NCBI RefSeq assembly: GCF_017255295.1 | Contig: NZ_JAFKDE010000014.1 | Coordinates: 1 to 64,000 of the forward strand | DNA length: 64,000 nt | Reading direction: 5' to 3' | From: Nitratireductor aquimarinus | GTDB lineage: Bacteria > Pseudomonadota > Alphaproteobacteria > Rhizobiales > Rhizobiaceae | The notes under the pieces: model-generated | The model's database searches: none | What the model was told of the DNA's origin: nothing | The model's input: the letters and a program-made list of their open reading frames with translations, nothing else | Program-made: the position numbers and the translations under genes | In this document: one piece after another, positions 1 through 64,000 of the stretch | How positions within the stretch are numbered: the stretch's first letter is position 1 | Layout of the letters: each line of letters starts with the position of its first letter

Positions 1-121
1 GTAGATCCCTCGTCCCTCCCTGCGCCAAGCAGAAAAGGGAAAAAGTGGACGACTTTTCAGCCGCCCGCAGCAGGACAATCCAGCCGCTACCGTGGTCTAG
101 TTTTCCACCGCCGTTCTCACC
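1..121. other. Left-edge sequence, non-coding, with an imperfect 21-bp direct repeat
   Basis: No frame of this stretch continues the ATPase that follows, and a TAG stop lies in its frame at 98-100. Two imperfect 21-bp direct repeats (45-65 and 92-112, 16 of 21 identical, both with a TTTTC core) sit just before the break. Terminal multiple repeats of this kind occur at ends of IS21-type elements, so this may be the end of an insertion that removed the ATPase N-terminus. That is inference only; an assembly chimera would look the same. Confidence 0.3.
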
Positions 122-517
122 GTGGGCCTCAAGGGTTTCGAGAAAGCGCGGCCTTCTGCACTTTCCGGCGGCATGCGCCAGCGCGCCTCGCTGGCGCGCG
201 CGCTGATCACCGAACCTCAGGTTCTGCTGCTCGACGAGCCCTTCGGCGCACTCGATGCGATGACACGTGACACGCTGAACATGGAGCTGATGTCGGTCTG
301 CGCGAAGGCGCATGTCACGACCATCCTCGTTACGCACTCGATCACCGAGGCCGCATTCCTGTCGGACCGCGTCGTGGTGCTCGCCGCCCGACCGGCCCGC
401 ATTACCGAGGTCATCGAGATGCCTTTCGAGCGCCCCCGCACGCTTGATCTGCAACGCAAACCCGAATTCCAGGACATGCTCGTGCATCTTCGCGCCAGCC
501 TGACAGGAGGCCACTGA
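122..517 (+). pseudogene. 5'-truncated ABC transporter ATPase (nitrate/sulfonate/taurine type)
   Basis: Only the C-terminal half of an SsuB/TauB-type ATPase remains. The LSGGMRQR signature (residues about 14-21), Walker B LLLDEPFGALD and the switch histidine in LVTHS are present. The P-loop (Walker A) and Q-loop, expected about 130 residues upstream, are absent although about 120 bp of sequence is available, and an in-frame stop lies at 98-100. The reading frame is otherwise intact and its TGA overlaps the permease ATG (TGATG), as in a functional operon. Without Walker A it cannot hydrolyse ATP, so the transporter is probably dead unless another ATPase substitutes. Confidence 0.8.
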
Positions 518-1302
518 TGGGCACAGATCGTTTCATCCGCATAGCGCTTCCGACAGCAACCGTTGCAGCCTTTCTGATCGCGTGGACAGTGTATGTGCAC
601 ACTGCCGATGTCTCTGCCTTCATCCTGCCGACGCCGTATCAGATCGTCGTCGCTTTTATCGAACTGGTGAGCGACGCCGAGGTCTGGCGTCATGCGCTTG
701 TCACCGTGATCGAGGCTGTCTCCGGCTTTCTGATCGCAGTCCTTCTCGGCATCACGCTTGGCATGGCAATGGCTCGGGTGCAGATGCTTGAATGGGCGTT
801 CAAGCCCTTCATTGTGTGCCTGCAGCTCATTCCAAAAATCGCGCTCGCACCGCTCTTCATCCTGTGGTTTGGCTTTGGGCTGGAATCGAAGATCGTCATA
901 GCCGCAGCTTTGTCATTCTTCCCGGTCTTCTCGAACTCGCTGATCGCGTTCCGTTCCGTTGAGCCGGGCGACCGCGACGTGTTCGTCATGCTGCAGGCAA
1001 ACCCGCTACAGCGCTTCACAATGCTCGACCTGCCCACCGCGTTGCCCGTGGTTCTGGCCGGCATGGAAGTGGCCGTAGTGATGTCGATGATCGGCGCCAT
1101 CGTCGGCGAGTTCATCGGTGGCAATGAAGGCCTCGGCTATCTCGCCGTCGCCATGTTGCAGGAGCTGCAGGTCCCGGGCCTTTTCGCCGTGATCGTGCTT
1201 CTGACGCTGATTGGACTGACGCTCTACACGCTGATCGCTCAACTGCGCGGCTGGCTGACCCCCTGGCACGCCTCTGTCGCCAAGAAGGCGCAGGAATCCT
1301 AG
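517..1302 (+). CDS. ABC transporter permease, nitrate/sulfonate/taurine (SsuC/TauC) family
   Basis: Inner-membrane permease of 261 residues, the normal length for BPD_transp_1 proteins of the SsuC/TauC/ThiX type. About six hydrophobic segments are visible. The EAA loop that docks the ATPase lies near residues 160-180 (FRSVEPGDRDVFVMLQANPLQRF). Translation is coupled to the truncated ATPase by a 1-nt TGATG overlap. The substrate cannot be read from the permease, and no binding protein is adjacent in the window. It is followed by a hairpin and a regulator of a different operon, so it is the last gene of its unit. Confidence 0.85.
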   Translation: MGTDRFIRIALPTATVAAFLIAWTVYVHTADVSAFILPTPYQIVVAFIELVSDAEVWRHALVTVIEAVSGFLIAVLLGITLGMAMARVQMLEWAFKPFIVCLQLIPKIALAPLFILWFGFGLESKIVIAAALSFFPVFSNSLIAFRSVEPGDRDVFVMLQANPLQRFTMLDLPTALPVVLAGMEVAVVMSMIGAIVGEFIGGNEGLGYLAVAMLQELQVPGLFAVIVLLTLIGLTLYTLIAQLRGWLTPWHASVAKKAQES

Positions 1303-1319
1303 CAACCAACCTTGCAAAA

Positions 1320-1360
1320 GCCCGCAATCGTGACTGCTTGAAACCGTTACGATTGCGGGC
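1320..1360 (+). terminator. Hairpin after the permease (12-bp perfect stem)
   Basis: GCCCGCAATCGT (1320-1331) pairs perfectly with ACGATTGCGGGC (1349-1360) across a 17-nt loop, 17 bp after the permease stop. There is no T-tract, so it could be a Rho-assisted end or an mRNA 3' stabiliser. Confidence 0.55.
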
Positions 1361-1570
1361 CTGCAAACTTATGCGGCTGACAGGCCGCCCGACCATCTTC
1401 CTATATTCAGATCATGGTACGCCTTGCGGCTCCCCTCGATTGAAAAATCGGGCAGCGCAGAGGCTATTGCGAGCGCCACTCAGCTCTCCACTCCCGTTCC
1501 TCCGGGATCCCGCGCGAAACCGCGCCGTGGGCTATGTCGGCAACTGCCTCCATCGACCGGCGTCAAACGC

Positions 1571-1850
1571 TTTTGACCATCAAGGTTCAAAGCCAGTGAC
1601 ACTCGGAGCTCTTCTCCGCCACGCCTGAGCGCCCCGTCTTTGGATCACCCTAGACCAGATTTCGGCCTGCTCCTTTGATGCGGCCTTGCGTTCGATCAGC
1701 TCGGTTGAGCGGACAAACGACTGATTTTCTCCCTTAACGAGCAGCAAACCTCGCATTGCTTCAACGATGCGGACGACATTCGGGCTATCGGCGAGCCGCT
1801 TTAGCCACTCCTGCGCCCGGATTCCGCCCCGAAACAGAAAACGGGTTGAG
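1571..1850 (-). pseudogene. Possible remnant of an unidentified coding sequence
   Basis: On the minus strand a frame stays open for about 90 codons and reads like protein (…EWLKRLADSPNVVRIVEAMR…, then a charged helix rich in E, K and A) before a TGA near 1571. No convincing start codon with a ribosome site precedes it; the first ATG would leave only 54 residues. It sits between the permease hairpin and the promoter of the GntR gene. I do not recognise the family. It is either a small unknown gene with an unusual start or, more likely, a truncated leftover. The rest of the 1361-1860 stretch shows nothing else. Confidence 0.25.
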
Positions 1851-1862
1851 TATTCTGTAATA

Positions 1863-1880
1863 CGGTATTATTGTATACCG
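1863..1880. promoter_or_regulatory. Candidate GntR operator (CGGTAT-N6-ATACCG)
   Basis: Inverted repeat CGGTAT (1863-1868) and ATACCG (1875-1880), about 80 bp upstream of the GntR/FCD start codon. The same half-sites occur as ACGGTATACC at 6803-6820 before the second GntR regulator. FCD-type GntR proteins typically bind short palindromes of this form. Confidence 0.5.
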
Positions 1881-1961
1881 ATGTTCAGGCGGCGAGGCAT
1901 TCGCTGGCCCGCCCGCTTTGGGCAGGAACAGATGACGGGTCTCAGGCATGGGAGGTGGCTG

Positions 1962-2678
1962 ATGAGCGTTCACACTATGGAGATGCTGCGCATCGACCGG
2001 ACCACGCCGACATTGCGGTCGCGGGTTCAGGACACCATTCAGGGTGCAATCCTTGATGGGAAGCTCGCTCCCGGCCAGAAGATCGTCGAACGCGAACTCT
2101 GCGAAGCAACCGGCGTGAGCCGGACCATTGTTCGCGAGGCCCTTGCCCGGCTTGAAGAGAAAGGGCTGGTCGGTCGCGACGCCAACAACAATCTAATTGT
2201 CGTTCTGATGAGCGCACGCGAGATCCGGGACATCTACGAAGTACGCGCCAGCCTGGAAGCTCTGGCGGCGCGACTTTTCACCCAGCGCGCCTCCAGTGAC
2301 ACGATCAACGACATCGCCGGGGCCGCCGAGAGGCTGAAGAACGCCTTCAGAGCCGGCGAACTCGCAGCGATCAGGGAAGCGACCACGACATTCTATGACA
2401 TCATGATCGAAGGGTCCGGAAACGGGGAAATCCAGCGTTCCCTGAACGCGATCATCGAACGCGTCTACTTTCTGCGGACGCAGTCCATGTCCGACCCGGA
2501 ACGTCATGACGCAAGCCATTCGGAGATGCAGGCAATCGCTTCTGCCCTGATTGCCCGCGACACCGCCGCCGCCGAAAAAGCAAGTTTCGTCCACGTCGCT
2601 GCAGCGTGTGACGCGGCCCTGCGCCACCTGAAAAAGGCGCCGCAGGGCTCCACCCCACAAGGAGATCAGTTGAAATGA
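1962..2678 (+). CDS. GntR family transcriptional regulator, FCD (FadR) subfamily
   Basis: Cytoplasmic DNA-binding regulator of 238 residues. The winged helix covers about residues 15-80 (GKLAPGQKIVERELCEATGVSRTIVREAL pattern) and the all-helical FCD ligand domain about 85-225 (RDIYEVRASLEALAARL). The frame is open further upstream, but ATG 1962 is chosen because GGAGG lies 6 nt before it and the candidate operator at 1863-1880 would otherwise be inside the gene. Its TGA overlaps the ATG of the TRAP permease (ATGA), so it is co-transcribed with the transporter it probably controls. The inducer is likely the transported acid or a breakdown product. Confidence 0.9.
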   Translation: MSVHTMEMLRIDRTTPTLRSRVQDTIQGAILDGKLAPGQKIVERELCEATGVSRTIVREALARLEEKGLVGRDANNNLIVVLMSAREIRDIYEVRASLEALAARLFTQRASSDTINDIAGAAERLKNAFRAGELAAIREATTTFYDIMIEGSGNGEIQRSLNAIIERVYFLRTQSMSDPERHDASHSEMQAIASALIARDTAAAEKASFVHVAAACDAALRHLKKAPQGSTPQGDQLK

Positions 2679-4585
2679 CAGAACCCACGCGAGAGCGTCG
2701 CTCCGGCGTCGACTGGGTGCTGACAGCGGTCGGGATGCTCATATTCGCATATATGGCATACGCGACGCTTTTCGGACCGTACAAGACAACCATCGTTCAC
2801 CTCGCGCTGTTTGCCTGCGCCATGCTCTGCATCGCCTTCCTTGACCGGACGCGGGCCGATCAGCAGGTCATGCGAAGCGTTCAATGGGGTCTGGACGCCA
2901 CATTTGCCGCGGCCACCATCGTGACCATGGGCTATGTGATCGTCAATTTCGAACGCCTGATCAATCTCTGGGGCTCCAGCTACCTCACAGGCACGGATGT
3001 CGCCATCGGCGTCGCGATCATCGTCATTTCGCTGGAGGCCGCGCGCCGGCACTCCACCATACTGTTCGCACTTGGCGTGTTCGGTGTCGTCTACATGCTC
3101 TACGGGTCCTACTTTCCCGGCGTCATGCAGCATGCGGGCATGGACCTCAAGCGGATCATCTACCTGACCGCCTATACAACCGAAGGCTTTTTCGGCACCG
3201 GCCTGAGCGTCGCGGCATCCTATCTGTTCATGTTCATGATGCTGGGTTCGGCCCTGCAGGCAACGCGCACGGGCGACTTCATCATGAAGGTCGCAAACGC
3301 CACCACCGGCCGGCAGGTCGGCGGCGCGGCCAAGAGCGCGATGGTCGCCAGCGCCGGTCTCGGCACCATGGTGGGAAGCTCTGTCGGCAACGTCGTCACC
3401 ACGGGAACGTTCACGATCCCGCTGATGATCCGCACCGGCTTCCGGCCGCATGTGGCAGCCGCCGTGGAAACCAACACCTCGGAAGGCGCACAGCTCGTTC
3501 CGCCAATTCTGGGCGCGGCCGCTTTCATCATGGCGCAGCTCACCGGCATCCCCTACGCAACGATTGCAGTTGCCGCCATTCTGCCCGCCGTTCTCTACTA
3601 TCTCTCGCTCTACTGCGTGGTGCATTTCGAGGCGCGCAAGGCCGGCCTTGCAGGCATTCCGGAAGACGAGATCCCCAGCCTGCGACAGAGCTTTGCCGAT
3701 GGATGGCATCTTCTGGTCGCGCCCGCCGTGCTCTTCTATCTGCTGATCGTCGAGTCCTACACACCGTCTTACGCCAGCCTCATCGCCATCGGCATCGCAA
3801 TGGTGTGCGGTCTCGCACGAAGCGTTTCGCGCATGCCTTTCCGGGCCATTCTCGACCAGTTCGACAGTGGCGCGCGCCAGGCGGCCGCGATCACGGCCCT
3901 GATCGTCTCAATCGGCCTCCTTCAGGCGGCGATCGTGACAACGGGCCTTGGACCGCGCATTGCCGACATCATCCTCTCGGTCAGCGACGGCTCGCTGCTG
4001 ATGACCGCCATCCTCGCTGTGGTTGCGGCAACGCTGCTCGGCATGGGAATGCCCACGCCCATCGCCTACCTGCTTCTGGCGATGTTCACGGCTCCGGCTC
4101 TGACCGCCGCCGGCGCACCGCTGCTCGGCGCGCATCTGTTCCTCTTCTACTTCGCGATCAAATCCGGCTCCACACCTCCGGTGGCCCTCGTGGCCGTGGT
4201 GGCTGCCGGCATTGCACGCGCGAACTGGTGGAGCACGGCAGTCACCGCATTCGTTCACTCGCTGCCGGGCTTCATTGTCGCGTTCATGTTCCTGTTCTCA
4301 CCGGCCCTGCTGCTTCAGGGTGATGCCATGACGGTCGCGCTTTCGGCCTGCTCGGCTGCGATCGGCGTCTTTGCCATGGCAGCCGCGGTGCAGGGCTGGT
4401 GCGCCGGACGGATCAACTGGATCGAACGCGCATTGCTGGCGGCAGCGGCCATCTCGCTCATCAACCCCGGCTACCTCACCGACATCGCAGGCGTCGCCGT
4501 CGTCGCCCTGATCTATCTGCGCCGCGCCAGACTCGATGGAATCCAGAGCGCCCCGGCAACCGGCGCAAAACACCAGAACACGTAA
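2675..4585 (+). CDS. TRAP transporter fused permease, 4TM/12TM (TAXI type)
   Basis: Inner-membrane TRAP transporter subunit of 636 residues in which the small (DctQ-like) and large (DctM-like) components are fused, the arrangement typical of TAXI-type TRAP systems. It is a sodium- or proton-driven secondary importer that takes substrate from the periplasmic binding protein encoded next. More than 14 hydrophobic segments are visible. Conserved glycine/proline-rich stretches of the family include VASAGLGTMVGSSVGNVVTTG and GMGMPTPIAYLL. It is translationally coupled to the upstream regulator by ATGA, and the binding protein follows after 17 nt. The substrate is unknown; TAXI systems generally take organic acids. 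Confidence 0.92.
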   Translation: MTEPTRERRSGVDWVLTAVGMLIFAYMAYATLFGPYKTTIVHLALFACAMLCIAFLDRTRADQQVMRSVQWGLDATFAAATIVTMGYVIVNFERLINLWGSSYLTGTDVAIGVAIIVISLEAARRHSTILFALGVFGVVYMLYGSYFPGVMQHAGMDLKRIIYLTAYTTEGFFGTGLSVAASYLFMFMMLGSALQATRTGDFIMKVANATTGRQVGGAAKSAMVASAGLGTMVGSSVGNVVTTGTFTIPLMIRTGFRPHVAAAVETNTSEGAQLVPPILGAAAFIMAQLTGIPYATIAVAAILPAVLYYLSLYCVVHFEARKAGLAGIPEDEIPSLRQSFADGWHLLVAPAVLFYLLIVESYTPSYASLIAIGIAMVCGLARSVSRMPFRAILDQFDSGARQAAAITALIVSIGLLQAAIVTTGLGPRIADIILSVSDGSLLMTAILAVVAATLLGMGMPTPIAYLLLAMFTAPALTAAGAPLLGAHLFLFYFAIKSGSTPPVALVAVVAAGIARANWWSTAVTAFVHSLPGFIVAFMFLFSPALLLQGDAMTVALSACSAAIGVFAMAAAVQGWCAGRINWIERALLAAAAISLINPGYLTDIAGVAVVALIYLRRARLDGIQSAPATGAKHQNT

Positions 4586-4602
4586 TCAAAAGGGAGAAGT
4601 AA

Positions 4603-5583
4603 ATGTTCAAGATACCGTCCAAAATCCGGCATGCAGCACTCTTTGCCGCCGCCTCGATCATGGTTTCGTCCGCCGCCTCGGCTCAGGAGCAGCTTTCCAT
4701 CGGAACCAGCAGCTCCGGCTCCGGCCCCTACATCAACGGCGCAACCATCTCGGAAGTGTTCAACAACGCGCAGGACAAGTACAAACTGTCCGTTCAGACC
4801 ACCGGCGGCTACCGCGACAATCTCGGTCTGGTGCTGAACAGCGAACTCGACATCGCTCTCAACACGCTGATCGATCTGGAATTCGCCTACAACAAGCGCA
4901 ATGACTTCGCCAACATCCCCATCGCGGACGAGTTCAAGAACCTGCGACAGCTGTTCATCTTCAGTGTCGTGCCGGAAAATGTCTTTGTGCGCGAAGATTC
5001 AGGGATCACATCGCTTGAGGGCATCAAGGGACATGCGATCAACCTCAACACGCCGTCGAGCTTCACCTACGGGCTTAATCTGGAGCTGCTCAAGGCAGCC
5101 GGCCTTTCCACGGACGATATCAAGGCAGGAACGGTTTCCACCGGGCAGGTTTTCGATGAAATCCGCAATGGCGTCTTCGACGGCGGCATGCATGTCTTCC
5201 AGGTGGGGTTGGCAAACGCACAGCAGCTTTCGTCCACCGTACCGATGCGCTATCTGAACCTCGACCCCGAGTTGATCGAACGCCTCAACGAAGTCTACTA
5301 CGACCTCCTCGTACCGTTCGAAGTGCCGGCAGGCACCTATCGCGGGCAGGATGAGCCGGTCTCCACCTTCGGTCTGGCGCAGGTGATCTACACCGACGCG
5401 GAAGCCGACGAGGACATGATCTACGAATTCACGAAGGCCTTCTGGGAAAACCTGCAGGCGCTCGGCGAGAGCAACACGAGCTTCAAGGGACTGACCGTAG
5501 AGCTTGGGGCGCAGAAGCGGACCGTTCCGATGCACCCCGGCGCGGAGCGTTACTTCAAGGAAATCGGCGCGATTGCCGATTGA
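4603..5583 (+). CDS. TAXI family TRAP transporter solute-binding protein
   Basis: Periplasmic binding protein of 326 residues, partner of the fused permease just upstream. A Sec signal peptide occupies residues 1-28 with a likely cut after ASA. The mature start shows the TAXI pattern: LSIGTSSSGSGPYINGA followed by TGGYRDNLGLVLNSELDIAL. GGGAG precedes the ATG by about 7 nt. A strong Rho-independent terminator follows directly, so this gene ends the gntR-TRAP operon. Confidence 0.92.
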   Translation: MFKIPSKIRHAALFAAASIMVSSAASAQEQLSIGTSSSGSGPYINGATISEVFNNAQDKYKLSVQTTGGYRDNLGLVLNSELDIALNTLIDLEFAYNKRNDFANIPIADEFKNLRQLFIFSVVPENVFVREDSGITSLEGIKGHAINLNTPSSFTYGLNLELLKAAGLSTDDIKAGTVSTGQVFDEIRNGVFDGGMHVFQVGLANAQQLSSTVPMRYLNLDPELIERLNEVYYDLLVPFEVPAGTYRGQDEPVSTFGLAQVIYTDAEADEDMIYEFTKAFWENLQALGESNTSFKGLTVELGAQKRTVPMHPGAERYFKEIGAIAD

Positions 5584-5589
5584 TGCTTC

Positions 5590-5620
5590 CGGGCCGGTCC
5601 AAGACCGGCCCGTTTTCTTT
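5590..5620 (+). terminator. Rho-independent terminator
   Basis: A perfect 10-bp GC-rich stem (CGGGCCGGTC / GACCGGCCCG) with a 3-nt loop, followed by TTTTCTTT, 6 bp after the binding-protein stop. It also separates the operon from the convergent gene. Confidence 0.93.
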
Positions 5621-5676
5621 CCAGTCGTGAAAGCACATCTAAAAAGGCAGAGCAGTCGCCGCCGGTGATCGGCCTG

Positions 5677-6066
5677 CTACTCCGCTTCCACCTCTTCCAG
5701 AACCTTGCGCGCGGCGCGAAAGCACTCCAGCGCCTGCGGCACGCCGCAATAGATGCCGATCACATGAATGATGGCGCGCAGTTCGTCCTGGGTCACGCCA
5801 TTGCGAATGGCCCCGCGACAATGCAGCTCCCACTCGTGCATCTTGCCGAGCGCGCCAATCATCGAGAGGTTCATCATCGACCGCGTTTTCGCGTCGATGA
5901 CCTCATCGCCCCAGCCGAAGCCCCAGCACCAGGCCGTCATCGCTTCCTGAAAAGGGCGTGTGAATTCATCAGCCTTTGCCAGATTGCTTTCGACATACTC
6001 GGCCCCAAGCGTGGACTTTCGTTTCTCCAGCCCCTTGAGGAAGAGGTCTTCGTCGAATGCGCTCAT
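5677..6066 (-). CDS. Carboxymuconolactone decarboxylase (CMD) family protein
   Basis: Small all-helical protein of 129 residues, the length of single-domain CMD/AhpD-like proteins. The family core is seen at about residues 60-120 (KTRSMMNLSMIGALG, then HEWELHCRGAIRNGVTQDEL, then GIYCGVPQALECF). Classical members decarboxylate 4-carboxymuconolactone in protocatechuate breakdown; many relatives have other roles, and only one cysteine (no CxxC redox pair) is in the core helix here. Its ATG overlaps the TGA of the GntR gene by 4 nt, so the two form an operon. The substrate is unassigned. Confidence 0.85.
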   Translation of the reverse strand: MSAFDEDLFLKGLEKRKSTLGAEYVESNLAKADEFTRPFQEAMTAWCWGFGWGDEVIDAKTRSMMNLSMIGALGKMHEWELHCRGAIRNGVTQDELRAIIHVIGIYCGVPQALECFRAARKVLEEVEAE

Positions 6067-6749
6067 GATTTTTCCTTGTCTCCGGCCAGGAGTTTCTGTG
6101 CGATGGACGTGGCGTCCGTCAGGTGGGCTTCAACGGCAGCCAGGGCCGCGTCCGGGTCGCGCGCAGCAATCGCTTCGCAGATGTTGCGCATATGGGTCGG
6201 GCCAGACACTTTTCTGTTTTCGCTGGTCAGCGTCATCACGCGCAGGCGGGAAATACGGCCGTTCAGGCGCTGCACGACTTCCCAGGCGATGTTGTGCCCT
6301 GCCCCCTCGAAGATGAGAGCATAAAACCGCGTCGTGGCCTTGAAGAGCGCACCGGGTGTTTCCTTTGCGGCAGCGGCTTCCAGATCGACAAGCGCTTCGC
6401 GCAGACGCCGCTCAAGATCCGGTGTCATGTTCCTTGCGCAGGCCTCGGCAGCCGCCGTTTCAAGCTTCAGCCTGATATCGTAGATCTGCCGTGCATCGTC
6501 CCAGTCCATCCTGGCGACGATCGGCCCGCGATTGGGCAGATGCTCCACCAGACCTTCCGCATCGAGATAGCGCAGCGTTTCTCGAACCACCGTACGGCTG
6601 ACGCCCAGTTGCTCGCAGAGCACGCGCTCAACCAGTCGGTCGCCCGGCTTGAACACGCCGTCGATTATCGCATCGCGCAGGCGTTCAAGAACCATGTCTC
6701 GCAGGGTGGTGGGCTGCTGCTCAATTTTATTCAGGCCAAGATTTGTCAT
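6063..6749 (-). CDS. GntR family transcriptional regulator, FCD subfamily
   Basis: Regulator of 228 residues: winged helix at about 10-80 (FKPGDRLVERVLCEQLGVSRTVVRETLRYL) and FCD domain at about 85-215. It is encoded divergently from the AA_synth gene at 6856. The intervening 106 bp contain the near-perfect palindrome at 6803-6820, so it very likely represses both itself and the AA_synth/hydrolase unit. It differs in sequence from the GntR at 1962 but their candidate operators share half-sites, which suggests cross-regulation or a common effector. Confidence 0.9.
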   Translation of the reverse strand: MTNLGLNKIEQQPTTLRDMVLERLRDAIIDGVFKPGDRLVERVLCEQLGVSRTVVRETLRYLDAEGLVEHLPNRGPIVARMDWDDARQIYDIRLKLETAAAEACARNMTPDLERRLREALVDLEAAAAKETPGALFKATTRFYALIFEGAGHNIAWEVVQRLNGRISRLRVMTLTSENRKVSGPTHMRNICEAIAARDPDAALAAVEAHLTDATSIAQKLLAGDKEKS

Positions 6750-6802
6750 GCCGACGAGATAGCAGCGTCGATTCCCGCAAGCAAGGTTGTTTGAATGATT
6801 GT

Positions 6803-6820
6803 ATTACGGTATACCATAAT
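6803..6820. promoter_or_regulatory. Candidate GntR operator (ATTACGGTATACCATAAT)
   Basis: An 18-bp palindrome with a single mismatched pair, centred on GGTATACC, lying in the divergent intergenic region 54 bp upstream of the gntR start and 36 bp upstream of the AA_synth start. It shares the CGGTAT half-site with 1863-1880. Confidence 0.65.
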
Positions 6821-6855
6821 CAACACCAACCGTTCGAATCAACCGGGAGCTGCGA

Positions 6856-7458
6856 ATGCCTGCTGAGATCCGCAAAACACTACTACACGTCGAGGAAACG
6901 CTCATCGAAGGCGGGAAAGCTGCACCAACGCCCCTGAAAATGATCGCGGCAGTGGCCGTCATCCGGAACCCGTGGGCAGGACGGGGTTTTGTCGAGGATC
7001 TGAGGCCCGAGATCATGGATTGCGCCCCCGGACTGGGCGAACTCCTCACCGAAATGATTCTGGAAGCAGCAGGCGGCGGCGACAAGGTCGAGGGTTACGG
7101 AAAATCGGCAATCGTCGGCCTGTCCGGCGAAGTCGAGCACGCTTCGGCTCTGATCCACACGCTCCGTTTCGGCAACCATTACCGTGAGGCGGTGGGCGCC
7201 AAGTCATACCTCGCTTTCTGCAACACGCGCGGTCCGGCGAACGCTCCGCTCATGATCCCGCTCATGGACAAGAATGACGGCGGAAAGCGCAGTCATTATC
7301 TCACCATCCAGCTTTCAATAGCAGACGCACCGGCAGCGGATGAAATCGTGATCGCGCTTGGTGCTTCGATTGGCGGACGGCCGCACCACCGCATCGGCGA
7401 CCGGTATCAGGACCTCAAGGAGCTCGGGCATGACGTTGAAAACCCTGCAGCTGTCTGA
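6856..7458 (+). CDS. Amino acid synthesis (AA_synth, DUF1185) family protein
   Basis: Protein of 200 residues matching what I recall of the AA_synth family (PF06684): an N-terminal EETLIEGGK segment, then IAAVAVIRNPWAGR, VEGYGKSAIVGLSGEVEHASALIHTLRFGN, and a final GRPHHRIGDRYQD. No enzymatic reaction is firmly established for the family. Its neighbours in other genomes are often catabolic, and here it is followed directly by an alpha/beta hydrolase (29-bp overlap) and an aldehyde dehydrogenase, so a step in breakdown of an amide or ring compound is more likely than biosynthesis. It is probably controlled by the divergent GntR protein. Confidence 0.85.
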   Translation: MPAEIRKTLLHVEETLIEGGKAAPTPLKMIAAVAVIRNPWAGRGFVEDLRPEIMDCAPGLGELLTEMILEAAGGGDKVEGYGKSAIVGLSGEVEHASALIHTLRFGNHYREAVGAKSYLAFCNTRGPANAPLMIPLMDKNDGGKRSHYLTIQLSIADAPAADEIVIALGASIGGRPHHRIGDRYQDLKELGHDVENPAAV

Positions 7459-8242
7459 GGGTTACGGCCAACTGGGGTATCGCGAGGCTGGAGAGGGCGA
7501 CATTGTCGTCCTCATCCATGGCGTCGGCATGCAGTCTGCGGCCTGGGGGCCGCAGATCGATGCACTTTCAAAGACGCATCATGTCTTTGCTCTGGACATG
7601 CCCGGGCACGGCCTCACCAGCCACCTGCCCGAAGGCGCGCAGGTGTGCGACTATGTGCGCTGGCTGCGCACGGCGCTGCACGCACTCAACCTGCAGAAGA
7701 TCAGTCTGGCGGGTCACTCCATGGGCGCCCTGATCGCCGTTGGCTTCACGGTCACCTATCCCGAATTGGTTGAGCGCGTTGCACTGTTGAACGGCGTGTT
7801 CCGCCGGGATCCTGACGCGCGTGCCGCCGTCGAAGACCGTGCCGCGCAAATCCGGGCTGGCGCCTTTGATGTCGCCACCCCATTGGGCCGCTGGTTCGGT
7901 GACAGCCCTGCCGAGCAGGAAGCGCGCGATCAGGTGGCCGAATGGCTCGGCAGTGTCGATCATGCGGGCTATGCAACGGCCTACACGGCCTTCTCCCGTG
8001 GCGATACATACTATGCCGATCACGTCTCAGGCATTGAATGTCCGTTGCTGGCGCTCACCGGTGAAGGTGATCCAAACTCCACACCGGCGATGTCGCGCGC
8101 CATGGCGCAGGCAGCACAAAACGGTCACGCGGTTATCGTTGCCGGGCATCGCCACATGGTGAACCTGACAGCGGTGGATACCGTGAACCACGAGCTGGAA
8201 ACCTGGCTCAGCATCCCTTGCGCATTGAGCCGCACAGCCTGA
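7430..8242 (+). CDS. Alpha/beta hydrolase
   Basis: Cytoplasmic hydrolase of 270 residues. The oxyanion HG motif is at residues 30-31 (VLIHGVGM), the nucleophile elbow GHSMG has Ser97, and the catalytic histidine is in the C-terminal AGHRHM; the acid is probably the Asp of GEGDPN. ATG 7430 is chosen because AAGGAG lies 6 nt before it and the N-terminus then matches the family; the open frame further upstream lies inside the AA_synth gene. The 29-bp overlap implies coupled translation. Members hydrolyse C-C, ester or amide bonds. With a succinate-semialdehyde-type dehydrogenase downstream, an enol-lactone, ring-opened amide or beta-diketone substrate is plausible. Confidence 0.88.
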   Translation: MTLKTLQLSEGYGQLGYREAGEGDIVVLIHGVGMQSAAWGPQIDALSKTHHVFALDMPGHGLTSHLPEGAQVCDYVRWLRTALHALNLQKISLAGHSMGALIAVGFTVTYPELVERVALLNGVFRRDPDARAAVEDRAAQIRAGAFDVATPLGRWFGDSPAEQEARDQVAEWLGSVDHAGYATAYTAFSRGDTYYADHVSGIECPLLALTGEGDPNSTPAMSRAMAQAAQNGHAVIVAGHRHMVNLTAVDTVNHELETWLSIPCALSRTA

Positions 8243-8350
8243 TCCGCACACTCACCGCAAAGCGTTGATCAAGGCGTACAAGAGAAAGGCCGTGTTCTTC
8301 GAAACAGAGCACGGCCGCAACGTCCCTTTCCCAAGATTGCGAGAGAAACG

Positions 8351-9799
8351 ATGATCCCCCTTGATCGACCCGACCTTCTCATTTCGGATGCGTTCATCGC
8401 CGGAGACTGGCGCCGCACCGACCGGGCTTTTCCGGTGACGAACCCTTCCACGGGAGCAAAGCTGGCCGATGTCGCGGATTGCACACGCGACGATGTTCGC
8501 CGCGCCATATCGGCGGCCGCGCCAGCGCAGAAAGTCTGGGCGCGTTGCACCGCAAAAGAGCGCGCCGGCATCCTGCGCCGCTGGTTTGACCTGATCGTCG
8601 ATCATGCCGACGACCTGGCGGCCATCCTGACGGCTGAAATGGGAAAGCCGCTGGCTGAAGCGCGCGGCGAGATTCTCTATGGCGCAAGCTTTGTCGAGTG
8701 GTTCTCAGAAGAAGCCAAACGCATCTACGGGGAAACCATACCGGGGCATCATGAAGACAAGAGGCTGATGGTGATCAGGCAGCCTGTTGGCGTGGTTGGC
8801 GCAATCACCCCCTGGAACTTCCCCAATGCGATGATCACGCGCAAAGTCGCGCCAGCGCTTGCCGCCGGCTGCGCCATTCTGGTCAAACCGGCAACCGAAA
8901 CACCGCTTTCCGCCCTCGCGCTCGCAAAGCTGGCCGAACAAGCAGGCCTGCCTCGGGGACTTCTTTCCGTTCTCCCGTCGACAGACAGTGTCGGCGTGGG
9001 ACTGGAGTTCACGGAAAACCCGACCATTCGCAAGATCAGCTTCACCGGCTCGACCAATGTGGGGCGCATTCTGATGCGCAACGGGGCAGACCAGATCAAG
9101 AAACTGTCGCTTGAGCTCGGCGGCAATGCGCCATTCATCGTGTTTGACGATGCCGACCTCGACGCCGCCGTGGAAGGCTGCGTCACCTCAAAATTCCGCA
9201 ATGCAGGACAGACCTGCGTTTGCACAAACCGCATCTATGTTCAGGATGCCGTCTACGATGCGTTTGTCGAGAGATTGAGCAAAGCCGTATCCAGCCTGCA
9301 GGTTGGCGATGGTTTCCTGGAAGGCTGCGCGGTCGGCCCGCTGGTGAGCCATTCTGCGATGGACAAGGTTCGCGCCCATATCGACGACGCGCTGGAAAAA
9401 GGGGGCACGGTGGTTCTGGGCGGCGCGCCGCATGACCTCGGCGGCACGTTCTTCCAGCCGACCGTCCTGCGGGACGCCACACCTCAGATGGCCGTTGCAA
9501 AAGAAGAGACGTTTGGGCCTCTGGCGCCGGTCTTCCGCTTCTCCACTCTGGAAGAGGTGGTGGAGGCTGCCAATGATACGGAATTCGGTCTCGCATCCTA
9601 TGTTTACAGCCGCGACCTCAGCCGCGTCTGGAGAATGATGGAAGAACTCGAATACGGCATGGTCGGCGTGAACACCGGCCTGATTTCAACGGAAGTCGCG
9701 CCGTTCGGGGGCATCAAGCAATCGGGTCTCGGCCGGGAAGGCTCCCGCCACGGGATCGAGGACTATCTGGAAATGAAATATTGCTGCCTGGCGCTGTGA
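8351..9799 (+). CDS. NAD(P)-dependent aldehyde dehydrogenase, succinate-semialdehyde dehydrogenase type
   Basis: Full-length ALDH of 482 residues, closest in pattern to GabD-like enzymes that oxidise succinate (or glutarate) semialdehyde. Landmarks: TPWNFP at about 153-158, GSTNVGR coenzyme loop, catalytic Glu255 in LELGGNAP and nucleophile Cys289 in AGQTCVC, and the C-terminal FGGIKQSGLGREG. It lies 108 bp after the hydrolase, with a weak hairpin in the gap (GGCCGTG/CACGGCC from 8289), and is likely part of the same pathway, feeding succinate to the TCA cycle. Confidence 0.9.
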   Translation: MIPLDRPDLLISDAFIAGDWRRTDRAFPVTNPSTGAKLADVADCTRDDVRRAISAAAPAQKVWARCTAKERAGILRRWFDLIVDHADDLAAILTAEMGKPLAEARGEILYGASFVEWFSEEAKRIYGETIPGHHEDKRLMVIRQPVGVVGAITPWNFPNAMITRKVAPALAAGCAILVKPATETPLSALALAKLAEQAGLPRGLLSVLPSTDSVGVGLEFTENPTIRKISFTGSTNVGRILMRNGADQIKKLSLELGGNAPFIVFDDADLDAAVEGCVTSKFRNAGQTCVCTNRIYVQDAVYDAFVERLSKAVSSLQVGDGFLEGCAVGPLVSHSAMDKVRAHIDDALEKGGTVVLGGAPHDLGGTFFQPTVLRDATPQMAVAKEETFGPLAPVFRFSTLEEVVEAANDTEFGLASYVYSRDLSRVWRMMEELEYGMVGVNTGLISTEVAPFGGIKQSGLGREGSRHGIEDYLEMKYCCLAL

Positions 9800-9817
9800 G
9801 CGTGTCGCTCCAAGACA

Positions 9818-9847
9818 GTTTCGCCGCAGGCTCCCCTGCGGCGAAAC
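9818..9847. terminator. Bidirectional terminator between convergent genes
   Basis: A perfect 13-bp stem (GTTTCGCCGCAGG / CCTGCGGCGAAAC) with a 4-nt loop lies between the aldehyde dehydrogenase stop and the stop of the convergent ltnD-like gene. The U-tract is weak, so the strength is uncertain. Confidence 0.75.
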
Positions 9848-9884
9848 CGCTTTGATCAGCTGAACCTGTAGCCGGGCAGCAACT

Positions 9885-10820
9885 CTATTTGTCCTCGTAG
9901 CGCTTCGGCGGCAGGTCGATGCCGCTTTGGGCAGCATAGAGCTTCATGAGCGCAATATCCCCCTCGCGCCCCATGCCCTCGGCAGAAGCCGCGCGGTAGC
10001 GTTCAAGTGCCGCCTGCGAAACCGGCAGGTCGAGTTTCGCGCCGGATGCCGCATCGGTGACAATGCCCAGATCCTTGACGAAAATGTCGATCGCCGAATG
10101 CGGTCGGTAATCGCCATCTGTGATGTACGGCCCCCGGTTCTCGAACATCCACGACGAGCCGGCGCAGGCGGGAATGACCTGCATGATCTGATCCGCATCC
10201 AGCCCCTGCGCGATGCCGAAGGAAAATGCTTCCGCTGCGGCGGCGATATGAATGCCGGCCAGAAGCTGGTTGACGCTTTTCATCGCCGACCCCGGCCCGG
10301 CCCGGTCGCCCAGCCGGAAGACTGTTTCAGCCATGGCGTCCAGCGCTGGTTGTGCTTTCTCAAAGGCTTCCGCCGAGCCTGAGGCCATGACCGAAAGCTT
10401 GCCCTGCGCCGCGCGCGCGGAGCCGCCCGAGATCGGGGCGTCGAGATAAAGAATGCCCTTTTCCGCGAGCTCCTGCTCGAACGCAATGGCCTGCTGCGGG
10501 TCAATGGTGGCGCAACTGATCACCACCGCACCCGGCTTCAGCATTGCGGCAAGACCGTTCGCACCGAACAGGGCCTCACGCGTCTGCGCGGCGTTAACGA
10601 CGACGAGAATGGCGCCATCGGCTTCGCCGGCAGCCACCACCAGCGGGCGGTCTCGCCCGGCCTCAGCCCGGAAGCGCGCCTGCGTATCACCATTCAAATC
10701 GAAACCATCCGCGCCCAGACCGGCGCGCAGCAGCGAACTGCCCATGCCATAGCCCATCGCGCCGAGACCGATCAGAAGGAAGTTTCCGGCGGCGTTGTCC
10801 TGCACTGCTGTGTTCATCAT
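9885..10820 (-). CDS. ltnD: L-threonate dehydrogenase-like beta-hydroxyacid dehydrogenase
   Basis: NAD-dependent 3-hydroxyacid dehydrogenase of 311 residues. A Rossmann motif is near the N-terminus (LIGLGAMGYGMGSSLL), the substrate motif DAPISGGSARAAQGKL lies near 120-140, and the catalytic lysine is in GSAMKSVNQLLAG (about 180-190). The pattern and its pairing with a denD-like gene fit LtnD, which oxidises L-threonate to 2-oxo-tetronate. The kinase (otnK), decarboxylase (otnC) and isomerase (otnI) of the known four-carbon acid pathways are not in the window, so the true substrate may differ. Its ATG overlaps the denD stop (ATGA). Confidence 0.8.
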   Translation of the reverse strand: MMNTAVQDNAAGNFLLIGLGAMGYGMGSSLLRAGLGADGFDLNGDTQARFRAEAGRDRPLVVAAGEADGAILVVVNAAQTREALFGANGLAAMLKPGAVVISCATIDPQQAIAFEQELAEKGILYLDAPISGGSARAAQGKLSVMASGSAEAFEKAQPALDAMAETVFRLGDRAGPGSAMKSVNQLLAGIHIAAAAEAFSFGIAQGLDADQIMQVIPACAGSSWMFENRGPYITDGDYRPHSAIDIFVKDLGIVTDAASGAKLDLPVSQAALERYRAASAEGMGREGDIALMKLYAAQSGIDLPPKRYEDK

Positions 10821-11809
10821 GCCTGCTCCGCATCTGTTGCGTAATCTTCGAGATAGGCGCGCACGATCGCTTCAAACGACTCGTCGGCCTCAAAACCGAG
10901 TTTGAGCGCCCGGTCGGCTTCAAACGCCTGGGGCCATGTGGAGAGGATCGCCTCAATGGCCGGGTCTTTTTCGTGACGGATGAGGGCAACGGCGGCATCG
11001 CCGGCTATGGCGCGCAACGCCTCGATCTCATCGGCCACGGTTGCCGAAACGCCGGGCATGGTCATGTTGCGCCGCCCGGCGAGCAATTCGCTGCTGACTG
11101 CTGCCGCATGGGCCATGAAGCCGATTGCCGCGCGGGGGCTGGCGAACCAGTGCCGCATGGATGTATCGACCGGAAGGATGGCCGGTAGTCCGGCCAGCGG
11201 TTCACGCAGAATGCCGGAATAGAAGCTGGAAGCTGCAGCATTCGGCTTTCCCGGTCGAATGCAGATGGTCGGCAGGCGGATGCCGATGCCGTCGAAGAAG
11301 CCGCGCCGGCTGTAGTCTGCAAGGAGAAGTTCGCCGATGGCCTTCTGGGTGCCATAGCTGGAGTGCGGCGTGATGATGTGGTCATCGCCAATCACATCGG
11401 GCAGTGGCGATCCGAAAACCGCCAGCGACGAGGTGAAGACCACGCGCGGGCAGTATCCGTCTTCTTCATTGGCCTTGCGTATCGCCTCGAACAGATTGCG
11501 GGTGCCATCCAGATTGATGCGGTAGCCCTTTTCGAAATCCCGCTCCGCCTCGCCCGATACAATGGCCGCCAGATGGAAGATCACGTCAGGACGGGAAGCA
11601 ACGAGCTGCTCCGCCGTTTCCACGGCCGAGATATCGCCCGCCTCAACCGTGACACTTATCTCTTCCACGTGAGGCGCATGGGCTGGTACGATATCGAACA
11701 GCGTCAGCCGTCCGATTTTGCGGCCTCCGATTTCGCCATCCTTTACGAGGCGCTTTGCCAGCCCGTCGCCGAGCATGCCGGCCGCGCCGATGATAAGGCA
11801 GTGAAGCAT
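10817..11809 (-). CDS. denD: D-erythronate dehydrogenase-like SDR (NAD-dependent epimerase/dehydratase family)
   Basis: Extended SDR protein of 330 residues. The NAD-binding GAAGMLGDGL is at residues 8-17, the FHLAAIVSGEAE pattern follows, the catalytic Ser lies in FTSSLAVFG and the YxxxK motif is YGTQK. This matches DenD, which oxidises D-erythronate. It is translationally coupled to the ltnD-like gene and begins 61 bp after the ferredoxin reductase, so all three may be read from the promoter near 13.2 kb. Both dehydrogenase names rest on family resemblance; in this neighbourhood they may act on a related hydroxyacid. Confidence 0.8.
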   Translation of the reverse strand: MLHCLIIGAAGMLGDGLAKRLVKDGEIGGRKIGRLTLFDIVPAHAPHVEEISVTVEAGDISAVETAEQLVASRPDVIFHLAAIVSGEAERDFEKGYRINLDGTRNLFEAIRKANEEDGYCPRVVFTSSLAVFGSPLPDVIGDDHIITPHSSYGTQKAIGELLLADYSRRGFFDGIGIRLPTICIRPGKPNAAASSFYSGILREPLAGLPAILPVDTSMRHWFASPRAAIGFMAHAAAVSSELLAGRRNMTMPGVSATVADEIEALRAIAGDAAVALIRHEKDPAIEAILSTWPQAFEADRALKLGFEADESFEAIVRAYLEDYATDAEQA

Positions 11810-11870
11810 TTCACAGAACTCCGGATGATTTTGTGCGACTGTCGCCTCAGCCGCGCAATGTGTGAAGGGC

Positions 11871-13103
11871 TTAGTTCGCCTTGAAGGCGCTGATCAGTTG
11901 CTTGAGGCGCTGGGCGCCCTCCGCGATATCCGCAGCCGAAGGGTTGATGCCAGCTCCAAGAAGTCGGCGCGCGATCATGTGGTCGGCTGGCCTGTTGATG
12001 GAATCGACGGCGACCAGTTTCTCACCCCTGAAATGATAGACGGAGAAGGCATTGTCTTCGGAAGCGCCGGAAACGATGAGACTGTCTGCGCCCGCCGCCA
12101 GCCCCGCGGTCTGGATCTTCATGTCCCCCTGATCGGACCAGAACCAGGCAACCTCGGCATAGGGCCGGCCACCGCCGGTGAGAACCCGAGCGATGTGCCG
12201 CGCATGGTCGGTGGCGTTCTGCACCGATTCCAGCCGCACCCGCTCACCAAGCTGATGGTGATCAAAACTCACGCAATCGCCAATGGCGTAGATATGCGGT
12301 GCTGAACTGCGCAGGTTCGGATCGACAACGACGCCATTCGCAACCTCAAGCCCCGCCTCGGCGGCAAGTTCCACATTGGGCACGGCACCGATGCCCATCA
12401 CGACCATATCAGCGTCGAAGCGGCGGCCATCTGCGGTGGAAACTGCAACGACCTTTCCACCCTCGCCATGGATAGCGGCAAGCTGCGCAGAGGTGATCAG
12501 ATCGATACCGGCGGAGCGGCTGCGCTCTTCCACGTGAGCGGAAACGACCGGCGCGACAGAGCGGGCAAGCACGCGCGGTGCAGCCTCGATGAGGGTGACC
12601 GACTTGCCAAGGCCGATGCAGCTATGCGCCATTTCCATGCCGATGAAGCCGCCACCGACGATCACGACATTTTCAACCATCGGCATTGCCGCGCGGATGC
12701 GGCGGGCGTCTTCCATGGTGCGCAGCGTGACGATGCCGTCAAATTCCATTCCGGGAAGCTGTGGCATGCGAGCGCGTGCGCCCGTCGCCAGAACGAGATC
12801 GGTAAACGCGAGCTCTCGTCCATCTGCAACGATCAGGCGCTTGCCATCCACGTCGATCCGCTCGGCATGCACGCCGAGCTCCAGTTCGACGGCATTGTCG
12901 CGATAGACGGCTTCGGTGCGCAGCACCAACCCTTCTCCATCGGGCGTTTTCAGGTAGGATTTCGACAGCGGCGGACGGTGGTAAGGCAGATCCTTTTCAT
13001 CGCTGACCAGCACGATCTCGCCGGAATATCCCTCCTGGCGCAGACTGACAGCAGCCTGCGAGCCACCGTGCCCGCCGCCCACGATGATGCATCTCTCAAC
13101 CAT
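11871..13103 (-). CDS. FAD-dependent ferredoxin (rubredoxin) reductase
   Basis: Flavoprotein of 410 residues of the putidaredoxin-reductase type, passing electrons from NAD(P)H to a 2Fe-2S ferredoxin. The N-terminal FAD motif is IIVGGGHGGSQAA, then HRPPLSKSYL, a second dinucleotide fold VVIVGGGFIGMEMA at about 145-158, and APHIYAIGDC near 285. ATG 13103 is chosen over an upstream start because GGAGGTG lies 6 nt before it. Its likely partner is the adrenodoxin-type ferredoxin at 20395. No cytochrome P450 or Rieske oxygenase lies between, so the terminal acceptor is elsewhere or unrecognised. Confidence 0.88.
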   Translation of the reverse strand: MVERCIIVGGGHGGSQAAVSLRQEGYSGEIVLVSDEKDLPYHRPPLSKSYLKTPDGEGLVLRTEAVYRDNAVELELGVHAERIDVDGKRLIVADGRELAFTDLVLATGARARMPQLPGMEFDGIVTLRTMEDARRIRAAMPMVENVVIVGGGFIGMEMAHSCIGLGKSVTLIEAAPRVLARSVAPVVSAHVEERSRSAGIDLITSAQLAAIHGEGGKVVAVSTADGRRFDADMVVMGIGAVPNVELAAEAGLEVANGVVVDPNLRSSAPHIYAIGDCVSFDHHQLGERVRLESVQNATDHARHIARVLTGGGRPYAEVAWFWSDQGDMKIQTAGLAAGADSLIVSGASEDNAFSVYHFRGEKLVAVDSINRPADHMIARRLLGAGINPSAADIAEGAQRLKQLISAFKAN

Positions 13104-13252
13104 AAACACCTCCGCTGAAAGCTCCGGCACAAAGACCCGCGCCAGAGCAATCTCAAGCAGCCCGCTTACCGCGCTATTTGCACGTTTCGCTCTCCCTCGA
13201 GGGGCCGCAGGACATTTCGTTGCATATTTCCAACGTCATTTAAACAATTAGT

Positions 13253-13283
13253 TTGACCGATCGGTCAGATCAGTTAGTAATAT
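13253..13283 (+). promoter_or_regulatory. Promoter overlapped by a RutR/TetR-type operator palindrome
   Basis: TGACCGATCGGTCA (13254-13267) is a perfect 14-bp palindrome in the 344-bp divergent region. TTGACC (13253-13258) can act as a -35 box, with TAGTAA or TAATAT at about 13275-13283 as the -10. Repressor binding would thus block the rightward promoter. The known RutR consensus is TTGACC-N4-GGTCAA, which this site matches except for the last base; a RutR-like gene lies in the same operon at 19641. Confidence 0.7.
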
Positions 13284-13289
13284 TGCTCA

Positions 13290-13447
13290 GAACATCGTTC
13301 CAACCCCCATGGAACGCAGGGAGGAAGCCTTCAGTTTCAGAGATGGGGAAGTCGCTTCGGCGGTGTGTGGAGGCACACCGCCATGTGGGGCGGCTTGGCG
13401 TCTTGCCGTGGCGAGACTGCACGGAACATGAGGGAGGAATACTGATT
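13290..13447 (+). promoter_or_regulatory. Structured 5' leader of the creatininase-ABC operon
   Basis: Between the promoter and the TTG start lie about 160 nt with several perfect hairpins: CGTTCCA/TGGAACG (13294-13314, 7-nt loop ACCCCCA), GGCGGTGTG/CACACCGCC (13359-13382, 6-nt loop) and a weaker GTCTTG/CGAGAC stem near 13409. The first loop (CCCCAT, 13303-13308) is complementary to ATGGGG at 13342-13347, so a pseudoknot is possible. I could not match it to a known riboswitch by eye. Confidence 0.4.
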
Positions 13448-14260
13448 TTGAAGAGATATTGGTCGGACTATACGAGCGAAGAGTTTTCCCGGCTTGATCG
13501 AGGCAACATGGTGGCGGTTCTGCCTGTCGGCGCGACAGAGCAGCATGGACCCCATCTGCCCCTGTCGGTGGATGCCGCGATCGTCAGCGGAATGGTTTCG
13601 GCCATCGTCGAGCGATTACCGGAAACAAGCCGGACCCTGTTTCTGCCAACCCAGCCGATCGGCAAAAGCAATGAGCATGCGCGTTATCCCGGCACGCTGA
13701 CCTTTTCGGCACAGACACTCATTTCCATGTGGTGCGAGATTGGAGCCTGCGTCGCCGCCAGCGGTGTGCGCAAGATGGTGCTGCTCAACAGCCATGGCGG
13801 GCAGATCAGCGTCATGGACATCGTTGCGCGCGAACTGCGCCAGCGCCACGGCATGATGGTGTTTTCCGTCAACTGGTTCGGACATGGCCTGCCGGACGGC
13901 CTTTATGACGCGCATGAAACGCTGCACGGCATTCATGCCGGCGACATGGAGACATCGGTGATGCTTGCCATGCATCCCGATCTGGTCGTGATGAGCAAGG
14001 CGCAGAACTTCGCCGCCCTTACCGAAACCTTCGCCAGCGAATATCGCCACATCTCGCTGGCGGGCGCAAAGCCCGGCTGGCAGATGCATGACATCAATCC
14101 CTTCGGAGCTGCCGGCAACGCCACGGCGGCGACCGCAGAGAAAGGTCACCAGACAATCGATTATGCAGCCGACCGTCTCGTCGAAGTGCTCGCCGAGGTG
14201 GAGCGCGCGCCTTTGACCTGGCTCGACAACAATCCTGCCTGGGGTGAGGAAGCACAATGA
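13448..14260 (+). CDS. Creatininase family amidohydrolase
   Basis: Metal-dependent hydrolase of 270 residues. Likely metal ligands are Glu31 and His33 in TEQHGPHLP, Asp42, the His of LLNSHGGQ (about 115) and the Glu of HAGDMETS (about 177). The family opens cyclic amides (creatinine) or hydrolyses other amides and ketone rings; the substrate is not readable. The frame is open back to 13253 but that part contains the operator, so the start is downstream: TTG 13448 has GGGAGG 10 nt before it and yields the usual KRYW...LPVGATEQHG start. Its TGA overlaps the next ATG (ATGA). Confidence 0.85.
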   Translation: MKRYWSDYTSEEFSRLDRGNMVAVLPVGATEQHGPHLPLSVDAAIVSGMVSAIVERLPETSRTLFLPTQPIGKSNEHARYPGTLTFSAQTLISMWCEIGACVAASGVRKMVLLNSHGGQISVMDIVARELRQRHGMMVFSVNWFGHGLPDGLYDAHETLHGIHAGDMETSVMLAMHPDLVVMSKAQNFAALTETFASEYRHISLAGAKPGWQMHDINPFGAAGNATAATAEKGHQTIDYAADRLVEVLAEVERAPLTWLDNNPAWGEEAQ

Positions 14261-15060
14261 GAGCAGCAGCTACGACCGGCTCGCAGCCACTGATCGAAAT
14301 CAAGAACGTCTACAAGCAGTATGGAACGGGCATTGTGGCTGTCAGCGACATGTCACTCTCCATTGAGGACGGTCAGTTCGTCAGCTTCCTTGGCCCCTCC
14401 GGCTGCGGCAAGAGCACTGCACTGCGCATGATCGCCGGCCTGTCCGAAGTGTCCGCCGGGTCGATCACGGTGAACGGCCATGCGCCGGGAAGCAGTTCCG
14501 GGCCGCAGGACGTCGCGTTCGTGTTTCAGGAGCCGACGCTCATGCCCTGGGCATCGGTGTTCGACAATGTTTACCTGCCGCTGCGTCTTGGCGGCATGTC
14601 GCGTGCGCAGGCAGCGCCGCGCGTCGAGGAGGTGCTGGCGCAGGTGGGGCTGAGCAAGTTTGCGAAAGCCTATCCGCGCGAACTTTCGGGCGGCATGAAG
14701 ATGCGTGTCTCGATTGCGCGCGCAATCGTGACCAAGCCCCGCCTTCTGCTGATGGACGAGCCGTTCGCCGCGCTCGATGAAATGACCCGCTTCAAGCTCA
14801 ACAACGACGTTCTGCGTCTGTGGCAGGAGCACGGGCTGACGGTCATCTTCGTGACCCACAGCGTTTATGAGTCGGTCTATCTGTCCAACCGCGTCGTGGT
14901 GATGGCCGCAAGGCCCGGGCGCGTGGTCGACGATATCGCCATTCCGGGAAGCTACCCCCGTGCGGACAATTTCCGCGCCACCCGCGAATACACCGAAAGC
15001 TGTGAAATCGTCTCTGACGCGCTCAACCAGACGCTCGGCAATGACGACATCAACCATTGA
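14257..15060 (+). CDS. ABC transporter ATPase (SsuB/TauB/ThiZ family)
   Basis: Complete ATPase of 267 residues: Walker A GPSGCGKST (about 45-53), Q-loop VFQEPTLMPW, signature LSGGMKMRVSIARA, Walker B LLMDEPFAALD, and H-loop FVTHS. It powers the permease encoded immediately downstream together with the NMT1-like binding protein at 18569. The ATGA overlap with the creatininase gene shows one operon. The family imports sulfonates, nitrate, thiamine precursors or other heterocycles; the neighbours favour a nitrogen heterocycle. Confidence 0.93.
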   Translation: MRAAATTGSQPLIEIKNVYKQYGTGIVAVSDMSLSIEDGQFVSFLGPSGCGKSTALRMIAGLSEVSAGSITVNGHAPGSSSGPQDVAFVFQEPTLMPWASVFDNVYLPLRLGGMSRAQAAPRVEEVLAQVGLSKFAKAYPRELSGGMKMRVSIARAIVTKPRLLLMDEPFAALDEMTRFKLNNDVLRLWQEHGLTVIFVTHSVYESVYLSNRVVVMAARPGRVVDDIAIPGSYPRADNFRATREYTESCEIVSDALNQTLGNDDINH

Positions 15061-15070
15061 GGGCCGCGCC

Positions 15071-15904
15071 ATGACAACCGAGACGCCAGTACTCAATTCA
15101 GAACAGAACCGCCGCGCCCGCATCGAGCGCCGCAAGGCGGTCATCATGCCGACAATGGCCATCATCATCGCGCTTCTCGTGTGGGAAGGGCTGGTGCGCT
15201 ACCATGAGGTCCCTCACTACATCATCCCCGCACCGTCGCTGATCGCGCAGACGCTGGTGAAGGACTGGTCTTCGCTGATGAGCTCGATGATGTTCACGGT
15301 GAAGCTGACCATGCTTTCTCTGCTCTGCGCCATTGCCGGCGGCGTTCTGATGGGCATGATCTTCGCTCTATCGCGCACCGTGGAAATGAGCTTCTTTCCC
15401 TTTGCGGTGATCCTTCAGGTCACGCCGGTCGTGGCGATTGCGCCGCTGATCCTCATCTATGTGCATGACACCTTCACAGCGCTGCTCATCTGCGCCTGGA
15501 TCGTGGCCTTCTTCCCGATCCTGTCGAACACCGTGATCGGCCTGCGCAGCGCCGATCACAACCTGCGCGACCTGTTCAAGCTCTATCGCGCCACGCCCCT
15601 GCAGCGCCTGCGCTTTCTGCTCGCGCCCAGCGCCCTGCCCTATTTCATGGCAGCGCTGAAAATCGCCGGCGGTCTGGCTCTGATCGGGGCCGTGGTGGCG
15701 GAGTTCGTCGCGGGCACCGCCGGTCAGAACACGGGGCTCGCCTCGCGCATTCTGGAATCCAGCTTCCGCAACGAGATACCGCGCATGTTTGCCGCGCTGT
15801 TCCTCGTCTCGGTTCTCGGCATTGTCATCTTCCTTGCAACGAGCTGGCTGTCGCGCCTCGTGCTTGGTCGGTGGCATGAAAGCGAAATCCGCCGGGAGGC
15901 CTGA
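15071..15904 (+). CDS. ABC transporter permease (SsuC/ThiX family)
   Basis: Inner-membrane permease of 277 residues with about six hydrophobic segments and the ATPase-docking EAA loop (GLRSADHNLRDLFKLYRATPLQRL). ATG 15071 lies 10 bp after the ATPase stop and gives a short basic N-terminus before the first membrane segment; an upstream ATG at 15041 is also possible. It works with the ATPase at 14257 and the binding protein at 18569. Confidence 0.9.
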   Translation: MTTETPVLNSEQNRRARIERRKAVIMPTMAIIIALLVWEGLVRYHEVPHYIIPAPSLIAQTLVKDWSSLMSSMMFTVKLTMLSLLCAIAGGVLMGMIFALSRTVEMSFFPFAVILQVTPVVAIAPLILIYVHDTFTALLICAWIVAFFPILSNTVIGLRSADHNLRDLFKLYRATPLQRLRFLLAPSALPYFMAALKIAGGLALIGAVVAEFVAGTAGQNTGLASRILESSFRNEIPRMFAALFLVSVLGIVIFLATSWLSRLVLGRWHESEIRREA

Positions 15905-15906
15905 GC

Positions 15907-17160
15907 GTGTACAAAGGCCACGACATTCCACACGTTTCTGCGCCGGATGGGACATTGCGCCTGTCAGGCGTGGGCGTGGCCGGACTTCCCGGACGCCACG
16001 ATGTCGTGGTGAAGGATGGGGTTATCGCCGATATCGTTACGGTGCCCCCCGGCGAGGCCGAAAAGGCACACGGCGGCTTCATCACGCCGCTTCTGGCCGA
16101 TGTGCATGTTCACCTCGACAAGACCCACACCATCGCAAGGATCAGGGCCGGCAGTCCGGCCCCGATCCAGTCCCTGTTCGACGCCATTGCGCTGATGGAA
16201 GAAGACAGGCCGAACTGGTCGGCAGCCGATATCCGCGCGCGGGCCTTGCGCGCGCTCGAAGCGGCCTTCGCCCATGGGGTCGGCGCCCTGCGCAGCCATG
16301 TGGACTGGGTAACGCCGGAAGTGCCTGACGCATGGCCCATCATTTGCGAATTGCGCGAAGAATGGAAAGGCCGGATCGACCTGCAACCGGCAGCCCTCGT
16401 TCTGGGAGATATCGTACCGGAGGCCGGAAGCGCCATTGCGGCGCGGGTCGCGGATGACGGCGGCGTGTTCGGTGCCTTCTTCTACCGCAACGCAGATCTG
16501 GCGGCGAAGGTTGAAACCATGTTCACCCTTGCCGCGCGCCATGACCTCGACCTCGATTTCCACATCGATGAAGGGCTGGAGCCGGAAGCCGACGGGCTGT
16601 CGCTCGTGATCGACGCCACAGCGCGTTTCGGCATGGCCGGTCGCGTTCTGTGCGGCCATGCCTGCTCCCTGTCGCTGCGACCGGCAGACGAACTGGAGCG
16701 GATTTTGGCGGCTGGCGCGCGCGCAGGCGTGGCGCTCGTTACCCTGCCCTCCACAAACCTCTACCTGCAGGATCGCGGAAACGGCCGCACGCCAAATCTT
16801 CGCGGCCTCGCGCCGCTGAAGGAAGCACGCGCGGCGGGCATGGAAGTGATGATCGCTTCCGACAATGTCGGCGACGCCTTCTACCCCTACGGCGATTACG
16901 ACCCGCTGTCCGTTCTGCGGCTGGCCGTGCCAGCCGCGCATCTGGAAACGGACGCCTGGCTGGACAGCATTACCTCACTGCCCTCCCGCAAATGCGGAAG
17001 CAGCATTTCAGGGCTCATCGAAAAGGGCATGCCGGCCGACTTCATCTGGCATGCCGCAACAGACATGGGCGACCTCATCAGCCGGCCCCGCAGCGAACGC
17101 ATTGTCTATCGGAGCGGTACGCCGCTGCCGACGGCAACCAACGACTGGAGAAACACATGA
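15907..17160 (+). CDS. Cytosine deaminase-like amidohydrolase
   Basis: Amidohydrolase-superfamily enzyme of 417 residues, close to the 427 of E. coli CodA. Metal ligands follow the CodA pattern: His67 and His69 in DVHVHLDKTH, the HIDEG segment at about 218-222 (His and the catalytic Glu), GHACSL, and the Asp of SDNVGD. It should deaminate or hydrolyse a pyrimidine- or triazine-like ring. GTG 15907 starts 2 nt after the permease stop, and the stop overlaps the ATG of the FAD oxidase. A cytosine deaminase inside a creatininase/NMT1 operon suggests sequential ring deamination and opening. Confidence 0.88.
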   Translation: MYKGHDIPHVSAPDGTLRLSGVGVAGLPGRHDVVVKDGVIADIVTVPPGEAEKAHGGFITPLLADVHVHLDKTHTIARIRAGSPAPIQSLFDAIALMEEDRPNWSAADIRARALRALEAAFAHGVGALRSHVDWVTPEVPDAWPIICELREEWKGRIDLQPAALVLGDIVPEAGSAIAARVADDGGVFGAFFYRNADLAAKVETMFTLAARHDLDLDFHIDEGLEPEADGLSLVIDATARFGMAGRVLCGHACSLSLRPADELERILAAGARAGVALVTLPSTNLYLQDRGNGRTPNLRGLAPLKEARAAGMEVMIASDNVGDAFYPYGDYDPLSVLRLAVPAAHLETDAWLDSITSLPSRKCGSSISGLIEKGMPADFIWHAATDMGDLISRPRSERIVYRSGTPLPTATNDWRNT

Positions 17161-18539
17161 ACCTCGCGACCAAGCCCGCGCGCGCCTATGACTGGGCCGC
17201 TTTCCGCAGCGAGATCGATGGCATTCGCGTCTATGACGATCCGAAACAGGTCGAGCTGCGCTCCCGCGATTACTTCTGGTACAGCCCCATCCTCAGCGAG
17301 GATATCGGCCATTTCGTCGGCGATCTCGTCGTCATCCCCGCAGATGAGGAAGAGGTGCGCCGCGTGGCGGCAGCGGCGGCCCGGCTGCGCATCCCGATCA
17401 CCATCCGTGGCGGCGGAACCGGCAATTACGGCCAGTGCGTTCCGCTGGAAGGCGGCATCATTCTCGACATGACCAAAATCGACAGGGTGCTGTCGATAGA
17501 GCCGGGCCGTGTGCGGGTTCAGGCTGGTGCGCGCATCGCCCGGCTGGACGACGCGGTGCGCGAAACAGGCCAGGAACTTCTGATGTACCCGTCGACACGG
17601 CGCATCGCCACCATTGGCGGCTTCTTCACCGGCGGCTCGGGCGGCATCGGTTCGCTGCGTCATGGCATGCTGCGCGACGATGGCAACATCTATTCGGTGA
17701 AGGTCATGACGCTGGAGCCAGAACCGAAAATCATCGAGCTGCACGGCCACGACATCCAGAAGGTGCAGCATGCCTATGGCACCAACGGCATTGTCATGGA
17801 ACTGGAGATCGGCCTGACCGAGAAGACGGACTGGATTCACACCGCCGCCCTCTTCGACAGCTATGATGCAACGCTTCGCTTCTGCCTCAAGGCGCTGGAA
17901 GAGAAACTCGACTGCTATCTGCTGACCACCGTGGATCGCCGCTTCTCGCGCTTCTACACCAAGTTCGGAGACCTGTTCCCGGCAGACCGCGACGCGGTGT
18001 TCGCGATGATCGCGCCCGAAGAGCAGGAGCGCTTTGCCGAACTGGCGGCATCGTTCGGCGGGCGCGTTTCCTTCAGCATGACGCAGGACGAGCTTCACGC
18101 AAACGGGCTGCAACCTGCATATGAATGCGGCTGGAACCACACCACCCTGCAGGCGCTGAAAGCCGAGGAAGGCTGGACCTACCTGCAGGTCGCCTACCCG
18201 CGCCCCTTCGATCCCGAGACCGTCATGCGCCAGATGGAGCGCTATGGCGACGACCAGTACATGCATCATGAAATGGCGCGGCTGGAAGGCGAAGTGCAGA
18301 TCTTCGGCCTGCCGCTGGTCCGCTACAAGGACCGCGATGACACCTATCAGGTTATCCGCGAACTCGAAGAGCTGGACGGTTGCGACATCTACGATCCGCA
18401 CGCTTTCACCATTGAGGATGGTGGAATGAAGCAGATCGACACCATGCAGATCGAATTCAAGAAACTGGCCGATCCCTTTGGCCTGCTCAACCCTGGCAAG
18501 ACCCGTGGCTGGACGGCCGACATGGCCGCCAAAGACTGA
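17157..18539 (+). CDS. FAD-binding (PCMH/VAO-type) oxidoreductase
   Basis: Flavoprotein of 460 residues with an FAD_binding_4 domain at about 50-220: ITIRGGGTGNYGQCVPLEGG, GRVRVQAGARIARL and TIGGFFTGGSGGIGSLRHG. The C-terminal half, less conserved, ends in FGLLNPGKTRGW as in GlpD/GlcD-like and glycolate-oxidase-like enzymes. It likely oxidises an alcohol, hydroxyacid or ring carbon of the pathway intermediate. The frame runs open far upstream inside the amidohydrolase gene, but ATG 17157 is supported by the ATGA overlap and the family N-terminus. Confidence 0.85.
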   Translation: MNLATKPARAYDWAAFRSEIDGIRVYDDPKQVELRSRDYFWYSPILSEDIGHFVGDLVVIPADEEEVRRVAAAAARLRIPITIRGGGTGNYGQCVPLEGGIILDMTKIDRVLSIEPGRVRVQAGARIARLDDAVRETGQELLMYPSTRRIATIGGFFTGGSGGIGSLRHGMLRDDGNIYSVKVMTLEPEPKIIELHGHDIQKVQHAYGTNGIVMELEIGLTEKTDWIHTAALFDSYDATLRFCLKALEEKLDCYLLTTVDRRFSRFYTKFGDLFPADRDAVFAMIAPEEQERFAELAASFGGRVSFSMTQDELHANGLQPAYECGWNHTTLQALKAEEGWTYLQVAYPRPFDPETVMRQMERYGDDQYMHHEMARLEGEVQIFGLPLVRYKDRDDTYQVIRELEELDGCDIYDPHAFTIEDGGMKQIDTMQIEFKKLADPFGLLNPGKTRGWTADMAAKD

Positions 18540-18568
18540 ACCGAAGAACGAATGGGAGTGAAGTTCTT

Positions 18569-19579
18569 ATGAAAAGCATGCACAAAGTCGCAATGACCGC
18601 AGCAGCTCTTGTGGTCTCCACGCAATTCGCCATGGCGCTGGACAAGGTTACGTTCGGCACCAACTGGCTGGCTCAGGCCGGCCATGGCGGTTTCTATCAG
18701 GCCGTGGCCGACGGCACTTACGAGAAATACGGTCTCGACGTCACCATCGAGATGGGTGGCCCGCAGGTCAACAACCGGCCGATGCTCGCCGCCGGCCGGC
18801 TGGACTTCCTGCTCACCGGCAACCTGCTTTTGTCCTTCCACAACAACGCCAATGACATTCCCACCACCGTCATCGCTTCCTTCTATCAGAAGGATCCGCA
18901 GGCGCTGATGGCGCATGAAGGCGCTTACAAGGACTTTGAAGACCTCACCAATGCGCCTTCCGTGCTGATCGCCAAGGACACCCAGTATGGTCTGTGGCGC
19001 TGGCTGGTCAGCGATTTCGGCTTCAAGGACGAGCAGATCCGCCCCTATGGCTACAGCCTCGCCCAGTTCCTGAGCGACCCAAAAATGGTTCAGCAGGCCT
19101 ACGCCACCGCCGAACCGCTTTATGCCAAGAAGGAAGGGGCTGACGTCGCCACCTATCTGCTGGCCGACTATGGCTACAGCACTTACGCCAACACGATCGA
19201 AACCCGTACGGATCTGGTCGAGAACAATCCTGATCTTGTTCAGCGCTTCGTGGATGCGAGCATCATCGGCTGGAACAACTTCCTCTATGGTGATCGCAGC
19301 AAGGCCTATGAGCTGATCATGCAGGACAATCCCGACATGAGCGCCGAGACGCTCGATGGCGAGATCGAGATGCTCAAAAAGCTGGAGATGATCGACAGTG
19401 GCGACACGCTGGAAAAAGGCATCGGCGCGATGTCGCTTGACCGTGTGAAGCAGTTCTACGAACTTGCAGTCAAATCGGGTATCGTCGAGGATGGCAAGAT
19501 CGACATTTCGGAAGTTGCAACCGACGCATTCGTCAACAAGGGCGTCGGGCTCGATGTGAAGAAGCAGCTCAACCCATAA
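18569..19579 (+). CDS. ABC transporter substrate-binding protein, NMT1/THI5-like
   Basis: Periplasmic binding protein of 336 residues with a signal peptide at 1-24 (…FAMA|LDKV). The mature start LDKVTFGTNWLAQAGHGGFYQAVADGTYEKYGLDV is the NMT1 (THI5-like) pattern, typical of proteins binding pyrimidines and other heterocycles. It has normal length. Its ribosome site GGGAG lies in the 13-nt loop of a small hairpin (AAGAAC 18544-18549 / GTTCTT 18563-18568) immediately before the ATG, which may tune translation relative to the permease. It partners the ATPase and permease at 14.3-15.9 kb. Confidence 0.9.
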   Translation: MKSMHKVAMTAAALVVSTQFAMALDKVTFGTNWLAQAGHGGFYQAVADGTYEKYGLDVTIEMGGPQVNNRPMLAAGRLDFLLTGNLLLSFHNNANDIPTTVIASFYQKDPQALMAHEGAYKDFEDLTNAPSVLIAKDTQYGLWRWLVSDFGFKDEQIRPYGYSLAQFLSDPKMVQQAYATAEPLYAKKEGADVATYLLADYGYSTYANTIETRTDLVENNPDLVQRFVDASIIGWNNFLYGDRSKAYELIMQDNPDMSAETLDGEIEMLKKLEMIDSGDTLEKGIGAMSLDRVKQFYELAVKSGIVEDGKIDISEVATDAFVNKGVGLDVKKQLNP

Positions 19580-19599
19580 ACGCAAAACGGAAAGTGGAG

Positions 19600-19624
19600 T
19601 GATGGGCAGCCGTTCTGCCCATCA
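19600..19624 (+). terminator. Hairpin between binding protein and TetR genes
   Basis: TGATGGGCAG / CTGCCCATCA, a perfect 10-bp stem with a 5-nt loop, 20 bp after the binding-protein stop, followed by CCTTTG. It is probably an attenuating terminator that lowers expression of the regulator. Confidence 0.6.
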
Positions 19625-19640
19625 CCTTTGTGCAAAGGCA

Positions 19641-20300
19641 ATGACGCAGCAAAACGCTGAAAATCAGGAAACTCAGACGTCGCGCGCCAGGGACAAGGTT
19701 CTCGAGCGGCGGCGCATGATCCTTGCAACCATTCGCGATGCAGCAATCGATGAGTTTGCCAGCAAGGGTCTCATCGGCGCCTCCACGCAGGCTATTGCCC
19801 AGCGTGCCGGGCTGACGAAACCCCAACTGCATTACTACATCTCCAGCAAGGAAGAGCTGTATGAGGACATACTGGTCTATATCCTCGACGAATGGCAGGA
19901 GCTGTTTCTCAGCGCCTCCACCGGTGACACGCCTGCAGACGTGATCCGCGCCTATGTGCACAAGAAGCTCGAATATGGACGCAGGAACCCCAACGCGTCG
20001 CGTCTCTTCACCACCGAGATAGCCAATGGCGCGCCCGTGCTGGGCCGTCACTGGGCCCCCTATCAGGCCTCAACCCGCGAAGCGGTCGGGCTGATCCAGT
20101 CCTGGGTCGATCAGGGGCTGGTCAGAGCGGTCGACCCTCTGCTGTTCCAGATGCATATCTGGGCGGTTACCCAGCATTATGCGGATTTTGATGTTCAGGT
20201 CCGCAACATGATGAATCTGGATGAGGGCGAGGAGCCGGACTACGGGCAGATCGAAAAAGAGGTCACGTCCCTTTTCCTGCGCGCACTAGGCATCGAATAG
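19641..20300 (+). CDS. TetR family regulator, RutR-like
   Basis: Repressor of 219 residues: N-terminal helix-turn-helix at about 20-65 (GLIGASTQAIAQRAGLTKPQLHYYISSKEELY) and a C-terminal domain like that of E. coli RutR (YcdC), recognisable from TEIANGAPVLGRHW and HIWAVTQHYADFDVQV. RutR senses uracil/thymine and binds TTGACC-N4-GGTCAA. The palindrome at 13254-13267 fits, so this protein likely represses the operon it ends and perhaps the leftward genes. The start is placed at ATG 19641, after the hairpin; the frame is open to 19599. The effector is probably the ring substrate or a product. Confidence 0.9.
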   Translation: MTQQNAENQETQTSRARDKVLERRRMILATIRDAAIDEFASKGLIGASTQAIAQRAGLTKPQLHYYISSKEELYEDILVYILDEWQELFLSASTGDTPADVIRAYVHKKLEYGRRNPNASRLFTTEIANGAPVLGRHWAPYQASTREAVGLIQSWVDQGLVRAVDPLLFQMHIWAVTQHYADFDVQVRNMMNLDEGEEPDYGQIEKEVTSLFLRALGIE

Positions 20301-20394
20301 CCTTCCTCTTCCCACCCTGCAGACAAAACAATCCGGGCCGCAGCAGTCAAAACGGCCGCGCCCTTAATCACACAAGACCCGAAAGATCACTCCC

Positions 20395-20715
20395 ATGGCA
20401 CGCATCATCTATGTGACCCACGACAACCAGCGTTTCGAGCATGATGCTGAAAACGGGTCCTCAGTCATGGAAGCCGCCGTGCGTGCCGGCGTTCCCGGCA
20501 TCGAGGCTGAATGCGGCGGGGCCTGCGCCTGCGCAACCTGCCACGTCTACGTAGAGCCGGAATTCATGAACACGGTTGGCGAAGCTGACGGCATGGAAAC
20601 CGATATGCTCGATTTTGCCTGGGAGCCATCGGCCAACTCGCGCCTCTCCTGCCAGTTGACGGTAACCGACGCGCTTGATGGCCTGGTGGTGCGCGTTCCC
20701 GCACGTCAGGGCTAG
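20395..20715 (+). CDS. 2Fe-2S ferredoxin, adrenodoxin/putidaredoxin type
   Basis: Ferredoxin of 106 residues. The cluster cysteines are in CGGACACATC (C-x5-C-x2-C, about 42-51) and the fourth in RLSCQL (about 88). The acidic MLDFAWE helix matches the docking helix of adrenodoxin-type proteins that serve cytochromes P450. It lies 94 bp after the RutR-like gene and may be read from its own promoter. With the reductase at 11871 it makes a complete electron-transfer pair, but the oxygenase they serve is not in the window. Confidence 0.92.
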   Translation: MARIIYVTHDNQRFEHDAENGSSVMEAAVRAGVPGIEAECGGACACATCHVYVEPEFMNTVGEADGMETDMLDFAWEPSANSRLSCQLTVTDALDGLVVRVPARQG

Positions 20716-20999
20716 AGCGGGCCACGAGGCAGCTTTGCGGAAATGCCTGCGGCTGCGTTCCAGCGCGCAGGCTGACGCCGCGCAGACAAGCCATGCAAAT
20801 CGCCGCCATTTATTATGATAACCACCATCAAGAATAAATTAGATAAAACCTGCCCAGAAATCCCCATTCTCTAAGATATTCTGATTTATCCCCTATTTAA
20901 TATTTGCATATTCATTGTATTGCTGCGCTTATCCTGATCATTTAAGTGTCTGGAAATTGTGTTGAAATTGGCTGCATAGAATGGGCGGGCGAAAGAAAA
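20716..20999. other. AT-rich intergenic boundary
   Basis: This 284-bp gap is markedly AT-rich from about 20810 to 20945, unlike both flanks, and carries several AT stretches suited to promoters. No gene, repeat or insertion end is visible. It marks a change from the catabolic block to a lower-GC group of secreted and membrane proteins. Confidence 0.5.
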
Positions 21000-22343
21000 A
21001 TGATCGGCAAACTTGGCAATTTATTCGCGAGCGCCATGTTGGCGCTGTTTGTAGCCAGCCCCCTTCAGGCACAAAATATCTCTTCGAACGCAGTCGTTTT
21101 TGAAAATGTTCGCATTTTCGACGGGGCTGCCTTGACCGAGCCAATGAACGTGCTGGTCGAAGGAAATCAGATCGCAGAGATATCAGCTGACCCGATCAGT
21201 ACGGACGCGGCCACCACACGGATCGCGGGCGATGGTCGGACGCTGATGCCAGGGCTGATCGACGCCCACTGGCATACGTTCATGGTCCGCCCCTCGATGA
21301 TGGTTGCGTCAACTGCACCATTTCCCTTTATCACCCTGCTTGCGGGCGCCGAGGCTGAGGCAACGCTCATGCGCGGCTTCACAAGTGTTCGTGATTTGGG
21401 TGGGCCCGCATTCGGCCTGAAGATGGCTATTGACAGAGGCGTGACCCGCGGGCCGCGGATCTGGCCGTCCGGGGCCATGATCTCGCAGACTGGCGGGCAC
21501 GGTGATTTCCGGATGCTTTCCGAAATTCCGGCCACACCGGACACCTTGAGCTATCCTGAACGTATGGGCATGTCCGCCATCGTTGACTCGCCGGACGAGG
21601 TTCGCAAGCGCAGTCGGGAGCAATTGCTGCAGGGCGCCAGCCAGCTCAAATTAACCGTTAGCGGTGGGGTCTCGTCCCCCTATGGGCCAATCGACACAAT
21701 CCAGTTGAGTGTTGACGAAATCCGGACAGCGGTCGAAGCCGCTGCAAACTGGGGCACTTATGTAACAGTGCACGCCTACACGCCAGAAGCCATACGCAAC
21801 GCCATCGAGGCTGGCGCAAAAGTCATCGACCACGGCCAGCTGGCTGATGAGGCCACCGTCAAGATGATGGCTGAAAACGGTACGTGGTGGAGCCTTCAAC
21901 CCTTCGTTGGCGATGAGAATGCAAACCAGCATGCGGATGCCGAACGTCAGGCCGCCTCAGCCGAGATTCACGCCGGCACCGACAGGGCATATGAGCTGGC
22001 GCGCAAATATGGCGTTAAGGTCGCCTTCGGCACGGATATCCTGTTTGATGCCGCACGCGCCGCAAGACAGGGCGCGCAGCTTGAGACAATGACGCGGTGG
22101 TACACTCCGGCAGAGGTGCTGAAGATGGCGACGGCAGACAATGCTGAGCTGTTGGCCCTGTCTGACAGGCGTAATCCCTATCCGGGAAAGCTGGGCGTCG
22201 TTGAAGTCGGGGCGCTTGCCGACCTGCTTCTGGTCGATGGTGATCCAATCGCTCAGATCGACCTGTTTGCAGATCCCGCCAAGAATCTGCTGGTCATCAT
22301 GAAGGACGGTCGTATCGAAAAGAACATCGTCGCGGAGAACTGA
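21000..22343 (+). CDS. Secreted metal-dependent amidohydrolase (imidazolonepropionase-like)
   Basis: Amidohydrolase of 447 residues with a Sec signal peptide (1-24, …SPLQA|Q). ATG 21000 is chosen over the open frame upstream because it places the signal peptide at the start. The DAHWH motif has His90 and His92, the likely carbamylated Lys is in LKLTVSGG, further ligands are in VHAYT and IDHGQL, and the Asp in AFGTDI. Members of this periplasmic group hydrolyse prolidase-like peptides, lactones or hydantoin-like rings. No operon partner is obvious except the outer-membrane protein at 22481. Confidence 0.85.
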   Translation: MIGKLGNLFASAMLALFVASPLQAQNISSNAVVFENVRIFDGAALTEPMNVLVEGNQIAEISADPISTDAATTRIAGDGRTLMPGLIDAHWHTFMVRPSMMVASTAPFPFITLLAGAEAEATLMRGFTSVRDLGGPAFGLKMAIDRGVTRGPRIWPSGAMISQTGGHGDFRMLSEIPATPDTLSYPERMGMSAIVDSPDEVRKRSREQLLQGASQLKLTVSGGVSSPYGPIDTIQLSVDEIRTAVEAAANWGTYVTVHAYTPEAIRNAIEAGAKVIDHGQLADEATVKMMAENGTWWSLQPFVGDENANQHADAERQAASAEIHAGTDRAYELARKYGVKVAFGTDILFDAARAARQGAQLETMTRWYTPAEVLKMATADNAELLALSDRRNPYPGKLGVVEVGALADLLLVDGDPIAQIDLFADPAKNLLVIMKDGRIEKNIVAEN

Positions 22344-22480
22344 CAAAGCCGGTCGGGCAGCCCTGGTGTTGCTCGCGGGGTTCTTTTCAGGCCGGTGTTC
22401 AGGGCCGTTTTTTTGATCGTTGGATCAGCCATCGAGCCGCAATGGTCAAGGCAGATGCGCTGGGAGTTTAGGCTGATAAT

Positions 22481-23425
22481 ATGAAGTTCCGTTTCGGTTG
22501 TGCGATTTCCCTTGCTCTTGGCTGTCTCTATCCGGTGGGTGACCTCCATGCCGCTGAAGGTGGCGCTGGTGTTTATCTGTTGGGGTTGCGCAGCAGCGGC
22601 GCTGGTTTCACTCCGCCTCCGGGGCTGTTCTTTTCGGATCAGCTCTTCATGTATAACGGGTCGCTTGAAGGGCGTGTTGAGCTGGCCGGCGGCGTGCTGG
22701 CCGGTGGCGTCGACGCTGACCTCATCATTAACATTCCAACGGCGCTTTGGGTGACCGAGGCCGAGATATTCGGAGGGCGGCTTGGTTTCTCGGTAACAAC
22801 GCCGTTTGGCCGCACCAGTGTCAGCGGGTTCGTGAACCCGTTTGGGAGGACGAGCGACAGTGTGTTGACGTTCGGAGACCCTGCCCTGACCACCTTCCTT
22901 GGCTGGAACGTTGGCAACTTCCACATACAGTCTGGCGTCACCGGGTATTTCCCGATTGGTGACTACAGGGAAGCCGCACTGGCGAATGTTGCTCGCCACA
23001 GGCTGGCGGCAGACGTCTATACGGCCATCACCTGGCTCGATCCCGAATGGGGCATTGATATCTCGAACACGATCGGGATCACCTTCAATGCGAAAAACCA
23101 GGCGACCAATTACAAGACCGGAATTGAATTCCACTGGGAAGGCGCGATTACCAAGCAGCTGACCGAGCGTTTCTCGGCAGGGCTCGTCGGGTATTACTAC
23201 AAGCAGCTCACCGCCGATAAGGCGCCCCCGCCAATCGCCGCGGTTCTTGGCGATTTCAAGGGCGAGATAGCAGGTGTGGGTGTCCAGGTTGGTTATAACT
23301 TCCAGATTGGCGAAGCACCCGTCTCGACCCGCCTGAGGTATTACCATCAGTTCAGCGCAAAAAATCACCTTGAGGGTGATTCAGTCTTCCTCTCTCTGAG
23401 CTTCCCGCTGGCGGTTAATCGGTAG
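22481..23425 (+). CDS. Outer-membrane protein, SphA/phenol MetA-degradation family
   Basis: Predicted beta-barrel of 314 residues with a signal peptide at about 1-24 (…GDLHA|AEGG). The EGGAGVYLLGLRSSGAGFTPPPG start, GLFFSDQLFMYNG and the later GVQVGYNFQIGE…FLSLSFPL match the SphA or Phenol_MetA_deg family, often found in aromatic-degradation clusters and thought to be a porin-like transporter. It ends in alternating beta strands but not in the usual terminal Phe. It lies 137 bp after the secreted amidohydrolase, so the two may jointly handle an aromatic or amide compound. Confidence 0.75.
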   Translation: MKFRFGCAISLALGCLYPVGDLHAAEGGAGVYLLGLRSSGAGFTPPPGLFFSDQLFMYNGSLEGRVELAGGVLAGGVDADLIINIPTALWVTEAEIFGGRLGFSVTTPFGRTSVSGFVNPFGRTSDSVLTFGDPALTTFLGWNVGNFHIQSGVTGYFPIGDYREAALANVARHRLAADVYTAITWLDPEWGIDISNTIGITFNAKNQATNYKTGIEFHWEGAITKQLTERFSAGLVGYYYKQLTADKAPPPIAAVLGDFKGEIAGVGVQVGYNFQIGEAPVSTRLRYYHQFSAKNHLEGDSVFLSLSFPLAVNR

Positions 23426-23495
23426 AGAACATTTCAATTCACTTGAAATGTGAAAATCATTGGCTTCGGCTCGGATCTAAGTTTTGGGGTTTTTG

Positions 23496-25175
23496 ATGGG
23501 TAGGCTGTATTCTGCATTTCAGCGCCATTTTAGTGGTGCCGGAATGGTTCTTGGAGTTTTGTTCTTCTTTGCTTCACTGACCCCCAGCCTCATTCCGCGC
23601 AGCTTCGAGGTGCAGGGTATCCTTGGCGGCGTGGCATTCAGTGCAGGCTATGGCATCGGTGTTCTTCTTGTCGCCACGTGGCGCTATCTGCAGTTGCCGT
23701 CGGTTGATAAAGGGCTTCTGAGGCTCACAAGATTAGTTCTTTCCCTGATTTCATTGATCGTCATAGTCGTCGGCTTGTATAATTCTGCCGCTTGGCAAAA
23801 TTCGGTTCGCGGTGTTCTGAACATGGAGCCGGTGGATAGCGCCTATCCTGTAAGCGTCATCATCATCGCCATTCTCACATTCGCTTTCCTGTTTCTCTTG
23901 GCGCGCGGTATCATTGCGCTGGGTCGCGCCGTAGCAAACAGGCTTGATAAATTTCTCCCGCGACGGGTTTCAATCATCGCTGGTGCAGCAGTGACGCTCA
24001 TCGTCGTTGCCACACTCGCGAACGGCCTTTTGATCGAGTACACGTTTCGTCTTCTGGACAAGTCATTTGCGGAACTCGACGCACTACACGAACCTGAACG
24101 CCCGCAGCCTTCAATCGTCGAGCGCGCAGGCAATCCGTCTTCGCGGCTGGAATGGCCAAAACTGGGTCGGGCTGGGAGAGAGTTTGTCGCATCGGGCCCG
24201 ACGGCGGCAGATATCAGCCAGGTTACCCAAAGAGCCGCAGTTGAGCCCATCCGTCTGTATGCCGGTTTGCAAGTCGCAGAGACACCCGATGAGCGCTCAC
24301 AGCTCCTGCTTGATGAGCTCATTGAGCTTAATGCCTTTGATCGGGCCGCCCTGGTTGTCGTTACGCCGACTGGCACAGGTTGGGTTGATCCGTCTGCCAT
24401 CGATGGTCTGGAGTATCTGTATGATGGCGACACTGCCAGTGTCGCTCTGCAGTACTCCTATCTGAACAGCCCGCTCTCATTGGTGTTCCAGTCTGAAAAC
24501 GGCCTTGAATCGTCGCAAAGCCTTTTTCGAACCATCTATAGATACTGGCAGAAACTCCCTGCCGGTCAGAGGCCCAAGCTTTTCCTGCACGGGCTCAGCC
24601 TCGGTGCGTTCAATTCCCAGCGTTCCATAACGTTCCTTGACCTCCTCGGAGACCCGATCGACGGTGCTGTCTGGAGCGGAACGCCTTTTCCAAGCGAGAA
24701 ATGGCAGACAATCACCGCAGACCGCGATGCAGGTTCCACACAGTGGCTACCGGTTTATCAGGGTGGACGCTTTGTCCGCTTCATGAACCAGAATGGGGTC
24801 CCCGAGGGCAACACTGCACCCTGGGGCAATGTTCGCATTGTCTATTTGCAGTATGCCAGTGATGCGATCACGTTCTTCGACAAACACCTGCTCTACAGAG
24901 AAGCCGACTGGATGAAGGCTCCAAGAGGTCCAGATGTTTCTCCTTTGCTGAGTTGGTATCCGATTGTCAGCATGCTTCAATTGCTGGTCGACATGCCGTT
25001 ATCCGATGGTGTGCCGATGGGGTATGGCCATGTCTATGCGCCGGATCATTATCTGGATGCCTGGCTTGAGGTGACAGGAGTGGAAAACTGGAGTTCTGAA
25101 GAGATAGATGCGCTTAAAAAGCATCTGCATTCGAAAGCCTCAAATGCGGACGGCTACGAGTATCGCGGCGGATGA
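23496..25175 (+). CDS. Membrane alpha/beta-hydrolase family protein (DUF2319 type)
   Basis: Protein of 559 residues with four or five N-terminal membrane segments (to about residue 180) followed by a cytoplasmic or periplasmic alpha/beta-hydrolase domain. The nucleophile elbow is GLSLG (about 365-369, FLHGLSLGAFNS). The SLTPSLIPRS sequence near the N-terminus and the GRFVRFMNQNGV region are typical of the Abhydrolase_9 family, whose substrates are unknown. TTG 23484 or ATG 23496 could start it; ATG is preferred. It appears monocistronic. Confidence 0.8.
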   Translation: MGRLYSAFQRHFSGAGMVLGVLFFFASLTPSLIPRSFEVQGILGGVAFSAGYGIGVLLVATWRYLQLPSVDKGLLRLTRLVLSLISLIVIVVGLYNSAAWQNSVRGVLNMEPVDSAYPVSVIIIAILTFAFLFLLARGIIALGRAVANRLDKFLPRRVSIIAGAAVTLIVVATLANGLLIEYTFRLLDKSFAELDALHEPERPQPSIVERAGNPSSRLEWPKLGRAGREFVASGPTAADISQVTQRAAVEPIRLYAGLQVAETPDERSQLLLDELIELNAFDRAALVVVTPTGTGWVDPSAIDGLEYLYDGDTASVALQYSYLNSPLSLVFQSENGLESSQSLFRTIYRYWQKLPAGQRPKLFLHGLSLGAFNSQRSITFLDLLGDPIDGAVWSGTPFPSEKWQTITADRDAGSTQWLPVYQGGRFVRFMNQNGVPEGNTAPWGNVRIVYLQYASDAITFFDKHLLYREADWMKAPRGPDVSPLLSWYPIVSMLQLLVDMPLSDGVPMGYGHVYAPDHYLDAWLEVTGVENWSSEEIDALKKHLHSKASNADGYEYRGG

Positions 25176-25250
25176 TCGTGAATAAGGCGGCTGAATACCC
25201 CCCTGGCAGGGTGGCCCAAGATTAAGCGTGCACCGGCGGAAGAGAAATGC

Positions 25251-25937
25251 TCAGCGAGAGCCCGAACGCACCAGACCTGTCTCCAACGCGATGCGCGTTG
25301 CCTGGGCGCGTGATGTCACCTGCAGCTTTTTGTAGATGCTTTTGACGTAATCGCCGACCGTATGCTCCGACAGACCGACGATCTCGGCGATACGCATATT
25401 GGTGTGACCATTGACCAGTTCCGCCAGCACCTGTCTTTCGCGGGGACTGAAATGAATGCTGCTGCTCATATTGGCGCGCGCCTCCACGCCTTCGCTCCCA
25501 CCGTATTCAAGAATGTCTTCTCGTAACCGGACGCGGCTGACAAGACTGAGCTTCGAGCGCACCCTCATCTGCAACAGTTCAAAATCGACCGGCTTGGTCA
25601 GATAGTCATCTGCCCCAAGCCGCAACCCGTCCAGAACGTGGGACCGATCAGCCAGGGCGCTCAGAAACAGAAACGGTGTTCCGTCCAGATGCCTGAAACG
25701 GGCACGGATCGTGCGGAAGAGGTCAAGCCCATTCTGCCCCGGCATCAGAACGTCGCAGATGATGAGAGCCGGCGTTTCAGCCTTGAGAATATCCAGCGCT
25801 TCATCGGCGTCGGCTGCCAGAAGCACATCAAAGCCCGAATGCGAAAGCTCCTCCCCAATCTCGATGCGGATGTCTTGTTCGTCCTCGATGCAAAGTATCT
25901 TCTCCGTTCGGGCATTCTCAGGCGTCACGCCGGGCAC
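25251..25937 (-). CDS. Two-component response regulator, NarL/LuxR type
   Basis: Regulator of 228 residues: receiver domain at about 13-130 with phospho-acceptor Asp62 (ALIICDVLMPG) and Lys in YLTKPVDF, then a LuxR helix-turn-helix at about 160-220 (SPRERQVLAELVNGHTNMRIAEIVGLSEHTVGDYVKSIYKKL). It starts with GTG and overlaps the kinase stop by 20 bp, so the pair is translated together. Its target genes are not evident; the adjacent membrane hydrolase or the periplasmic partner operon itself are candidates. Confidence 0.92.
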   Translation of the reverse strand: MPGVTPENARTEKILCIEDEQDIRIEIGEELSHSGFDVLLAADADEALDILKAETPALIICDVLMPGQNGLDLFRTIRARFRHLDGTPFLFLSALADRSHVLDGLRLGADDYLTKPVDFELLQMRVRSKLSLVSRVRLREDILEYGGSEGVEARANMSSSIHFSPRERQVLAELVNGHTNMRIAEIVGLSEHTVGDYVKSIYKKLQVTSRAQATRIALETGLVRSGSR

Positions 25938-27297
25938 TCCATGGAAGTTTCAGGGCAAAGACCGTCCCCGCCGGCTCAACCGGCTCGAACTCAATGTCGC
26001 CGCCATGCAGCCGGGCAAGCGTCCGCGACAGGCTCAGTCCGAGCCCGGTTCCTTCAAGATGGGCAACATTGCTCGCGCGGAAGAAGCGGTCAAAAATTCG
26101 GCCCCGCTCTGCCGCCGGAATGCCGATGCCATGATCACTGACCGCACAGACGAGCTCATCTTCCTGCCGCTCCAGCCTCACCTTGATCGGCTGAGAGGAA
26201 GGTGAGTATTTCTCCGCATTGGCGAGGAAGTTGGACAAAATCTGCTCGATCAGCACCTCATCGCCCTCGAAGTGCAGCGCCCCGTCTGGAAGCGTCACCT
26301 CAAGAGCACGCGCAGGAAAGAGCTCCCGATGATCGGCACAGACATTTTCGACCAACCCGCGCAGATCAAAATTCTCTTTCTTCAGGGGAGCTCCCTGCTC
26401 ATTGAGCATATCGTTGGTGATCGTGCTTGAAATCATCATCGTCAGGCGCTGCGCCGCGTGACGAATTCTCTGCGAACGCTCCACCAGAACCGCCGGATCG
26501 ATATGTTGCGCGCGGCGGATGAAGCGCTGAGCAATCATGTCGATAATGGTGATCGGCGTGCGGAACTGGTGGGAGATGGTGGTGAGAAAGTTCTTGTAGA
26601 TAGCGTTGGTGTGCTGCTCGTTTTCCAGCGCGGTCCGCAACGCGGCGGTGCGCTTGTCCACCGTCTCTTCCAACCGCTGCGAATGTTCGGCCAGAGCCAG
26701 GTTCGCGCGGTCGAGGGCGCGTAAATTGGAAAGTAGCTGCCACGCCATGTAGCCGCCTACCAGCAGAATGCCGATAACGAGGCTCATAGTGAGATAAATC
26801 GTCTCCAGCTGGCGGTCGCGCCGCGCGCCATCCTGTTCGCGCTGGGCCAGCAGCACCGTGTTGCTGAGACGCACAAAATCATTGAGCGATGTCAGGATAT
26901 CGGCGTGGTTTTCCGGGCCCACAGTCGGATCGGCAACACGCGACCGCTCAAGCCCTGAGAGATTTTCAATCAGGCGGCTAAAGGTCTGTTCAGCCCCCTC
27001 TAGGGCGACAAGATAATCATGTTGGGGATTGTCCTTCAAAAGACTGAGCCGGCTGTTGAGAATATCCAGCTGCAGCAGCACCGCATCCTCGTCGCGCTCA
27101 TCGTGCGGCAATAACATATGGCTGGCCAATTTTCGCGCTTCGCGCTCAGCCTGCATCACGCTCCAGAGCATGCTCTCGCCGGTATAGTCCGCAAGATCAC
27201 GCTGGATGCTCATCAGCTTGAAGAAGGCATAGGACAGCGTAAGCGCAAAGCCGAGTATGACCAGCCCCACCGCAACATAGCCGCGCTTCACCTTCAT
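25918..27297 (-). CDS. Sensor histidine kinase
   Basis: Membrane kinase of 459 residues: TM1 at about 8-28, a 140-residue helical periplasmic domain, TM2 at about 167-188, then a coiled coil, HisKA with phospho-acceptor His243 (ISHQFRTPI), and HATPase_c with N box NFLANAEKYS, G1 DHGIGIP and G2 GTGLGLSLS. ATG 27297 is chosen because it overlaps the stop of the upstream periplasmic protein (ATGA). The signal is probably sensed through that partner. Confidence 0.92.
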   Translation of the reverse strand: MKVKRGYVAVGLVILGFALTLSYAFFKLMSIQRDLADYTGESMLWSVMQAEREARKLASHMLLPHDERDEDAVLLQLDILNSRLSLLKDNPQHDYLVALEGAEQTFSRLIENLSGLERSRVADPTVGPENHADILTSLNDFVRLSNTVLLAQREQDGARRDRQLETIYLTMSLVIGILLVGGYMAWQLLSNLRALDRANLALAEHSQRLEETVDKRTAALRTALENEQHTNAIYKNFLTTISHQFRTPITIIDMIAQRFIRRAQHIDPAVLVERSQRIRHAAQRLTMMISSTITNDMLNEQGAPLKKENFDLRGLVENVCADHRELFPARALEVTLPDGALHFEGDEVLIEQILSNFLANAEKYSPSSQPIKVRLERQEDELVCAVSDHGIGIPAAERGRIFDRFFRASNVAHLEGTGLGLSLSRTLARLHGGDIEFEPVEPAGTVFALKLPWSARRDA

Positions 27298-27821
27298 CTG
27301 ATTTGCAGTTCCCGGAGTTGCCACGCCCATCGGTGATCGAAGCGGGAATCGCGAAGTTCGCGAAAATCGTCACGCGGATAGACGATCCAATAAGGCCCCT
27401 TGTCACTCACGCTTAGCCGTCTGCCATCCATAAACGCAGCAATCAGCACGCCATAACGCGTGGCGTCGGCCAGCGGAAACTCGACAACGTAATCATTGAG
27501 CGCAATCGCCCTGACCGTCGCATTTTGATGGTCCTGCGGATCGATGCCAGCTGTTTCGAGTACCTTTCCAAGTGCCACCCCTTCAAACACGTGAAGATCT
27601 TCGGTCCAGGCCGTTCTGGTGATGGTTCGGCTTTTCGGCAGGGCGAGGAATTCACTTTCCGAAAAGATCGTTTCCTGACCATCTGGGGAAACGACCGAAA
27701 GGCTGCCAATACCCCCGGCATGCGAAGGCTGAACCACAGGTTCGGACAAGGCCTGAACAATGACGAAGAAAATCCCGAAACCCCAAAACAGCCACCGTGA
27801 ACCCGTATGCATGCATTTCAC
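27294..27821 (-). CDS. Periplasmic oxidoreductase molybdopterin-binding-fold protein
   Basis: Exported protein of 175 residues with an N-terminal hydrophobic signal or anchor (about 9-28). The rest resembles the sulfite-oxidase (YedY-type) molybdopterin-binding fold: ITRTAWTEDLHVFEGVALGKVLETAGI, VRAIALNDYVVEFPLAD and GPYWIVYPRDD. The only cysteine lies in the signal segment, so the molybdenum-ligating cysteine of true enzymes is missing. First in an operon with a kinase and regulator (ATGA overlap), it is more likely a sensory subunit for the kinase than an enzyme. Confidence 0.8.
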   Translation of the reverse strand: MKCMHTGSRWLFWGFGIFFVIVQALSEPVVQPSHAGGIGSLSVVSPDGQETIFSESEFLALPKSRTITRTAWTEDLHVFEGVALGKVLETAGIDPQDHQNATVRAIALNDYVVEFPLADATRYGVLIAAFMDGRRLSVSDKGPYWIVYPRDDFRELRDSRFDHRWAWQLRELQIR

Positions 27822-28077
27822 TCGTCACAATCAGAACTGATATACCCAATAGCCAAGGTCCCGATTGTTTTCGAGCCAAAATAAAGAGCCAGTATTCCGC
27901 GCGCCCCCAGGCAGCACTACACTTATGGGCATTACCGCCCATGCGCGACCATTCATCGCTAGATCGTCGGCTAAAAACTGCTATCGCCGGAGGGTTTTAG
28001 CCCGCGAAGTGATTGCGTTTACACCTGACGGGTCTGCGCTTACTGGCTCTCCATCGATCCATAAGAGCGTCTCCTCG
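27822..28077. other. Intergenic region between convergent-free minus-strand genes
   Basis: This 256-bp gap contains the promoter of the two-component operon and the 3' end of the autotransporter transcript. I see no convincing terminator hairpin, operator or small gene. Confidence 0.4.
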
Positions 28078-31000
28078 TCAGAACCGAACATTCAGATTCG
28101 CCTTGAACCCGTGATCCTGAGCGCCGGCCGCGATCTGGCCCGTGTAGGACAGCCCCAGTGTGGCGTCGGATGTCAGATCGAGATCAAGCCCGGCCTCGAT
28201 GACAGCGCTGTTGCGGGCAATTGGTGCGCCGGCAATGGAGAAGGCATCGCTCTCCGAAAAGGCATGGACACTAGTCGGTGTCGTGTCTCCAAAGGCATGG
28301 CGCCAGCCGAGCATGCCATTGAACGTGGCATCCATCGCGCCAAGCGTCACCGCATATTCGCCGCGAAGGCCAAGCGTCGTAAAGGTCACATCGCTGCTGA
28401 CATGCTGGCCGGTGAGCGCAGCATTACCGCCCGTTTCGGAAAAACCGTTGGTGCGCAGGCTGACATGAGCGAGATTTGCAAAGGGCTCATAGCGCGCGCC
28501 ATTGCCCATGTCGAAACCGTAGCCGAGTTCACCGAACGCCTGAACGGTTCCGGCCGAATAGCCTGCACTCAGGCTTTCGCGAAGTCCCGGAATGGCAACC
28601 GAGCGTTGGGTGTCGATCTCGTGCCAGCTATAGGCTGCGCCGGTACGGAAGGCGAAGTCTCCCCATTGCGTACCGCCATAAAGGCCGAGATGATAATTCT
28701 CGCTCGAGCCAGACGAGGCACGGTCTGCGACATCGAACGAGGAATGGCTGTAACCAGCAAGAAGGCCGACCCGCCAGTCACCGAGACGGCCATCCGTGCC
28801 AATCAGCAGGCCACCGCTCTTGCGGTGAAGCGATGCAGCGTTCCCATCGCTGTCGGTCGATCCCCACGAACCGAACCCCTGGCTCCAGAGCGCAGGGCCG
28901 GCATGATCGGCGGCAACCAGCGTCGCCGGGCCACCCGAACCATAGACCAGAACCGGCGTCACTGATGCGCCCACATCGCCAAAGGCCGCGCGGATGCGGT
29001 CGTTTATGGCATTGCGAACAAAGCGGCTGTCTTCGATCAGAGCGGACTTTGCCGAAGCGTGGATCTCGCCTGACAGAGCGTCGAAGCTTGCACGCACCGT
29101 GTCCTCGTCGGTCATGCCGATGAGGGCCTGCCAGATGGCGTTGCTCGTGGGCAGCGTGTCTGCGGCTGCAGCCGTCGCGCGCTGGTTCCGTGTCTGGGCG
29201 ACATCGGCAAATGACGTGTCATTGCGTGTGAGTTCCAGCGAGATGTCATTGCCATCTCCGCCGGCGTAATCGACCGTTTCGTCAAGAAACAGAAGATTGT
29301 TGGTGACGCTGGCGAACGTGCCGGCCACCGCGCCTGCGCCCTGATTGTCGAGAATGATGTAGGGGCCGTTGAGGATCGGCCAGTCCGCCGCGGTGAGCGG
29401 CGTTCCTGTCAACGCAAGCGTTGCGCCGGAAATGTCCACCGTGCCCTGCACGATCACCTTGTCCGCTGCTGTCGGAGTCACCTCAATGGCCAGCATCCCG
29501 TGATTGACATAGTTGCCGGTAATGGTCTGTACACCGATGGAGTTGCCGGGTGCATGCGTGCCGCCGGCGGTAATCGTCACCGTTGATCCAGCAGCGCCAA
29601 TGGTGCCCGTTCCACCGAGCTGGCTGTCCGGACCAAGCATGATCGAGCCGCCGAGCGCACCACCCGCAGCAGTACCAACGATCAGCGACCCGTTAGAGAA
29701 TGACGTCAATCCGGTAAAGCCCGAGCTGTCGCCGATCAGTGTCACGGCACCGGACCCGATGACGCTGAAACCGCCTGCGCCAGACAGAACACCAGCATAG
29801 TTGGTCGCCGTATTCTGATCAAAGTTCAGCGATGCGCCGCTCGCAATATCGACGTCTCCTGCAAAGCGGCCGGCATCCGTCACCAGCCCGCCAGTCTCGA
29901 CAGACCAGCCGAGCGTGGAAGCGCCGGACAGCGTCAGAACACCCGCGCCACGCTTGATCATCGCGCCCTCTGTGCCGTTCAGGCTGCCGATGTTCCCCGA
30001 AAAGCTTGCATCGCCCGCCTGGTCGAACACCACGGTCGCGCCGTTGCCGATATCGCCGGAGATCGAGCCCGCGTTTCCGGCCAGCGTTCCGGCCTCGACC
30101 AGCGTGTCGCGGTAGCCATTGGTTCCACCCAAAACCAGAGTGCCGTCGCCCTTTTTGAGAAGGTCGCCTGTACCGGTGATGTCCTGGGACAGGCTGAACG
30201 TGTTGTCTGCATCCGCGATGTCGAAACCGCCGCCATCACCGCCAATCAGGATGTCGCGCGCGGTGCCGGTGTAGCCCGTTCCCGTCACTTTCAGCACGCC
30301 GCCGTCAAACCTCAGCCCGCCCGGGGCAGCGCCAAGGTTCTGGTCGGACGCCACCGAAAGGACACCGCCCAGAAGATCGACGCCACCCGAATGGGTGTTG
30401 GCGCCACTCAGAACCAGCGTGCCGCCCCCGGCCTTGCGAACAACCTTGCCCGCTCCGTCCTCAATGATCGAAGCAACCGTCGTCGTCACACCACCATCGA
30501 TGTTGAATGTGCCGCCACCGGCAGCGCCGATGGAGAGCGCATCGCCCTGGATGCGGTAGTCATCCGTGGAGAACTGCAACGTATCGAATACCTGCGCGCC
30601 CTGAACGGTGACCGTCCCGGCTGAGCCGGCAAAAACGCCGACTGAACCGCCCCAGCCGGCATTGGCGCTGCCCGTGGCATCGGTCCAGTTGGTCGCGAAG
30701 GATTGCCAGACGCCGCTCCCGCCATCGACCGCGCCATTGGCCGCCGTCCCTGCGCCGTCCCAGAACTGCATGGTCTGGCCTGTGCCAAGAACCGACAGGT
30801 TGACCTGACCGGGAATGTCATAGCGGATGTCGGGATTGTTAGGGTCTGCCGCGGCAAACCCGCCCGTACCCGTCACCGTTCCGTCGACGAATGCGCCCGA
30901 TTGCGGGCCGACATATTCGAACAGGCGATAATAGCCTGCCGCAGCCACGCGGGCATCCAGAGTTCCGTTAAGCGCAAGAGCGCCATTCACTCTGACCAGA

Positions 31001-32496
31001 TCATTCCCCGCACCACCGGCAACGCCCGGGCTGTTGAGCTCGAACACGGAAGTCGAGCCTGCATTGAGGGTCAGATCGTTGTTGAAGGTCAGGGTGCCGG
31101 GGCTGTTGCCGGCTGCCAGCGTACCGTCAATGGTGACGGCTCCATTCAACGTGCCCGAGCCGCCCAGCGCCCCATTCATCCCGACATTGACGACACCGCC
31201 GAGCGTGCCATTGCCGGCGGCGTCACCGATCAGCAGCGTGCCGCCGGAGACTGTCGTTGTGCCCGTGAAGGCAGAAGAATCGCCGGTCAGCATGGTCGTG
31301 CCGGCAGCATGGTTCACGGTGTGCGTGCCCGCACCAGAGCTTTCCAGTGCGGCAGAAAAGGTGGTTGCACCGGTATGCTTGAAGTTGAGCGTCCCGCTGC
31401 CATCCCCGAAAATGATGTCATCCGTCTGCAGAGTGCCGGCGGCCTCCGCCTGACTGCCCAAAGCAGCGCCGACATTGATGACACCGTCAGCAGACAGATC
31501 AGAACCCAGGTAAACCACACCTGGTCCACTTCCACCTGATCCAGTGTTGGCCGAAACCGTCCCGCCGTCCTTAACGGTCAGCGTACCCTTACCGCGCAGA
31601 CCGATATCGAGGCTGCCGTCGTTCACCCACCGGGAGCCCGCCCCAGACACAGTGACAATGCTCTCAGAGCCGAAGCTGGTTCCGATGTAGCCGTTTGTGT
31701 TTTCAACGGCACCGCCGAGATCTATGTCCAGCGTTCCATTGCCATCGAAACCGACATAGAGTTCGTCGCTGTTCTTCCAGATGGAGCCATCCCCGGACAC
31801 GGTAGCGGTTCCCTCGGAGCCGGTGCTTTTACCGATTTCACCGAGTGTGTTCTTGACGATCCCACCGTCCTCAATGGTCAGCGTCCCGGTGCCCGCTTCG
31901 CCGACAAAAAGCCTGTCTGTCATTGTCCAGGTCGATGCCGGGCCGCCGGAACTCTTTCCGGACACTTCAGCGCTACCCGACACGCCAGAAGCGAAACCGA
32001 TCACGCCGCGTTCACTTGAAACCGTACCACCGTCCTCAACCGTCAGCATTCCCCTACTGTTGAAACCAACATAGAGGTCGTCATTGTTCTTCCACTTGGA
32101 TCGGCTGCCTGTGATAGGGCTTTCTCCCGATACACGAACACTGCTTCCAGTTGCGGCCGTGCCGAAACCGATAAAGCCGCCGTCGTTTATGACCGAGCCA
32201 CCATTCAGAATATTCAGCGAACCAGTACCAGTCCATCCGACATGGATGTCGCCGGCGATTCCCCAGGAGCCGACAGGTACTGGGATAGAGGGATTAACGC
32301 TGCCGGTGGTTGAGACGAACTGAGCCTGAGCGGCCCCGGTTGCGCTCAGCACGGCAAGAATGCTGCACAGCGCTGTCGACAGATAAAGAGAAGGGCGCAG
32401 TCCCCGCAAGACTCTGCAACCGAATTCCTTCCGCGCCTGTCCCTCGTACACCGGATTTCCTTCCCTCAATGCCATGCACGGCATGATTTTCCGCAT
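28078..32496 (-). CDS. Autotransporter (type Va secretion) with tandem passenger repeats
   Basis: Surface protein of 1472 residues. A long signal region (1-60, hydrophobic core then GAAQA|QF) precedes a passenger made of about five 50-residue repeats (about 65-320; pattern W.N…LYVG..G.GTLTI..GG.V.N..G.IG…G…VSG), then autotransporter-associated beta-strand repeats (GGTLVLSGANTHSGG, LLKKGDGTLVLGGTN), and a C-terminal beta-barrel of about 280 residues ending in the expected Phe (…LNVRF). It likely displays a beta-helix on the cell surface for adhesion. A TTG at 32499 in the same frame precedes the chosen ATG. A C8 tract lies about 80 bp upstream on the coding strand. Confidence 0.92.
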   Translation of the reverse strand: MRKIMPCMALREGNPVYEGQARKEFGCRVLRGLRPSLYLSTALCSILAVLSATGAAQAQFVSTTGSVNPSIPVPVGSWGIAGDIHVGWTGTGSLNILNGGSVINDGGFIGFGTAATGSSVRVSGESPITGSRSKWKNNDDLYVGFNSRGMLTVEDGGTVSSERGVIGFASGVSGSAEVSGKSSGGPASTWTMTDRLFVGEAGTGTLTIEDGGIVKNTLGEIGKSTGSEGTATVSGDGSIWKNSDELYVGFDGNGTLDIDLGGAVENTNGYIGTSFGSESIVTVSGAGSRWVNDGSLDIGLRGKGTLTVKDGGTVSANTGSGGSGPGVVYLGSDLSADGVINVGAALGSQAEAAGTLQTDDIIFGDGSGTLNFKHTGATTFSAALESSGAGTHTVNHAAGTTMLTGDSSAFTGTTTVSGGTLLIGDAAGNGTLGGVVNVGMNGALGGSGTLNGAVTIDGTLAAGNSPGTLTFNNDLTLNAGSTSVFELNSPGVAGGAGNDLVRVNGALALNGTLDARVAAAGYYRLFEYVGPQSGAFVDGTVTGTGGFAAADPNNPDIRYDIPGQVNLSVLGTGQTMQFWDGAGTAANGAVDGGSGVWQSFATNWTDATGSANAGWGGSVGVFAGSAGTVTVQGAQVFDTLQFSTDDYRIQGDALSIGAAGGGTFNIDGGVTTTVASIIEDGAGKVVRKAGGGTLVLSGANTHSGGVDLLGGVLSVASDQNLGAAPGGLRFDGGVLKVTGTGYTGTARDILIGGDGGGFDIADADNTFSLSQDITGTGDLLKKGDGTLVLGGTNGYRDTLVEAGTLAGNAGSISGDIGNGATVVFDQAGDASFSGNIGSLNGTEGAMIKRGAGVLTLSGASTLGWSVETGGLVTDAGRFAGDVDIASGASLNFDQNTATNYAGVLSGAGGFSVIGSGAVTLIGDSSGFTGLTSFSNGSLIVGTAAGGALGGSIMLGPDSQLGGTGTIGAAGSTVTITAGGTHAPGNSIGVQTITGNYVNHGMLAIEVTPTAADKVIVQGTVDISGATLALTGTPLTAADWPILNGPYIILDNQGAGAVAGTFASVTNNLLFLDETVDYAGGDGNDISLELTRNDTSFADVAQTRNQRATAAAADTLPTSNAIWQALIGMTDEDTVRASFDALSGEIHASAKSALIEDSRFVRNAINDRIRAAFGDVGASVTPVLVYGSGGPATLVAADHAGPALWSQGFGSWGSTDSDGNAASLHRKSGGLLIGTDGRLGDWRVGLLAGYSHSSFDVADRASSGSSENYHLGLYGGTQWGDFAFRTGAAYSWHEIDTQRSVAIPGLRESLSAGYSAGTVQAFGELGYGFDMGNGARYEPFANLAHVSLRTNGFSETGGNAALTGQHVSSDVTFTTLGLRGEYAVTLGAMDATFNGMLGWRHAFGDTTPTSVHAFSESDAFSIAGAPIARNSAVIEAGLDLDLTSDATLGLSYTGQIAAGAQDHGFKANLNVRF

Positions 32497-32499
32497 CAA

Positions 32500-32814
32500 T
32501 GCCTGGTACTTCCAATCAGCACCGTCAGCGTTACTGCCGCAGAAAGAAGGTCGGCTTCAATTCCCGTATATAGGGGGGGGACCGCAGTTGGAGCATCCCA
32601 ACCCATTGGGTCGGGTGGCTCTGTCCATGGGACTTCATAACCAGTCCCGACATTCGCGGATTTGGAGTTCCGGTGGCACCACCACGGCGCACCGTTGGGC
32701 TCTACTGCCGCATTACTTGAAAACCGCTTTTGAGCTCAGTATCGATGGCGGCAGACTTATAGGCGTGAATTGCCCTGAGCCTTCCAGACATTGGTACAAC
32801 GAACCCCTTGGCCG
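32500..32814. other. Divergent-free intergenic region with an 8-base homopolymer
   Basis: This 315-bp region lies between the 3' end of the GntR gene and the start of the autotransporter. It holds a G8 tract at 32573-32580 (C8 on the autotransporter strand) beside TATATA. No gene was found. Confidence 0.45.
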
Positions 32815-33594
32815 CTACCCCTTCCGGCGAATTTCGGCCCGTTCCAGCATGTAGCACTCCGCTGCTTCCATGTGGTCGCGCATGATCTGCGCGGCCCGCT
32901 CGCCGTCGCCGGCCTTGATCGCCCGCATCAGGCTAATCTGATAATGCAGGCCCGCCTCGCGCAGCGCCGGGTTCGGCTCCTTGTAGATCGCCCGGCACAC
33001 GGTCATGTCGCGCAGAAGGCTGACAAGGAAAATGCAATTGAAGCCGAGCAGCGCGTTTTCTGCGTGGCGCGCAAGCTCGACGTGAAAGTCGAGTTCGGCG
33101 AGACGCTGCCGGTATTCCTCTTCCGCCGTCTCCGGTTCCGCCTCATAGAGTCGGATCTTGGCCTGCAGCGCGGTGAACGCCTCGGGCGAAAGACGCCCGG
33201 CGACACTCGCTGCAAGCTGCGGTTCAAGAACCTTGCGGATCGCATAGATCTCCGCGATGGACGGTGGCTTGAACAGGAAGAGATTGTCGAGTAGCCGGAT
33301 TGCCTGATCGGCGCCGACAGTGGAGACAAACACGCCGCCGCCCGGTCCAGTCTTGCTGACAACGAGCCCCTGAAACTCAAGTATCTTCTGGGCTTCGCGC
33401 AGCGTTCCGCGTGATGCTTCCTGCGTTTCCGGCAACAGCCATTCATGCGGGATGCGGTCGCCGGGTCGGAGCCCATGCGTGACGATCATCTCGCGTATGC
33501 GGTCGGCGATGATGTCCGGTCGCTTGCGGCGTTTGAGCACCGTTGAAAGCTGCGACGCCTCTGGAGCCGGTGGCGGACTGCTGCGGTCAGGCAT
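32815..33594 (-). CDS. GntR family transcriptional regulator, FCD subfamily
   Basis: Regulator of 259 residues: winged helix at about 20-85 (HGLRPGDRIPHEWLLPETQEASRGTLREAQKIL) and an FCD domain at about 100-250 with metal-ligand-type His in ELDFHVELARHAEN and HYQISLMRA. ATG 33594 gives a normal N-terminus; the open frame upstream lies inside the ATPase gene. An 8-bp overlap with the ATPase end makes it the last gene of the peptide-transporter operon, so it is probably its autoregulated repressor, acting at the promoter near 39.3 kb. Confidence 0.88.
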   Translation of the reverse strand: MPDRSSPPPAPEASQLSTVLKRRKRPDIIADRIREMIVTHGLRPGDRIPHEWLLPETQEASRGTLREAQKILEFQGLVVSKTGPGGGVFVSTVGADQAIRLLDNLFLFKPPSIAEIYAIRKVLEPQLAASVAGRLSPEAFTALQAKIRLYEAEPETAEEEYRQRLAELDFHVELARHAENALLGFNCIFLVSLLRDMTVCRAIYKEPNPALREAGLHYQISLMRAIKAGDGERAAQIMRDHMEAAECYMLERAEIRRKG

Positions 33595-34579
33595 CCTCGT
33601 TCTCTTCGACGGGGTGATGGCACGCCGCCATATGCCCCGGATGACCGGGCGCGGCCTCGAGTGGTGGTTGCTCCGATTTGCATCGGTCGGTTCCGCGCGG
33701 GCAACGGGCAAAGAACGCACAGCCCTGCGGTGGATCATACGGATCCGGCAATTCTGTATTCGCATCTTCCGGGATGAGCGACCGCTTTCCCGGAACCGGT
33801 GCCGATTTCAACAGAAGATGCGTATAGGGATGCCGTGGTGCCGAAAAGATGCGCTCTGACGCCCCGAGTTCGGCAAGCCGGCCGAAATAGAGCACCGCCA
33901 CCCGGTCACTGACGCTTTCGATCACCGAAAGATCGTGACTGATGAAGACATAGGTGAGGCCGAACGTCTTCTTGAGGTCGTCGAGGATGTTCAGAACCTG
34001 CGCCTGCACCGAAACGTCAAGCGCGGAAACCGGCTCATCAAGGACGATCAGTTCGGGGTCGGCGGCCAGCGCACGGGCGATGCCGATACGCTGCGCCTGC
34101 CCGCCTGAAAACTCGTGCGGGTAGCGCTCCAGAAACTCCGGCGCGAGATTGACCGCTTCCATCAGCTCACGCAGGCGCTTTTCGCGCGCCCCGCGGTCCA
34201 GTCCGAGCAGGTGTTTGAGCGGCGCTTCCAGAATGGTGCGGATCGTCTTGCGCGGATTGAGCGATGCGACGGGGTCCTGAAAGACATACTGCACGCGCTG
34301 CGCAAGCTTCTGCGGATCGCGTCTGGCTTCGGCAACCAGATCCATCCCGTCGAAGGTGATCGCACCGCTGGTGGGCGTATCGAGACCGACGATCAGACGC
34401 GCGAGTGTGGACTTGCCGCAACCAGATTCCCCGACAATGCCGAGCGTCTCGCCCCTGCGCACATCGAACGATATGCCCTGCACCGCATGCACCGCCGGCA
34501 GGGATTTTCCGAACAACGTGCGGCCACCGCCAAAAACCCGCTCCGCAGTGTCGATTTCCAGAAGGGGCGTGTCAGTCAT
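33587..34579 (-). CDS. Oligopeptide-type ABC transporter ATPase (DppF/OppF)
   Basis: ATPase of 330 residues: Walker A GESGCGKST (about 50-58), signature [15 protein letters not shown], Walker B IVLDEPVSALDVS, H-loop FISHD, and the C-terminal oligopeptide domain with the 4Fe-4S-like cysteine motif CAFFARCPRGTDRC. ATG 34579 overlaps the end of the upstream fusion gene by 8 bp; an in-frame ATG further upstream is less likely. It pairs with the ATPase half of the fusion protein to form the heterodimeric motor. Confidence 0.92.
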   Translation of the reverse strand: MTDTPLLEIDTAERVFGGGRTLFGKSLPAVHAVQGISFDVRRGETLGIVGESGCGKSTLARLIVGLDTPTSGAITFDGMDLVAEARRDPQKLAQRVQYVFQDPVASLNPRKTIRTILEAPLKHLLGLDRGAREKRLRELMEAVNLAPEFLERYPHEFSGGQAQRIGIARALAADPELIVLDEPVSALDVSVQAQVLNILDDLKKTFGLTYVFISHDLSVIESVSDRVAVLYFGRLAELGASERIFSAPRHPYTHLLLKSAPVPGKRSLIPEDANTELPDPYDPPQGCAFFARCPRGTDRCKSEQPPLEAAPGHPGHMAACHHPVEENEDA

Positions 34580-36509
34580 CGGCGGTCTCCCCGGTAAGTG
34601 GGTAGAGGCAGCGCACGGCCTGCGTATCGCCAAGGCTGGAAAGTGCGATGTGCCCCCTGCGGCAATCGGGCTTCACCCGGGGGCAGCGTGCTGCGAAGGC
34701 ACAGCCCGGCGGCAGATCGTTGACCACCGGCGGGCGCCCCTCGATCGCGTCGAGCCTCCGGCCGGGCTCGCCCAGAACCGGCACGCAGTCGATCAGCTTG
34801 CGGGTGTAGGGATGCGCCGGCGCATTGAGCACCTCTTCCGTCGTGCCCGTTTCGACGATGCGTCCCGCATACATGACGGCAACCCGGTCGCAGACGGCCG
34901 ACACGACCCCGAAATCATGGGTGATGAACAGGATCGCCGCGTTGCTTTCCCGCCTCAGCGTGTCCATCAGCGAGAGGATCTGCGCCTGCACGGTCACGTC
35001 CAGCGCCGTTGTCGGCTCGTCGGCGATGATGATCTTGGCGTCATTGGCGAGCGCCATGGCAATGCAGACGCGCTGCCGCATGCCGCCGGAAAGCTCATGC
35101 GGATAGACCTTCAGTCGCTCCGCCGGATTGGTGATGCGCACCAGACGCAGCAGCTCCTCGGCGCGCGCATCCGCCTCCGACCGCCGGATCGGCCGGTGCG
35201 CCATGATCGCCTCCGTAAGCTGGTCGCCAATGGTGAACAGCGGGTGCAGGGTGGACAGCGGGTCCTGAAACACATGGGAGACATCCGCGCCGCGCAACGC
35301 GCGGATGCGCTCATCGCTGACGGCGAAAAGATCTTCACCGTCGAGCCAGGCGGCCCCGCCCGTGATGCGGCCGGGCGGTGTCGGCACCAGCCCCATGAGC
35401 GACATGGCCGTCACCGATTTGCCCGAACCGGATTCACCGACAATGCCAAGGCATTCGCCCTGCTTCAGGTGCAGATCGATGCCGCCCACCGCGCGATAGA
35501 CGTCGCCGCCGATGTGAAACTCCGTGTTCAGATCCGCCACTTCCAAAACGCTGTCGCCATGGGTCCGGGTTTCGGGCACCGTGCGGCGCTCAACGGCTGT
35601 GCGGGCCACGGGCCGCGTGAGCGCACCCGATTTCAGCCGCGGGTCGAGCACGTCACGCACGCCATCGCCCAGCAGATTGATGCTCATGACCAGCGCAAAA
35701 ATCATCAGGCCGGGAATGATCGACACATGCGGCGCGGTGAAGAGGATCTTGCGGCCCTCGCCCAGCATCGAGCCGAGATCGGCCTGCGGCGGCTGCGCGC
35801 CGAGCCCGAGGAAGGACAGGCCGGCCGTTTCGAGGATCATCCAGCCAATGGTGGTCGACATGGTGATGATGATCACCGGCAGCACGTTGGGCAGGATCTC
35901 GCCAAACAGAATGCCCGCATTCGACTTGCCCGAAAGACGCGCTGCATCGACGAATTCGCGCCGCGACAGGCCGATGGTGATGCCGCGAATGTTGCGCGCG
36001 AAGAAAGGGATGTTCACCACAGCGATGGCGTAGAGCGCATTGAGCAGACCCGGCCCGAGCGCCGCCACGATGGCAAGTGCCAGCAGGATGTAGGGAAACG
36101 CCATCACCATGTCGATGCCGCGCATCAGGAAGGCGTCCACGCGCCCGCCCGCATAGCCTGCAACAAGCCCGATGAGCGAACCGAAGAAGGCGGCGATCAG
36201 TGTGGCCGAGATGCCCACGGCAAGGCTGACGCGCGTGCCCCAGACAAGCCGCGAGAGGATATCGCGCCCGAGCGCATCCGTGCCAAGCAGGTGCCCTTCC
36301 GTGAGCGGGCGCAACAGCCTGTCGGCAGGCGCTGTCGCGTCGGGGTCGGGCAGCGGCAGGAGCGGCGCCAGAAGCGCGGCCGCGATGATCAACACCAGCA
36401 GCACCAGCCCGGAAGCCGCAAGCGTGTTGTTGAGAAGCAGACGGATCGGACCAGGACGGCCTGCCCCGCGCGCCCTGCCCTTCGCTGCGGTGGAAACGGC
36501 TTCACTCAT
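34572..36509 (-). CDS. ABC transporter fusion: DppC-type permease + DppD-type ATPase
   Basis: Single polypeptide of 645 residues. Residues about 1-300 are a DppC permease (N-terminal cytoplasmic tail, six membrane segments, LGTDALGRDILSRLVWG and the EAA loop SRREFVDAARLSGKSN). After a short linker (about 300-325) residues 326-645 are a complete DppD ATPase: Walker A GESGSGKSV, signature LSGGMRQRVCIAMAL, Walker B IIADEPTTALD, and C-terminal CAFAARCPRVKPDC. These are normally two genes. There is no stop or frameshift across the joint, and such fusions occur in related transporters. It is coupled to dppB by a 1-nt overlap. Confidence 0.93.
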   Translation of the reverse strand: MSEAVSTAAKGRARGAGRPGPIRLLLNNTLAASGLVLLVLIIAAALLAPLLPLPDPDATAPADRLLRPLTEGHLLGTDALGRDILSRLVWGTRVSLAVGISATLIAAFFGSLIGLVAGYAGGRVDAFLMRGIDMVMAFPYILLALAIVAALGPGLLNALYAIAVVNIPFFARNIRGITIGLSRREFVDAARLSGKSNAGILFGEILPNVLPVIIITMSTTIGWMILETAGLSFLGLGAQPPQADLGSMLGEGRKILFTAPHVSIIPGLMIFALVMSINLLGDGVRDVLDPRLKSGALTRPVARTAVERRTVPETRTHGDSVLEVADLNTEFHIGGDVYRAVGGIDLHLKQGECLGIVGESGSGKSVTAMSLMGLVPTPPGRITGGAAWLDGEDLFAVSDERIRALRGADVSHVFQDPLSTLHPLFTIGDQLTEAIMAHRPIRRSEADARAEELLRLVRITNPAERLKVYPHELSGGMRQRVCIAMALANDAKIIIADEPTTALDVTVQAQILSLMDTLRRESNAAILFITHDFGVVSAVCDRVAVMYAGRIVETGTTEEVLNAPAHPYTRKLIDCVPVLGEPGRRLDAIEGRPPVVNDLPPGCAFAARCPRVKPDCRRGHIALSSLGDTQAVRCLYPLTGETADD

Positions 36510-37453
36510 CAGCGCAACCTCGGATCAAGAAGCGTCTGCACCACATCGGCAGCCAGATTGAAGAGAACATAGGCGGCGGCCACCACCAGAACCCCGCCCT
36601 GCACCAGAAGCAGATCGCGGGTGGAAATGGCGTTGACCAGCATCGAACCGATGCCCGGCCACTGGAACACGGTTTCGATATAGACCGCACCGCCGAGCAC
36701 GAACCCGGCCTGAATGCCGATTACCGGAATGACACTGACAAGTGCGGCCTTGAAGGCGTGACGGTAAATCACGCGCCTTTCGCTCAGCCCCTTGGCGCGC
36801 GCGGTGCGAATGTAGTCCTGCCGCAGCACTTCAAGCATGGCCGTGCGGGTCAGCCGCGCGATAACGCCGGTGGCGACGACCGCCAGCGTCAGCGCCGGCA
36901 AAAACAGGTGATGAAGCAGGTCCGGTAGATCGCCGCCACCATAAATGGCGTACATGCCACTGGCGGGGAACAGCCGGATCTTGACGGCGAACGCCAGGAT
37001 GAGAAGCAGGCCGAGCCAGAAGGACGGTATCGAAATGCCGATCAGCACCAGAACCGTGATCACCTTGTCTGCCAGACCATACTGGCGCACGGCCGAGACG
37101 ACGCCCGCCAGAAGCCCAAGGATCGAGCACAGCACCAGCGCCGTGCCGGCCAGGATCAGCGTGGCCGAGAAACGCTCAAGCACCTCGTCCAGCACCGGTC
37201 GGTTGAGCGCATAGGAGCGTCCGAGATCGCCCTGAAGAAGGTTCCCGAGCCAGATCAGATATTGCTGGGGCAGTGGCTTGTCGAGGCCGAGATCGGCATT
37301 GATCCTGGCCACGTTCTCCGGCGTCGCATAGGAACCGAGAATGGCCGTTGCCGGGTCGCCGGGGATCATCGCCATGATCAGGAAGACGATGATCGAAAGT
37401 CCGAACAGGACAGGGATGGCGGCAAGGAGGCGCTTGGCTATGTAGGCTGCCAT
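36509..37453 (-). CDS. Oligopeptide-type ABC transporter permease (DppB)
   Basis: Inner-membrane permease of 314 residues with six hydrophobic segments, the standard DppB N-terminus (AAYIAKRLLAAIPVLFGLSIIVFLIM, MIPGDPA) and EAA loop (EVLRQDYIRTARAKGLSERRVIYRHAFKAAL). Its stop overlaps the ATG of the permease-ATPase fusion. Together with the fusion, the DppF-type ATPase and the binding protein upstream it forms a full importer. Substrates in this family range from di/oligopeptides to opines and amides. Confidence 0.93.
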   Translation of the reverse strand: MAAYIAKRLLAAIPVLFGLSIIVFLIMAMIPGDPATAILGSYATPENVARINADLGLDKPLPQQYLIWLGNLLQGDLGRSYALNRPVLDEVLERFSATLILAGTALVLCSILGLLAGVVSAVRQYGLADKVITVLVLIGISIPSFWLGLLLILAFAVKIRLFPASGMYAIYGGGDLPDLLHHLFLPALTLAVVATGVIARLTRTAMLEVLRQDYIRTARAKGLSERRVIYRHAFKAALVSVIPVIGIQAGFVLGGAVYIETVFQWPGIGSMLVNAISTRDLLLVQGGVLVVAAAYVLFNLAADVVQTLLDPRLR

Positions 37454-37517
37454 GGCTGGGGCCTCGTTTCAGATTCGGTTATGGGCGCGGTTCGCCTTTG
37501 GTCCGGTGCCCTGCATG

Positions 37518-37670
37518 CCACCCTCGCCCTTCGCCTTTCGACAAGCTCAAGAGGCTCGGGATGAGGGCTGTGGATGCGCAGTGCGTCGTTTGAACATCTT
37601 GCATGTGCGCCGTCGCCCCACCCTCATCCTGAGCCTCTTGAGCTTGTCGAAAGGCGAAGGACGAGGGCGG
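37518..37670. repeat. Large inverted repeat between dppA-like and dppB-like genes
   Basis: Two 50-bp arms (37518-37567 and 37621-37670) are inverted copies with about four mismatches, separated by 53 bp; the inner 30 bp (CCTTCGCCTTTCGACAAGCT…) are identical. The core TTTCGACAAGCTCA is a dispersed intergenic repeat I recall from many proteobacterial genomes. The transcript would fold into a very stable hairpin between the binding-protein and permease genes, which could lower permease expression relative to the binding protein. Confidence 0.9.
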
Positions 37671-37687
37671 GAACCACGTCCACACCC

Positions 37688-39244
37688 CTAGGGCTTGGCC
37701 ACGTCCTGCAGCATGAGGAAGAAGGACGGCTGGAGCTTGAAGTTCTCGACATTCGCGCCGGTCACCGCATTCTGCTTCCAGTTGGCGACGAAGACCCACG
37801 GTGCGTCGTCCTGAACGATCTCCTGCATCTCCTTGTAGAGCGCAGCGCGTTCGTCCTGATCGGTTGAGGTGCGGGCCTTGTTCAGCAGTTCATCCACCTT
37901 CTCATTGGCGTAGTAGCCGGAGTTGAACCCGCCCTTTTCGGGCCAGGCTTCCGAGCGCAGCGCCAGGAAGGGCAGCGTGTCCGGCGAGTTGGTCATCCAT
38001 GCCATTTCGGCCATGTCCGCCTTGCCTTCGAGGCCCGGATTCACCTTTCCAAGGAACGTGTTCCACTCATAGGTCTCGATGTTGACCTTCATGCCCACGG
38101 CCTGCAGATCGGCCTGAATGGCCGTGCCCATGGCGATGGGGTCGAGCATGCCCGAGCCGCCCTCGGTGACGTAGAAGGTCAGTTCCTCACCACCATAACC
38201 GGCCTCTTCCAGAAGCTGTCGGGCCTTGTCCGGATCATAGGGATAGGGCTGCAGCTCTTCATTGTAGGCCCATGCGAAGGCCGGCGGCGTCGGGCCCGCG
38301 GCCACGTCTGCCGTGCCCTGCAGGATGTTCTCGACCAGCGCCTTCTTGTTGATGGCGTAATTGGCAGCCTGACGCACCGCCTTTTCGGTGAACGGCCCCT
38401 CCTTCATGTTGAGGATGAGGAACCAGACATGCGGGCCCGCCTGCTCGTAAACGCTGAAATTCGCGTCATCGCGGAACTGCTGCAGGCTGTCCGGCGGCAC
38501 CTCCACCATCACGTCCAGACCACCGGAGAGCATTTCGGCAATGCGGGTGTTGGTGTCGGTAATCGGACGGTAGATCACGGCCTCCAGCGGCGGCGCGCCA
38601 TCCCAATAGTCTTCGTTGCGTGTAATGACGACGCGGGAATTGGCCTGCCATTCCTCGAACCTGAAGGCCCCGGTTCCGACCGGGCTGCGGCCGTAGTCCT
38701 TGCCGTGTTCCTTCACCGCCTCGGGCGAAACGATCAGACCTGTCGGATAGGACAGGTTCGACAGGAAGGGCGCGAAAGGCTCTTTCAGCGTGAACTCGAC
38801 AGTCAGGTCGTCCACCGCCTTCACCGCGTCCACAGACGAGAAATAGAAGGCGAGCGGGAACGGTCCCGTGTCGTGATAGGGGTGATCTTCGTTCAGCATG
38901 CGGTCGAAGTTGAACTTCACCGCCTCCGCGTTAAGCGGCGTGCCGTCATGAAACGTCACCCCTTCGCGCAGCTTGAAGGTGTAGGTGATCCCGTCATCGG
39001 AAATCTCCCAGCTCTCCGCCAGCGCCGGTTCCGGCTCCAGCGTGCCGTCCTTGTAACGGGTCAGGCCGTCATAGACGTTCATCAGGATGCGGAAATCGTT
39101 CACGGCTGTCACCGCATGGGGATCAAGCGACTTCGGCTCCGCGATCTGCCCCACAACCAGAACGTTGGGCGGGGTCTGCGCAAAAACCGGCGATGCGAAG
39201 AACATCGTACCGGCAGTCATGGCGGCTGCAATCAGTTTCCTCAT
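37688..39244 (-). CDS. Peptide-type ABC transporter substrate-binding protein (SBP_bac_5)
   Basis: Periplasmic binding protein of 518 residues with a signal peptide at 1-22 (…FASPVFA|QTPP). The DppA-like core is seen in EPKSLDPHAV, DGLTRYKDGTLEPEPALAESWEISDDG, YTFKLREGVTFHDGTPLNAE, and PVGTGAFRFEEW. It is the first gene of the minus-strand operon (binding protein, dppB, fusion, dppF, gntR). Its large pocket type accepts peptides, opines or other amides; the divergent carbamoylase/amidase suggests N-carbamoyl or amide substrates. Confidence 0.92.
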   Translation of the reverse strand: MRKLIAAAMTAGTMFFASPVFAQTPPNVLVVGQIAEPKSLDPHAVTAVNDFRILMNVYDGLTRYKDGTLEPEPALAESWEISDDGITYTFKLREGVTFHDGTPLNAEAVKFNFDRMLNEDHPYHDTGPFPLAFYFSSVDAVKAVDDLTVEFTLKEPFAPFLSNLSYPTGLIVSPEAVKEHGKDYGRSPVGTGAFRFEEWQANSRVVITRNEDYWDGAPPLEAVIYRPITDTNTRIAEMLSGGLDVMVEVPPDSLQQFRDDANFSVYEQAGPHVWFLILNMKEGPFTEKAVRQAANYAINKKALVENILQGTADVAAGPTPPAFAWAYNEELQPYPYDPDKARQLLEEAGYGGEELTFYVTEGGSGMLDPIAMGTAIQADLQAVGMKVNIETYEWNTFLGKVNPGLEGKADMAEMAWMTNSPDTLPFLALRSEAWPEKGGFNSGYYANEKVDELLNKARTSTDQDERAALYKEMQEIVQDDAPWVFVANWKQNAVTGANVENFKLQPSFFLMLQDVAKP

Positions 39245-39301
39245 GGAGGTTCCTCCCTCTGTTGCCCATAATTAATCCTAACAATCTATCCATTGGCAAG
39301 C

Positions 39302-39317
39302 ATTTATTATAATAAAT
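39302..39317. promoter_or_regulatory. Perfect AT palindrome in the divergent promoter region
   Basis: ATTTATTATAATAAAT is a perfect 16-bp palindrome, 58 bp upstream of the binding-protein start and 66 bp upstream of the amidase start. It is a candidate operator for the GntR protein at 32815, controlling both directions; it could also be just an AT-rich promoter element. Confidence 0.45.
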
Positions 39318-39382
39318 AGACGGTGCGTCATTTCTCCGGGCTCATCGACGCCGAATAAACGTTTGAAAAACAGGCACGTCTC

Positions 39383-40636
39383 ATGGCCAACACACCCGTC
39401 ATAAATTCACAGCGCCTGCGCGCCCTGCTCGACGGGGTCAACACCTTCGGTCGCAATCCGCAGACCGGCGGCTTCAACCGCGTCGGCTTCAGCGACGCGG
39501 ACATGGCCGTGCGAAACTGGTTTCTGGAACAGATGCGCGCTGATGGGCTGACCGTGCATCGCGACCCGGTCGCCAACCTGTTCGGAAGATACGGCCCGGC
39601 GGACGGTCCATGCATCATGGCCGGTTCGCATCTCGACACCGTGCCCGAGGGCGGCGCCTTCGACGGAGCGCTCGGCGTCTGTGTGGCGCTCGAATGCGTG
39701 CGCGCCATGAAGGACGCCGGCTTCACGCCGACGACCGCCATAGAAGTGGTCGCCACCGCCGAGGAGGAAGGACGGTTCGGCGGCATGCTGGGCTCGCAGA
39801 CCATTGCCGGCCTGGTGACCGGTAAATGGCTGGATGAAGCCCGCGACGCCGACGGTATCCGACTTGCCGACGCAATGGGCGATCAGGGCCTGAACATCCG
39901 TGAGGCGCTCGACGCCGCCCGCCCGCCCCGCGACGTCAAAGCCTTCCTCGAACTTCACATCGAACAGGGTCCGGTACTGGAACAGGCTGGCATCCCCGTC
40001 GGGATCGCCGACAGTGTCGCCGGCGTCATCAATCTCGCCGTGTCGCTGGTCGGCCGCGCCAACCATTCAGGCACCACGCCGATGGCGCTCCGCGCCGACG
40101 CCTTCGCCGGTCTCTCGGCGGTCGGCCAGGCGGTGCGTGGCGTGATTGCCGAACACGGCGGAGAGCGCAGCCGCATCACCATCGGCAAGGTGGCGCTTCA
40201 GCCCAATTTCATTCACACCGTGCCGGGCTGCGCCGATTTCATCATCAACATCCGTGACACCGATCCCGGCACGATGGCGGCTCTCGCCCAGGCCATGGAA
40301 CAGGCCGTGCGCGATGCAGCGCAGGTAAACGGCCTCAGCTTTTCCATCGAGGAGCAGAGCCAGATGGAACCGGTCCGTCTCGACGGCACACTCGTCTCAC
40401 TGTTGAACGGGGAAGCGGACCGGCTCGGGCTCAAAGCCCTCACCATGCCATCCGGCGCAGGCCACGACGCCCAGACGATGCAGACCCTGTGCCCCTCCGG
40501 CCTCATCTTCGTACCGAGCCACAATGGCGTCAGCCATGCGCCGGAAGAGTGGACCGACTGGGAAGCCATAGAAAAAGGCACACAGCTGATGCTGTCAGCG
40601 CTCATCAGGCTCAGCGGCTCCGTCGCCGCAAAATAG
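39383..40636 (+). CDS. Zn-dependent hydrolase, M20 hydantoinase/carbamoylase family
   Basis: Amidase of 417 residues like N-carbamoyl-L-amino-acid hydrolase and allantoate amidohydrolase. Metal ligands are visible: His and Asp in GSHLDTVPEGGAFDGALGV, Glu in TAEEEGRFGG, His in LELHIEQGPVLE, and the distal His in VPSHNGVSH; the dimerisation insert contains GRANHSGTTPM. It removes a carbamoyl group or cleaves a ureide after import. It is transcribed divergently from the peptide-type ABC operon, sharing the 138-bp promoter region. Confidence 0.92.
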   Translation: MANTPVINSQRLRALLDGVNTFGRNPQTGGFNRVGFSDADMAVRNWFLEQMRADGLTVHRDPVANLFGRYGPADGPCIMAGSHLDTVPEGGAFDGALGVCVALECVRAMKDAGFTPTTAIEVVATAEEEGRFGGMLGSQTIAGLVTGKWLDEARDADGIRLADAMGDQGLNIREALDAARPPRDVKAFLELHIEQGPVLEQAGIPVGIADSVAGVINLAVSLVGRANHSGTTPMALRADAFAGLSAVGQAVRGVIAEHGGERSRITIGKVALQPNFIHTVPGCADFIINIRDTDPGTMAALAQAMEQAVRDAAQVNGLSFSIEEQSQMEPVRLDGTLVSLLNGEADRLGLKALTMPSGAGHDAQTMQTLCPSGLIFVPSHNGVSHAPEEWTDWEAIEKGTQLMLSALIRLSGSVAAK

Positions 40637-40872
40637 CGGCACGTATTCCAGGCATTCACCGCATCAAAGAATGCCCCGCACAATCGCGATAGAGTTTGCA
40701 GATACCAGCCCGGTTGCCGGAGGCAAAATGGTGACCGGGAGGCGCAGTGACTTGCGATTGGCGGCTAACGGGTCCCCAGATTTTCTCCCGGCAGCCCTGT
40801 CTACTGTTCTCCGCCCGGAACTCCGACGGATATTTTCTCACTCGAACGGGAACGTCTGCCCTAAAAAAGCTA

Positions 40873-41022
40873 ATGTTCGTCCGGCACGGGGAAACCCAGT
40901 GGAACGCCAGTCGCAGGCTGCGAGGGCATGTTGATAGTTCGATCACATCCAATCTGAAGTGGGCCTTTGAAACCGCCAAGTTGCTCGGAATGGAGGGCCG
41001 GTTTCGACACCATGCGGCGTAA
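40873..41022 (+). pseudogene. Fragment of a histidine phosphatase (phosphoglycerate mutase family)
   Basis: A frame with LMFVRHGETQWNASRRLRGH, the N-terminal phosphohistidine (RHG) motif of the family, is followed by 25 unrelated-looking residues and a stop. About 150 residues and the second catalytic histidine are missing, so it is a 3'-truncated remnant. Nothing else is recognisable in 40637-40872 or 41023-41250. Confidence 0.7.
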
Positions 41023-41252
41023 GGGCACAGCGGCGCGCCGAGAGTTGTTTTTGTTTTTATTTCAACTATGTAGAAGGCATGGATAAAAAGTCATTCCTTA
41101 TATTCCGTCGCGGTTGCCGGATGATGCATGTCATCGCCCGGGGCGGATCTATATAAGTGATGTAACCTTATTAGTTCGGCTCCGGGTCGTTTTCTTGAAA
41201 GAGAGATCGCCTGTTCTTTTGCGCAGTTTTGACTGTGTATCTGGAGTTCGAC

Positions 41253-41456
41253 ATGTCCATCCGTTCCACGCTGTCCCTATGCCATGGCTGTACTGCCAGT
41301 CTGCCCCGCGCTGCGGTCCGGTGCCCTTGGTGCTCAACCCTGGTAAATACCCTCTCCGGCGGCGTTCCGTTTGCCGATTACAAGGCGCGCCTTCGCGGCT
41401 GCGGGCAAATCCGGCCTGGCAGCAAAGTGCACGGTCTGAGGGCTGGCGGGAGATGA
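41253..41456 (+). CDS. Possible small zinc-ribbon protein
   Basis: A 67-codon frame with two CxxC knuckles spaced 12 residues apart (LCHGC near residues 10-13 and RCPWC near 24-27), the spacing expected of a zinc ribbon. GGAG lies 8 nt before the ATG. The C-terminal half is basic and of low information. I do not recognise the family, and it could be chance in a decayed region. Confidence 0.35.
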   Translation: MSIRSTLSLCHGCTASLPRAAVRCPWCSTLVNTLSGGVPFADYKARLRGCGQIRPGSKVHGLRAGGR

Positions 41457-41676
41457 CAGCCTGCGGCCTGTTGGTCGCAGCCGCCTCTTTGGTCTGACAG
41501 TCAGGACTGTCCAGAATTCACAATGGTTTCGCAGGAGCCAAAACGCCATGGCGTTATCAATCTCATCTCCAATCGAACGTGTGCGCATCCAAATCGGATC
41601 GTGACCCTGGCGCTGGCCTAACGGCGCCAGGGAGATGTTCTGCAAAGACTAAGGTTCAGAATTATGGAGAAGAGAC

Positions 41677-41790
41677 ATGGCCAAGAGAAAAGGCGACCAA
41701 AAGCGGAAGCAGCCAAAGGGCAAGAAGAAGAGCAACCTCAACCAGCCCGATCCAGTGGCCGATCAGCTGATGCCCGCAAAACGCAAGTAG
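41677..41790 (+). CDS. Small highly basic protein (37 residues)
   Basis: A 37-codon gene with a good ribosome site (GGAGAAG, 6-7 nt before the ATG) encodes a lysine-rich peptide: MAKRKGDQKRKQPKGKKKSN at the start, then NLNQPDPVADQLMPAKRK. About 40% of residues are K or R, suggesting nucleic-acid or ribosome binding. A strong hairpin follows 31 bp later, as expected of a small independent gene. The function is unknown. Confidence 0.55.
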   Translation: MAKRKGDQKRKQPKGKKKSNLNQPDPVADQLMPAKRK

Positions 41791-41820
41791 GCGCGCTCAC
41801 TCATTCAGCGCAGAGAAGCT

Positions 41821-41859
41821 CGCAGACCCGCCCTGTGGCTGTGGCAGGGTGGGTCTGCG
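41821..41859 (+). terminator. Strong hairpin after the small basic protein
   Basis: CGCAGACCCGCCCTG / CAGGGTGGGTCTGCG, a 15-bp stem with one G-T mismatch and a 9-nt loop. No T-tract follows, so termination strength is uncertain. Confidence 0.6.
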
Positions 41860-41941
41860 CTCTGCCTACAGGAACAATCCGTCCGGTCCTGCCAAAGGCG
41901 GACCCACAATCCTTCTAAATGGGATGAAAGGAGGGCGTGCG

Positions 41942-42505
41942 ATGATACCCGTTCGTGTTTCCTTCGCTGTCGATTTTTCAACTGATAGAACATCAAACAC
42001 CCGCAAGGCGGCCTTGTGGTCTCTCGCCGCCCGGGTCGCAGATTTGCTGCCAGAGGCCAGCAAACTCGATATTGCAAGTGCCCTCTACGCGCGCGAAAGG
42101 CTGGGAACCACTGCCATGGGCGGCGGTGTCGCCCTGCCGCATACGGTGCTCACTGATGAAGACGCCTCAATGATTGTGGTGCGGCGTCTCGAGAGGCCGG
42201 TGGAGTTTGATGCTCCAGACGGCATGGCCGTCGACACACTCGTCGCCCTGATGGGTGGCAAACATGACATCAAGTGGCTGCGCGCAGCCCTGCTGCGGCT
42301 CGGCAGACTGGCGCAGCAAGGCCCGCTCAGGCATCAATTGCGCATGGCCGCAACGCAGAACGAGGTCGCAGCCATACTCATCGAGCTCGGTCTTGATGTT
42401 CATTTCGATCAGAAACTCTGTGACACAGGGGGCGATTTCCGCTCCGAAGGGAGAGCTGGGTTGGGCCTGATTGGCAGCGCACAACACTTCACCGCCGTTC
42501 GGTAA
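41942..42505 (+). CDS. PTS EIIA (PtsN-type) domain protein
   Basis: Protein of 187 residues. Residues about 1-145 match the EIIA-Ntr/fructose type fold, with the phosphorylatable His67 in MGGGVALPHTVL preceded by RERLGTT. AAGGAGGG lies 7 nt before ATG 41942, which settles the start. The last 40 residues do not look like the family and may be an extension created by sequence change. PtsN proteins tune potassium and nitrogen metabolism and do not transport sugar themselves. It stands alone, 197 bp before the FMN glutamate-synthase-like gene. Confidence 0.75.
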   Translation: MIPVRVSFAVDFSTDRTSNTRKAALWSLAARVADLLPEASKLDIASALYARERLGTTAMGGGVALPHTVLTDEDASMIVVRRLERPVEFDAPDGMAVDTLVALMGGKHDIKWLRAALLRLGRLAQQGPLRHQLRMAATQNEVAAILIELGLDVHFDQKLCDTGGDFRSEGRAGLGLIGSAQHFTAVR

Positions 42506-42530
42506 GAATTCAGGGCAAGCTCCAGCCGGG

Positions 42531-42551
42531 GCCGCCGGGTTTTCCGGCGGC
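42531..42551 (+). terminator. Hairpin downstream of the EIIA gene
   Basis: GCCGCCGG / CCGGCGGC, a perfect 8-bp stem with loop GTTTT, 25 bp after the EIIA stop. There is no clear T-tract downstream. Confidence 0.5.
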
Positions 42552-42701
42552 AATCCGGTCGGCCATGCACCAGTGCATACAAATGATCACCGCAGGCCAT
42601 CAATCCTGTGCTATCAGCTGGTGCTACGGAAAAACTCAAACAGCGGCTTCTGTCACGTCCCCCGCTCTTGTTACCTTGCGCACTTCCTGGACCTGTTCGA
42701 A

Positions 42702-44393
42702 ATGCTCAACAAACTGATCTCAAGCCAACGTTACACGGTGTTTGTCTTATGCGGGCTCATAGCCCTGGCTGCACTGGTTGGCACGGTGCTTTACACCCCC
42801 TGGTTTCTGCTACCCGCCGTCATCTCGACCGCGCTGTTTCTGGTAGGCGTCCATGATGTTCGCCAGAGGCGGCATTCCATCCTGCGCAACTATCCGGTGG
42901 TCGGGCATCTGCGATTCCTGCTTGAAGGCTTCCGGCCCGAAATCCGGCAGTACATCATCGAAAGCGATCATGAAGAGGTGCCGTTTAGCCGCGAGGCCCG
43001 CGCACTTGTCTACCAGCGGGCCAAAGGTGAGGAAGACAAGCGCCCCTTCGGTACGATCGAGAACGTCTATGGTTCAGGCTATGCATGGCTGACGCACTCG
43101 GCCACCCCCGTCACCATTGCTGATACCGACTTCCGTGTTCGCATCGGTGGTCCCGCCTGCCGCCAGCCGTATAACTCCAGCCTGTACAATATTTCAGCCA
43201 TGAGCTTCGGTTCGCTGTCGGCCAATGCCATCCTCGCGCTAAACACAGGCGCACGGAAAGGCGGCTTTGCCCACGACACCGGCGAAGGCAGCATCAGCCG
43301 CTATCACCGCCAGGGTGGAGGCGATCTCGTTTTTCAGGTTGCATCCGGATATTTTGGATGCCGCTCGGATGATGGCAGTTTCTCGCCGGAGAAGTTCGCA
43401 GAGCTTGCCGCCGACCCACAGATCAAGATGATCGAGGTCAAGCTAAGCCAGGGCGCCAAGCCCGGTCACGGCGGCATGCTGCCGGCGTCGAAGATTTCCC
43501 CGGAGATCGCCGAGGCTCGCGGCATTCCCATGGGCATTGACTGCGTGTCGCCTCCTGCGCACTCCACATTCTCCACCCCCACCGGCCTGATGGAGTTCCT
43601 CGGTCAGCTACGCGAGCTTTCCGGAGGAAAACCCGTTGGTTTCAAGCTCTGCATAGGGCACCGCCGCGAATTCATGAGCATGGTCAAGGCAATGCTGAAG
43701 ACCGGCATTGTTCCCGATTTCATCGTTGTGGACGGTGCAGAGGGAGGAACGGGGGCCGCTCCGGTAGAATTTGCCAACCGGGTCGGCATGCCGATGCTGG
43801 AAGGCTTGACGTTTGTGCACAATACGCTGCGCGGCGCCGGCATTCGCGATCAGGTCAAGATCGGTGCTGCTGGCAAGATCATCTCCGCATTCGATATTGC
43901 CCGCGCCATTGCGCTCGGTGCGGACTGGTGCAACGCCGCCCGCGGCTTCATGTTTGCCGTTGGATGTATCCAGGCACAGGCATGCCACACCAACAAGTGC
44001 CCCGTTGGCATCGCCACCCAGGACCCGGTGCGTCAGCGCGGCGTCGATGTTGCCGACAAGAGCGAACGCGTAGCCCGCTTCCACAAAAACTCCATGAAGG
44101 CGCTGGGTGAACTTGCGGGGGCAGCGGGCCTGAGCCACCCCAGCAACTTCATGCCCTACCACTTCATGTTCCGGCAGAAAGACAATGAGTTCCTCGATGG
44201 CAATGAGGTCTATCCCTACCTTCCAGAGGGGTTCCTTTCTGCTCAAACGGAAATTCCAGAACTTGCCGAATGGTATAGCCGTTGGGAGCGCGCCAACGCA
44301 GACAGCTTCGCTCCGCCACTCATCCCGCAAGCCGCATTCGAACGTCGACAGATCAAATCGATGCCCTCGAAGCAGCACGAAGTGGCGAAGTAA
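42702..44393 (+). CDS. Membrane-anchored FMN-binding glutamate synthase family protein
   Basis: Protein of 563 residues: two membrane segments at about 12-55, then the alpha/beta-barrel FMN domain of glutamate synthase (SAMSFGSLSANAILALNTGARKGGF, GEGSIS, LSQGAKPGHGGMLPASKIS, VDGAEGGTGAAP). The 3Fe-4S cysteines CIQAQACHTNKC (C-x5-C-x4-C) are intact. The glutaminase and GXGXG domains of GltB are absent, so it is not a full glutamate synthase; the reaction is unknown. ATG 42702 is chosen because the sequence before it lacks family features. A weak hairpin (GTCACGA/TCGTGAC) follows the stop. Confidence 0.88.
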   Translation: MLNKLISSQRYTVFVLCGLIALAALVGTVLYTPWFLLPAVISTALFLVGVHDVRQRRHSILRNYPVVGHLRFLLEGFRPEIRQYIIESDHEEVPFSREARALVYQRAKGEEDKRPFGTIENVYGSGYAWLTHSATPVTIADTDFRVRIGGPACRQPYNSSLYNISAMSFGSLSANAILALNTGARKGGFAHDTGEGSISRYHRQGGGDLVFQVASGYFGCRSDDGSFSPEKFAELAADPQIKMIEVKLSQGAKPGHGGMLPASKISPEIAEARGIPMGIDCVSPPAHSTFSTPTGLMEFLGQLRELSGGKPVGFKLCIGHRREFMSMVKAMLKTGIVPDFIVVDGAEGGTGAAPVEFANRVGMPMLEGLTFVHNTLRGAGIRDQVKIGAAGKIISAFDIARAIALGADWCNAARGFMFAVGCIQAQACHTNKCPVGIATQDPVRQRGVDVADKSERVARFHKNSMKALGELAGAAGLSHPSNFMPYHFMFRQKDNEFLDGNEVYPYLPEGFLSAQTEIPELAEWYSRWERANADSFAPPLIPQAAFERRQIKSMPSKQHEVAK

Positions 44394-44452
44394 GTCACGA
44401 CCCGGGCTGATCGCTTCGTGACATCAGATGGAGCGGGGTGCGCAGATCCGCC

Positions 44453-44719
44453 TCAGCGCAGCCCCTCCGTGATAACCACGAGCGCCAGTTGTCCGGGGTC
44501 AGGAAGGCCTAAGGATTTTTCCGCAAAGTTGCGCGCGCGCCCCGCCTGATTTGGCTTTTGCGTGAACTCTTCAACCGTATCCTTCGCAGCCTTGAGGGCA
44601 ACATCGATCAAAGCGCCGGACTGTGTCGCCTCAAGCGCGCGAACCTGTGCGTCCAGCCCATCCAGAACGGTTTTCTCGCCAAGGGAAGATTTGCCTCGCG
44701 CCGCATTGCTTAGACTCAG
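44453..44719 (-). pseudogene. dhaL: Fragment of dihydroxyacetone kinase L subunit (dhaL)
   Basis: The frame reads as the C-terminal third of DhaL/DAK2: RGKSSLGEKTVLDGLDAQVRAL, AAKDTVEEF, then the family ending GRARNFAEKSLGLPDPG. The N-terminal two thirds, including the Mg-ADP-binding aspartates, are missing; at about 44719 the frame runs into the end of the next minus-strand gene. It is a 5'-truncated pseudogene. No dhaK or dhaM is nearby. Confidence 0.75.
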
Positions 44720-45690
44720 GGGCAAAACTCGCCCGGTGCAGCAAATTCCGGCCCGCGCGCACATTCGTAAGCGCTGGCCCCAAACACTGCCGGTTGCCCG
44801 TCGATCCCCGAAAACGACGCCAGCCTTTTCCAGATTGCGGCAACCGAGTCATCGAGCAATCCACCCCAGCGATAGGCGGCATCCAGACCTTCATCCTGCC
44901 CGAGGTTCACATCGATGACGGCTTCAATCGCCCACTCGGGAATCTGCGGGTCGGAAGGAGCCATGTCTGACTCAATACTGTCGATCTCGCCCAGCAGCAG
45001 ATCGGTGGCCACCACCGAAGTCACGACATTGTCCGAGGAAACCGGCCATGGGTTTTCGGAAACGGCGCTGACAGGCTCCATTTCTCCCCACGCGGCTGCC
45101 GTCTCGATCGGCGAACCAAGGTCGAGGCAGGGGGCACCAAAGCAAATCTCGTCCTGTGCGAGCTTCGCGTCCATTTCCATACGCCCGGCGGCCAAAATCA
45201 TGGCCCTGCTGCCCATCACCGGCCTGGTAATCAACCGCCACCCCGAATGTGGGCCAACACCGAATTCACTGGCATTCGCCACGTTTTCACGACCCAGCGT
45301 GTCAACGAGGTTTTGGTGAATGGCTGGTCCGAGATTGAAGCGAACCACTTCGATATAGCTGATGGGAAGAGGTGCGCCGCCCGGCTCCGCCTCAATCCAG
45401 TTCGTCGCGTAACGAAGCCGATAGCGCACTCTTTCCAGCGCTTGTTCAGATATCTCAAGAGCAAAAACAGACAGGGGTATCGGGCCAATATCAGCGGCGG
45501 GCAAAAAGGCAGATCGCGGATTGGCAGGGGAAAGAGCCCCGTTGATTTCGTCCCGCAACCGGTCCGGGTCAACTGCAGTGTAGCCGCTCTCGTTTACGAA
45601 CTGCGCATGTGGATCCGCATGTACGGCATGCGGAACAAGGCCCGTCATCATTGCCGCCGAGAAAAGGGCAATTGCGATTGTGGTTTTCAT
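44716..45690 (-). CDS. Secreted protein of unknown function
   Basis: Exported protein of 324 residues with a signal peptide (1-25, …PHAVHA|DPH). ATG 45690 has GGAGG 5-6 nt before it. The mature part is acidic with two cysteine pairs near residue 180 (ICFGAPC) and at the C-terminus (YECARGPEFAAPGEFC). No family is recognised. It lies 50 bp downstream of the von Willebrand A protein on the same strand, and its last bases border the dhaL fragment, so its extreme C-terminus may be altered. Confidence 0.7.
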   Translation of the reverse strand: MKTTIAIALFSAAMMTGLVPHAVHADPHAQFVNESGYTAVDPDRLRDEINGALSPANPRSAFLPAADIGPIPLSVFALEISEQALERVRYRLRYATNWIEAEPGGAPLPISYIEVVRFNLGPAIHQNLVDTLGRENVANASEFGVGPHSGWRLITRPVMGSRAMILAAGRMEMDAKLAQDEICFGAPCLDLGSPIETAAAWGEMEPVSAVSENPWPVSSDNVVTSVVATDLLLGEIDSIESDMAPSDPQIPEWAIEAVIDVNLGQDEGLDAAYRWGGLLDDSVAAIWKRLASFSGIDGQPAVFGASAYECARGPEFAAPGEFCP

Positions 45691-45740
45691 CGTGCCTCCG
45701 GAACTGCGCGAAGATAGGTCAGCTTGCTGCATTGCTTCGC

Positions 45741-47750
45741 TTACTCCACATCAATGATGGCGCGACCGAGCACCGCCTGGCCAGAGATGTCAAGATAACG
45801 GAACTCGTAGCGACCGGGCTGCTCGGGCATGACGAAGGTCAATGCCCCCTCCGGATCGATCGGTTGTGCGGAGATCCACGCAAACAGCGCCTGATCTTCC
45901 CGAGCCAGCGCAATACGCTGATCCGCGCCGTCCGAACCTCCGGTCCATGTAACAGTCACGGTTTCGCCCGGTGCGGCAGCCCGAGGGGCCGACAGGCCCG
46001 CCCCTTCATCGAGGCTGGCCGTGGCTTCAACCACCTCAACGACATGCCGACCGAGCGTGACCCCACCTTCATTGAGCACATAGCGCAATTCATAGAGACC
46101 CGGCTCATCGGGAGCAGCTATGTCGCGCTGCGTATCTGCGCCCACGCGGTGGAAAATCGTATAGGCCCCCTCATCGGCGCCCACCGGAACAATGGTCACC
46201 CAGTCACGTGGATGGACAGGAACAGACCAGGAGAACCGCAGAGTGTTCCCGGCGCGAACCCTTTCCGGCCCCGTGATGGATGCCTCGGCACCGGTGATTT
46301 CTATCGGAGCGCGAGCCAGCGTGACACCGCCTTCATTGAGAACGTAGCGCACCTCGTAGAGACCTGGTTCGGCCGGCGCTACAAGGTCACGCCCATCGTC
46401 CGAGCCCACCCGATGGAAAGCCGTGTAGGTCCCCTCATCGGCCCCCACCGGAACAATGGTCACCCAGTCGCGCGGATGAACGGGGTCGGACCAGGTGACA
46501 CCAAAGCTGCTGCCCGCCATCGCCGTTTCCGGCGCGCTTATCGACGCCTCAGCCCCCATGACTTCGATCGGCGCGCGGGCCAGCGTGACACCGCCTTCAT
46601 TGAGAACGTAGCGCACCTCGTAGAGACCCGGTTCAGCCGGCGCTACAAGGTCACGCCCATCGTCCGAGCCAACGCGATGGAAGACCGTGTAGGTGCCCTC
46701 ATCGGCGCCCACCGGAACAATGGTCACCCAGTCGCGCGGATGAACGGGGTCGGACCAGGTGACGCCAAAGCTGCTGCCCGCCATCGCCGTTTCCGGCGCG
46801 CTTATCGACGCCTCAGCCGCCATGACTTCGATCGGCGCACGGGCAAGCGTGACATCCCCATCGTTCAGCACATAGCGCACCTCGTAGAGACCCGGTTCGG
46901 CCGGGGCTACAATGTCACGCCCACCGTCCGAACCGACGCGATGGAAAGCCGTATAAGTGCCCTCATCAGCGCCCACGGGAACAATGGTCACCCAGTCGCG
47001 CGGATGAACAGGGTCAGACCAGGACACGGCGAAGCTGCTGCCCGCCATCGCCGTTTCGGGCGCGCTGATCGACATTGCCGGCAATTCGGCTTCCGGTTCG
47101 GGGAGCGGCTCCGGTTCAGGGACCGGTTTCGCTATGGTTTCTCCAACCTGCTTGACGGCGGCGGCGAGTTGGGCGGCATCTTGAGCAGGCAGGAACATTC
47201 CTCCCGTATTCTTGGCGATGCAGGCGAGGTGTTGGTGCTCGTCAGTGGCCAGATCGAAGCCGATGACATGGGTGGTGAACGCCACGCCCTGCCTGGCAAG
47301 CTGCTCCGACAACGCGCACGGATCTGCGTCACAGTTTTCGACCCCATCAGAAATCAGAACCACGGTCGCTGGCGTGTCACGCCACGAGAGTTCCTCGGCA
47401 GCGTGCTGCACCGCTGCCGAAAGAGGCGTGCGTCCCAAGGGCATGATCCCGTTGACGACCTGCTGGAAAGCATCGCGATCCACCGGGCCCACAGGCATCG
47501 CCGTTTCGATGTCCGAGCAGAGGCCCTTCTCACGATGGCCATAGGCGACAAGCCCCAGATTTGTGGAAGCTGGCCAGGTCGCCAGCAAATCGCTCATCGC
47601 CTCCCGGGCGATCTCGATCTTGGGCACGCCGTCGATCTGGCCCCACATGGAACCCGAGGCATCATAGACGACCATCACATCGCCGGCTTGCAGTGTTGTG
47701 GTGGCCAGAAGCGAGATGCCCAGAGCCGAAACAGCCATTAGCGCTTTCAT
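45741..47750 (-). CDS. Secreted von Willebrand factor A protein with four near-identical 88-residue modules
   Basis: Exported protein of 669 residues: signal peptide 1-22, a vWA domain at about 24-205 with the MIDAS motif DASGS at Asp30 and the later ISDGVENC, and a proline/glutamate linker (PEPEPLPEPE, about 210-222). Next come four tandem 88-residue beta-sandwich modules (each with SAPETAMAGSS, WSDPVHPRDWVTIVP and GLYEVRYVLN; the fourth is more diverged) and a fifth divergent module to the end. ATG 47750 is chosen for the signal peptide. The modules resemble Ig-like or C2-like domains but I cannot name the family. It probably binds a metal-dependent ligand at the cell surface. Confidence 0.85.
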   Translation of the reverse strand: MKALMAVSALGISLLATTTLQAGDVMVVYDASGSMWGQIDGVPKIEIAREAMSDLLATWPASTNLGLVAYGHREKGLCSDIETAMPVGPVDRDAFQQVVNGIMPLGRTPLSAAVQHAAEELSWRDTPATVVLISDGVENCDADPCALSEQLARQGVAFTTHVIGFDLATDEHQHLACIAKNTGGMFLPAQDAAQLAAAVKQVGETIAKPVPEPEPLPEPEAELPAMSISAPETAMAGSSFAVSWSDPVHPRDWVTIVPVGADEGTYTAFHRVGSDGGRDIVAPAEPGLYEVRYVLNDGDVTLARAPIEVMAAEASISAPETAMAGSSFGVTWSDPVHPRDWVTIVPVGADEGTYTVFHRVGSDDGRDLVAPAEPGLYEVRYVLNEGGVTLARAPIEVMGAEASISAPETAMAGSSFGVTWSDPVHPRDWVTIVPVGADEGTYTAFHRVGSDDGRDLVAPAEPGLYEVRYVLNEGGVTLARAPIEITGAEASITGPERVRAGNTLRFSWSVPVHPRDWVTIVPVGADEGAYTIFHRVGADTQRDIAAPDEPGLYELRYVLNEGGVTLGRHVVEVVEATASLDEGAGLSAPRAAAPGETVTVTWTGGSDGADQRIALAREDQALFAWISAQPIDPEGALTFVMPEQPGRYEFRYLDISGQAVLGRAIIDVE
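46020..47075 (-). repeat. Four tandem 264-bp repeats inside the vWA gene
   Basis: The motif CACCCAGTCG (or …CA) recurs at 46197, 46461, 46725 and 46989, exactly 264 bp apart (88 codons). The middle two units are almost identical at the DNA level, including third codon positions, which indicates recent duplication or gene conversion. Confidence 0.92.
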
Positions 47751-47957
47751 ATTGGTTCCCCGATTTTGCTTTTGCTGGCTCGTTGCCGGCAGAAGACGCT
47801 GAAGGGCGCCCTCCCCGAGCCAACGAGTGTTCCTTGAGTTTCCCATTCGAAGCTGGGCGCGCGGCTCTCTGTGATCTCGAAATGGAGTTGCACCAGTCAC
47901 GTCACAGCGACCACACCGAACCGATTGCATCGCTTCGCTTGTGTCTCCTGATGCAGC

Positions 47958-48503
47958 TCAGTCCGCGAGATGAAGCACGGTATCGAAGGTTCCTTCGACA
48001 GTGATGCAATCTTCGGTATCGATCTTCGACATCATGCCTTCGCGCTTGCACAGAAGCGAAGAGAACGTGCCGCGTGCATTTCCCTGCGCGCCGTCGATGT
48101 GCAGGGTCTCCAGGGTAACCGAGGCATGAGCGGGCTCTTCATCGCTGACATAGAAGTTCCGCATCCCTTCGGGAAAATAACTCACCGACGCGTCGGTGGC
48201 TGATGCATCTGCGCCGCTGATGATACCAAACTCCACACTCAGCACGCCGCGCATAATACTCGCGGCGTCGGGGTCATGCGCCTGGATATCCACCATGCGG
48301 AGGGGGCCAAAGTCGCGCACCTCCGCAGTAGCCGTCCCCTCCGAGGGCACATGCAACGTTTCCCCGCGATAGGACGCGCCATCGATGTTGGCCTCGACCG
48401 TACCGATCGGCACCGTAGTCTGGGCCCACGCCGCGCCTGAAAGAAAAAGAGCTGTAAAAAAAGTACAGGCAAACCGCCCGAACGCTCTTTGCGATGAACT
48501 CAT
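47958..48503 (-). CDS. Secreted protein of unknown function
   Basis: Exported protein of 181 residues with a signal peptide (about 1-27, …LSGAAWA|QTT). ATG 48503 is chosen because the longer frame places 31 hydrophilic residues before it. The mature part is beta-rich (VPIGTVEANIDGASYRGETL, VRDFGPLRMVDIQAHDPD) with two cysteines late in the chain (LLCKREG, EDCITVEG). No family is recognised. It is upstream of the vWA gene on the same strand with a 207-bp gap, so the three secreted proteins may be one functional group. Confidence 0.65.
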   Translation of the reverse strand: MSSSQRAFGRFACTFFTALFLSGAAWAQTTVPIGTVEANIDGASYRGETLHVPSEGTATAEVRDFGPLRMVDIQAHDPDAASIMRGVLSVEFGIISGADASATDASVSYFPEGMRNFYVSDEEPAHASVTLETLHIDGAQGNARGTFSSLLCKREGMMSKIDTEDCITVEGTFDTVLHLAD

Positions 48504-49069
48504 CGTCGCTGCCCTTCTGATGCCAGTGTTCGTGACGGAAGGCTCTAACACCGGTTCTGGTACGCCGCCCCGTTCGTTTAGTCGGGTCGACACCAAAACT
48601 CGCGTGACAGTGCAATTTTTCTAAAAACAGGCCACCCTTGTGAAGTAATTCACATCGAGAAGGGCTGGTGACACAGAGAAGCGTCAGGCGGGTTTGCGTG
48701 CATGGACGTGGCGCTGCCATGGTGTATCACTCAGACGCTTCCACCCGTCTTGTTTCGATGAAAACCCGATGAACTAAAGCAGCTGAAGTTGGCCTTTGGC
48801 AATCCGCAGGTTACGCGGCAGATCGGGATCGTTGAGCGGATCGTCTCACCGCGTGCTGAAGTCGTCGCCCGCCTTCACGAAGTCCTCGTCGGACTTTGCG
48901 ATCCACACGGGGTACGCCGACTGGAAGACGGATAGTCATAAGCAAGAAAGGCCTTCGCGGCTCTTCAGGCCGCTTTGCCGGGCAAAAGACCGCCCGGCAC
49001 GTATCTCGTTGCATCTCTGTGCCCATCGTTCACCAATCGGACAGGTTTGGCGGGCCCTGCCTCTGACGT
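48504..49069. other. Gene-poor region with a decayed coding stretch
   Basis: No intact gene is seen in these 566 bp. On the minus strand, about 48774-48940 reads …SAYPVWIAKSDEDFVKAG…, one internal stop, then DPDLPRNLRIAKGQLQLL and a stop, which looks like the end of a former gene that I cannot name. Confidence 0.35.
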
Positions 49070-49550
49070 TCAGACAATTTGTCCGAGATGAGCCACCAGT
49101 ACTGCAAGTGGGATGCTCAGAAGAACGCGGATGATCCAGATGAGCACCAGATGCGGAACTTTCACCGGGATCTCGGTGGCCAGAATGCAGGGGATGGAAC
49201 CTGCAAAGAACAAGACACCCGAGACCGATGTTACACCGAAGATGTAGCGGGATAGCATCGGCGCATCGCCCAGCATGCCGGTAGGAAAGAACATCTCGGC
49301 AAGCGCTGCCGCCATGGCTTTGGCCGTCAGCATCGCCTCTGGCACCTGCAGAACGGCAAGCAGCGGGTAGAAAATCATGCCCAGCCAATCGAAGACAGGC
49401 GTATACGCACTGAGCAGAAGACCGAGCAGGCCAACCGACACACCGGTCGGCAGAATGACCGAAGTCATCTTCAGTCCGTCCTTGATGTTCACCAGCAGCA
49501 GGTGTGCGAGGGTTGGATTTTCTTCAACCCGGCTCAGTCCGGCATTCAGC
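49070..49550 (-). pseudogene. 5'-truncated YjiH-type (nucleoside-recognition/gate domain) membrane protein
   Basis: The C-terminal third of a YjiH-family membrane protein is open from about 49550: a charged helix (SRVEENPTLAH), then KDGLKMTSVILPTGVSVGLLGLLLSAYTPVFDWLG and three more hydrophobic segments. Full members have about 450 residues. Reading upstream, the sequence changes at about 49550-49565 into the glpR remnant. A GTG at 49492 could start a 140-residue product, but it would be a partial transporter. Confidence 0.7.
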
Positions 49551-49562
49551 GCGGACCTGGAA

Positions 49563-49758
49563 TAGCCCTGAGGGAGGACTTGGTGTGATCCGCAGTGAGA
49601 AACGTCTTGCGGGATTGATCCAGTATCTCATCACTCACGCAGACTTCCTGAGTGTCGAAATCGAGCAGGTCGTCGTCGCGCTCGAGCGCGGAACAGCCGA
49701 TCACGGCCAGATCGAATTTGAACTTACGAATGGCCTCTGCGGCCAACGTCCCGACCAA
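49563..49758 (-). pseudogene. glpR: Fragment of a DeoR-family regulator, glpR type
   Basis: About 65 residues match the C-terminal effector domain of GlpR/DeoR: LVGTLAAEAIRKFKFDLAVIG, CSALERDDDLLDFDTQEV and FLTADHTKSSLRA. Both the helix-turn-helix and the last third are lost; the downstream break coincides with the start of the YjiH remnant. It lies about 560 bp from the divergent glp transport operon, the usual place for its repressor, so it is most likely the wreck of the cognate glpR. Confidence 0.7.
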
Positions 49759-49978
49759 TCCGCAACCCGCTCCAGACGCCCCTCTCGACCAGTTCAGACA
49801 CGGGCGCGACGAAAAGGTGTTGGTCACGATGTTCGGTTTTCTTCGTTTTTTCGCGCCCCCCCGAAAAACACCAAAACACGCGTCAAATCCTGAATAATTA
49901 TCGCGATTACCGTTCTTGTGTCGTGAGCATTTTTCCAAAGCGGCAGAAAATCGCAGGCTAAGTCACTGATTTTGAATA

Positions 49979-50014
49979 TTCGAACATAATTCGCTTGATT
50001 TTCGCTTTGTTTCG
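49979..50014 (+). promoter_or_regulatory. Phased TTCG array, candidate GlpR operators
   Basis: TTCG occurs at 49979, 49990, 50001 and 50011, i.e. every 10-11 bp, on one face of the helix, about 310 bp before glpS. E. coli GlpR half-sites carry the same TTCG core. The rest of 49760-50323 holds a promoter-like AT-rich stretch and no convincing gene. Confidence 0.45.
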
Positions 50015-50323
50015 TTTTTACGTTGGGACGATAACTCGGGAGGTTGTCTGTGCGCGGAAACGAGAGTGTTTATCCGGTCGCTCTTTTTGCGACCGGCGGC
50101 GGCATCCATGGCTGCCGGATTGTGCATGACACAACGGGATGCGGCCATTTCGTAACGTTTGCTGAAAAGGGCGACCTTGCGTTTGCGTCCCCTTCTTTCT
50201 CTTCGAAACGGTTCTATGGCAGGCTGCGCCTGGGTGACTGGATGAACAACCACCGTGCGGGAGAATACCGCAGCTGAATAAAGCCAGTGGCCAAATTCAA
50301 TAAAGCGCGGGGAGGAGGACCTT

Positions 50324-51412
50324 ATGACGCTGGAACTGAAGGGCGTGTCGAAGATCGTGGAGGGGCAGACCCATATTGCCACGACCGATCTGACGCTCGA
50401 AAAGGCGACCATGAACGTTCTGCTGGGGCCGACCCTGTCGGGCAAGACCTCGCTGATGCGTCTGATGGCAGGGCTCGATCAACCGAGCACAGGGCGGATT
50501 TTCTGGGACAGCAAAGACGTGACCGGGATGCGGGTGCAGGATCGCAAGGTCGCGATGGTGTACCAGCAATTCATCAACTACCCGTCGATGAGCGTTTATG
50601 AAAACATCGCCTCTCCGATAAAGCTCATGGGAGTGGACAAGGCGGAGATCGACCGCCGGGTGCGGGAAACGGCGGAGTTGATGAAGCTGACGCCGATGCT
50701 GGACCGCAAGCCTCTGGAACTCTCGGGCGGGCAGCAACAGCGCTGTGCTCTGGCACGGGCTTTGGTCAAGAACGCCGGGCTTGTGCTGCTGGATGAGCCT
50801 TTGGCGAACCTTGACTACAAACTGCGCGAAGAGCTGCGGGTGGAGATCCCGAAGATTTTCGCGGCGTCCGGATCGATCTTCGTCTATGCGACGACGGAAC
50901 CCGAAGAAGCGCTCTTGCTGGGGGGCAACACTGCGACGCTTTGGGAGGGCCAAATCACCCAATTTGGGCCAACGCCCGAGGTCTATCGCAAGCCAGTCGA
51001 TGCGACAACGGCGCGGGTTTTCTCCGATCCACCGATGAATTTCCTGCAGATCTCCAAGACCGGTGATCGATTGATGTTCGGCGACGGACAAAGCGCCGTT
51101 GCGACCGGCAAGCTCGCTGAACTGGCGGATGGGCGTTACACGGCGGGATTCCGTCCCAACCATCTCGAAATCGTGCAGCATTCCGAAAACGCGATGAAAT
51201 TCACCACACAGCTGCATGTGACAGAGCTGACCGGTTCGGAAACCTTTGTCCATCTCGACCACGATCGCGCGCGTTGGGTGGGGTTGATTCACGGCGTGCA
51301 TGATCTTGAGATCGGCGCCGCGCTCGATGTCTGGCTTGATCCCCGTCATGTCTATGTATTCAGCGAAGACGGCGGGCTTGTTGCGCCTGCTGCCTACGCA
51401 GCGGCGGCGTGA
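50324..51412 (+). CDS. glpS: Glycerol-3-phosphate ABC transporter ATPase GlpS
   Basis: ATPase of 362 residues, first of two in the rhizobial-type glycerol-3-phosphate/glycerol importer. Walker A is GPTLSGKTS (about 34-42), an unusual form shared by GlpS proteins; signature LSGGQQQRCALARAL, Walker B VLLDEPLANLD, and a C-terminal TOBE-like domain (about 240-360). The switch region reads YATTEPEEAL, with Thr in place of the usual His (normally ..THD..EA). This suggests a degenerate catalytic site, with GlpT supplying the competent one. GGAGGA precedes ATG 50324. Confidence 0.9.
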   Translation: MTLELKGVSKIVEGQTHIATTDLTLEKATMNVLLGPTLSGKTSLMRLMAGLDQPSTGRIFWDSKDVTGMRVQDRKVAMVYQQFINYPSMSVYENIASPIKLMGVDKAEIDRRVRETAELMKLTPMLDRKPLELSGGQQQRCALARALVKNAGLVLLDEPLANLDYKLREELRVEIPKIFAASGSIFVYATTEPEEALLLGGNTATLWEGQITQFGPTPEVYRKPVDATTARVFSDPPMNFLQISKTGDRLMFGDGQSAVATGKLAELADGRYTAGFRPNHLEIVQHSENAMKFTTQLHVTELTGSETFVHLDHDRARWVGLIHGVHDLEIGAALDVWLDPRHVYVFSEDGGLVAPAAYAAAA

Positions 51413-51424
51413 GGAGGCGCGATC

Positions 51425-52510
51425 ATGGCCAGGATTACACTCGATAACCTTGCGCATTCCTACAATCCGAATGCCGCTTCGGAACGTGACTATGCGCTCA
51501 AGGAACTCAATTACGAATGGGAAGACGGCGCGGCCTATGCGCTTCTGGGCTCGTCGGGCTGCGGCAAGTCCACGCTTCTCAATATCATTTCGGGTCTGTT
51601 GATGCCGTCACAGGGGCGTATCTTGTTCGATGGCATCGACGTCACCGGCGCCCCCACGGCAGAGCGCAACATCGCGCAGGTTTTCCAGTTCCCGGTGGTC
51701 TACGACACGATGACCGTGCATGACAATCTGGCCTTTCCGCTCAGGAATCGGGGCCATAATGAGACCTATGTTGCAGAGCGCGTACAGGAAATCGCGCGGA
51801 TGATCGGCATGGAGGACATGCTGCGCAAAAAGGCACGGGGACTTGGCGCTGACGCCAAGCAAAAGATTTCTCTGGGCCGCGGCATGGTGCGCAAGGACGT
51901 GAACGCACTCTTGTTCGATGAGCCTCTGACCGTCATCGACCCCCATATGAAGTGGGAGCTGCGCACCCAGCTGAAGAAACTGCATCACGATTTCGGTCAC
52001 ACCATGATTTACGTGACCCATGACCAGACGGAGGCGCTGACCTTCGCTGACAAAGTGGTGGTGATGTATGACGGCCGCGTGGTTCAGATCGGCACGCCAG
52101 AGGAGCTGTTCGAACGTCCCGCGCATACCTTTGTGGGCTATTTCATCGGCTCGCCAGGCATGAATGTCATCCCGGCCAAGGTCGAGGGCGCGAAAGCCTA
52201 TATCAACGGCTGCGAAATCGCGCTTGGCGCAGGTTATGCGCCCATGGACGGCAAGGTGGAGATCGGCGTGCGACCCGAGTTCGCGCGGCTTAGCGAGACG
52301 GACGGCCTTCCTGTGAGAGTGCGCCGCGTAGAGGATGCGGGGCGTCACAAGATCATACGCGCCGAGTTCTTTGGACAGGACATCAACATCATCGCGGACG
52401 AGGACGATCCGGTGCGCGCGGACATGACACGCATCACCTTCGACCCATCGCGGGTGAATGTCTATGCGAATGATTGGCGCGTGGCGCCCGAAAGCGCAGA
52501 GGCCGCGTGA
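51425..52510 (+). CDS. glpT: Glycerol-3-phosphate ABC transporter ATPase GlpT
   Basis: Second ATPase of the importer, 361 residues: Walker A GSSGCGKST (about 41-49), Q-loop VFQFPVVYDTM, Walker B LLFDEPLTVID, H-loop YVTHDQTEALTF, and TOBE-like C-terminus. The signature is modified (GADAKQKISLGRGM in place of LSGGQ). In a heterodimer with GlpS (good LSGGQ, poor H-loop) each protein would complement the other's weak motif. It follows glpS by 12 bp and overlaps glpP. Confidence 0.9.
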   Translation: MARITLDNLAHSYNPNAASERDYALKELNYEWEDGAAYALLGSSGCGKSTLLNIISGLLMPSQGRILFDGIDVTGAPTAERNIAQVFQFPVVYDTMTVHDNLAFPLRNRGHNETYVAERVQEIARMIGMEDMLRKKARGLGADAKQKISLGRGMVRKDVNALLFDEPLTVIDPHMKWELRTQLKKLHHDFGHTMIYVTHDQTEALTFADKVVVMYDGRVVQIGTPEELFERPAHTFVGYFIGSPGMNVIPAKVEGAKAYINGCEIALGAGYAPMDGKVEIGVRPEFARLSETDGLPVRVRRVEDAGRHKIIRAEFFGQDINIIADEDDPVRADMTRITFDPSRVNVYANDWRVAPESAEAA

Positions 52511-53382
52511 TGCAACAGAAAACAACCAATCACAAAGCATGGTTCCTTGTGCTGCCGATGCTGGTGCTCGTTGCCTTTTCGGCCGTGATCCCGCTCATGA
52601 CGGTGGTCAACTATTCTGTACAGGACACGTTCGGCAACAACCAGTTCTTCTGGGCGGGGCTCGAGTGGTTCGAGGAAATGCTCTCCGACGAGCGCATGTG
52701 GAATGCGCTGCAACGTCAGTTGATGTTCTCAGGCATCATCCTTGCCATCGAAATTCCGCTGGGCATTCTCGTGGCTCTGAACATGCCGAAATCGGGCTTT
52801 TGGTCCTCTTTCTGCCTCGTGGTCATGTCCCTGCCTCTGCTGATCCCCTGGAACGTGGTCGGCACGATCTGGCAGATATTCGGTCGCGTCGACATCGGTC
52901 TTCTGGGCTACACGCTCGACGCGCTGGGCATTCATTACAATTACACCCAGGACACGATTTCTGCGTGGATCACCATCATCGTGATGGATGTCTGGCACTG
53001 GACCTCGCTTGTAGCGCTCTTGGCCTTTGCCGGTCTTAAATCCATCCCCGACGCCTATTATCAGGCCGCTCGGATCGATCAGGCCAGCCGCTGGAAAGTG
53101 TTCCGGTTCATCGAACTGCCCAAGATGACGGGCGTGTTGATGATCGCGATCTTGCTGCGCTTCATGGACAGTTTCATGATCTATACCGAACCCTTCGTGG
53201 TGACGGGCGGTGGTCCGGGAAATGCGACGACGCTTTTGTCCATCGACCTCGTGAAGATGGCTCTGGGCCAGTTCGATCTTGGACCAGCTGCGGCCTTCTC
53301 GCTGATGTACTTCCTCGTGATCCTGTCGATCTCCTGGGTCTTCTACACCGTGATGGTCAACCTCGACAAAAAGGGCGCCTGA
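52510..53382 (+). CDS. glpP: Glycerol-3-phosphate ABC transporter permease GlpP
   Basis: Inner-membrane permease of 290 residues of the MalF/UgpA type with six hydrophobic segments and EAA loop GLKSIPDAYYQAARIDQASRWKVFRFIELPKM. ATG 52510 overlaps the glpT stop (TGATG). It forms the channel with GlpQ. Confidence 0.92.
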   Translation: MQQKTTNHKAWFLVLPMLVLVAFSAVIPLMTVVNYSVQDTFGNNQFFWAGLEWFEEMLSDERMWNALQRQLMFSGIILAIEIPLGILVALNMPKSGFWSSFCLVVMSLPLLIPWNVVGTIWQIFGRVDIGLLGYTLDALGIHYNYTQDTISAWITIIVMDVWHWTSLVALLAFAGLKSIPDAYYQAARIDQASRWKVFRFIELPKMTGVLMIAILLRFMDSFMIYTEPFVVTGGGPGNATTLLSIDLVKMALGQFDLGPAAAFSLMYFLVILSISWVFYTVMVNLDKKGA

Positions 53383-53383
53383 G

Positions 53384-54238
53384 ATGACGGATGCAGCCGC
53401 ACAGTCCCCCGCCGCCGTCAAATCCCGCAGCTTCCCGAGGGTGAAGGGCGGCACCGTGGTGATGACGCTCTATCTTCTGTTCCTCATGTTGCCGATCTAC
53501 TGGCTGTTGAGCATGAGCCTCAAGACCAACGCAGAAATTCTTGGGGGCTTCTCGCTTTGGCCGCGCGATCTGACATTTGCCAACTACATCACGATCCTCA
53601 CCGATGAGGCGTGGTATATGGGCTATGTCAATTCGATGATCTACGTGGTGATGAACACGGTGATCTCGCTCGCCGTGGCTTTGCCTGCCGCCTATGCGTT
53701 TTCGCGCTACAACTTCCTGGGCGACAAGCATCTTTTCTTCTGGCTTTTGACCAACCGAATGGCGCCGCCTGCGGTATTCGCGCTGCCATTCTTTCAGCTC
53801 TACTCCTCGATCGGGCTCTTTGACACGCATATCGCCGTGGCATTGGCGCATTGTCTCTTCAACGTGCCGCTCGCCGTTTGGATCCTCGAAGGTTTCATGC
53901 GTGGTGTGCCGAAAGAGATCGACGAGACCGCCTATATCGACGGCTACAGCTTTGGGCATTTTTTCGTGAAAATCTTCATGCCGCTGATCGCCAGCGGGAT
54001 CGGTGTGGCCGCATTCTTTTGCTTCATGTTTTCGTGGGTCGAGCTCTTGCTGTCACGTACGCTGACCTCTGTGGAAGCCAAGCCCATCGCCGCCACCATG
54101 ACCCGCACGGTGGGTGCGGCAGGTGTGGACTGGGGCGTGTTGGCCGCCGCAGGCGTGCTCACCATCGTACCGGGCGCGCTCGTTATCTACTTCGTGCGCA
54201 ACTACATCGCCAAGGGCTTCGCGCTCGGCCGGGTCTGA
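53384..54238 (+). CDS. glpQ: Glycerol-3-phosphate ABC transporter permease GlpQ
   Basis: Inner-membrane permease of 284 residues of the MalG/UgpE type. EAA loop EGFMRGVPKEIDETAYIDGYSFGHFFVKIFMPL. It starts 1 nt after the glpP stop. This gene is the transporter subunit glpQ of the rhizobial nomenclature, not the glycerophosphodiesterase of the same name. Confidence 0.92.
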   Translation: MTDAAAQSPAAVKSRSFPRVKGGTVVMTLYLLFLMLPIYWLLSMSLKTNAEILGGFSLWPRDLTFANYITILTDEAWYMGYVNSMIYVVMNTVISLAVALPAAYAFSRYNFLGDKHLFFWLLTNRMAPPAVFALPFFQLYSSIGLFDTHIAVALAHCLFNVPLAVWILEGFMRGVPKEIDETAYIDGYSFGHFFVKIFMPLIASGIGVAAFFCFMFSWVELLLSRTLTSVEAKPIAATMTRTVGAAGVDWGVLAAAGVLTIVPGALVIYFVRNYIAKGFALGRV

Positions 54239-54253
54239 CAGGAGGATCTAGAC

Positions 54254-54526
54254 ATGGACTGGATGGCATGGACGTGGCCGACTGCCGCCTTTTTCGGAAC
54301 CATTGCAACGCTTTTGGTGATCTTCACCATTCTGGCGATCAAATTCCCCGAAACGCCGCGGGTTGGTGTTCTGGGCATTGAGACCACGCGGGGGGATCGT
54401 TTGTTCATCACCCTTCTTGGCTCAGCCTTCATCAATCTTGCGTGGCTCGGCCTGGTCAGCGCGAACCAGGCGCTCGCGCTTGTCGTCTGCCTGATTTTTG
54501 CAGCCGTCGTATTTCGCTGGGTCTGA
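54254..54526 (+). CDS. glpU: Small membrane protein GlpU (DUF2160)
   Basis: Protein of 90 residues with two to three hydrophobic helices (AAFFGTIATLLVIFTILAI; LGSAFINLAWLGLVS; LALVVCLIFAAVVFRW) and a conserved PRVGVLGIETTRGDRLFI loop, as in DUF2160 proteins that always sit between glpQ and glpV. Its role in the transporter is not established. Confidence 0.88.
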   Translation: MDWMAWTWPTAAFFGTIATLLVIFTILAIKFPETPRVGVLGIETTRGDRLFITLLGSAFINLAWLGLVSANQALALVVCLIFAAVVFRWV

Positions 54527-54583
54527 GGAGGCCCCGCGACTGATCGAAACCCAAAACCAGAGGTTCACTTAGGGAGGAAACCA

Positions 54584-56290
54584 ATGAACCAACGTCTCAA
54601 GACAACCACCGCACTGGCGCTGTGCCTCGGCCTTTGGTCGGCGCCGGCTTCTGCCGACATGGATGCCGCGAAGGCCTTCCTGGATGCTGAAATCGGCGAT
54701 ATGTCCGCGCTGTCTCGCGCTGATCAAGAAGCCGAAATGCAGTGGTTCATCGACGCGGCCCAGCCCTTTGCGGGCATGGAGATCAAAGTGGTCTCCGAGA
54801 CCATCACCACGCATGAATATGAATCTCAGGTGCTTGCGCCGGCGTTCGAGGCCATCACCGGCATCAAGATCACGCACGATCTGATCGGCGAAGGCGACGT
54901 CGTCGAGAAGCTTCAGACCCAGATGCAGTCGGGCGAGAATATTTATGACGCCTATGTCAACGACTCCGACCTGATCGGCACGCACTGGCGCTATCAACAG
55001 GTGCGCAACCTGACTGACTTTATGGCGAACGAAGGTGCGGATGTGACCAATCCTGGTCTCGATCTCGATGATTACATTGGCACCCAGTTCACCACCGCGC
55101 CCGATGGCAAGCTCTATCAGCTTCCCGACCAGCAGTTCGCGAACCTATACTGGTTCCGCTACGACTGGTTCAACGATCCCGCGATCATGGCCGAGTTCAA
55201 AGAGAAATACGGGTACGATCTCGGTGTTCCGGTCAACTGGTCGGCCTATGAGGACATCGCCGAATTTTTCACCGGGCGCGAGATCGACGGTGTCAAAGTC
55301 TACGGTTCGATGGATTACGGCAAGAAAGACCCCTCGCTCGGCTGGCGTTACACCGACGCATGGATGTCCATGGCGGGTATGGGCGACAAGGGCGAACCCA
55401 ACGGCCTTCCGGTTGATGAATGGGGCATCCGCGTGAACGAGAACTCCCAGCCGGTCGGCGCCTGCATGGCGCGTGGCGGGGCGGCGAACTCTCCGGCGGC
55501 AGTCTATGCGGTGGAGAAAGCCATCGACTGGCTGAACAAATACTCCCCGCCATCCGCCATGGGCATGACCTTCTCCGAGGCTGGCCCGGTTCCGGGTCAG
55601 GGCAACATCGCTCAGCAGATGTTCATGTATACCACCTTCGTGGCGCCTCTGGTCGACAGCCCGGCGGTGATGAACGAGGACGGCACGCCGAAATGGCGTC
55701 TCGCACCCAGCCCGCATGGGGTTTACTGGGAAGATGGCATGAAGGTCGGCTATCAGGATGTGGGCTCCTGGACGCTGATGAAATCCACCCCAGAGGACCG
55801 CGCCAAAGCCGCCTGGCTCTACGCGCAATTCGTGGGTTCCAAGACCGTCGACGTGAAGAAATCCCACGTTGGCCTGACGTTCACCCGAGAATCCTCCATC
55901 CAGCATGAGAGCTTTACGGATCGTGCGCCGAAACTTGGCGGTCTCGTCGAGTTCTACCGCTCCCCGGACCGTGTGCGTTGGTCGCCCACAGGCACCAATG
56001 TCCCGGATTACCCGAAGCTCGCTCAGCTGTGGTGGCAGAACATCGGTGATGCCATGTCCGGCGCGAAGTCGGCTCAAGATGCGCTCGACAGCCTCTGTGC
56101 CGATATGGAGCGTGTGATGGAGCGTCTGGAACGCGCTGGCATCCAGGGCGACCTTGGCCCGGTCATGAACGAAGAAACCGACGCTGCGGATTGGATTGCG
56201 GCAGAAGGCGCGCCGAAGCCGGCTATCGAGAACGAGCGCGAAGCGCCCAAGACCGTCTCTTATGACGAGCTCGTCGCCTCCTGGCAGTAG
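54584..56290 (+). CDS. glpV: Glycerol-3-phosphate ABC transporter substrate-binding protein GlpV
   Basis: Periplasmic binding protein of 568 residues with a signal peptide (1-24, …APASA|DMDA). The core is the extracellular-solute-binding type 1 fold (VVSETITTHEYESQVLAPAFEAITGIKI, IYDAYVNDSDLIGTHWR, YWFRYDWFNDP). Its long length and C-terminal MNEETDAADWIAAEG are typical of GlpV. A strong terminator follows, ending the glpSTPQUV operon. glpD and glpK, often at the head of such operons, are absent. Confidence 0.92.
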   Translation: MNQRLKTTTALALCLGLWSAPASADMDAAKAFLDAEIGDMSALSRADQEAEMQWFIDAAQPFAGMEIKVVSETITTHEYESQVLAPAFEAITGIKITHDLIGEGDVVEKLQTQMQSGENIYDAYVNDSDLIGTHWRYQQVRNLTDFMANEGADVTNPGLDLDDYIGTQFTTAPDGKLYQLPDQQFANLYWFRYDWFNDPAIMAEFKEKYGYDLGVPVNWSAYEDIAEFFTGREIDGVKVYGSMDYGKKDPSLGWRYTDAWMSMAGMGDKGEPNGLPVDEWGIRVNENSQPVGACMARGGAANSPAAVYAVEKAIDWLNKYSPPSAMGMTFSEAGPVPGQGNIAQQMFMYTTFVAPLVDSPAVMNEDGTPKWRLAPSPHGVYWEDGMKVGYQDVGSWTLMKSTPEDRAKAAWLYAQFVGSKTVDVKKSHVGLTFTRESSIQHESFTDRAPKLGGLVEFYRSPDRVRWSPTGTNVPDYPKLAQLWWQNIGDAMSGAKSAQDALDSLCADMERVMERLERAGIQGDLGPVMNEETDAADWIAAEGAPKPAIENEREAPKTVSYDELVASWQ

Positions 56291-56306
56291 GCTCTTCAAG
56301 GCAGAG

Positions 56307-56333
56307 GGGGCGGGATATTCCCGCCCCTTTTTT
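56307..56333 (+). terminator. Rho-independent terminator of the glp operon
   Basis: Perfect 9-bp stem GGGGCGGGA / TCCCGCCCC, 3-nt loop, followed by six T, 16 bp after the glpV stop. Confidence 0.95.
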
Positions 56334-56433
56334 CATTCTCCTATGGGGCCTTGTCGTGAGAGGCCGGTATTGCCAGGCTATTTGGGCGCTCTGATCCGTG
56401 TAAGCGGCAGTGGCGTTGACCTCATATCTGGTC

Positions 56434-56711
56434 GGTTCTGTTGCAAACTTTTCGCTTGCTGCAACGCCGAGAACCTCTTTAAGGATCAGTCCCGCCGAGC
56501 AGTGAAGGCGATCCATATCGGTAAGAGCCAATACCTTACCAAGCGAACCGGGCAGGATCATCGCCGCATCACACGGAGGGTGCGGACGATGCTGGATTTC
56601 AAGGCATTCTGTTCGGCCACCGTCACTCTGGCTGGCATCGAAATGGCTCACATGAAGCGTAATTGCCAAGCCGGCTTTGCCAACAACCCGGCCCCATCAC
56701 TCACGGAATAG
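56434..56711 (+). mobile_element. Remnant of an IS6-family insertion sequence
   Basis: GGTTCTGTTGCAAA (56434-56447) is the terminal inverted-repeat type of IS6/IS26 elements. About 45 bp later a frame begins that reads as the transposase C-terminus (SQYLTKRTGQDHRRITRRVR, TMLDFKAFCSATVTLAGIEMAHM, NPAPSLTE, stop at 56711). The N-terminal two thirds with the DDE residues are deleted, and the right inverted repeat is not visible. It is an internally deleted, inactive copy. Confidence 0.8.
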
Positions 56712-56930
56712 TTCGAGCTGAAACCCGCCCAGCGGAACGATGCATGTCGCCTATTCGAATATTTTCACAAGAACCGTCAGAATTCATCAGAATTGAATGA
56801 TGGAATCTACTGCACAACTTTCTTTATTAGAGGAAGGGTTGGATAGATGCCCCCTTCCAAACGGGCGGGGGATAATGCAGAGCGATAGTATCCAAATGGA
56901 TGCATTCGCCAGACGAGGGGAAAACCCGCG
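56712..56930. other. Intergenic region before the autotransporter
   Basis: AT-rich upstream region (about 56750-56850) likely to hold the autotransporter promoter. No gene is seen. Confidence 0.35.
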
Positions 56931-59900
56931 ATGGCAGATTTTACGCTATTGGTGTATCGATTAGGTCTGTTCGTAGGCTCTTCCCTGCTCGTCCTTTTGG
57001 CCGTGATCCAGAAGACGGCGCTCGGCACCAGTTCCAAACTGCCCACCCGCCCCGATCATTTTCGATGGCAGCATCTACGGACCAAGGCTCAAACTTGGTT
57101 TACGCGGATGTTCGCCGTGAGCCGGCTCATCCTGTCAGGTCTTGCGCTTCTGATCGGCGTGCTGGTCTGGCCAGCGACGGCTTTCGCCGCACCGTCGGTG
57201 TCCATCAGCGTCAGCCCGGCCTCGATGAGTGAGGACAGCGCAGGCAATTTGGTTTACACGGTCACGCGCAGCCAGAACCTGTCGTCATCCACGATCGTCA
57301 ATCTCGGTTACACGGGCAGCGCGGATGCCAGCGACTATACCGGTGAGACCTTGACCGTGACCATTCCGTCCGGCTCGACCAGCGGCATCGTGGAGATAAA
57401 CCCGTCTGCCGATGTCACCGTGGAGGCGGACGAGACTGTAATCGTTAGCATACAGAGCGGCTCAGGCTATACCATCGGTGTGCCTTCCTCTGCCACGGGC
57501 ACCATCCTGAACGACGACCTTGGGGTTCTGACGATCAACGACGTCACCTTTCCCGAGGGTGGCTCCGGAACTCAAGCGATATCGTTCACAATATCGCTCA
57601 GCCAGCCTGCCGGACCCGGTGGTGTAACGTTCGACATCGCAACCGCCAATGGCACATCGACGGCAGGCGAGGACTATCAAGCGAAAAGCATCGTGGGCGC
57701 CACCATCGCGCCAGGGGAGAGCACTTATTTCTTCTCTGTTAATGTCTACGGTGATACGTCCAACGAACCCAATGAGTGGTTTTTCGTCAGCATCACCAAC
57801 GTAACAAACGCTATCTTGGGCGATGGCCAGGGCGTGGGCACCATCGTCAACGACGACCCCGTACCCACGGTCACCCTGGCTCCTGCCAGCCTTTCCGCGA
57901 CAACAGTCGGGGCGTCCTATAGTGAAACCCTGACCGCCAGCGGCGGGACGGGTCCATACACCTATGCCGCCACCGCCGGCGTGTTGCCTGACGGCCTGAC
58001 GTTGACTTCTTCAGGCGTGCTTTCCGGAACGCCAACGGATGAGGGCACGTTCAATTTCACCATCAGCGCCACCGACAGCAGCGGCGGAACCGGGCCATAC
58101 AGCGGAAGCAGGGCCTATACGCTTACCGTTGCCGCGCCCGTCATCGCATTGAGCCCCGCCACGCTGCCACCCGCCACCCAGGGCGTCCCCTACGCCCAGA
58201 CCATAACCGCCAGCGGCGGCACCGCGCCTTATACTTACTCGACTACCGCCGGTGCCTTGCCTTCAGGAATCAACCTGAGCAGCTCTGGTGTGCTCTCCGG
58301 CTCGCCGACGGTAAACGGAACATTCAACTTCACCGTCACCGCCACCGATAGCAGCACTGGCAGCGGCCCCTACAGCGACAGCCAGGCCTATTCGTTTCAG
58401 ATAAGCGCCGTTGCTCCGCCGGTGGTCGGTTCCGTGAGTGTTCCCGCCAACGGATATTATCGCGCGGGGGAGGTTCTTTCCTTCACTGTCAACTTCAATG
58501 AAACCGTTCTGGTCGACACATCTGGCGGTTCACCGGGTCTTCCGGTGGTGATCGGTGCAGCAACGGTCGATGCCGGCTATGTGTCCGGAAGCGGATCGAA
58601 TGCGCTTGTCTTCCAATATGCCGTCAATCCGGGCGATCTGGACCTGAACGGCATTCAGGTCGGCAGTGCCATCGGTCTCAACGGCGGCATAATTACAAAC
58701 GCCTTCAGCACGCCTGCCGACCCGGCTCTCAACGGCGTAGGCAGCACCACCGGTGTCCTCGTTGACACAATAGCGCCAACGGTAACCTCCAGCGCTGTGA
58801 GCGCCAGTCCGGCGCCGGATGCGGTCGCCATTGATTTCCTGGTGACATTCTCGAAGCCGGTGAATGGCGTCGACTCATCGGATTTCGTCCTGACGACCAC
58901 GGGGAGCGCCATGGGTGCGATTTCTGGCGTCGCCACCTCGGACAACGTGACATATACGGTCAGCGTCACCGGTATTTCCGGAACCGGCTCGTTGCGGCTC
59001 GATGTTCTGGCGGACGGGTCGATCACCGATACACCCGGCAATCCGCTGACCGCAGCCTACGCCGCCGGAACGCCCTGGGTGCGCAGCGGATCCTCCAACG
59101 CGTCGCTGGCCGGCCTTGCGCCGAGCGCCGGCGCCCTCGATCCCGCTTTCGATGCGGCCACGTTCGACTATGCCGTTGCGGTCGCCAATTCCGTTACCAA
59201 CCTCACCCTGACCCCGACCGCCGACAACGCCAATGCGACGATCACCGTTAACGGCACGACGGTTGCATCCGGCAGCACCAGCCAGCCGCTCGCCCTCGCA
59301 GTCGGAGCAACAGCGATACCTGTCGTGGTCATGGCACAGGACGGCACAACCACACGCACCTATACGGTCACGGTCACGCGGGCGTCTTCTGCCCCGACCG
59401 TGATGTCCCGCACCGTCGCGATCAACGCGGGCCAGACGGCGTCCGTCGAACTCACGGACGGCGCGACCGGAGGTCCGTTTACCGGCGCGGCGATGATCGA
59501 CATATCCGACAGCAGCGCCGGTTCCGCGCATATCGAACAGAACGGGCAGAGTTTCCTGCTCGTCTTCGCATCCAGCCCGACCTTTTCGGGTGGCGCAGAC
59601 ATCCGGTTCACACTTTCAAGCGTACACGGCACTTCGGCTCCCGGAACGATCTCCTTCACCGTTCTTGCACGGCCCGACCCCACGCTGGACGCGGAAGTCC
59701 TCGGGCTGCTGAGGGCGCAGACCGATACCGCGAAGCGCTTCGCGCGGGTGCAGACACATAATTTCAACGGCCGGCTCGAGCAGTTGCACGACGAAGGCGA
59801 CCGTCGCAGGAACAGCCTGAACGTGCGGTTGGGCTATAATGAAAACGGGCAGCGCGGCGACCAAGCGGCCCGCGCACTGAACGAGGCAGGAGCCGATGTG

Positions 59901-60833
59901 CCCGGTCTTCTCGGCTATACTCCGCAATCTTCCGGCGGGTCTGGCAATGGGGCGCTGGCCAAGGGCCAGTCGAATGGACCGGGCGCTTCGGATGGCCGTG
60001 GCATGGATCTCGGACCCTATGCAATCTGGACCGGCGGCTTCGTCGATTTCAGCCAAAGCGACAAGGGCGGCATTGATCTCGACGGCACGCTCGTTGGGGT
60101 GAGCGCCGGCATCGATTACCGCTTTTCCGACAGGTTCATCGCCGGGTTCGGGGTCGGGTTCGGCCGTGATCATACCGATATCGGCGGAAACGGCACCGAA
60201 AATACGGGGCTCGCCTACAGCGCCGCACTCTATGGAAGCTACAAGCCTGCCAACAATTTTTTCATCGACGGGCTCATCGGTGCAAGCTGGCTCGACTTCG
60301 ACAGCCAACGCTATGTCACCGCCACCGGCGATTTCGCCACCGGCAGCAGGTCAGGGCAACAGGTCTTCGGATCGTTGAGCGCAGCTTACGAGTTACGCGA
60401 CGAAACATGGCTCCTTTCGCCCTACGGCCGCATCGAGATGTCCCGGACATGGCTCGACGGCTTCGCTGAGGAAGGCGGAGGCGCTTTCGGCCTACGCTAC
60501 GGAGACCAGACCATCGACACGGTTTCCGGCGTGATCGGTCTTCGTGCAGAATATGCGTTCAAAAGGAGCTGGGGCACGCTGACACCAGGAGCGCGGGTCG
60601 AATACACTCACGACTTCGCCGGGTCGAGCCGGGCGCACCTGGGCTATATCGACCTGGATCACCTGCCCTACTGGCTCGACGTCGAAGCCTCCAACAGGAG
60701 TTACGTGACGCTGGGCCTGTCACTCGATGCGGAGCTTCCGCAGGCGTGGACGCTTGGCTTCGACTATCGAACCGCCTTCGGAAATGCGCGCCAGGATCAC
60801 ACGTTCGGGCTGAAAGTCGGCAAACGGTTCTAA
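56931..60833 (+). CDS. Large autotransporter with Calx-beta and Ig-like passenger domains
   Basis: Surface protein of up to 1300 residues. Two Calx-beta-like domains (about 88-310, each ending in ILNDD/IVNDD), two tandem He_PIG-type Ig repeats (about 312-485; SGVLSGTPT, GTFNFT), further Ig-like domains, a cadherin-like beta-sandwich near 720-810 (DYAVAVANSVTNLTLTPTADNANATITVNG), a linker, and a C-terminal autotransporter beta-barrel (about 1020-1300) ending KRF. ATG 56931 has GAGGGG 10 nt before it; ATG 57108 would begin directly with a classical signal peptide (…ATAFA|APS) and is the main alternative. Likely an adhesin. Confidence 0.88.
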   Translation: MADFTLLVYRLGLFVGSSLLVLLAVIQKTALGTSSKLPTRPDHFRWQHLRTKAQTWFTRMFAVSRLILSGLALLIGVLVWPATAFAAPSVSISVSPASMSEDSAGNLVYTVTRSQNLSSSTIVNLGYTGSADASDYTGETLTVTIPSGSTSGIVEINPSADVTVEADETVIVSIQSGSGYTIGVPSSATGTILNDDLGVLTINDVTFPEGGSGTQAISFTISLSQPAGPGGVTFDIATANGTSTAGEDYQAKSIVGATIAPGESTYFFSVNVYGDTSNEPNEWFFVSITNVTNAILGDGQGVGTIVNDDPVPTVTLAPASLSATTVGASYSETLTASGGTGPYTYAATAGVLPDGLTLTSSGVLSGTPTDEGTFNFTISATDSSGGTGPYSGSRAYTLTVAAPVIALSPATLPPATQGVPYAQTITASGGTAPYTYSTTAGALPSGINLSSSGVLSGSPTVNGTFNFTVTATDSSTGSGPYSDSQAYSFQISAVAPPVVGSVSVPANGYYRAGEVLSFTVNFNETVLVDTSGGSPGLPVVIGAATVDAGYVSGSGSNALVFQYAVNPGDLDLNGIQVGSAIGLNGGIITNAFSTPADPALNGVGSTTGVLVDTIAPTVTSSAVSASPAPDAVAIDFLVTFSKPVNGVDSSDFVLTTTGSAMGAISGVATSDNVTYTVSVTGISGTGSLRLDVLADGSITDTPGNPLTAAYAAGTPWVRSGSSNASLAGLAPSAGALDPAFDAATFDYAVAVANSVTNLTLTPTADNANATITVNGTTVASGSTSQPLALAVGATAIPVVVMAQDGTTTRTYTVTVTRASSAPTVMSRTVAINAGQTASVELTDGATGGPFTGAAMIDISDSSAGSAHIEQNGQSFLLVFASSPTFSGGADIRFTLSSVHGTSAPGTISFTVLARPDPTLDAEVLGLLRAQTDTAKRFARVQTHNFNGRLEQLHDEGDRRRNSLNVRLGYNENGQRGDQAARALNEAGADVPGLLGYTPQSSGGSGNGALAKGQSNGPGASDGRGMDLGPYAIWTGGFVDFSQSDKGGIDLDGTLVGVSAGIDYRFSDRFIAGFGVGFGRDHTDIGGNGTENTGLAYSAALYGSYKPANNFFIDGLIGASWLDFDSQRYVTATGDFATGSRSGQQVFGSLSAAYELRDETWLLSPYGRIEMSRTWLDGFAEEGGGAFGLRYGDQTIDTVSGVIGLRAEYAFKRSWGTLTPGARVEYTHDFAGSSRAHLGYIDLDHLPYWLDVEASNRSYVTLGLSLDAELPQAWTLGFDYRTAFGNARQDHTFGLKVGKRF

Positions 60834-61043
60834 CCATCTTCAAGATTGGAGTCTTGAATGGATCGATCCGCTCTCCTGCCGGCGTCAGGCTCCCGTCCTC
60901 CGGCGGATGCCGCACGCCCGGACTACGATTTCGATCGGAAAGTGGTGTGGCGGCATCCCTGCTCAATTCTGGGGCATGCCCCACGCCGTTTGCCTGTGCT
61001 TGCGATTTCCGCCCGGCCTTCGAATGTTGACGGCGCGTAGGGT

Positions 61044-61358
61044 CTGAGCTGCTCCCCGATTTTCGGAGCGTTCTGATCTGGAATTTTCCAATTATGATCC
61101 CTGCTCTGGGAGAAGGAGAGTTCCATGAAGAAGTCGAAGTTTTCGGAGGCGCCGATCGCTTTCATTCTGCGTCAGGCGGATGAAGGCGCGTCGGTCGCGG
61201 AGGTGTGCCGAAAGGCGGACATCAGTGACGCGACCTTCTACAACTGGCGCAAGCGTTATGGCGGGTTGACACCGTCGGAGGTCAAACGCCTGGGTCAGCT
61301 TTAGGATGAGAACAACCGGGTGAGGAAGATCGTTGCCGACCTGACACCCGACAAGGCC
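61044..61358 (+). mobile_element. Remnant of an IS3-family (IS407-like) insertion sequence
   Basis: The left part of an IS3-family element: possible end at 61044 (TGAGCTGCTCCCCGA), then orfA from ATG 61125 reading MKKSKFSEAPIAFILRQADE, AEVCRKADISDATFYNWRKRYGG. An in-frame TAG at 61302-61304 interrupts the leucine-zipper region (LGQL*DENNRVRKIVADLTPDK), and the sequence departs at about 61358. orfB is missing, so it is inactive. The 60834-61043 stretch before it shows nothing. Confidence 0.85.
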
Positions 61359-61361
61359 ATA

Positions 61362-61386
61362 AGGCCGCGCTCAGGGAACGCGGCCT
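61362..61386 (-). terminator. Terminator hairpin of the metNIQ operon
   Basis: AGGCCGCG / CGCGGCCT, a perfect 8-bp stem with a 9-nt loop, about 24 bp beyond the metQ stop on its strand. The U-tract is weak. Confidence 0.6.
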
Positions 61387-61409
61387 CCTTTAAATTTCCT
61401 CAGCAGGTA

Positions 61410-62186
61410 TCACCAACTGGGGATCACAGCGCCCTTGAACTCTTCGGCGATGAAGGCCTTCACGTCGTCATTGTGGTAGGAAGCGATCAGCGTCTTCAGC
61501 CACTCGGTATCCTGGTCTTCCAGGCGAACGGCGATGACGTTCACGTAGGGAGCCTTCTCGCCTTCCAGCGCAATCGAGTCCGTCTTCGGGTTCATCCCGG
61601 CTTCGATGGCGTAGTTGGTGTTGATGGCAGACGCGTCGACATCATCGAGAGAGCGCGGCAGTTGGGCGGCGTCCAGTTCGATGATCTGGATGTTCTTGGG
61701 GTTTTCGGTCACGTCGGCAATGGTGACCTTAACGCCCTTGGCCTCGTCGACCTTGATGAGCCCCTTGTCCGCGAGCAGCAGCAGCGCGCGCCCACCGTTC
61801 GTCGGGTCGTTCGGAATGGCGACTGAGGCGCCATCCTCAAGTTCGTCGAGGCTCTTCACCTTCTTGGAATAGATGCCCATCGGGAAATTGACGTTCGAGG
61901 CGACGCTGACGATGCCGAAGCCGCGATCAGTGACCTGATTGTCGAGATAGGGCTGGTGCTGGAAGGAATTGGCGTGGAGGTCGCCATCGGCCAGGGCCTG
62001 GTTCGGCACGACATAGTCGGAAAATTCGAGGATCTCGATGTTCAGACCCTTGGTCGCGGCGATTTCCTTGACCTTCTCCATGATCTGGGCATGCGGGCCG
62101 GGGGTGACGCCGACCTTGATGTCCTCTGCAAGCGCTGAGCCGGCGGCAAAGACTGTGAGCGCAGCCGCAAGTATGATCTTCTTCAT
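61410..62186 (-). CDS. metQ: Methionine ABC transporter substrate-binding protein MetQ
   Basis: Periplasmic binding protein of 258 residues of the NlpA/MetQ family: signal peptide 1-20 (…AGSALA|EDI), then VGVTPGPHAQIMEKVKEIA, FSDYVVPNQALADGDLHANSFQH, IPNDPTNGGRALLLL and INTNYAIEAGM. Unlike E. coli MetQ there is no lipobox cysteine, so it should be a free periplasmic protein. ATG 62186 has AAGGAAAG before it. It is the last gene of metNIQ. Confidence 0.93.
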   Translation of the reverse strand: MKKIILAAALTVFAAGSALAEDIKVGVTPGPHAQIMEKVKEIAATKGLNIEILEFSDYVVPNQALADGDLHANSFQHQPYLDNQVTDRGFGIVSVASNVNFPMGIYSKKVKSLDELEDGASVAIPNDPTNGGRALLLLADKGLIKVDEAKGVKVTIADVTENPKNIQIIELDAAQLPRSLDDVDASAINTNYAIEAGMNPKTDSIALEGEKAPYVNVIAVRLEDQDTEWLKTLIASYHNDDVKAFIAEEFKGAVIPSW

Positions 62187-62215
62187 GGTTCTTTCCTTCT
62201 CAAAGTACACGAAAT

Positions 62216-62884
62216 TCAGTTTTTGCGGGTCCGTTTGTCGAAGTGGCGTGCGAGCATGTCGCCTGCGCTCTGGATCGCCTGGACGACCACGATCAGCACG
62301 ACCACGACAGCAAGCATGACTTCCGGCATGAAGCGCTGGTAACCGTAGCGGATGCCGAGGTCACCGAGACCACCACCGCCAACCGCACCGACCATGGCGG
62401 AATAGCCCACAAGGCTTACGAGCGTCAGCGTAAGGCCGAGGATAATTCCCGGGCGAGCTTCCGCCAAAAGGACCTTTGTGACGATCTGGAACGGCGTCGC
62501 GCCCATGGCCCTTGCCGCCTCGATCAAGCCCTTGTCGACTTCGCGGATCGAGGTTTCGATCAGCCGCGCGACGAAGGGAATGGTCGCAATCGTCAGCGGC
62601 ACGATTGCTGCAGCGGTTCCGATCGAGGTCCCGGCGATCAGTCGCGTGAAGGGAATGATCGCCACAACGAGAATAATGAACGGCGTGGACCGTGCAGCGT
62701 TGACGGTCGCGCCGACGATCTTGTTGACGGTCGGCGCAGGGAACAATTCGCCCTTCCCGCTGGTCGCGAGGAAGATGCCGATCGGCAGGCCAATGAGCGA
62801 ACCGATGAAACCCGCAGCAGCCACCATGTACATGGTCTGCAGGAAAGCCTTCCAGAGAAGGGAAACGAGCATGTCAGGCGCCAT
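62216..62884 (-). CDS. metI: Methionine ABC transporter permease MetI
   Basis: Inner-membrane permease of 222 residues with five hydrophobic segments and family landmarks ([59 protein letters not shown]). ATG 62884 overlaps the metN end by 11 bp; a second ATG at 62872 is possible. Confidence 0.93.
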
Positions 62885-63956
62885 AGCCGAGCACCTCCGT
62901 GTAAAGTCCGGTCTGCCGATAGAAGTCGTCGGCCCTTCTGAGCGTATCCGGATCGGCGGGATAGGAAACGACAAGAGATCCGTAGGGCTCACCGGCGATC
63001 TCGTCGATCGCGCCGGCCAGGATGTTCACGTCCGGTCCGATCTCGGCCACCAGACGCGCGGTCAGCGGCTGGAAGGCCGTGTCCCCGAAGAAGACCAGCC
63101 GCACCAGCGCGCGCGCACCTTCAGCCGGCGCCTGCTTCAGATCGGCGCTGATCCATTCCGGCAGCTTGGCGCCGATCACAGCCGACAGGAGCGAACGGGT
63201 GGTCTCGTGTTTGGGCGCGGTGAACACGTCGAATGTGCTGCCATTTTCGACAATCTTGCCCTTGTCGATCACCGCGACCTGCGAGGCAATCGTCTTCACC
63301 ACCTCCATCTCATGTGTGATGAGGAGAACGGTGAGGCCGAGGTCACGATTGATTGTCTTGAGGAGCTCGAGGATCGACTGCGTCGTCTCCGGGTCGAGAG
63401 CTGATGTTGCCTCATCCGACAGCAGGAGCTTCGGTTCCGTCGCGAGCGCCCGGGCAATTCCGATACGCTGTTTCTGTCCACCGGAAAGCTCTGCCGGATA
63501 GCGGTCGGATTTGTCACCAAGACCGACGAGGTCGAGCAGCGGTGCGACGCGATTGCGGATCGTCTTGCGGTCCATCCCCGCGATCTCGAGCGGCAGCGAC
63601 ACATTGTCGAAGGCGGTACGCGACGAGAGAAGATTGAAGTGCTGGAAGATCATTCCAACCTGGCGGCGCAGATCGCGCAGGCCCGTTTCGGGAAGATCGC
63701 CCACGTCGACGCCGTCAACGACGACCCGTCCCGAAGTCGTTTTCTCCAGACCATTGACCAGCCGGATAAGCGTCGACTTGCCAGCGCCCGACCTGCCGAT
63801 GATGCCGGTGATCGCGCCACGGGGGGCAACCATGTTCACGCCGTCAAGCGCGGTAAATTCGGGCTGCTTCCCCGTTCCGCCGAAGCGCTTGATGACGTTC
63901 TCGAACGTGACCATGGGAACGGCAACCGGAGTCTGAGGGGGGGCGACGCGGTTCAT
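62874..63956 (-). CDS. metN: Methionine ABC transporter ATPase MetN
   Basis: ATPase of 360 residues: Walker [10 protein letters not shown] (about 54-62), signature [15 protein letters not shown], Walker [13 protein letters not shown]-loop LITHEMEV, and a C-terminal NIL (ACT-like) domain (about 265-355) that binds methionine and inhibits transport when the cell is replete. A promoter or SAM-responsive leader would lie beyond the window end; only 44 bp are visible upstream. Confidence 0.94.
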
Positions 63957-64000
63957 CGGAGGCCTCGCAGGGAAGCTTCACGGGGTGTGAGCGGGTAGGT

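What the first reader, a model, noticed from the sequence alone, without database searches (positions are those of the whole stretch)
9885..20715. Candidate undescribed catabolic regulon for a nitrogen-ring compound under a RutR-like repressor
Around one palindromic operator, leftward genes (ferredoxin reductase, denD-like, ltnD-like) and rightward genes (creatininase-family hydrolase, NMT1-type ABC importer, CodA-like amidohydrolase, FAD-linked oxidase, RutR-like regulator, adrenodoxin-type ferredoxin) form a set I do not recognise as any described pathway. Family knowledge suggests import of a heterocycle, deamination, cyclic-amide hydrolysis and oxidation. The assignment to one pathway and its substrate are inference. 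The two halves of an electron-transfer chain sit at opposite ends, but the oxygenase is missing.
Basis: partly seen in the sequence, partly recalled or inferred. Interest (0 to 1): 0.72.

Follow-up and report, generated by a model that had tools for sequence, protein, structure and literature searches.

The report
Probable pterin-type heterocycle import-and-breakdown regulon
A bacterium carries a self-regulated gene cluster that probably imports and breaks down a pterin-like ring compound (the ring family of folic acid), together with enzymes for the four-carbon sugar acids that neopterin and monapterin could release, so a pathway not yet described becomes directly testable.

Summary
In detail: at 9885-20715 two divergent operons flank a palindrome. 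In 50 fetched loci the rightward core (creatininase-family hydrolase, ABC importer, CodA-like deaminase, FAD enzyme, binding protein, RutR-like repressor) recurs, each member in 44-50; the divergent ferredoxin reductase in 39; denD plus ltnD in 7. The palindrome is kept in 33 of 41 loci examined.

The substrate class comes from the FAD enzyme: best structural match PDB 6v42, titled a flavin oxygenase "involved in folate catabolism" (42% identity). Closer relatives of 6v42 (63-75%) sit in nine clusters I read from the same order, with the same core and, in eight, RidA. I read the window cluster as a sister version for pteridine-class compounds. denD and ltnD fit: opening neopterin's or L-monapterin's pyrazine ring so that C6 leaves with the side chain gives D-erythronate or L-threonate (my derivation). 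In six of the seven denD/ltnD loci otnK, otnC and otnI follow; in the window's genome they lie on another contig.

No oxygenase partner for the ferredoxin pair is near (one P450 in 50 loci). Substrate and steps are inference. New variant of a barely described kind.

The parts
9885..10820 (-). ltnD: L-threonate dehydrogenase
   Evidence: NF043037 385.7 bits, cut-off 350; with denD in 7 of 50 loci
10817..11809 (-). denD: D-erythronate dehydrogenase; the only one found in the genome at E <= 1e-60
   Evidence: NF043036 386.5 bits, cut-off 325; one own match
11871..13130 (-). FAD-dependent ferredoxin reductase, HcaD/Reductase_C type (annotated start in pOM-1 corresponds to 13103)
   Evidence: present in 39 of 50 loci
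13253..13268 (.). palindromic operator TTGACCGATCGGTCAG, RutR-type half-sites, in the divergent promoter region
   Evidence: (33 of 41 loci)
13448..14260 (+). creatininase-family hydrolase (TTG start)
   Evidence: PF02633 2.9e-72; 46 of 50 loci
14257..15060 (+). ABC importer ATPase
15071..15904 (+). ABC importer permease (start after the annotation of pOM-1)
15907..17160 (+). CodA-like amidohydrolase, proposed pterin deaminase (annotated start in pOM-1 corresponds to 15955)
17157..18539 (+). FAD_binding_4 flavoenzyme, relative of 6v42 'flavin oxygenase involved in folate catabolism'
18569..19579 (+). NMT1/THI5-type substrate-binding protein, nearest folds ThiY and a thiamin-binding protein
19599..20300 (+). 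RutR-like TetR-family repressor
20395..20715 (+). adrenodoxin-type 2Fe-2S ferredoxin
   Evidence: 11 of 50 loci

Best explanation
A substrate-inducible regulon that imports and degrades a pteridine-class heterocycle, a sister of the 6v42-type ('folate catabolism') cluster found in the same order. SHOWN (sequence, conservation): one conserved unit with a conserved RutR-type operator; flavoenzyme, deaminase, hydrolase and importer homologous, gene by gene, to the 6v42-type cluster; denD/ltnD joined to it in seven loci. INFERRED: the ABC importer brings in a pterin; the amidohydrolase replaces the 2-amino group by oxygen (pterin to lumazine type); the flavoenzyme oxygenates and opens the pyrazine ring; RidA, where present, clears the enamine; the creatininase-family enzyme hydrolyses the remaining cyclic amide; the RutR-like protein releases the operator on binding an intermediate. 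Where the pterin carries a trihydroxypropyl chain, the chain plus ring carbon C6 leaves as a tetronate: neopterin (1'S,2'R) gives D-erythronate (2R,3R), L-monapterin (1'S,2'S) gives L-threonate (2R,3S), the substrates of DenD and LtnD; OtnI, OtnK and OtnC then lead to dihydroxyacetone phosphate (pathway recalled). FdR and ferredoxin feed an unidentified redox step, perhaps the flavoenzyme.
For: Flavoenzyme model best match 6v42 (E 2.5e-42, TM 0.88); phmmer 9.8e-117. 6v42 is 63-75% identical to the flavoenzymes of nine clusters of the same order (all nine that I fetched, chosen because hydrolase and deaminase lay close together), which have the same core and a flavodoxin-like protein, eight of them RidA. 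Nearest binding-protein folds are ThiY (formyl-aminopyrimidine) and a thiamin-binding protein. Deaminase keeps the CodA metal ligands but not the cytosine-binding glutamine. denD+ltnD in 7 of 50 loci (Mesorhizobium, two of them one species; Aminobacter; Nitratireductor; Paenochrobactrum; Frigidibacter); otnK/C/I follow in 6. The own genome's single denD is here, otnK/C/I on contig C8. Across the order denD lies within 20 kb of the deaminase in 10 of 75 genomes, the window's own included (about 0.7 expected); control HIBADH 0 of 71. Operator conserved. Bacterial pterins are excreted, and neopterin and monapterin differ at 2' (PMC13259868, passages).
Against: 'Folate catabolism' for 6v42 is only an entry title; no paper was found. 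The window flavoenzyme is 42% identical to 6v42 and in another clade, so the substrate may differ. Relation of the deaminase to known pterin deaminases could not be tested (one search found none). 43 of 50 loci lack denD/ltnD. The ten denD-near genomes fall in four families; in the nine other than the window's, and in one more at 22.5 kb, the regions read show no otnK/C/I. No RidA in the window cluster. The genome of L107 keeps deaminase and importer but has no such flavoenzyme at all. One 6v42-type cluster carries an 8-oxoguanine-deaminase-like gene, leaving purines possible. Opening of the pyrazine with C6 leaving with the chain is my proposal.
Confidence: 0.5

Rival explanations
1. The substrate is a non-pteridine pyrimidine or purine (8-oxoguanine, a thiamine-type aminopyrimidine, an unusual nucleobase); denD and ltnD are hitch-hiking sugar-acid genes that serve free erythronate and threonate from plant material.
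For: RutR-like regulator and half-sites; binding-protein folds closest to ThiY; an 8-oxoguanine-deaminase-like gene inside a 6v42-type cluster; most loci lack denD/ltnD; L-threonate is a common breakdown product of ascorbate (PMC12540250 and PMC11066805, abstracts in the listings).
Against: 6v42 is titled for folate; denD/ltnD/otn share the operator-bearing divergent promoter region in records of several genera (the site itself is degenerate in L069 and L076); order-wide denD enrichment with a clean control.
Confidence: 0.28
2. A classical three-component oxygenase system: FdR and ferredoxin serve a P450 or Rieske oxygenase encoded elsewhere, which makes the first attack on the heterocycle.
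For: The own genome has P450s on three contigs and two Rieske proteins of oxygenase size; its second CRE-DEAM-FADOX cluster on C8 does carry a Rieske oxygenase next to ferredoxin and FdR.
Against: Of 50 loci only L103 has a P450 hit and none a Rieske hit in the flanks; five loci without either lack FdR yet keep the core flavoenzyme, hydrolase, deaminase, importer and regulator (L076, L101, L139-L141).
Confidence: 0.15
3. Creatinine, hydantoin or cytosine utilisation, as the family names suggest.
For: PF02633 and PRK07583 similarity.
Against: Creatininase 92.9 bits against cut-off 235 and cytosine deaminase 345.4 against 403; cytosine-binding glutamine replaced; flavoenzyme and DenD/LtnD unexplained.
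Confidence: 0.07

Closest known systems
Cluster around relatives of 6v42 ('flavin oxygenase involved in folate catabolism'), e.g. Rhizobium etli CIAT 652 plasmid pC and Rhizobium tumorigenes
   Same: Binding protein, ATPase, permease, deaminase, flavoenzyme in that order, plus creatininase-family gene and RidA
   Different: There a flavodoxin-like oxidoreductase and a LysR regulator (L137, L142); here RutR-like repressor, divergent FdR, ferredoxin, denD/ltnD; flavoenzyme 42% identical to 6v42
Pterin deaminase route of folic acid breakdown in Variovorax sp. F1 (PMC9513972; passages and section 8 read)
   Same: An amidohydrolase that deaminates the pterin ring, with an 'endoribonuclease' gene (RidA's old name, my reading) downstream
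   Different: No flavoenzyme, importer or regulon described there in what I read; homology to the window enzyme not tested
Rut pyrimidine pathway (E. coli RutR regulon)
   Same: RutR-like regulator, TTGACC half-sites, RidA-family partner in relatives
   Different: None of the window cluster's genes was assigned to RutA or RutB in the scans; RutR equivalog cut-off missed (137.7 of 368)
D-erythronate/L-threonate pathway (DenD, LtnD, OtnI, OtnK, OtnC)
   Same: DenD and LtnD equivalogs; otn genes follow in six loci
   Different: Joined to a heterocycle regulon instead of a sugar-acid operon
Riboflavin/lumichrome catabolism (PMC12746152; abstract, sections 10-11 and passages read)
   Same: Stepwise breakdown of a fused pyrimidine ring; a TPP enzyme
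   Different: Different genes; the lumichrome part begins with a P450

Membership tests
6v42-type flavin oxygenase cluster | Flavoenzyme homologous over its full length | tested here: met
   phmmer 9.8e-117 over residues 5-443 of 450 given; TM 0.88
6v42-type flavin oxygenase cluster | Same clade as 6v42 | tested here: not met
   42% identity; separate clade
6v42-type flavin oxygenase cluster | Importer, deaminase and creatininase-family gene alongside | tested here: met
6v42-type flavin oxygenase cluster | Acts on folate or pterins | not testable with these tools
   entry title only
Cytosine deaminase (CodA) | Metal and catalytic residues | tested here: met
   H67, H69, H219, E222, H251, D319 invariant in 16 sequences (CodA roles recalled)
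Cytosine deaminase (CodA) | Glutamine that binds cytosine (Q156, recalled) | tested here: not met
   Leu in the window, not conserved
Cytosine deaminase PRK07583 | Curated cut-off 403 bits | tested here: not met
   345.4 bits
Creatininase (TIGR04448) | Curated cut-off 235 bits | tested here: not met
   92.9 bits
RutR (TIGR03613) | Curated cut-off 368 bits | tested here: not met
   137.7 bits
RutR | TTGACC...GGTCA operator (consensus recalled) | tested here: met
   conserved in 33 of 41; binding itself not testable
D-erythronate dehydrogenase | NF043036 cut-off 325 | tested here: met
   386.5 bits
L-threonate dehydrogenase | NF043037 cut-off 350 | tested here: met
   385.7 bits
Aliphatic sulfonate binding protein (TIGR01728) | Curated cut-off 163.5 bits | tested here: not met
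   20.4 bits; SsuA folds appear lower in the fold search
P450/Rieske electron-transfer system | Oxygenase in the cluster | tested here: not met
   P450 hit near 1 of 50 loci, Rieske hit near none (own-genome proteins as BLAST queries, modest sensitivity, some loci cut by contig ends)
Pterin deaminase (Arad3529, Variovorax PDA) | Orthology to the tested enzymes | tested here: inconclusive
   primer pattern found in 0 of 399 genomes; no reference sequence held

The most novel reading that the evidence does not exclude
A dedicated bacterial pathway for neopterin and monapterin: an ABC pterin importer, a pterin deaminase and a ferredoxin-fed VAO-fold flavoenzyme that opens the pyrazine ring so that ring carbon C6 leaves with the side chain as D-erythronate or L-threonate, which DenD/LtnD and OtnI/K/C take to central metabolism, all under a RutR-like sensor of a pteridine. 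It would also remove the excreted pterins that relatives of these bacteria use as signals.
Probability: 0.25. Interest if true: 0.78.

Novelty: new variant of a known kind. Interest (0 to 1): 0.6.

Why it matters
Bacteria excrete pterins, and a 2026 review says that how pterins cross the membrane is unknown; its main text holds no word beginning 'catabol' or 'deaminase' (PMC13259868, find). This cluster offers a testable pterin importer, ring-opening enzyme set and regulator, a source for the tetronates that DenD and LtnD use, and a function for a widely shared gene set, often on plasmids, now annotated as cytosine deaminase, creatininase and FAD oxidoreductase. In Agrobacterium, where a pterin controls biofilm formation through PruR and DcpA (abstract passage), such a pathway could quench the signal.

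Tried and rejected
Creatinine, hydantoin or cytosine as substrate (cut-offs and active site). Rut pathway proper. Sulfonate import. A hidden P450 or Rieske gene in the flanks (the first script took wrong frames for the P450s and was redone). Riboflavin/lumichrome route: read parts of PMC12746152 because its breakdown includes a TPP enzyme and four loci carry a TPP-enzyme-like gene (L099, L102, L136, L138); the gene set differs otherwise. Finding the Variovorax pterin deaminase by its published primer: 0 of 399 genomes. Linking 6v42 to a paper by its code: none. An early impression of about 52% identity to 6v42, in my notes, was wrong; it is 42%. Promoter and terminator scans gave nothing. Ten paper searches (listings seen) gave no description of this set; the library holds open-licence papers only, so this says little about subscription journals.

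Selection and dropped rows: the nine 6v42-type clusters (L114-L119, L121-L123) were picked by eye from 104 genomes with a deaminase match, as genomes where the hydrolase lay on the same contig nearby. The 44 loci come from a scan with the deaminase, the six plasmid loci from a scan with the flavoenzyme (6 fetched of 139 records). The operator count took L069-L109 and L112 plus the window; L105 and L107 had no hydrolase gene and L110-L111 were not examined. The denD list and the control list were cut by the tool at 150 places; expectations assume 5 Mb genomes; the window's own genome is one of the ten hits.
Full report
WHERE. The window is contig C14:1-64000 of a 4.57 Mb genome. Bases 119-24900 match plasmid pOM-1 of Nitratireductor sp. 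OM-1 (Phyllobacteriaceae) at 98.9%, so the host is Nitratireductor or very close, and the cluster is probably plasmid-borne as it is there.

OBSERVATION. Family scans confirm every named gene. LtnD and DenD pass their equivalog cut-offs. The hydrolase starts at 13448 (TTG; homologues of the window type begin LKRYW, MKRYW, MKRFW or MTRYW; annotated start in pOM-1), so the palindrome 13253-13268 lies 195 bp upstream of it and 120-150 bp upstream of the ferredoxin reductase.

UNIT AND BOUNDARIES. A scan of the genome-contig collection with the deaminase gave 44 loci. With six plasmid loci found with the flavoenzyme that makes 50: deaminase 50, flavoenzyme 47, hydrolase 46, ATPase 46, permease 46, binding protein 45, regulator 44, ferredoxin reductase 39, RidA 39, ferredoxin 11, flavodoxin-like protein 8, DenD and LtnD 7 each, OtnK, OtnC and OtnI 6 each (score thresholds set by me in the script). 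Many loci are close relatives (Brucella/Ochrobactrum-type records) and several are cut by contig ends, so counts are not independent events. Close homologues of the SSADH on the left and the second amidohydrolase on the right recur only in pOM-1, which fixes the ends.

OPERATOR. TTGACC-N4-GGTCAA, at 11 or more of 12 scored positions, lies between reductase and hydrolase in 33 of 41 loci at -63 to -285, mostly as TTGACCRATCGGTCAG. The eight others score 8-10, among them the denD/ltnD loci L069 and L076. The longest word the window's intergenic region shares with the others includes a half-site in 38 of 40 loci, up to 34 bases; against shuffled sequences the longest chance word was 9 to 13 bases, so the nine cases with 11 bases prove nothing by themselves. 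Exact TTGACCNNNNGGTCA occurs at three places in the genome, the other two inside ORFs: a local switch. Its first half-site resembles a -35 box (TTGACA), which would suit repression, though a consensus promoter scan found nothing.

SUBSTRATE CLASS. The flavoenzyme model (mean pLDDT 80.7) matches 6v42, 'flavin oxygenase with cofactor bound involved in folate catabolism'. I found no paper on it. 6v42 is 63-75% identical to the flavoenzymes of nine clusters from the order (L114-L119, L121-L123), 48-50% to L106 and L120, and 42% to the window's. Those nine clusters carry binding protein, ATPase, permease, deaminase, flavoenzyme, flavodoxin-like protein and hydrolase; RidA was seen in eight, not in L119. 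Deaminase homologues at E <= 1e-60 occur in 104 of 297 genomes of the order. R. etli pC has a urea amidolyase gene upstream and isochorismatase-family genes downstream of its copy. The deaminase is CodA-like with the metal site kept and the cytosine-binding glutamine lost. The binding protein (pLDDT 88.5) is closest in fold to ThiY and a thiamin-binding protein at 16-17% identity, and far from SsuA by profile. Against a fixed partnership: the genome of L107 has deaminase and importer but no such flavoenzyme.

FOUR-CARBON ACIDS. DenD and LtnD are joined to the cluster in L069, L070, L071, L076, L094, L095 and pOM-1 (besides the window itself); L070 and L094 are one species. In the first six, OtnK, OtnC and OtnI follow LtnD (layouts of L069, L070 and L076; family names by scan of L095). 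The window's genome keeps otnK/C/I at C8:240446 onward, and its only DenD at E <= 1e-60 is in the cluster. Neopterin is (1'S,2'R), monapterin (1'S,2'S) (recalled; a review passage confirms that they differ at the 2'-hydroxyl). If C6 becomes the carboxyl carbon, CIP priorities at C1' swap and at C2' stay, giving (2R,3R) D-erythronate and (2R,3S) L-threonate (acid descriptors recalled). Across the order, DenD lies within 20 kb of the deaminase in 10 of 75 genomes that list both, the window's own included, against about 0.7 expected, and the control HIBADH in 0 of 71. Against this: the ten genomes fall in four families (f1, f16, f27, f50), and outside the window's genome none of the regions read (L117/L151, L152-L160) shows otnK/C/I, and only L153 a weak LtnD-like hit (30%). 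In L104, L136 and L138 a D-2-hydroxyacid (glyoxylate/glycerate-type) dehydrogenase takes the place of DenD/LtnD, which would fit a shorter side chain; this is a guess.

ELECTRON TRANSFER. No P450 or Rieske hit in the flanks of 49 of 50 loci; L103 has a P450. The own genome has P450s on three contigs and two Rieske proteins of oxygenase size, one inside a second CRE-DEAM-FADOX cluster on C8 with its own ferredoxin and reductase (L120). So either the ferredoxin pair serves the flavoenzyme or the partner is elsewhere. Of the 47 loci with the flavoenzyme, eight lack the reductase (L076, L101, L103, L105, L106, L139, L140, L141), five of which have the flavodoxin-like protein; L102, L104 and L138 have both, so replacement is only a tendency.

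VERDICT.

Noticed in passing
window 1962-9799: A separate set of genes: TRAP transporter with TAXI binding protein, carboxymuconolactone-decarboxylase-like and GntR genes, alpha/beta hydrolase, SSADH (names from pOM-1).
   Followed up: no
window 20946-25175: Amidohydrolase with weak similarity to a Caulobacter Xaa-Pro dipeptidase model, next to a Phenol_MetA_deg family gene and an Abhydrolase_9 protein.
   Followed up: no
L120 (own genome C8:158500-178000): Second, divergent CRE-DEAM-FADOX cluster with Rieske oxygenase, ferredoxin, reductase, RidA, a D-amino-acid-dehydrogenase-like gene and a fused hydantoinase/caprolactamase-type protein.
   Followed up: partly
L102:5073-7451, L099:3207-5660, L136:14434-16764, L138:1521-3820: A large TPP enzyme, weakly AceE-like, recurs beside the cluster in 4 of 50 loci; a TPP-dependent heterocycle decarboxylase is known from lumichrome breakdown (PMC12746152, section 11).
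   Followed up: partly
L114:10782-12125: 8-oxoguanine-deaminase equivalog (651.9 bits, cut-off 532) between RidA and the creatininase-family gene of a 6v42-type cluster.
   Followed up: no
plasmid searches: Flavoenzyme and deaminase homologues are also counted on a few Klebsiella (4) and Pantoea (5) plasmids.
   Followed up: no
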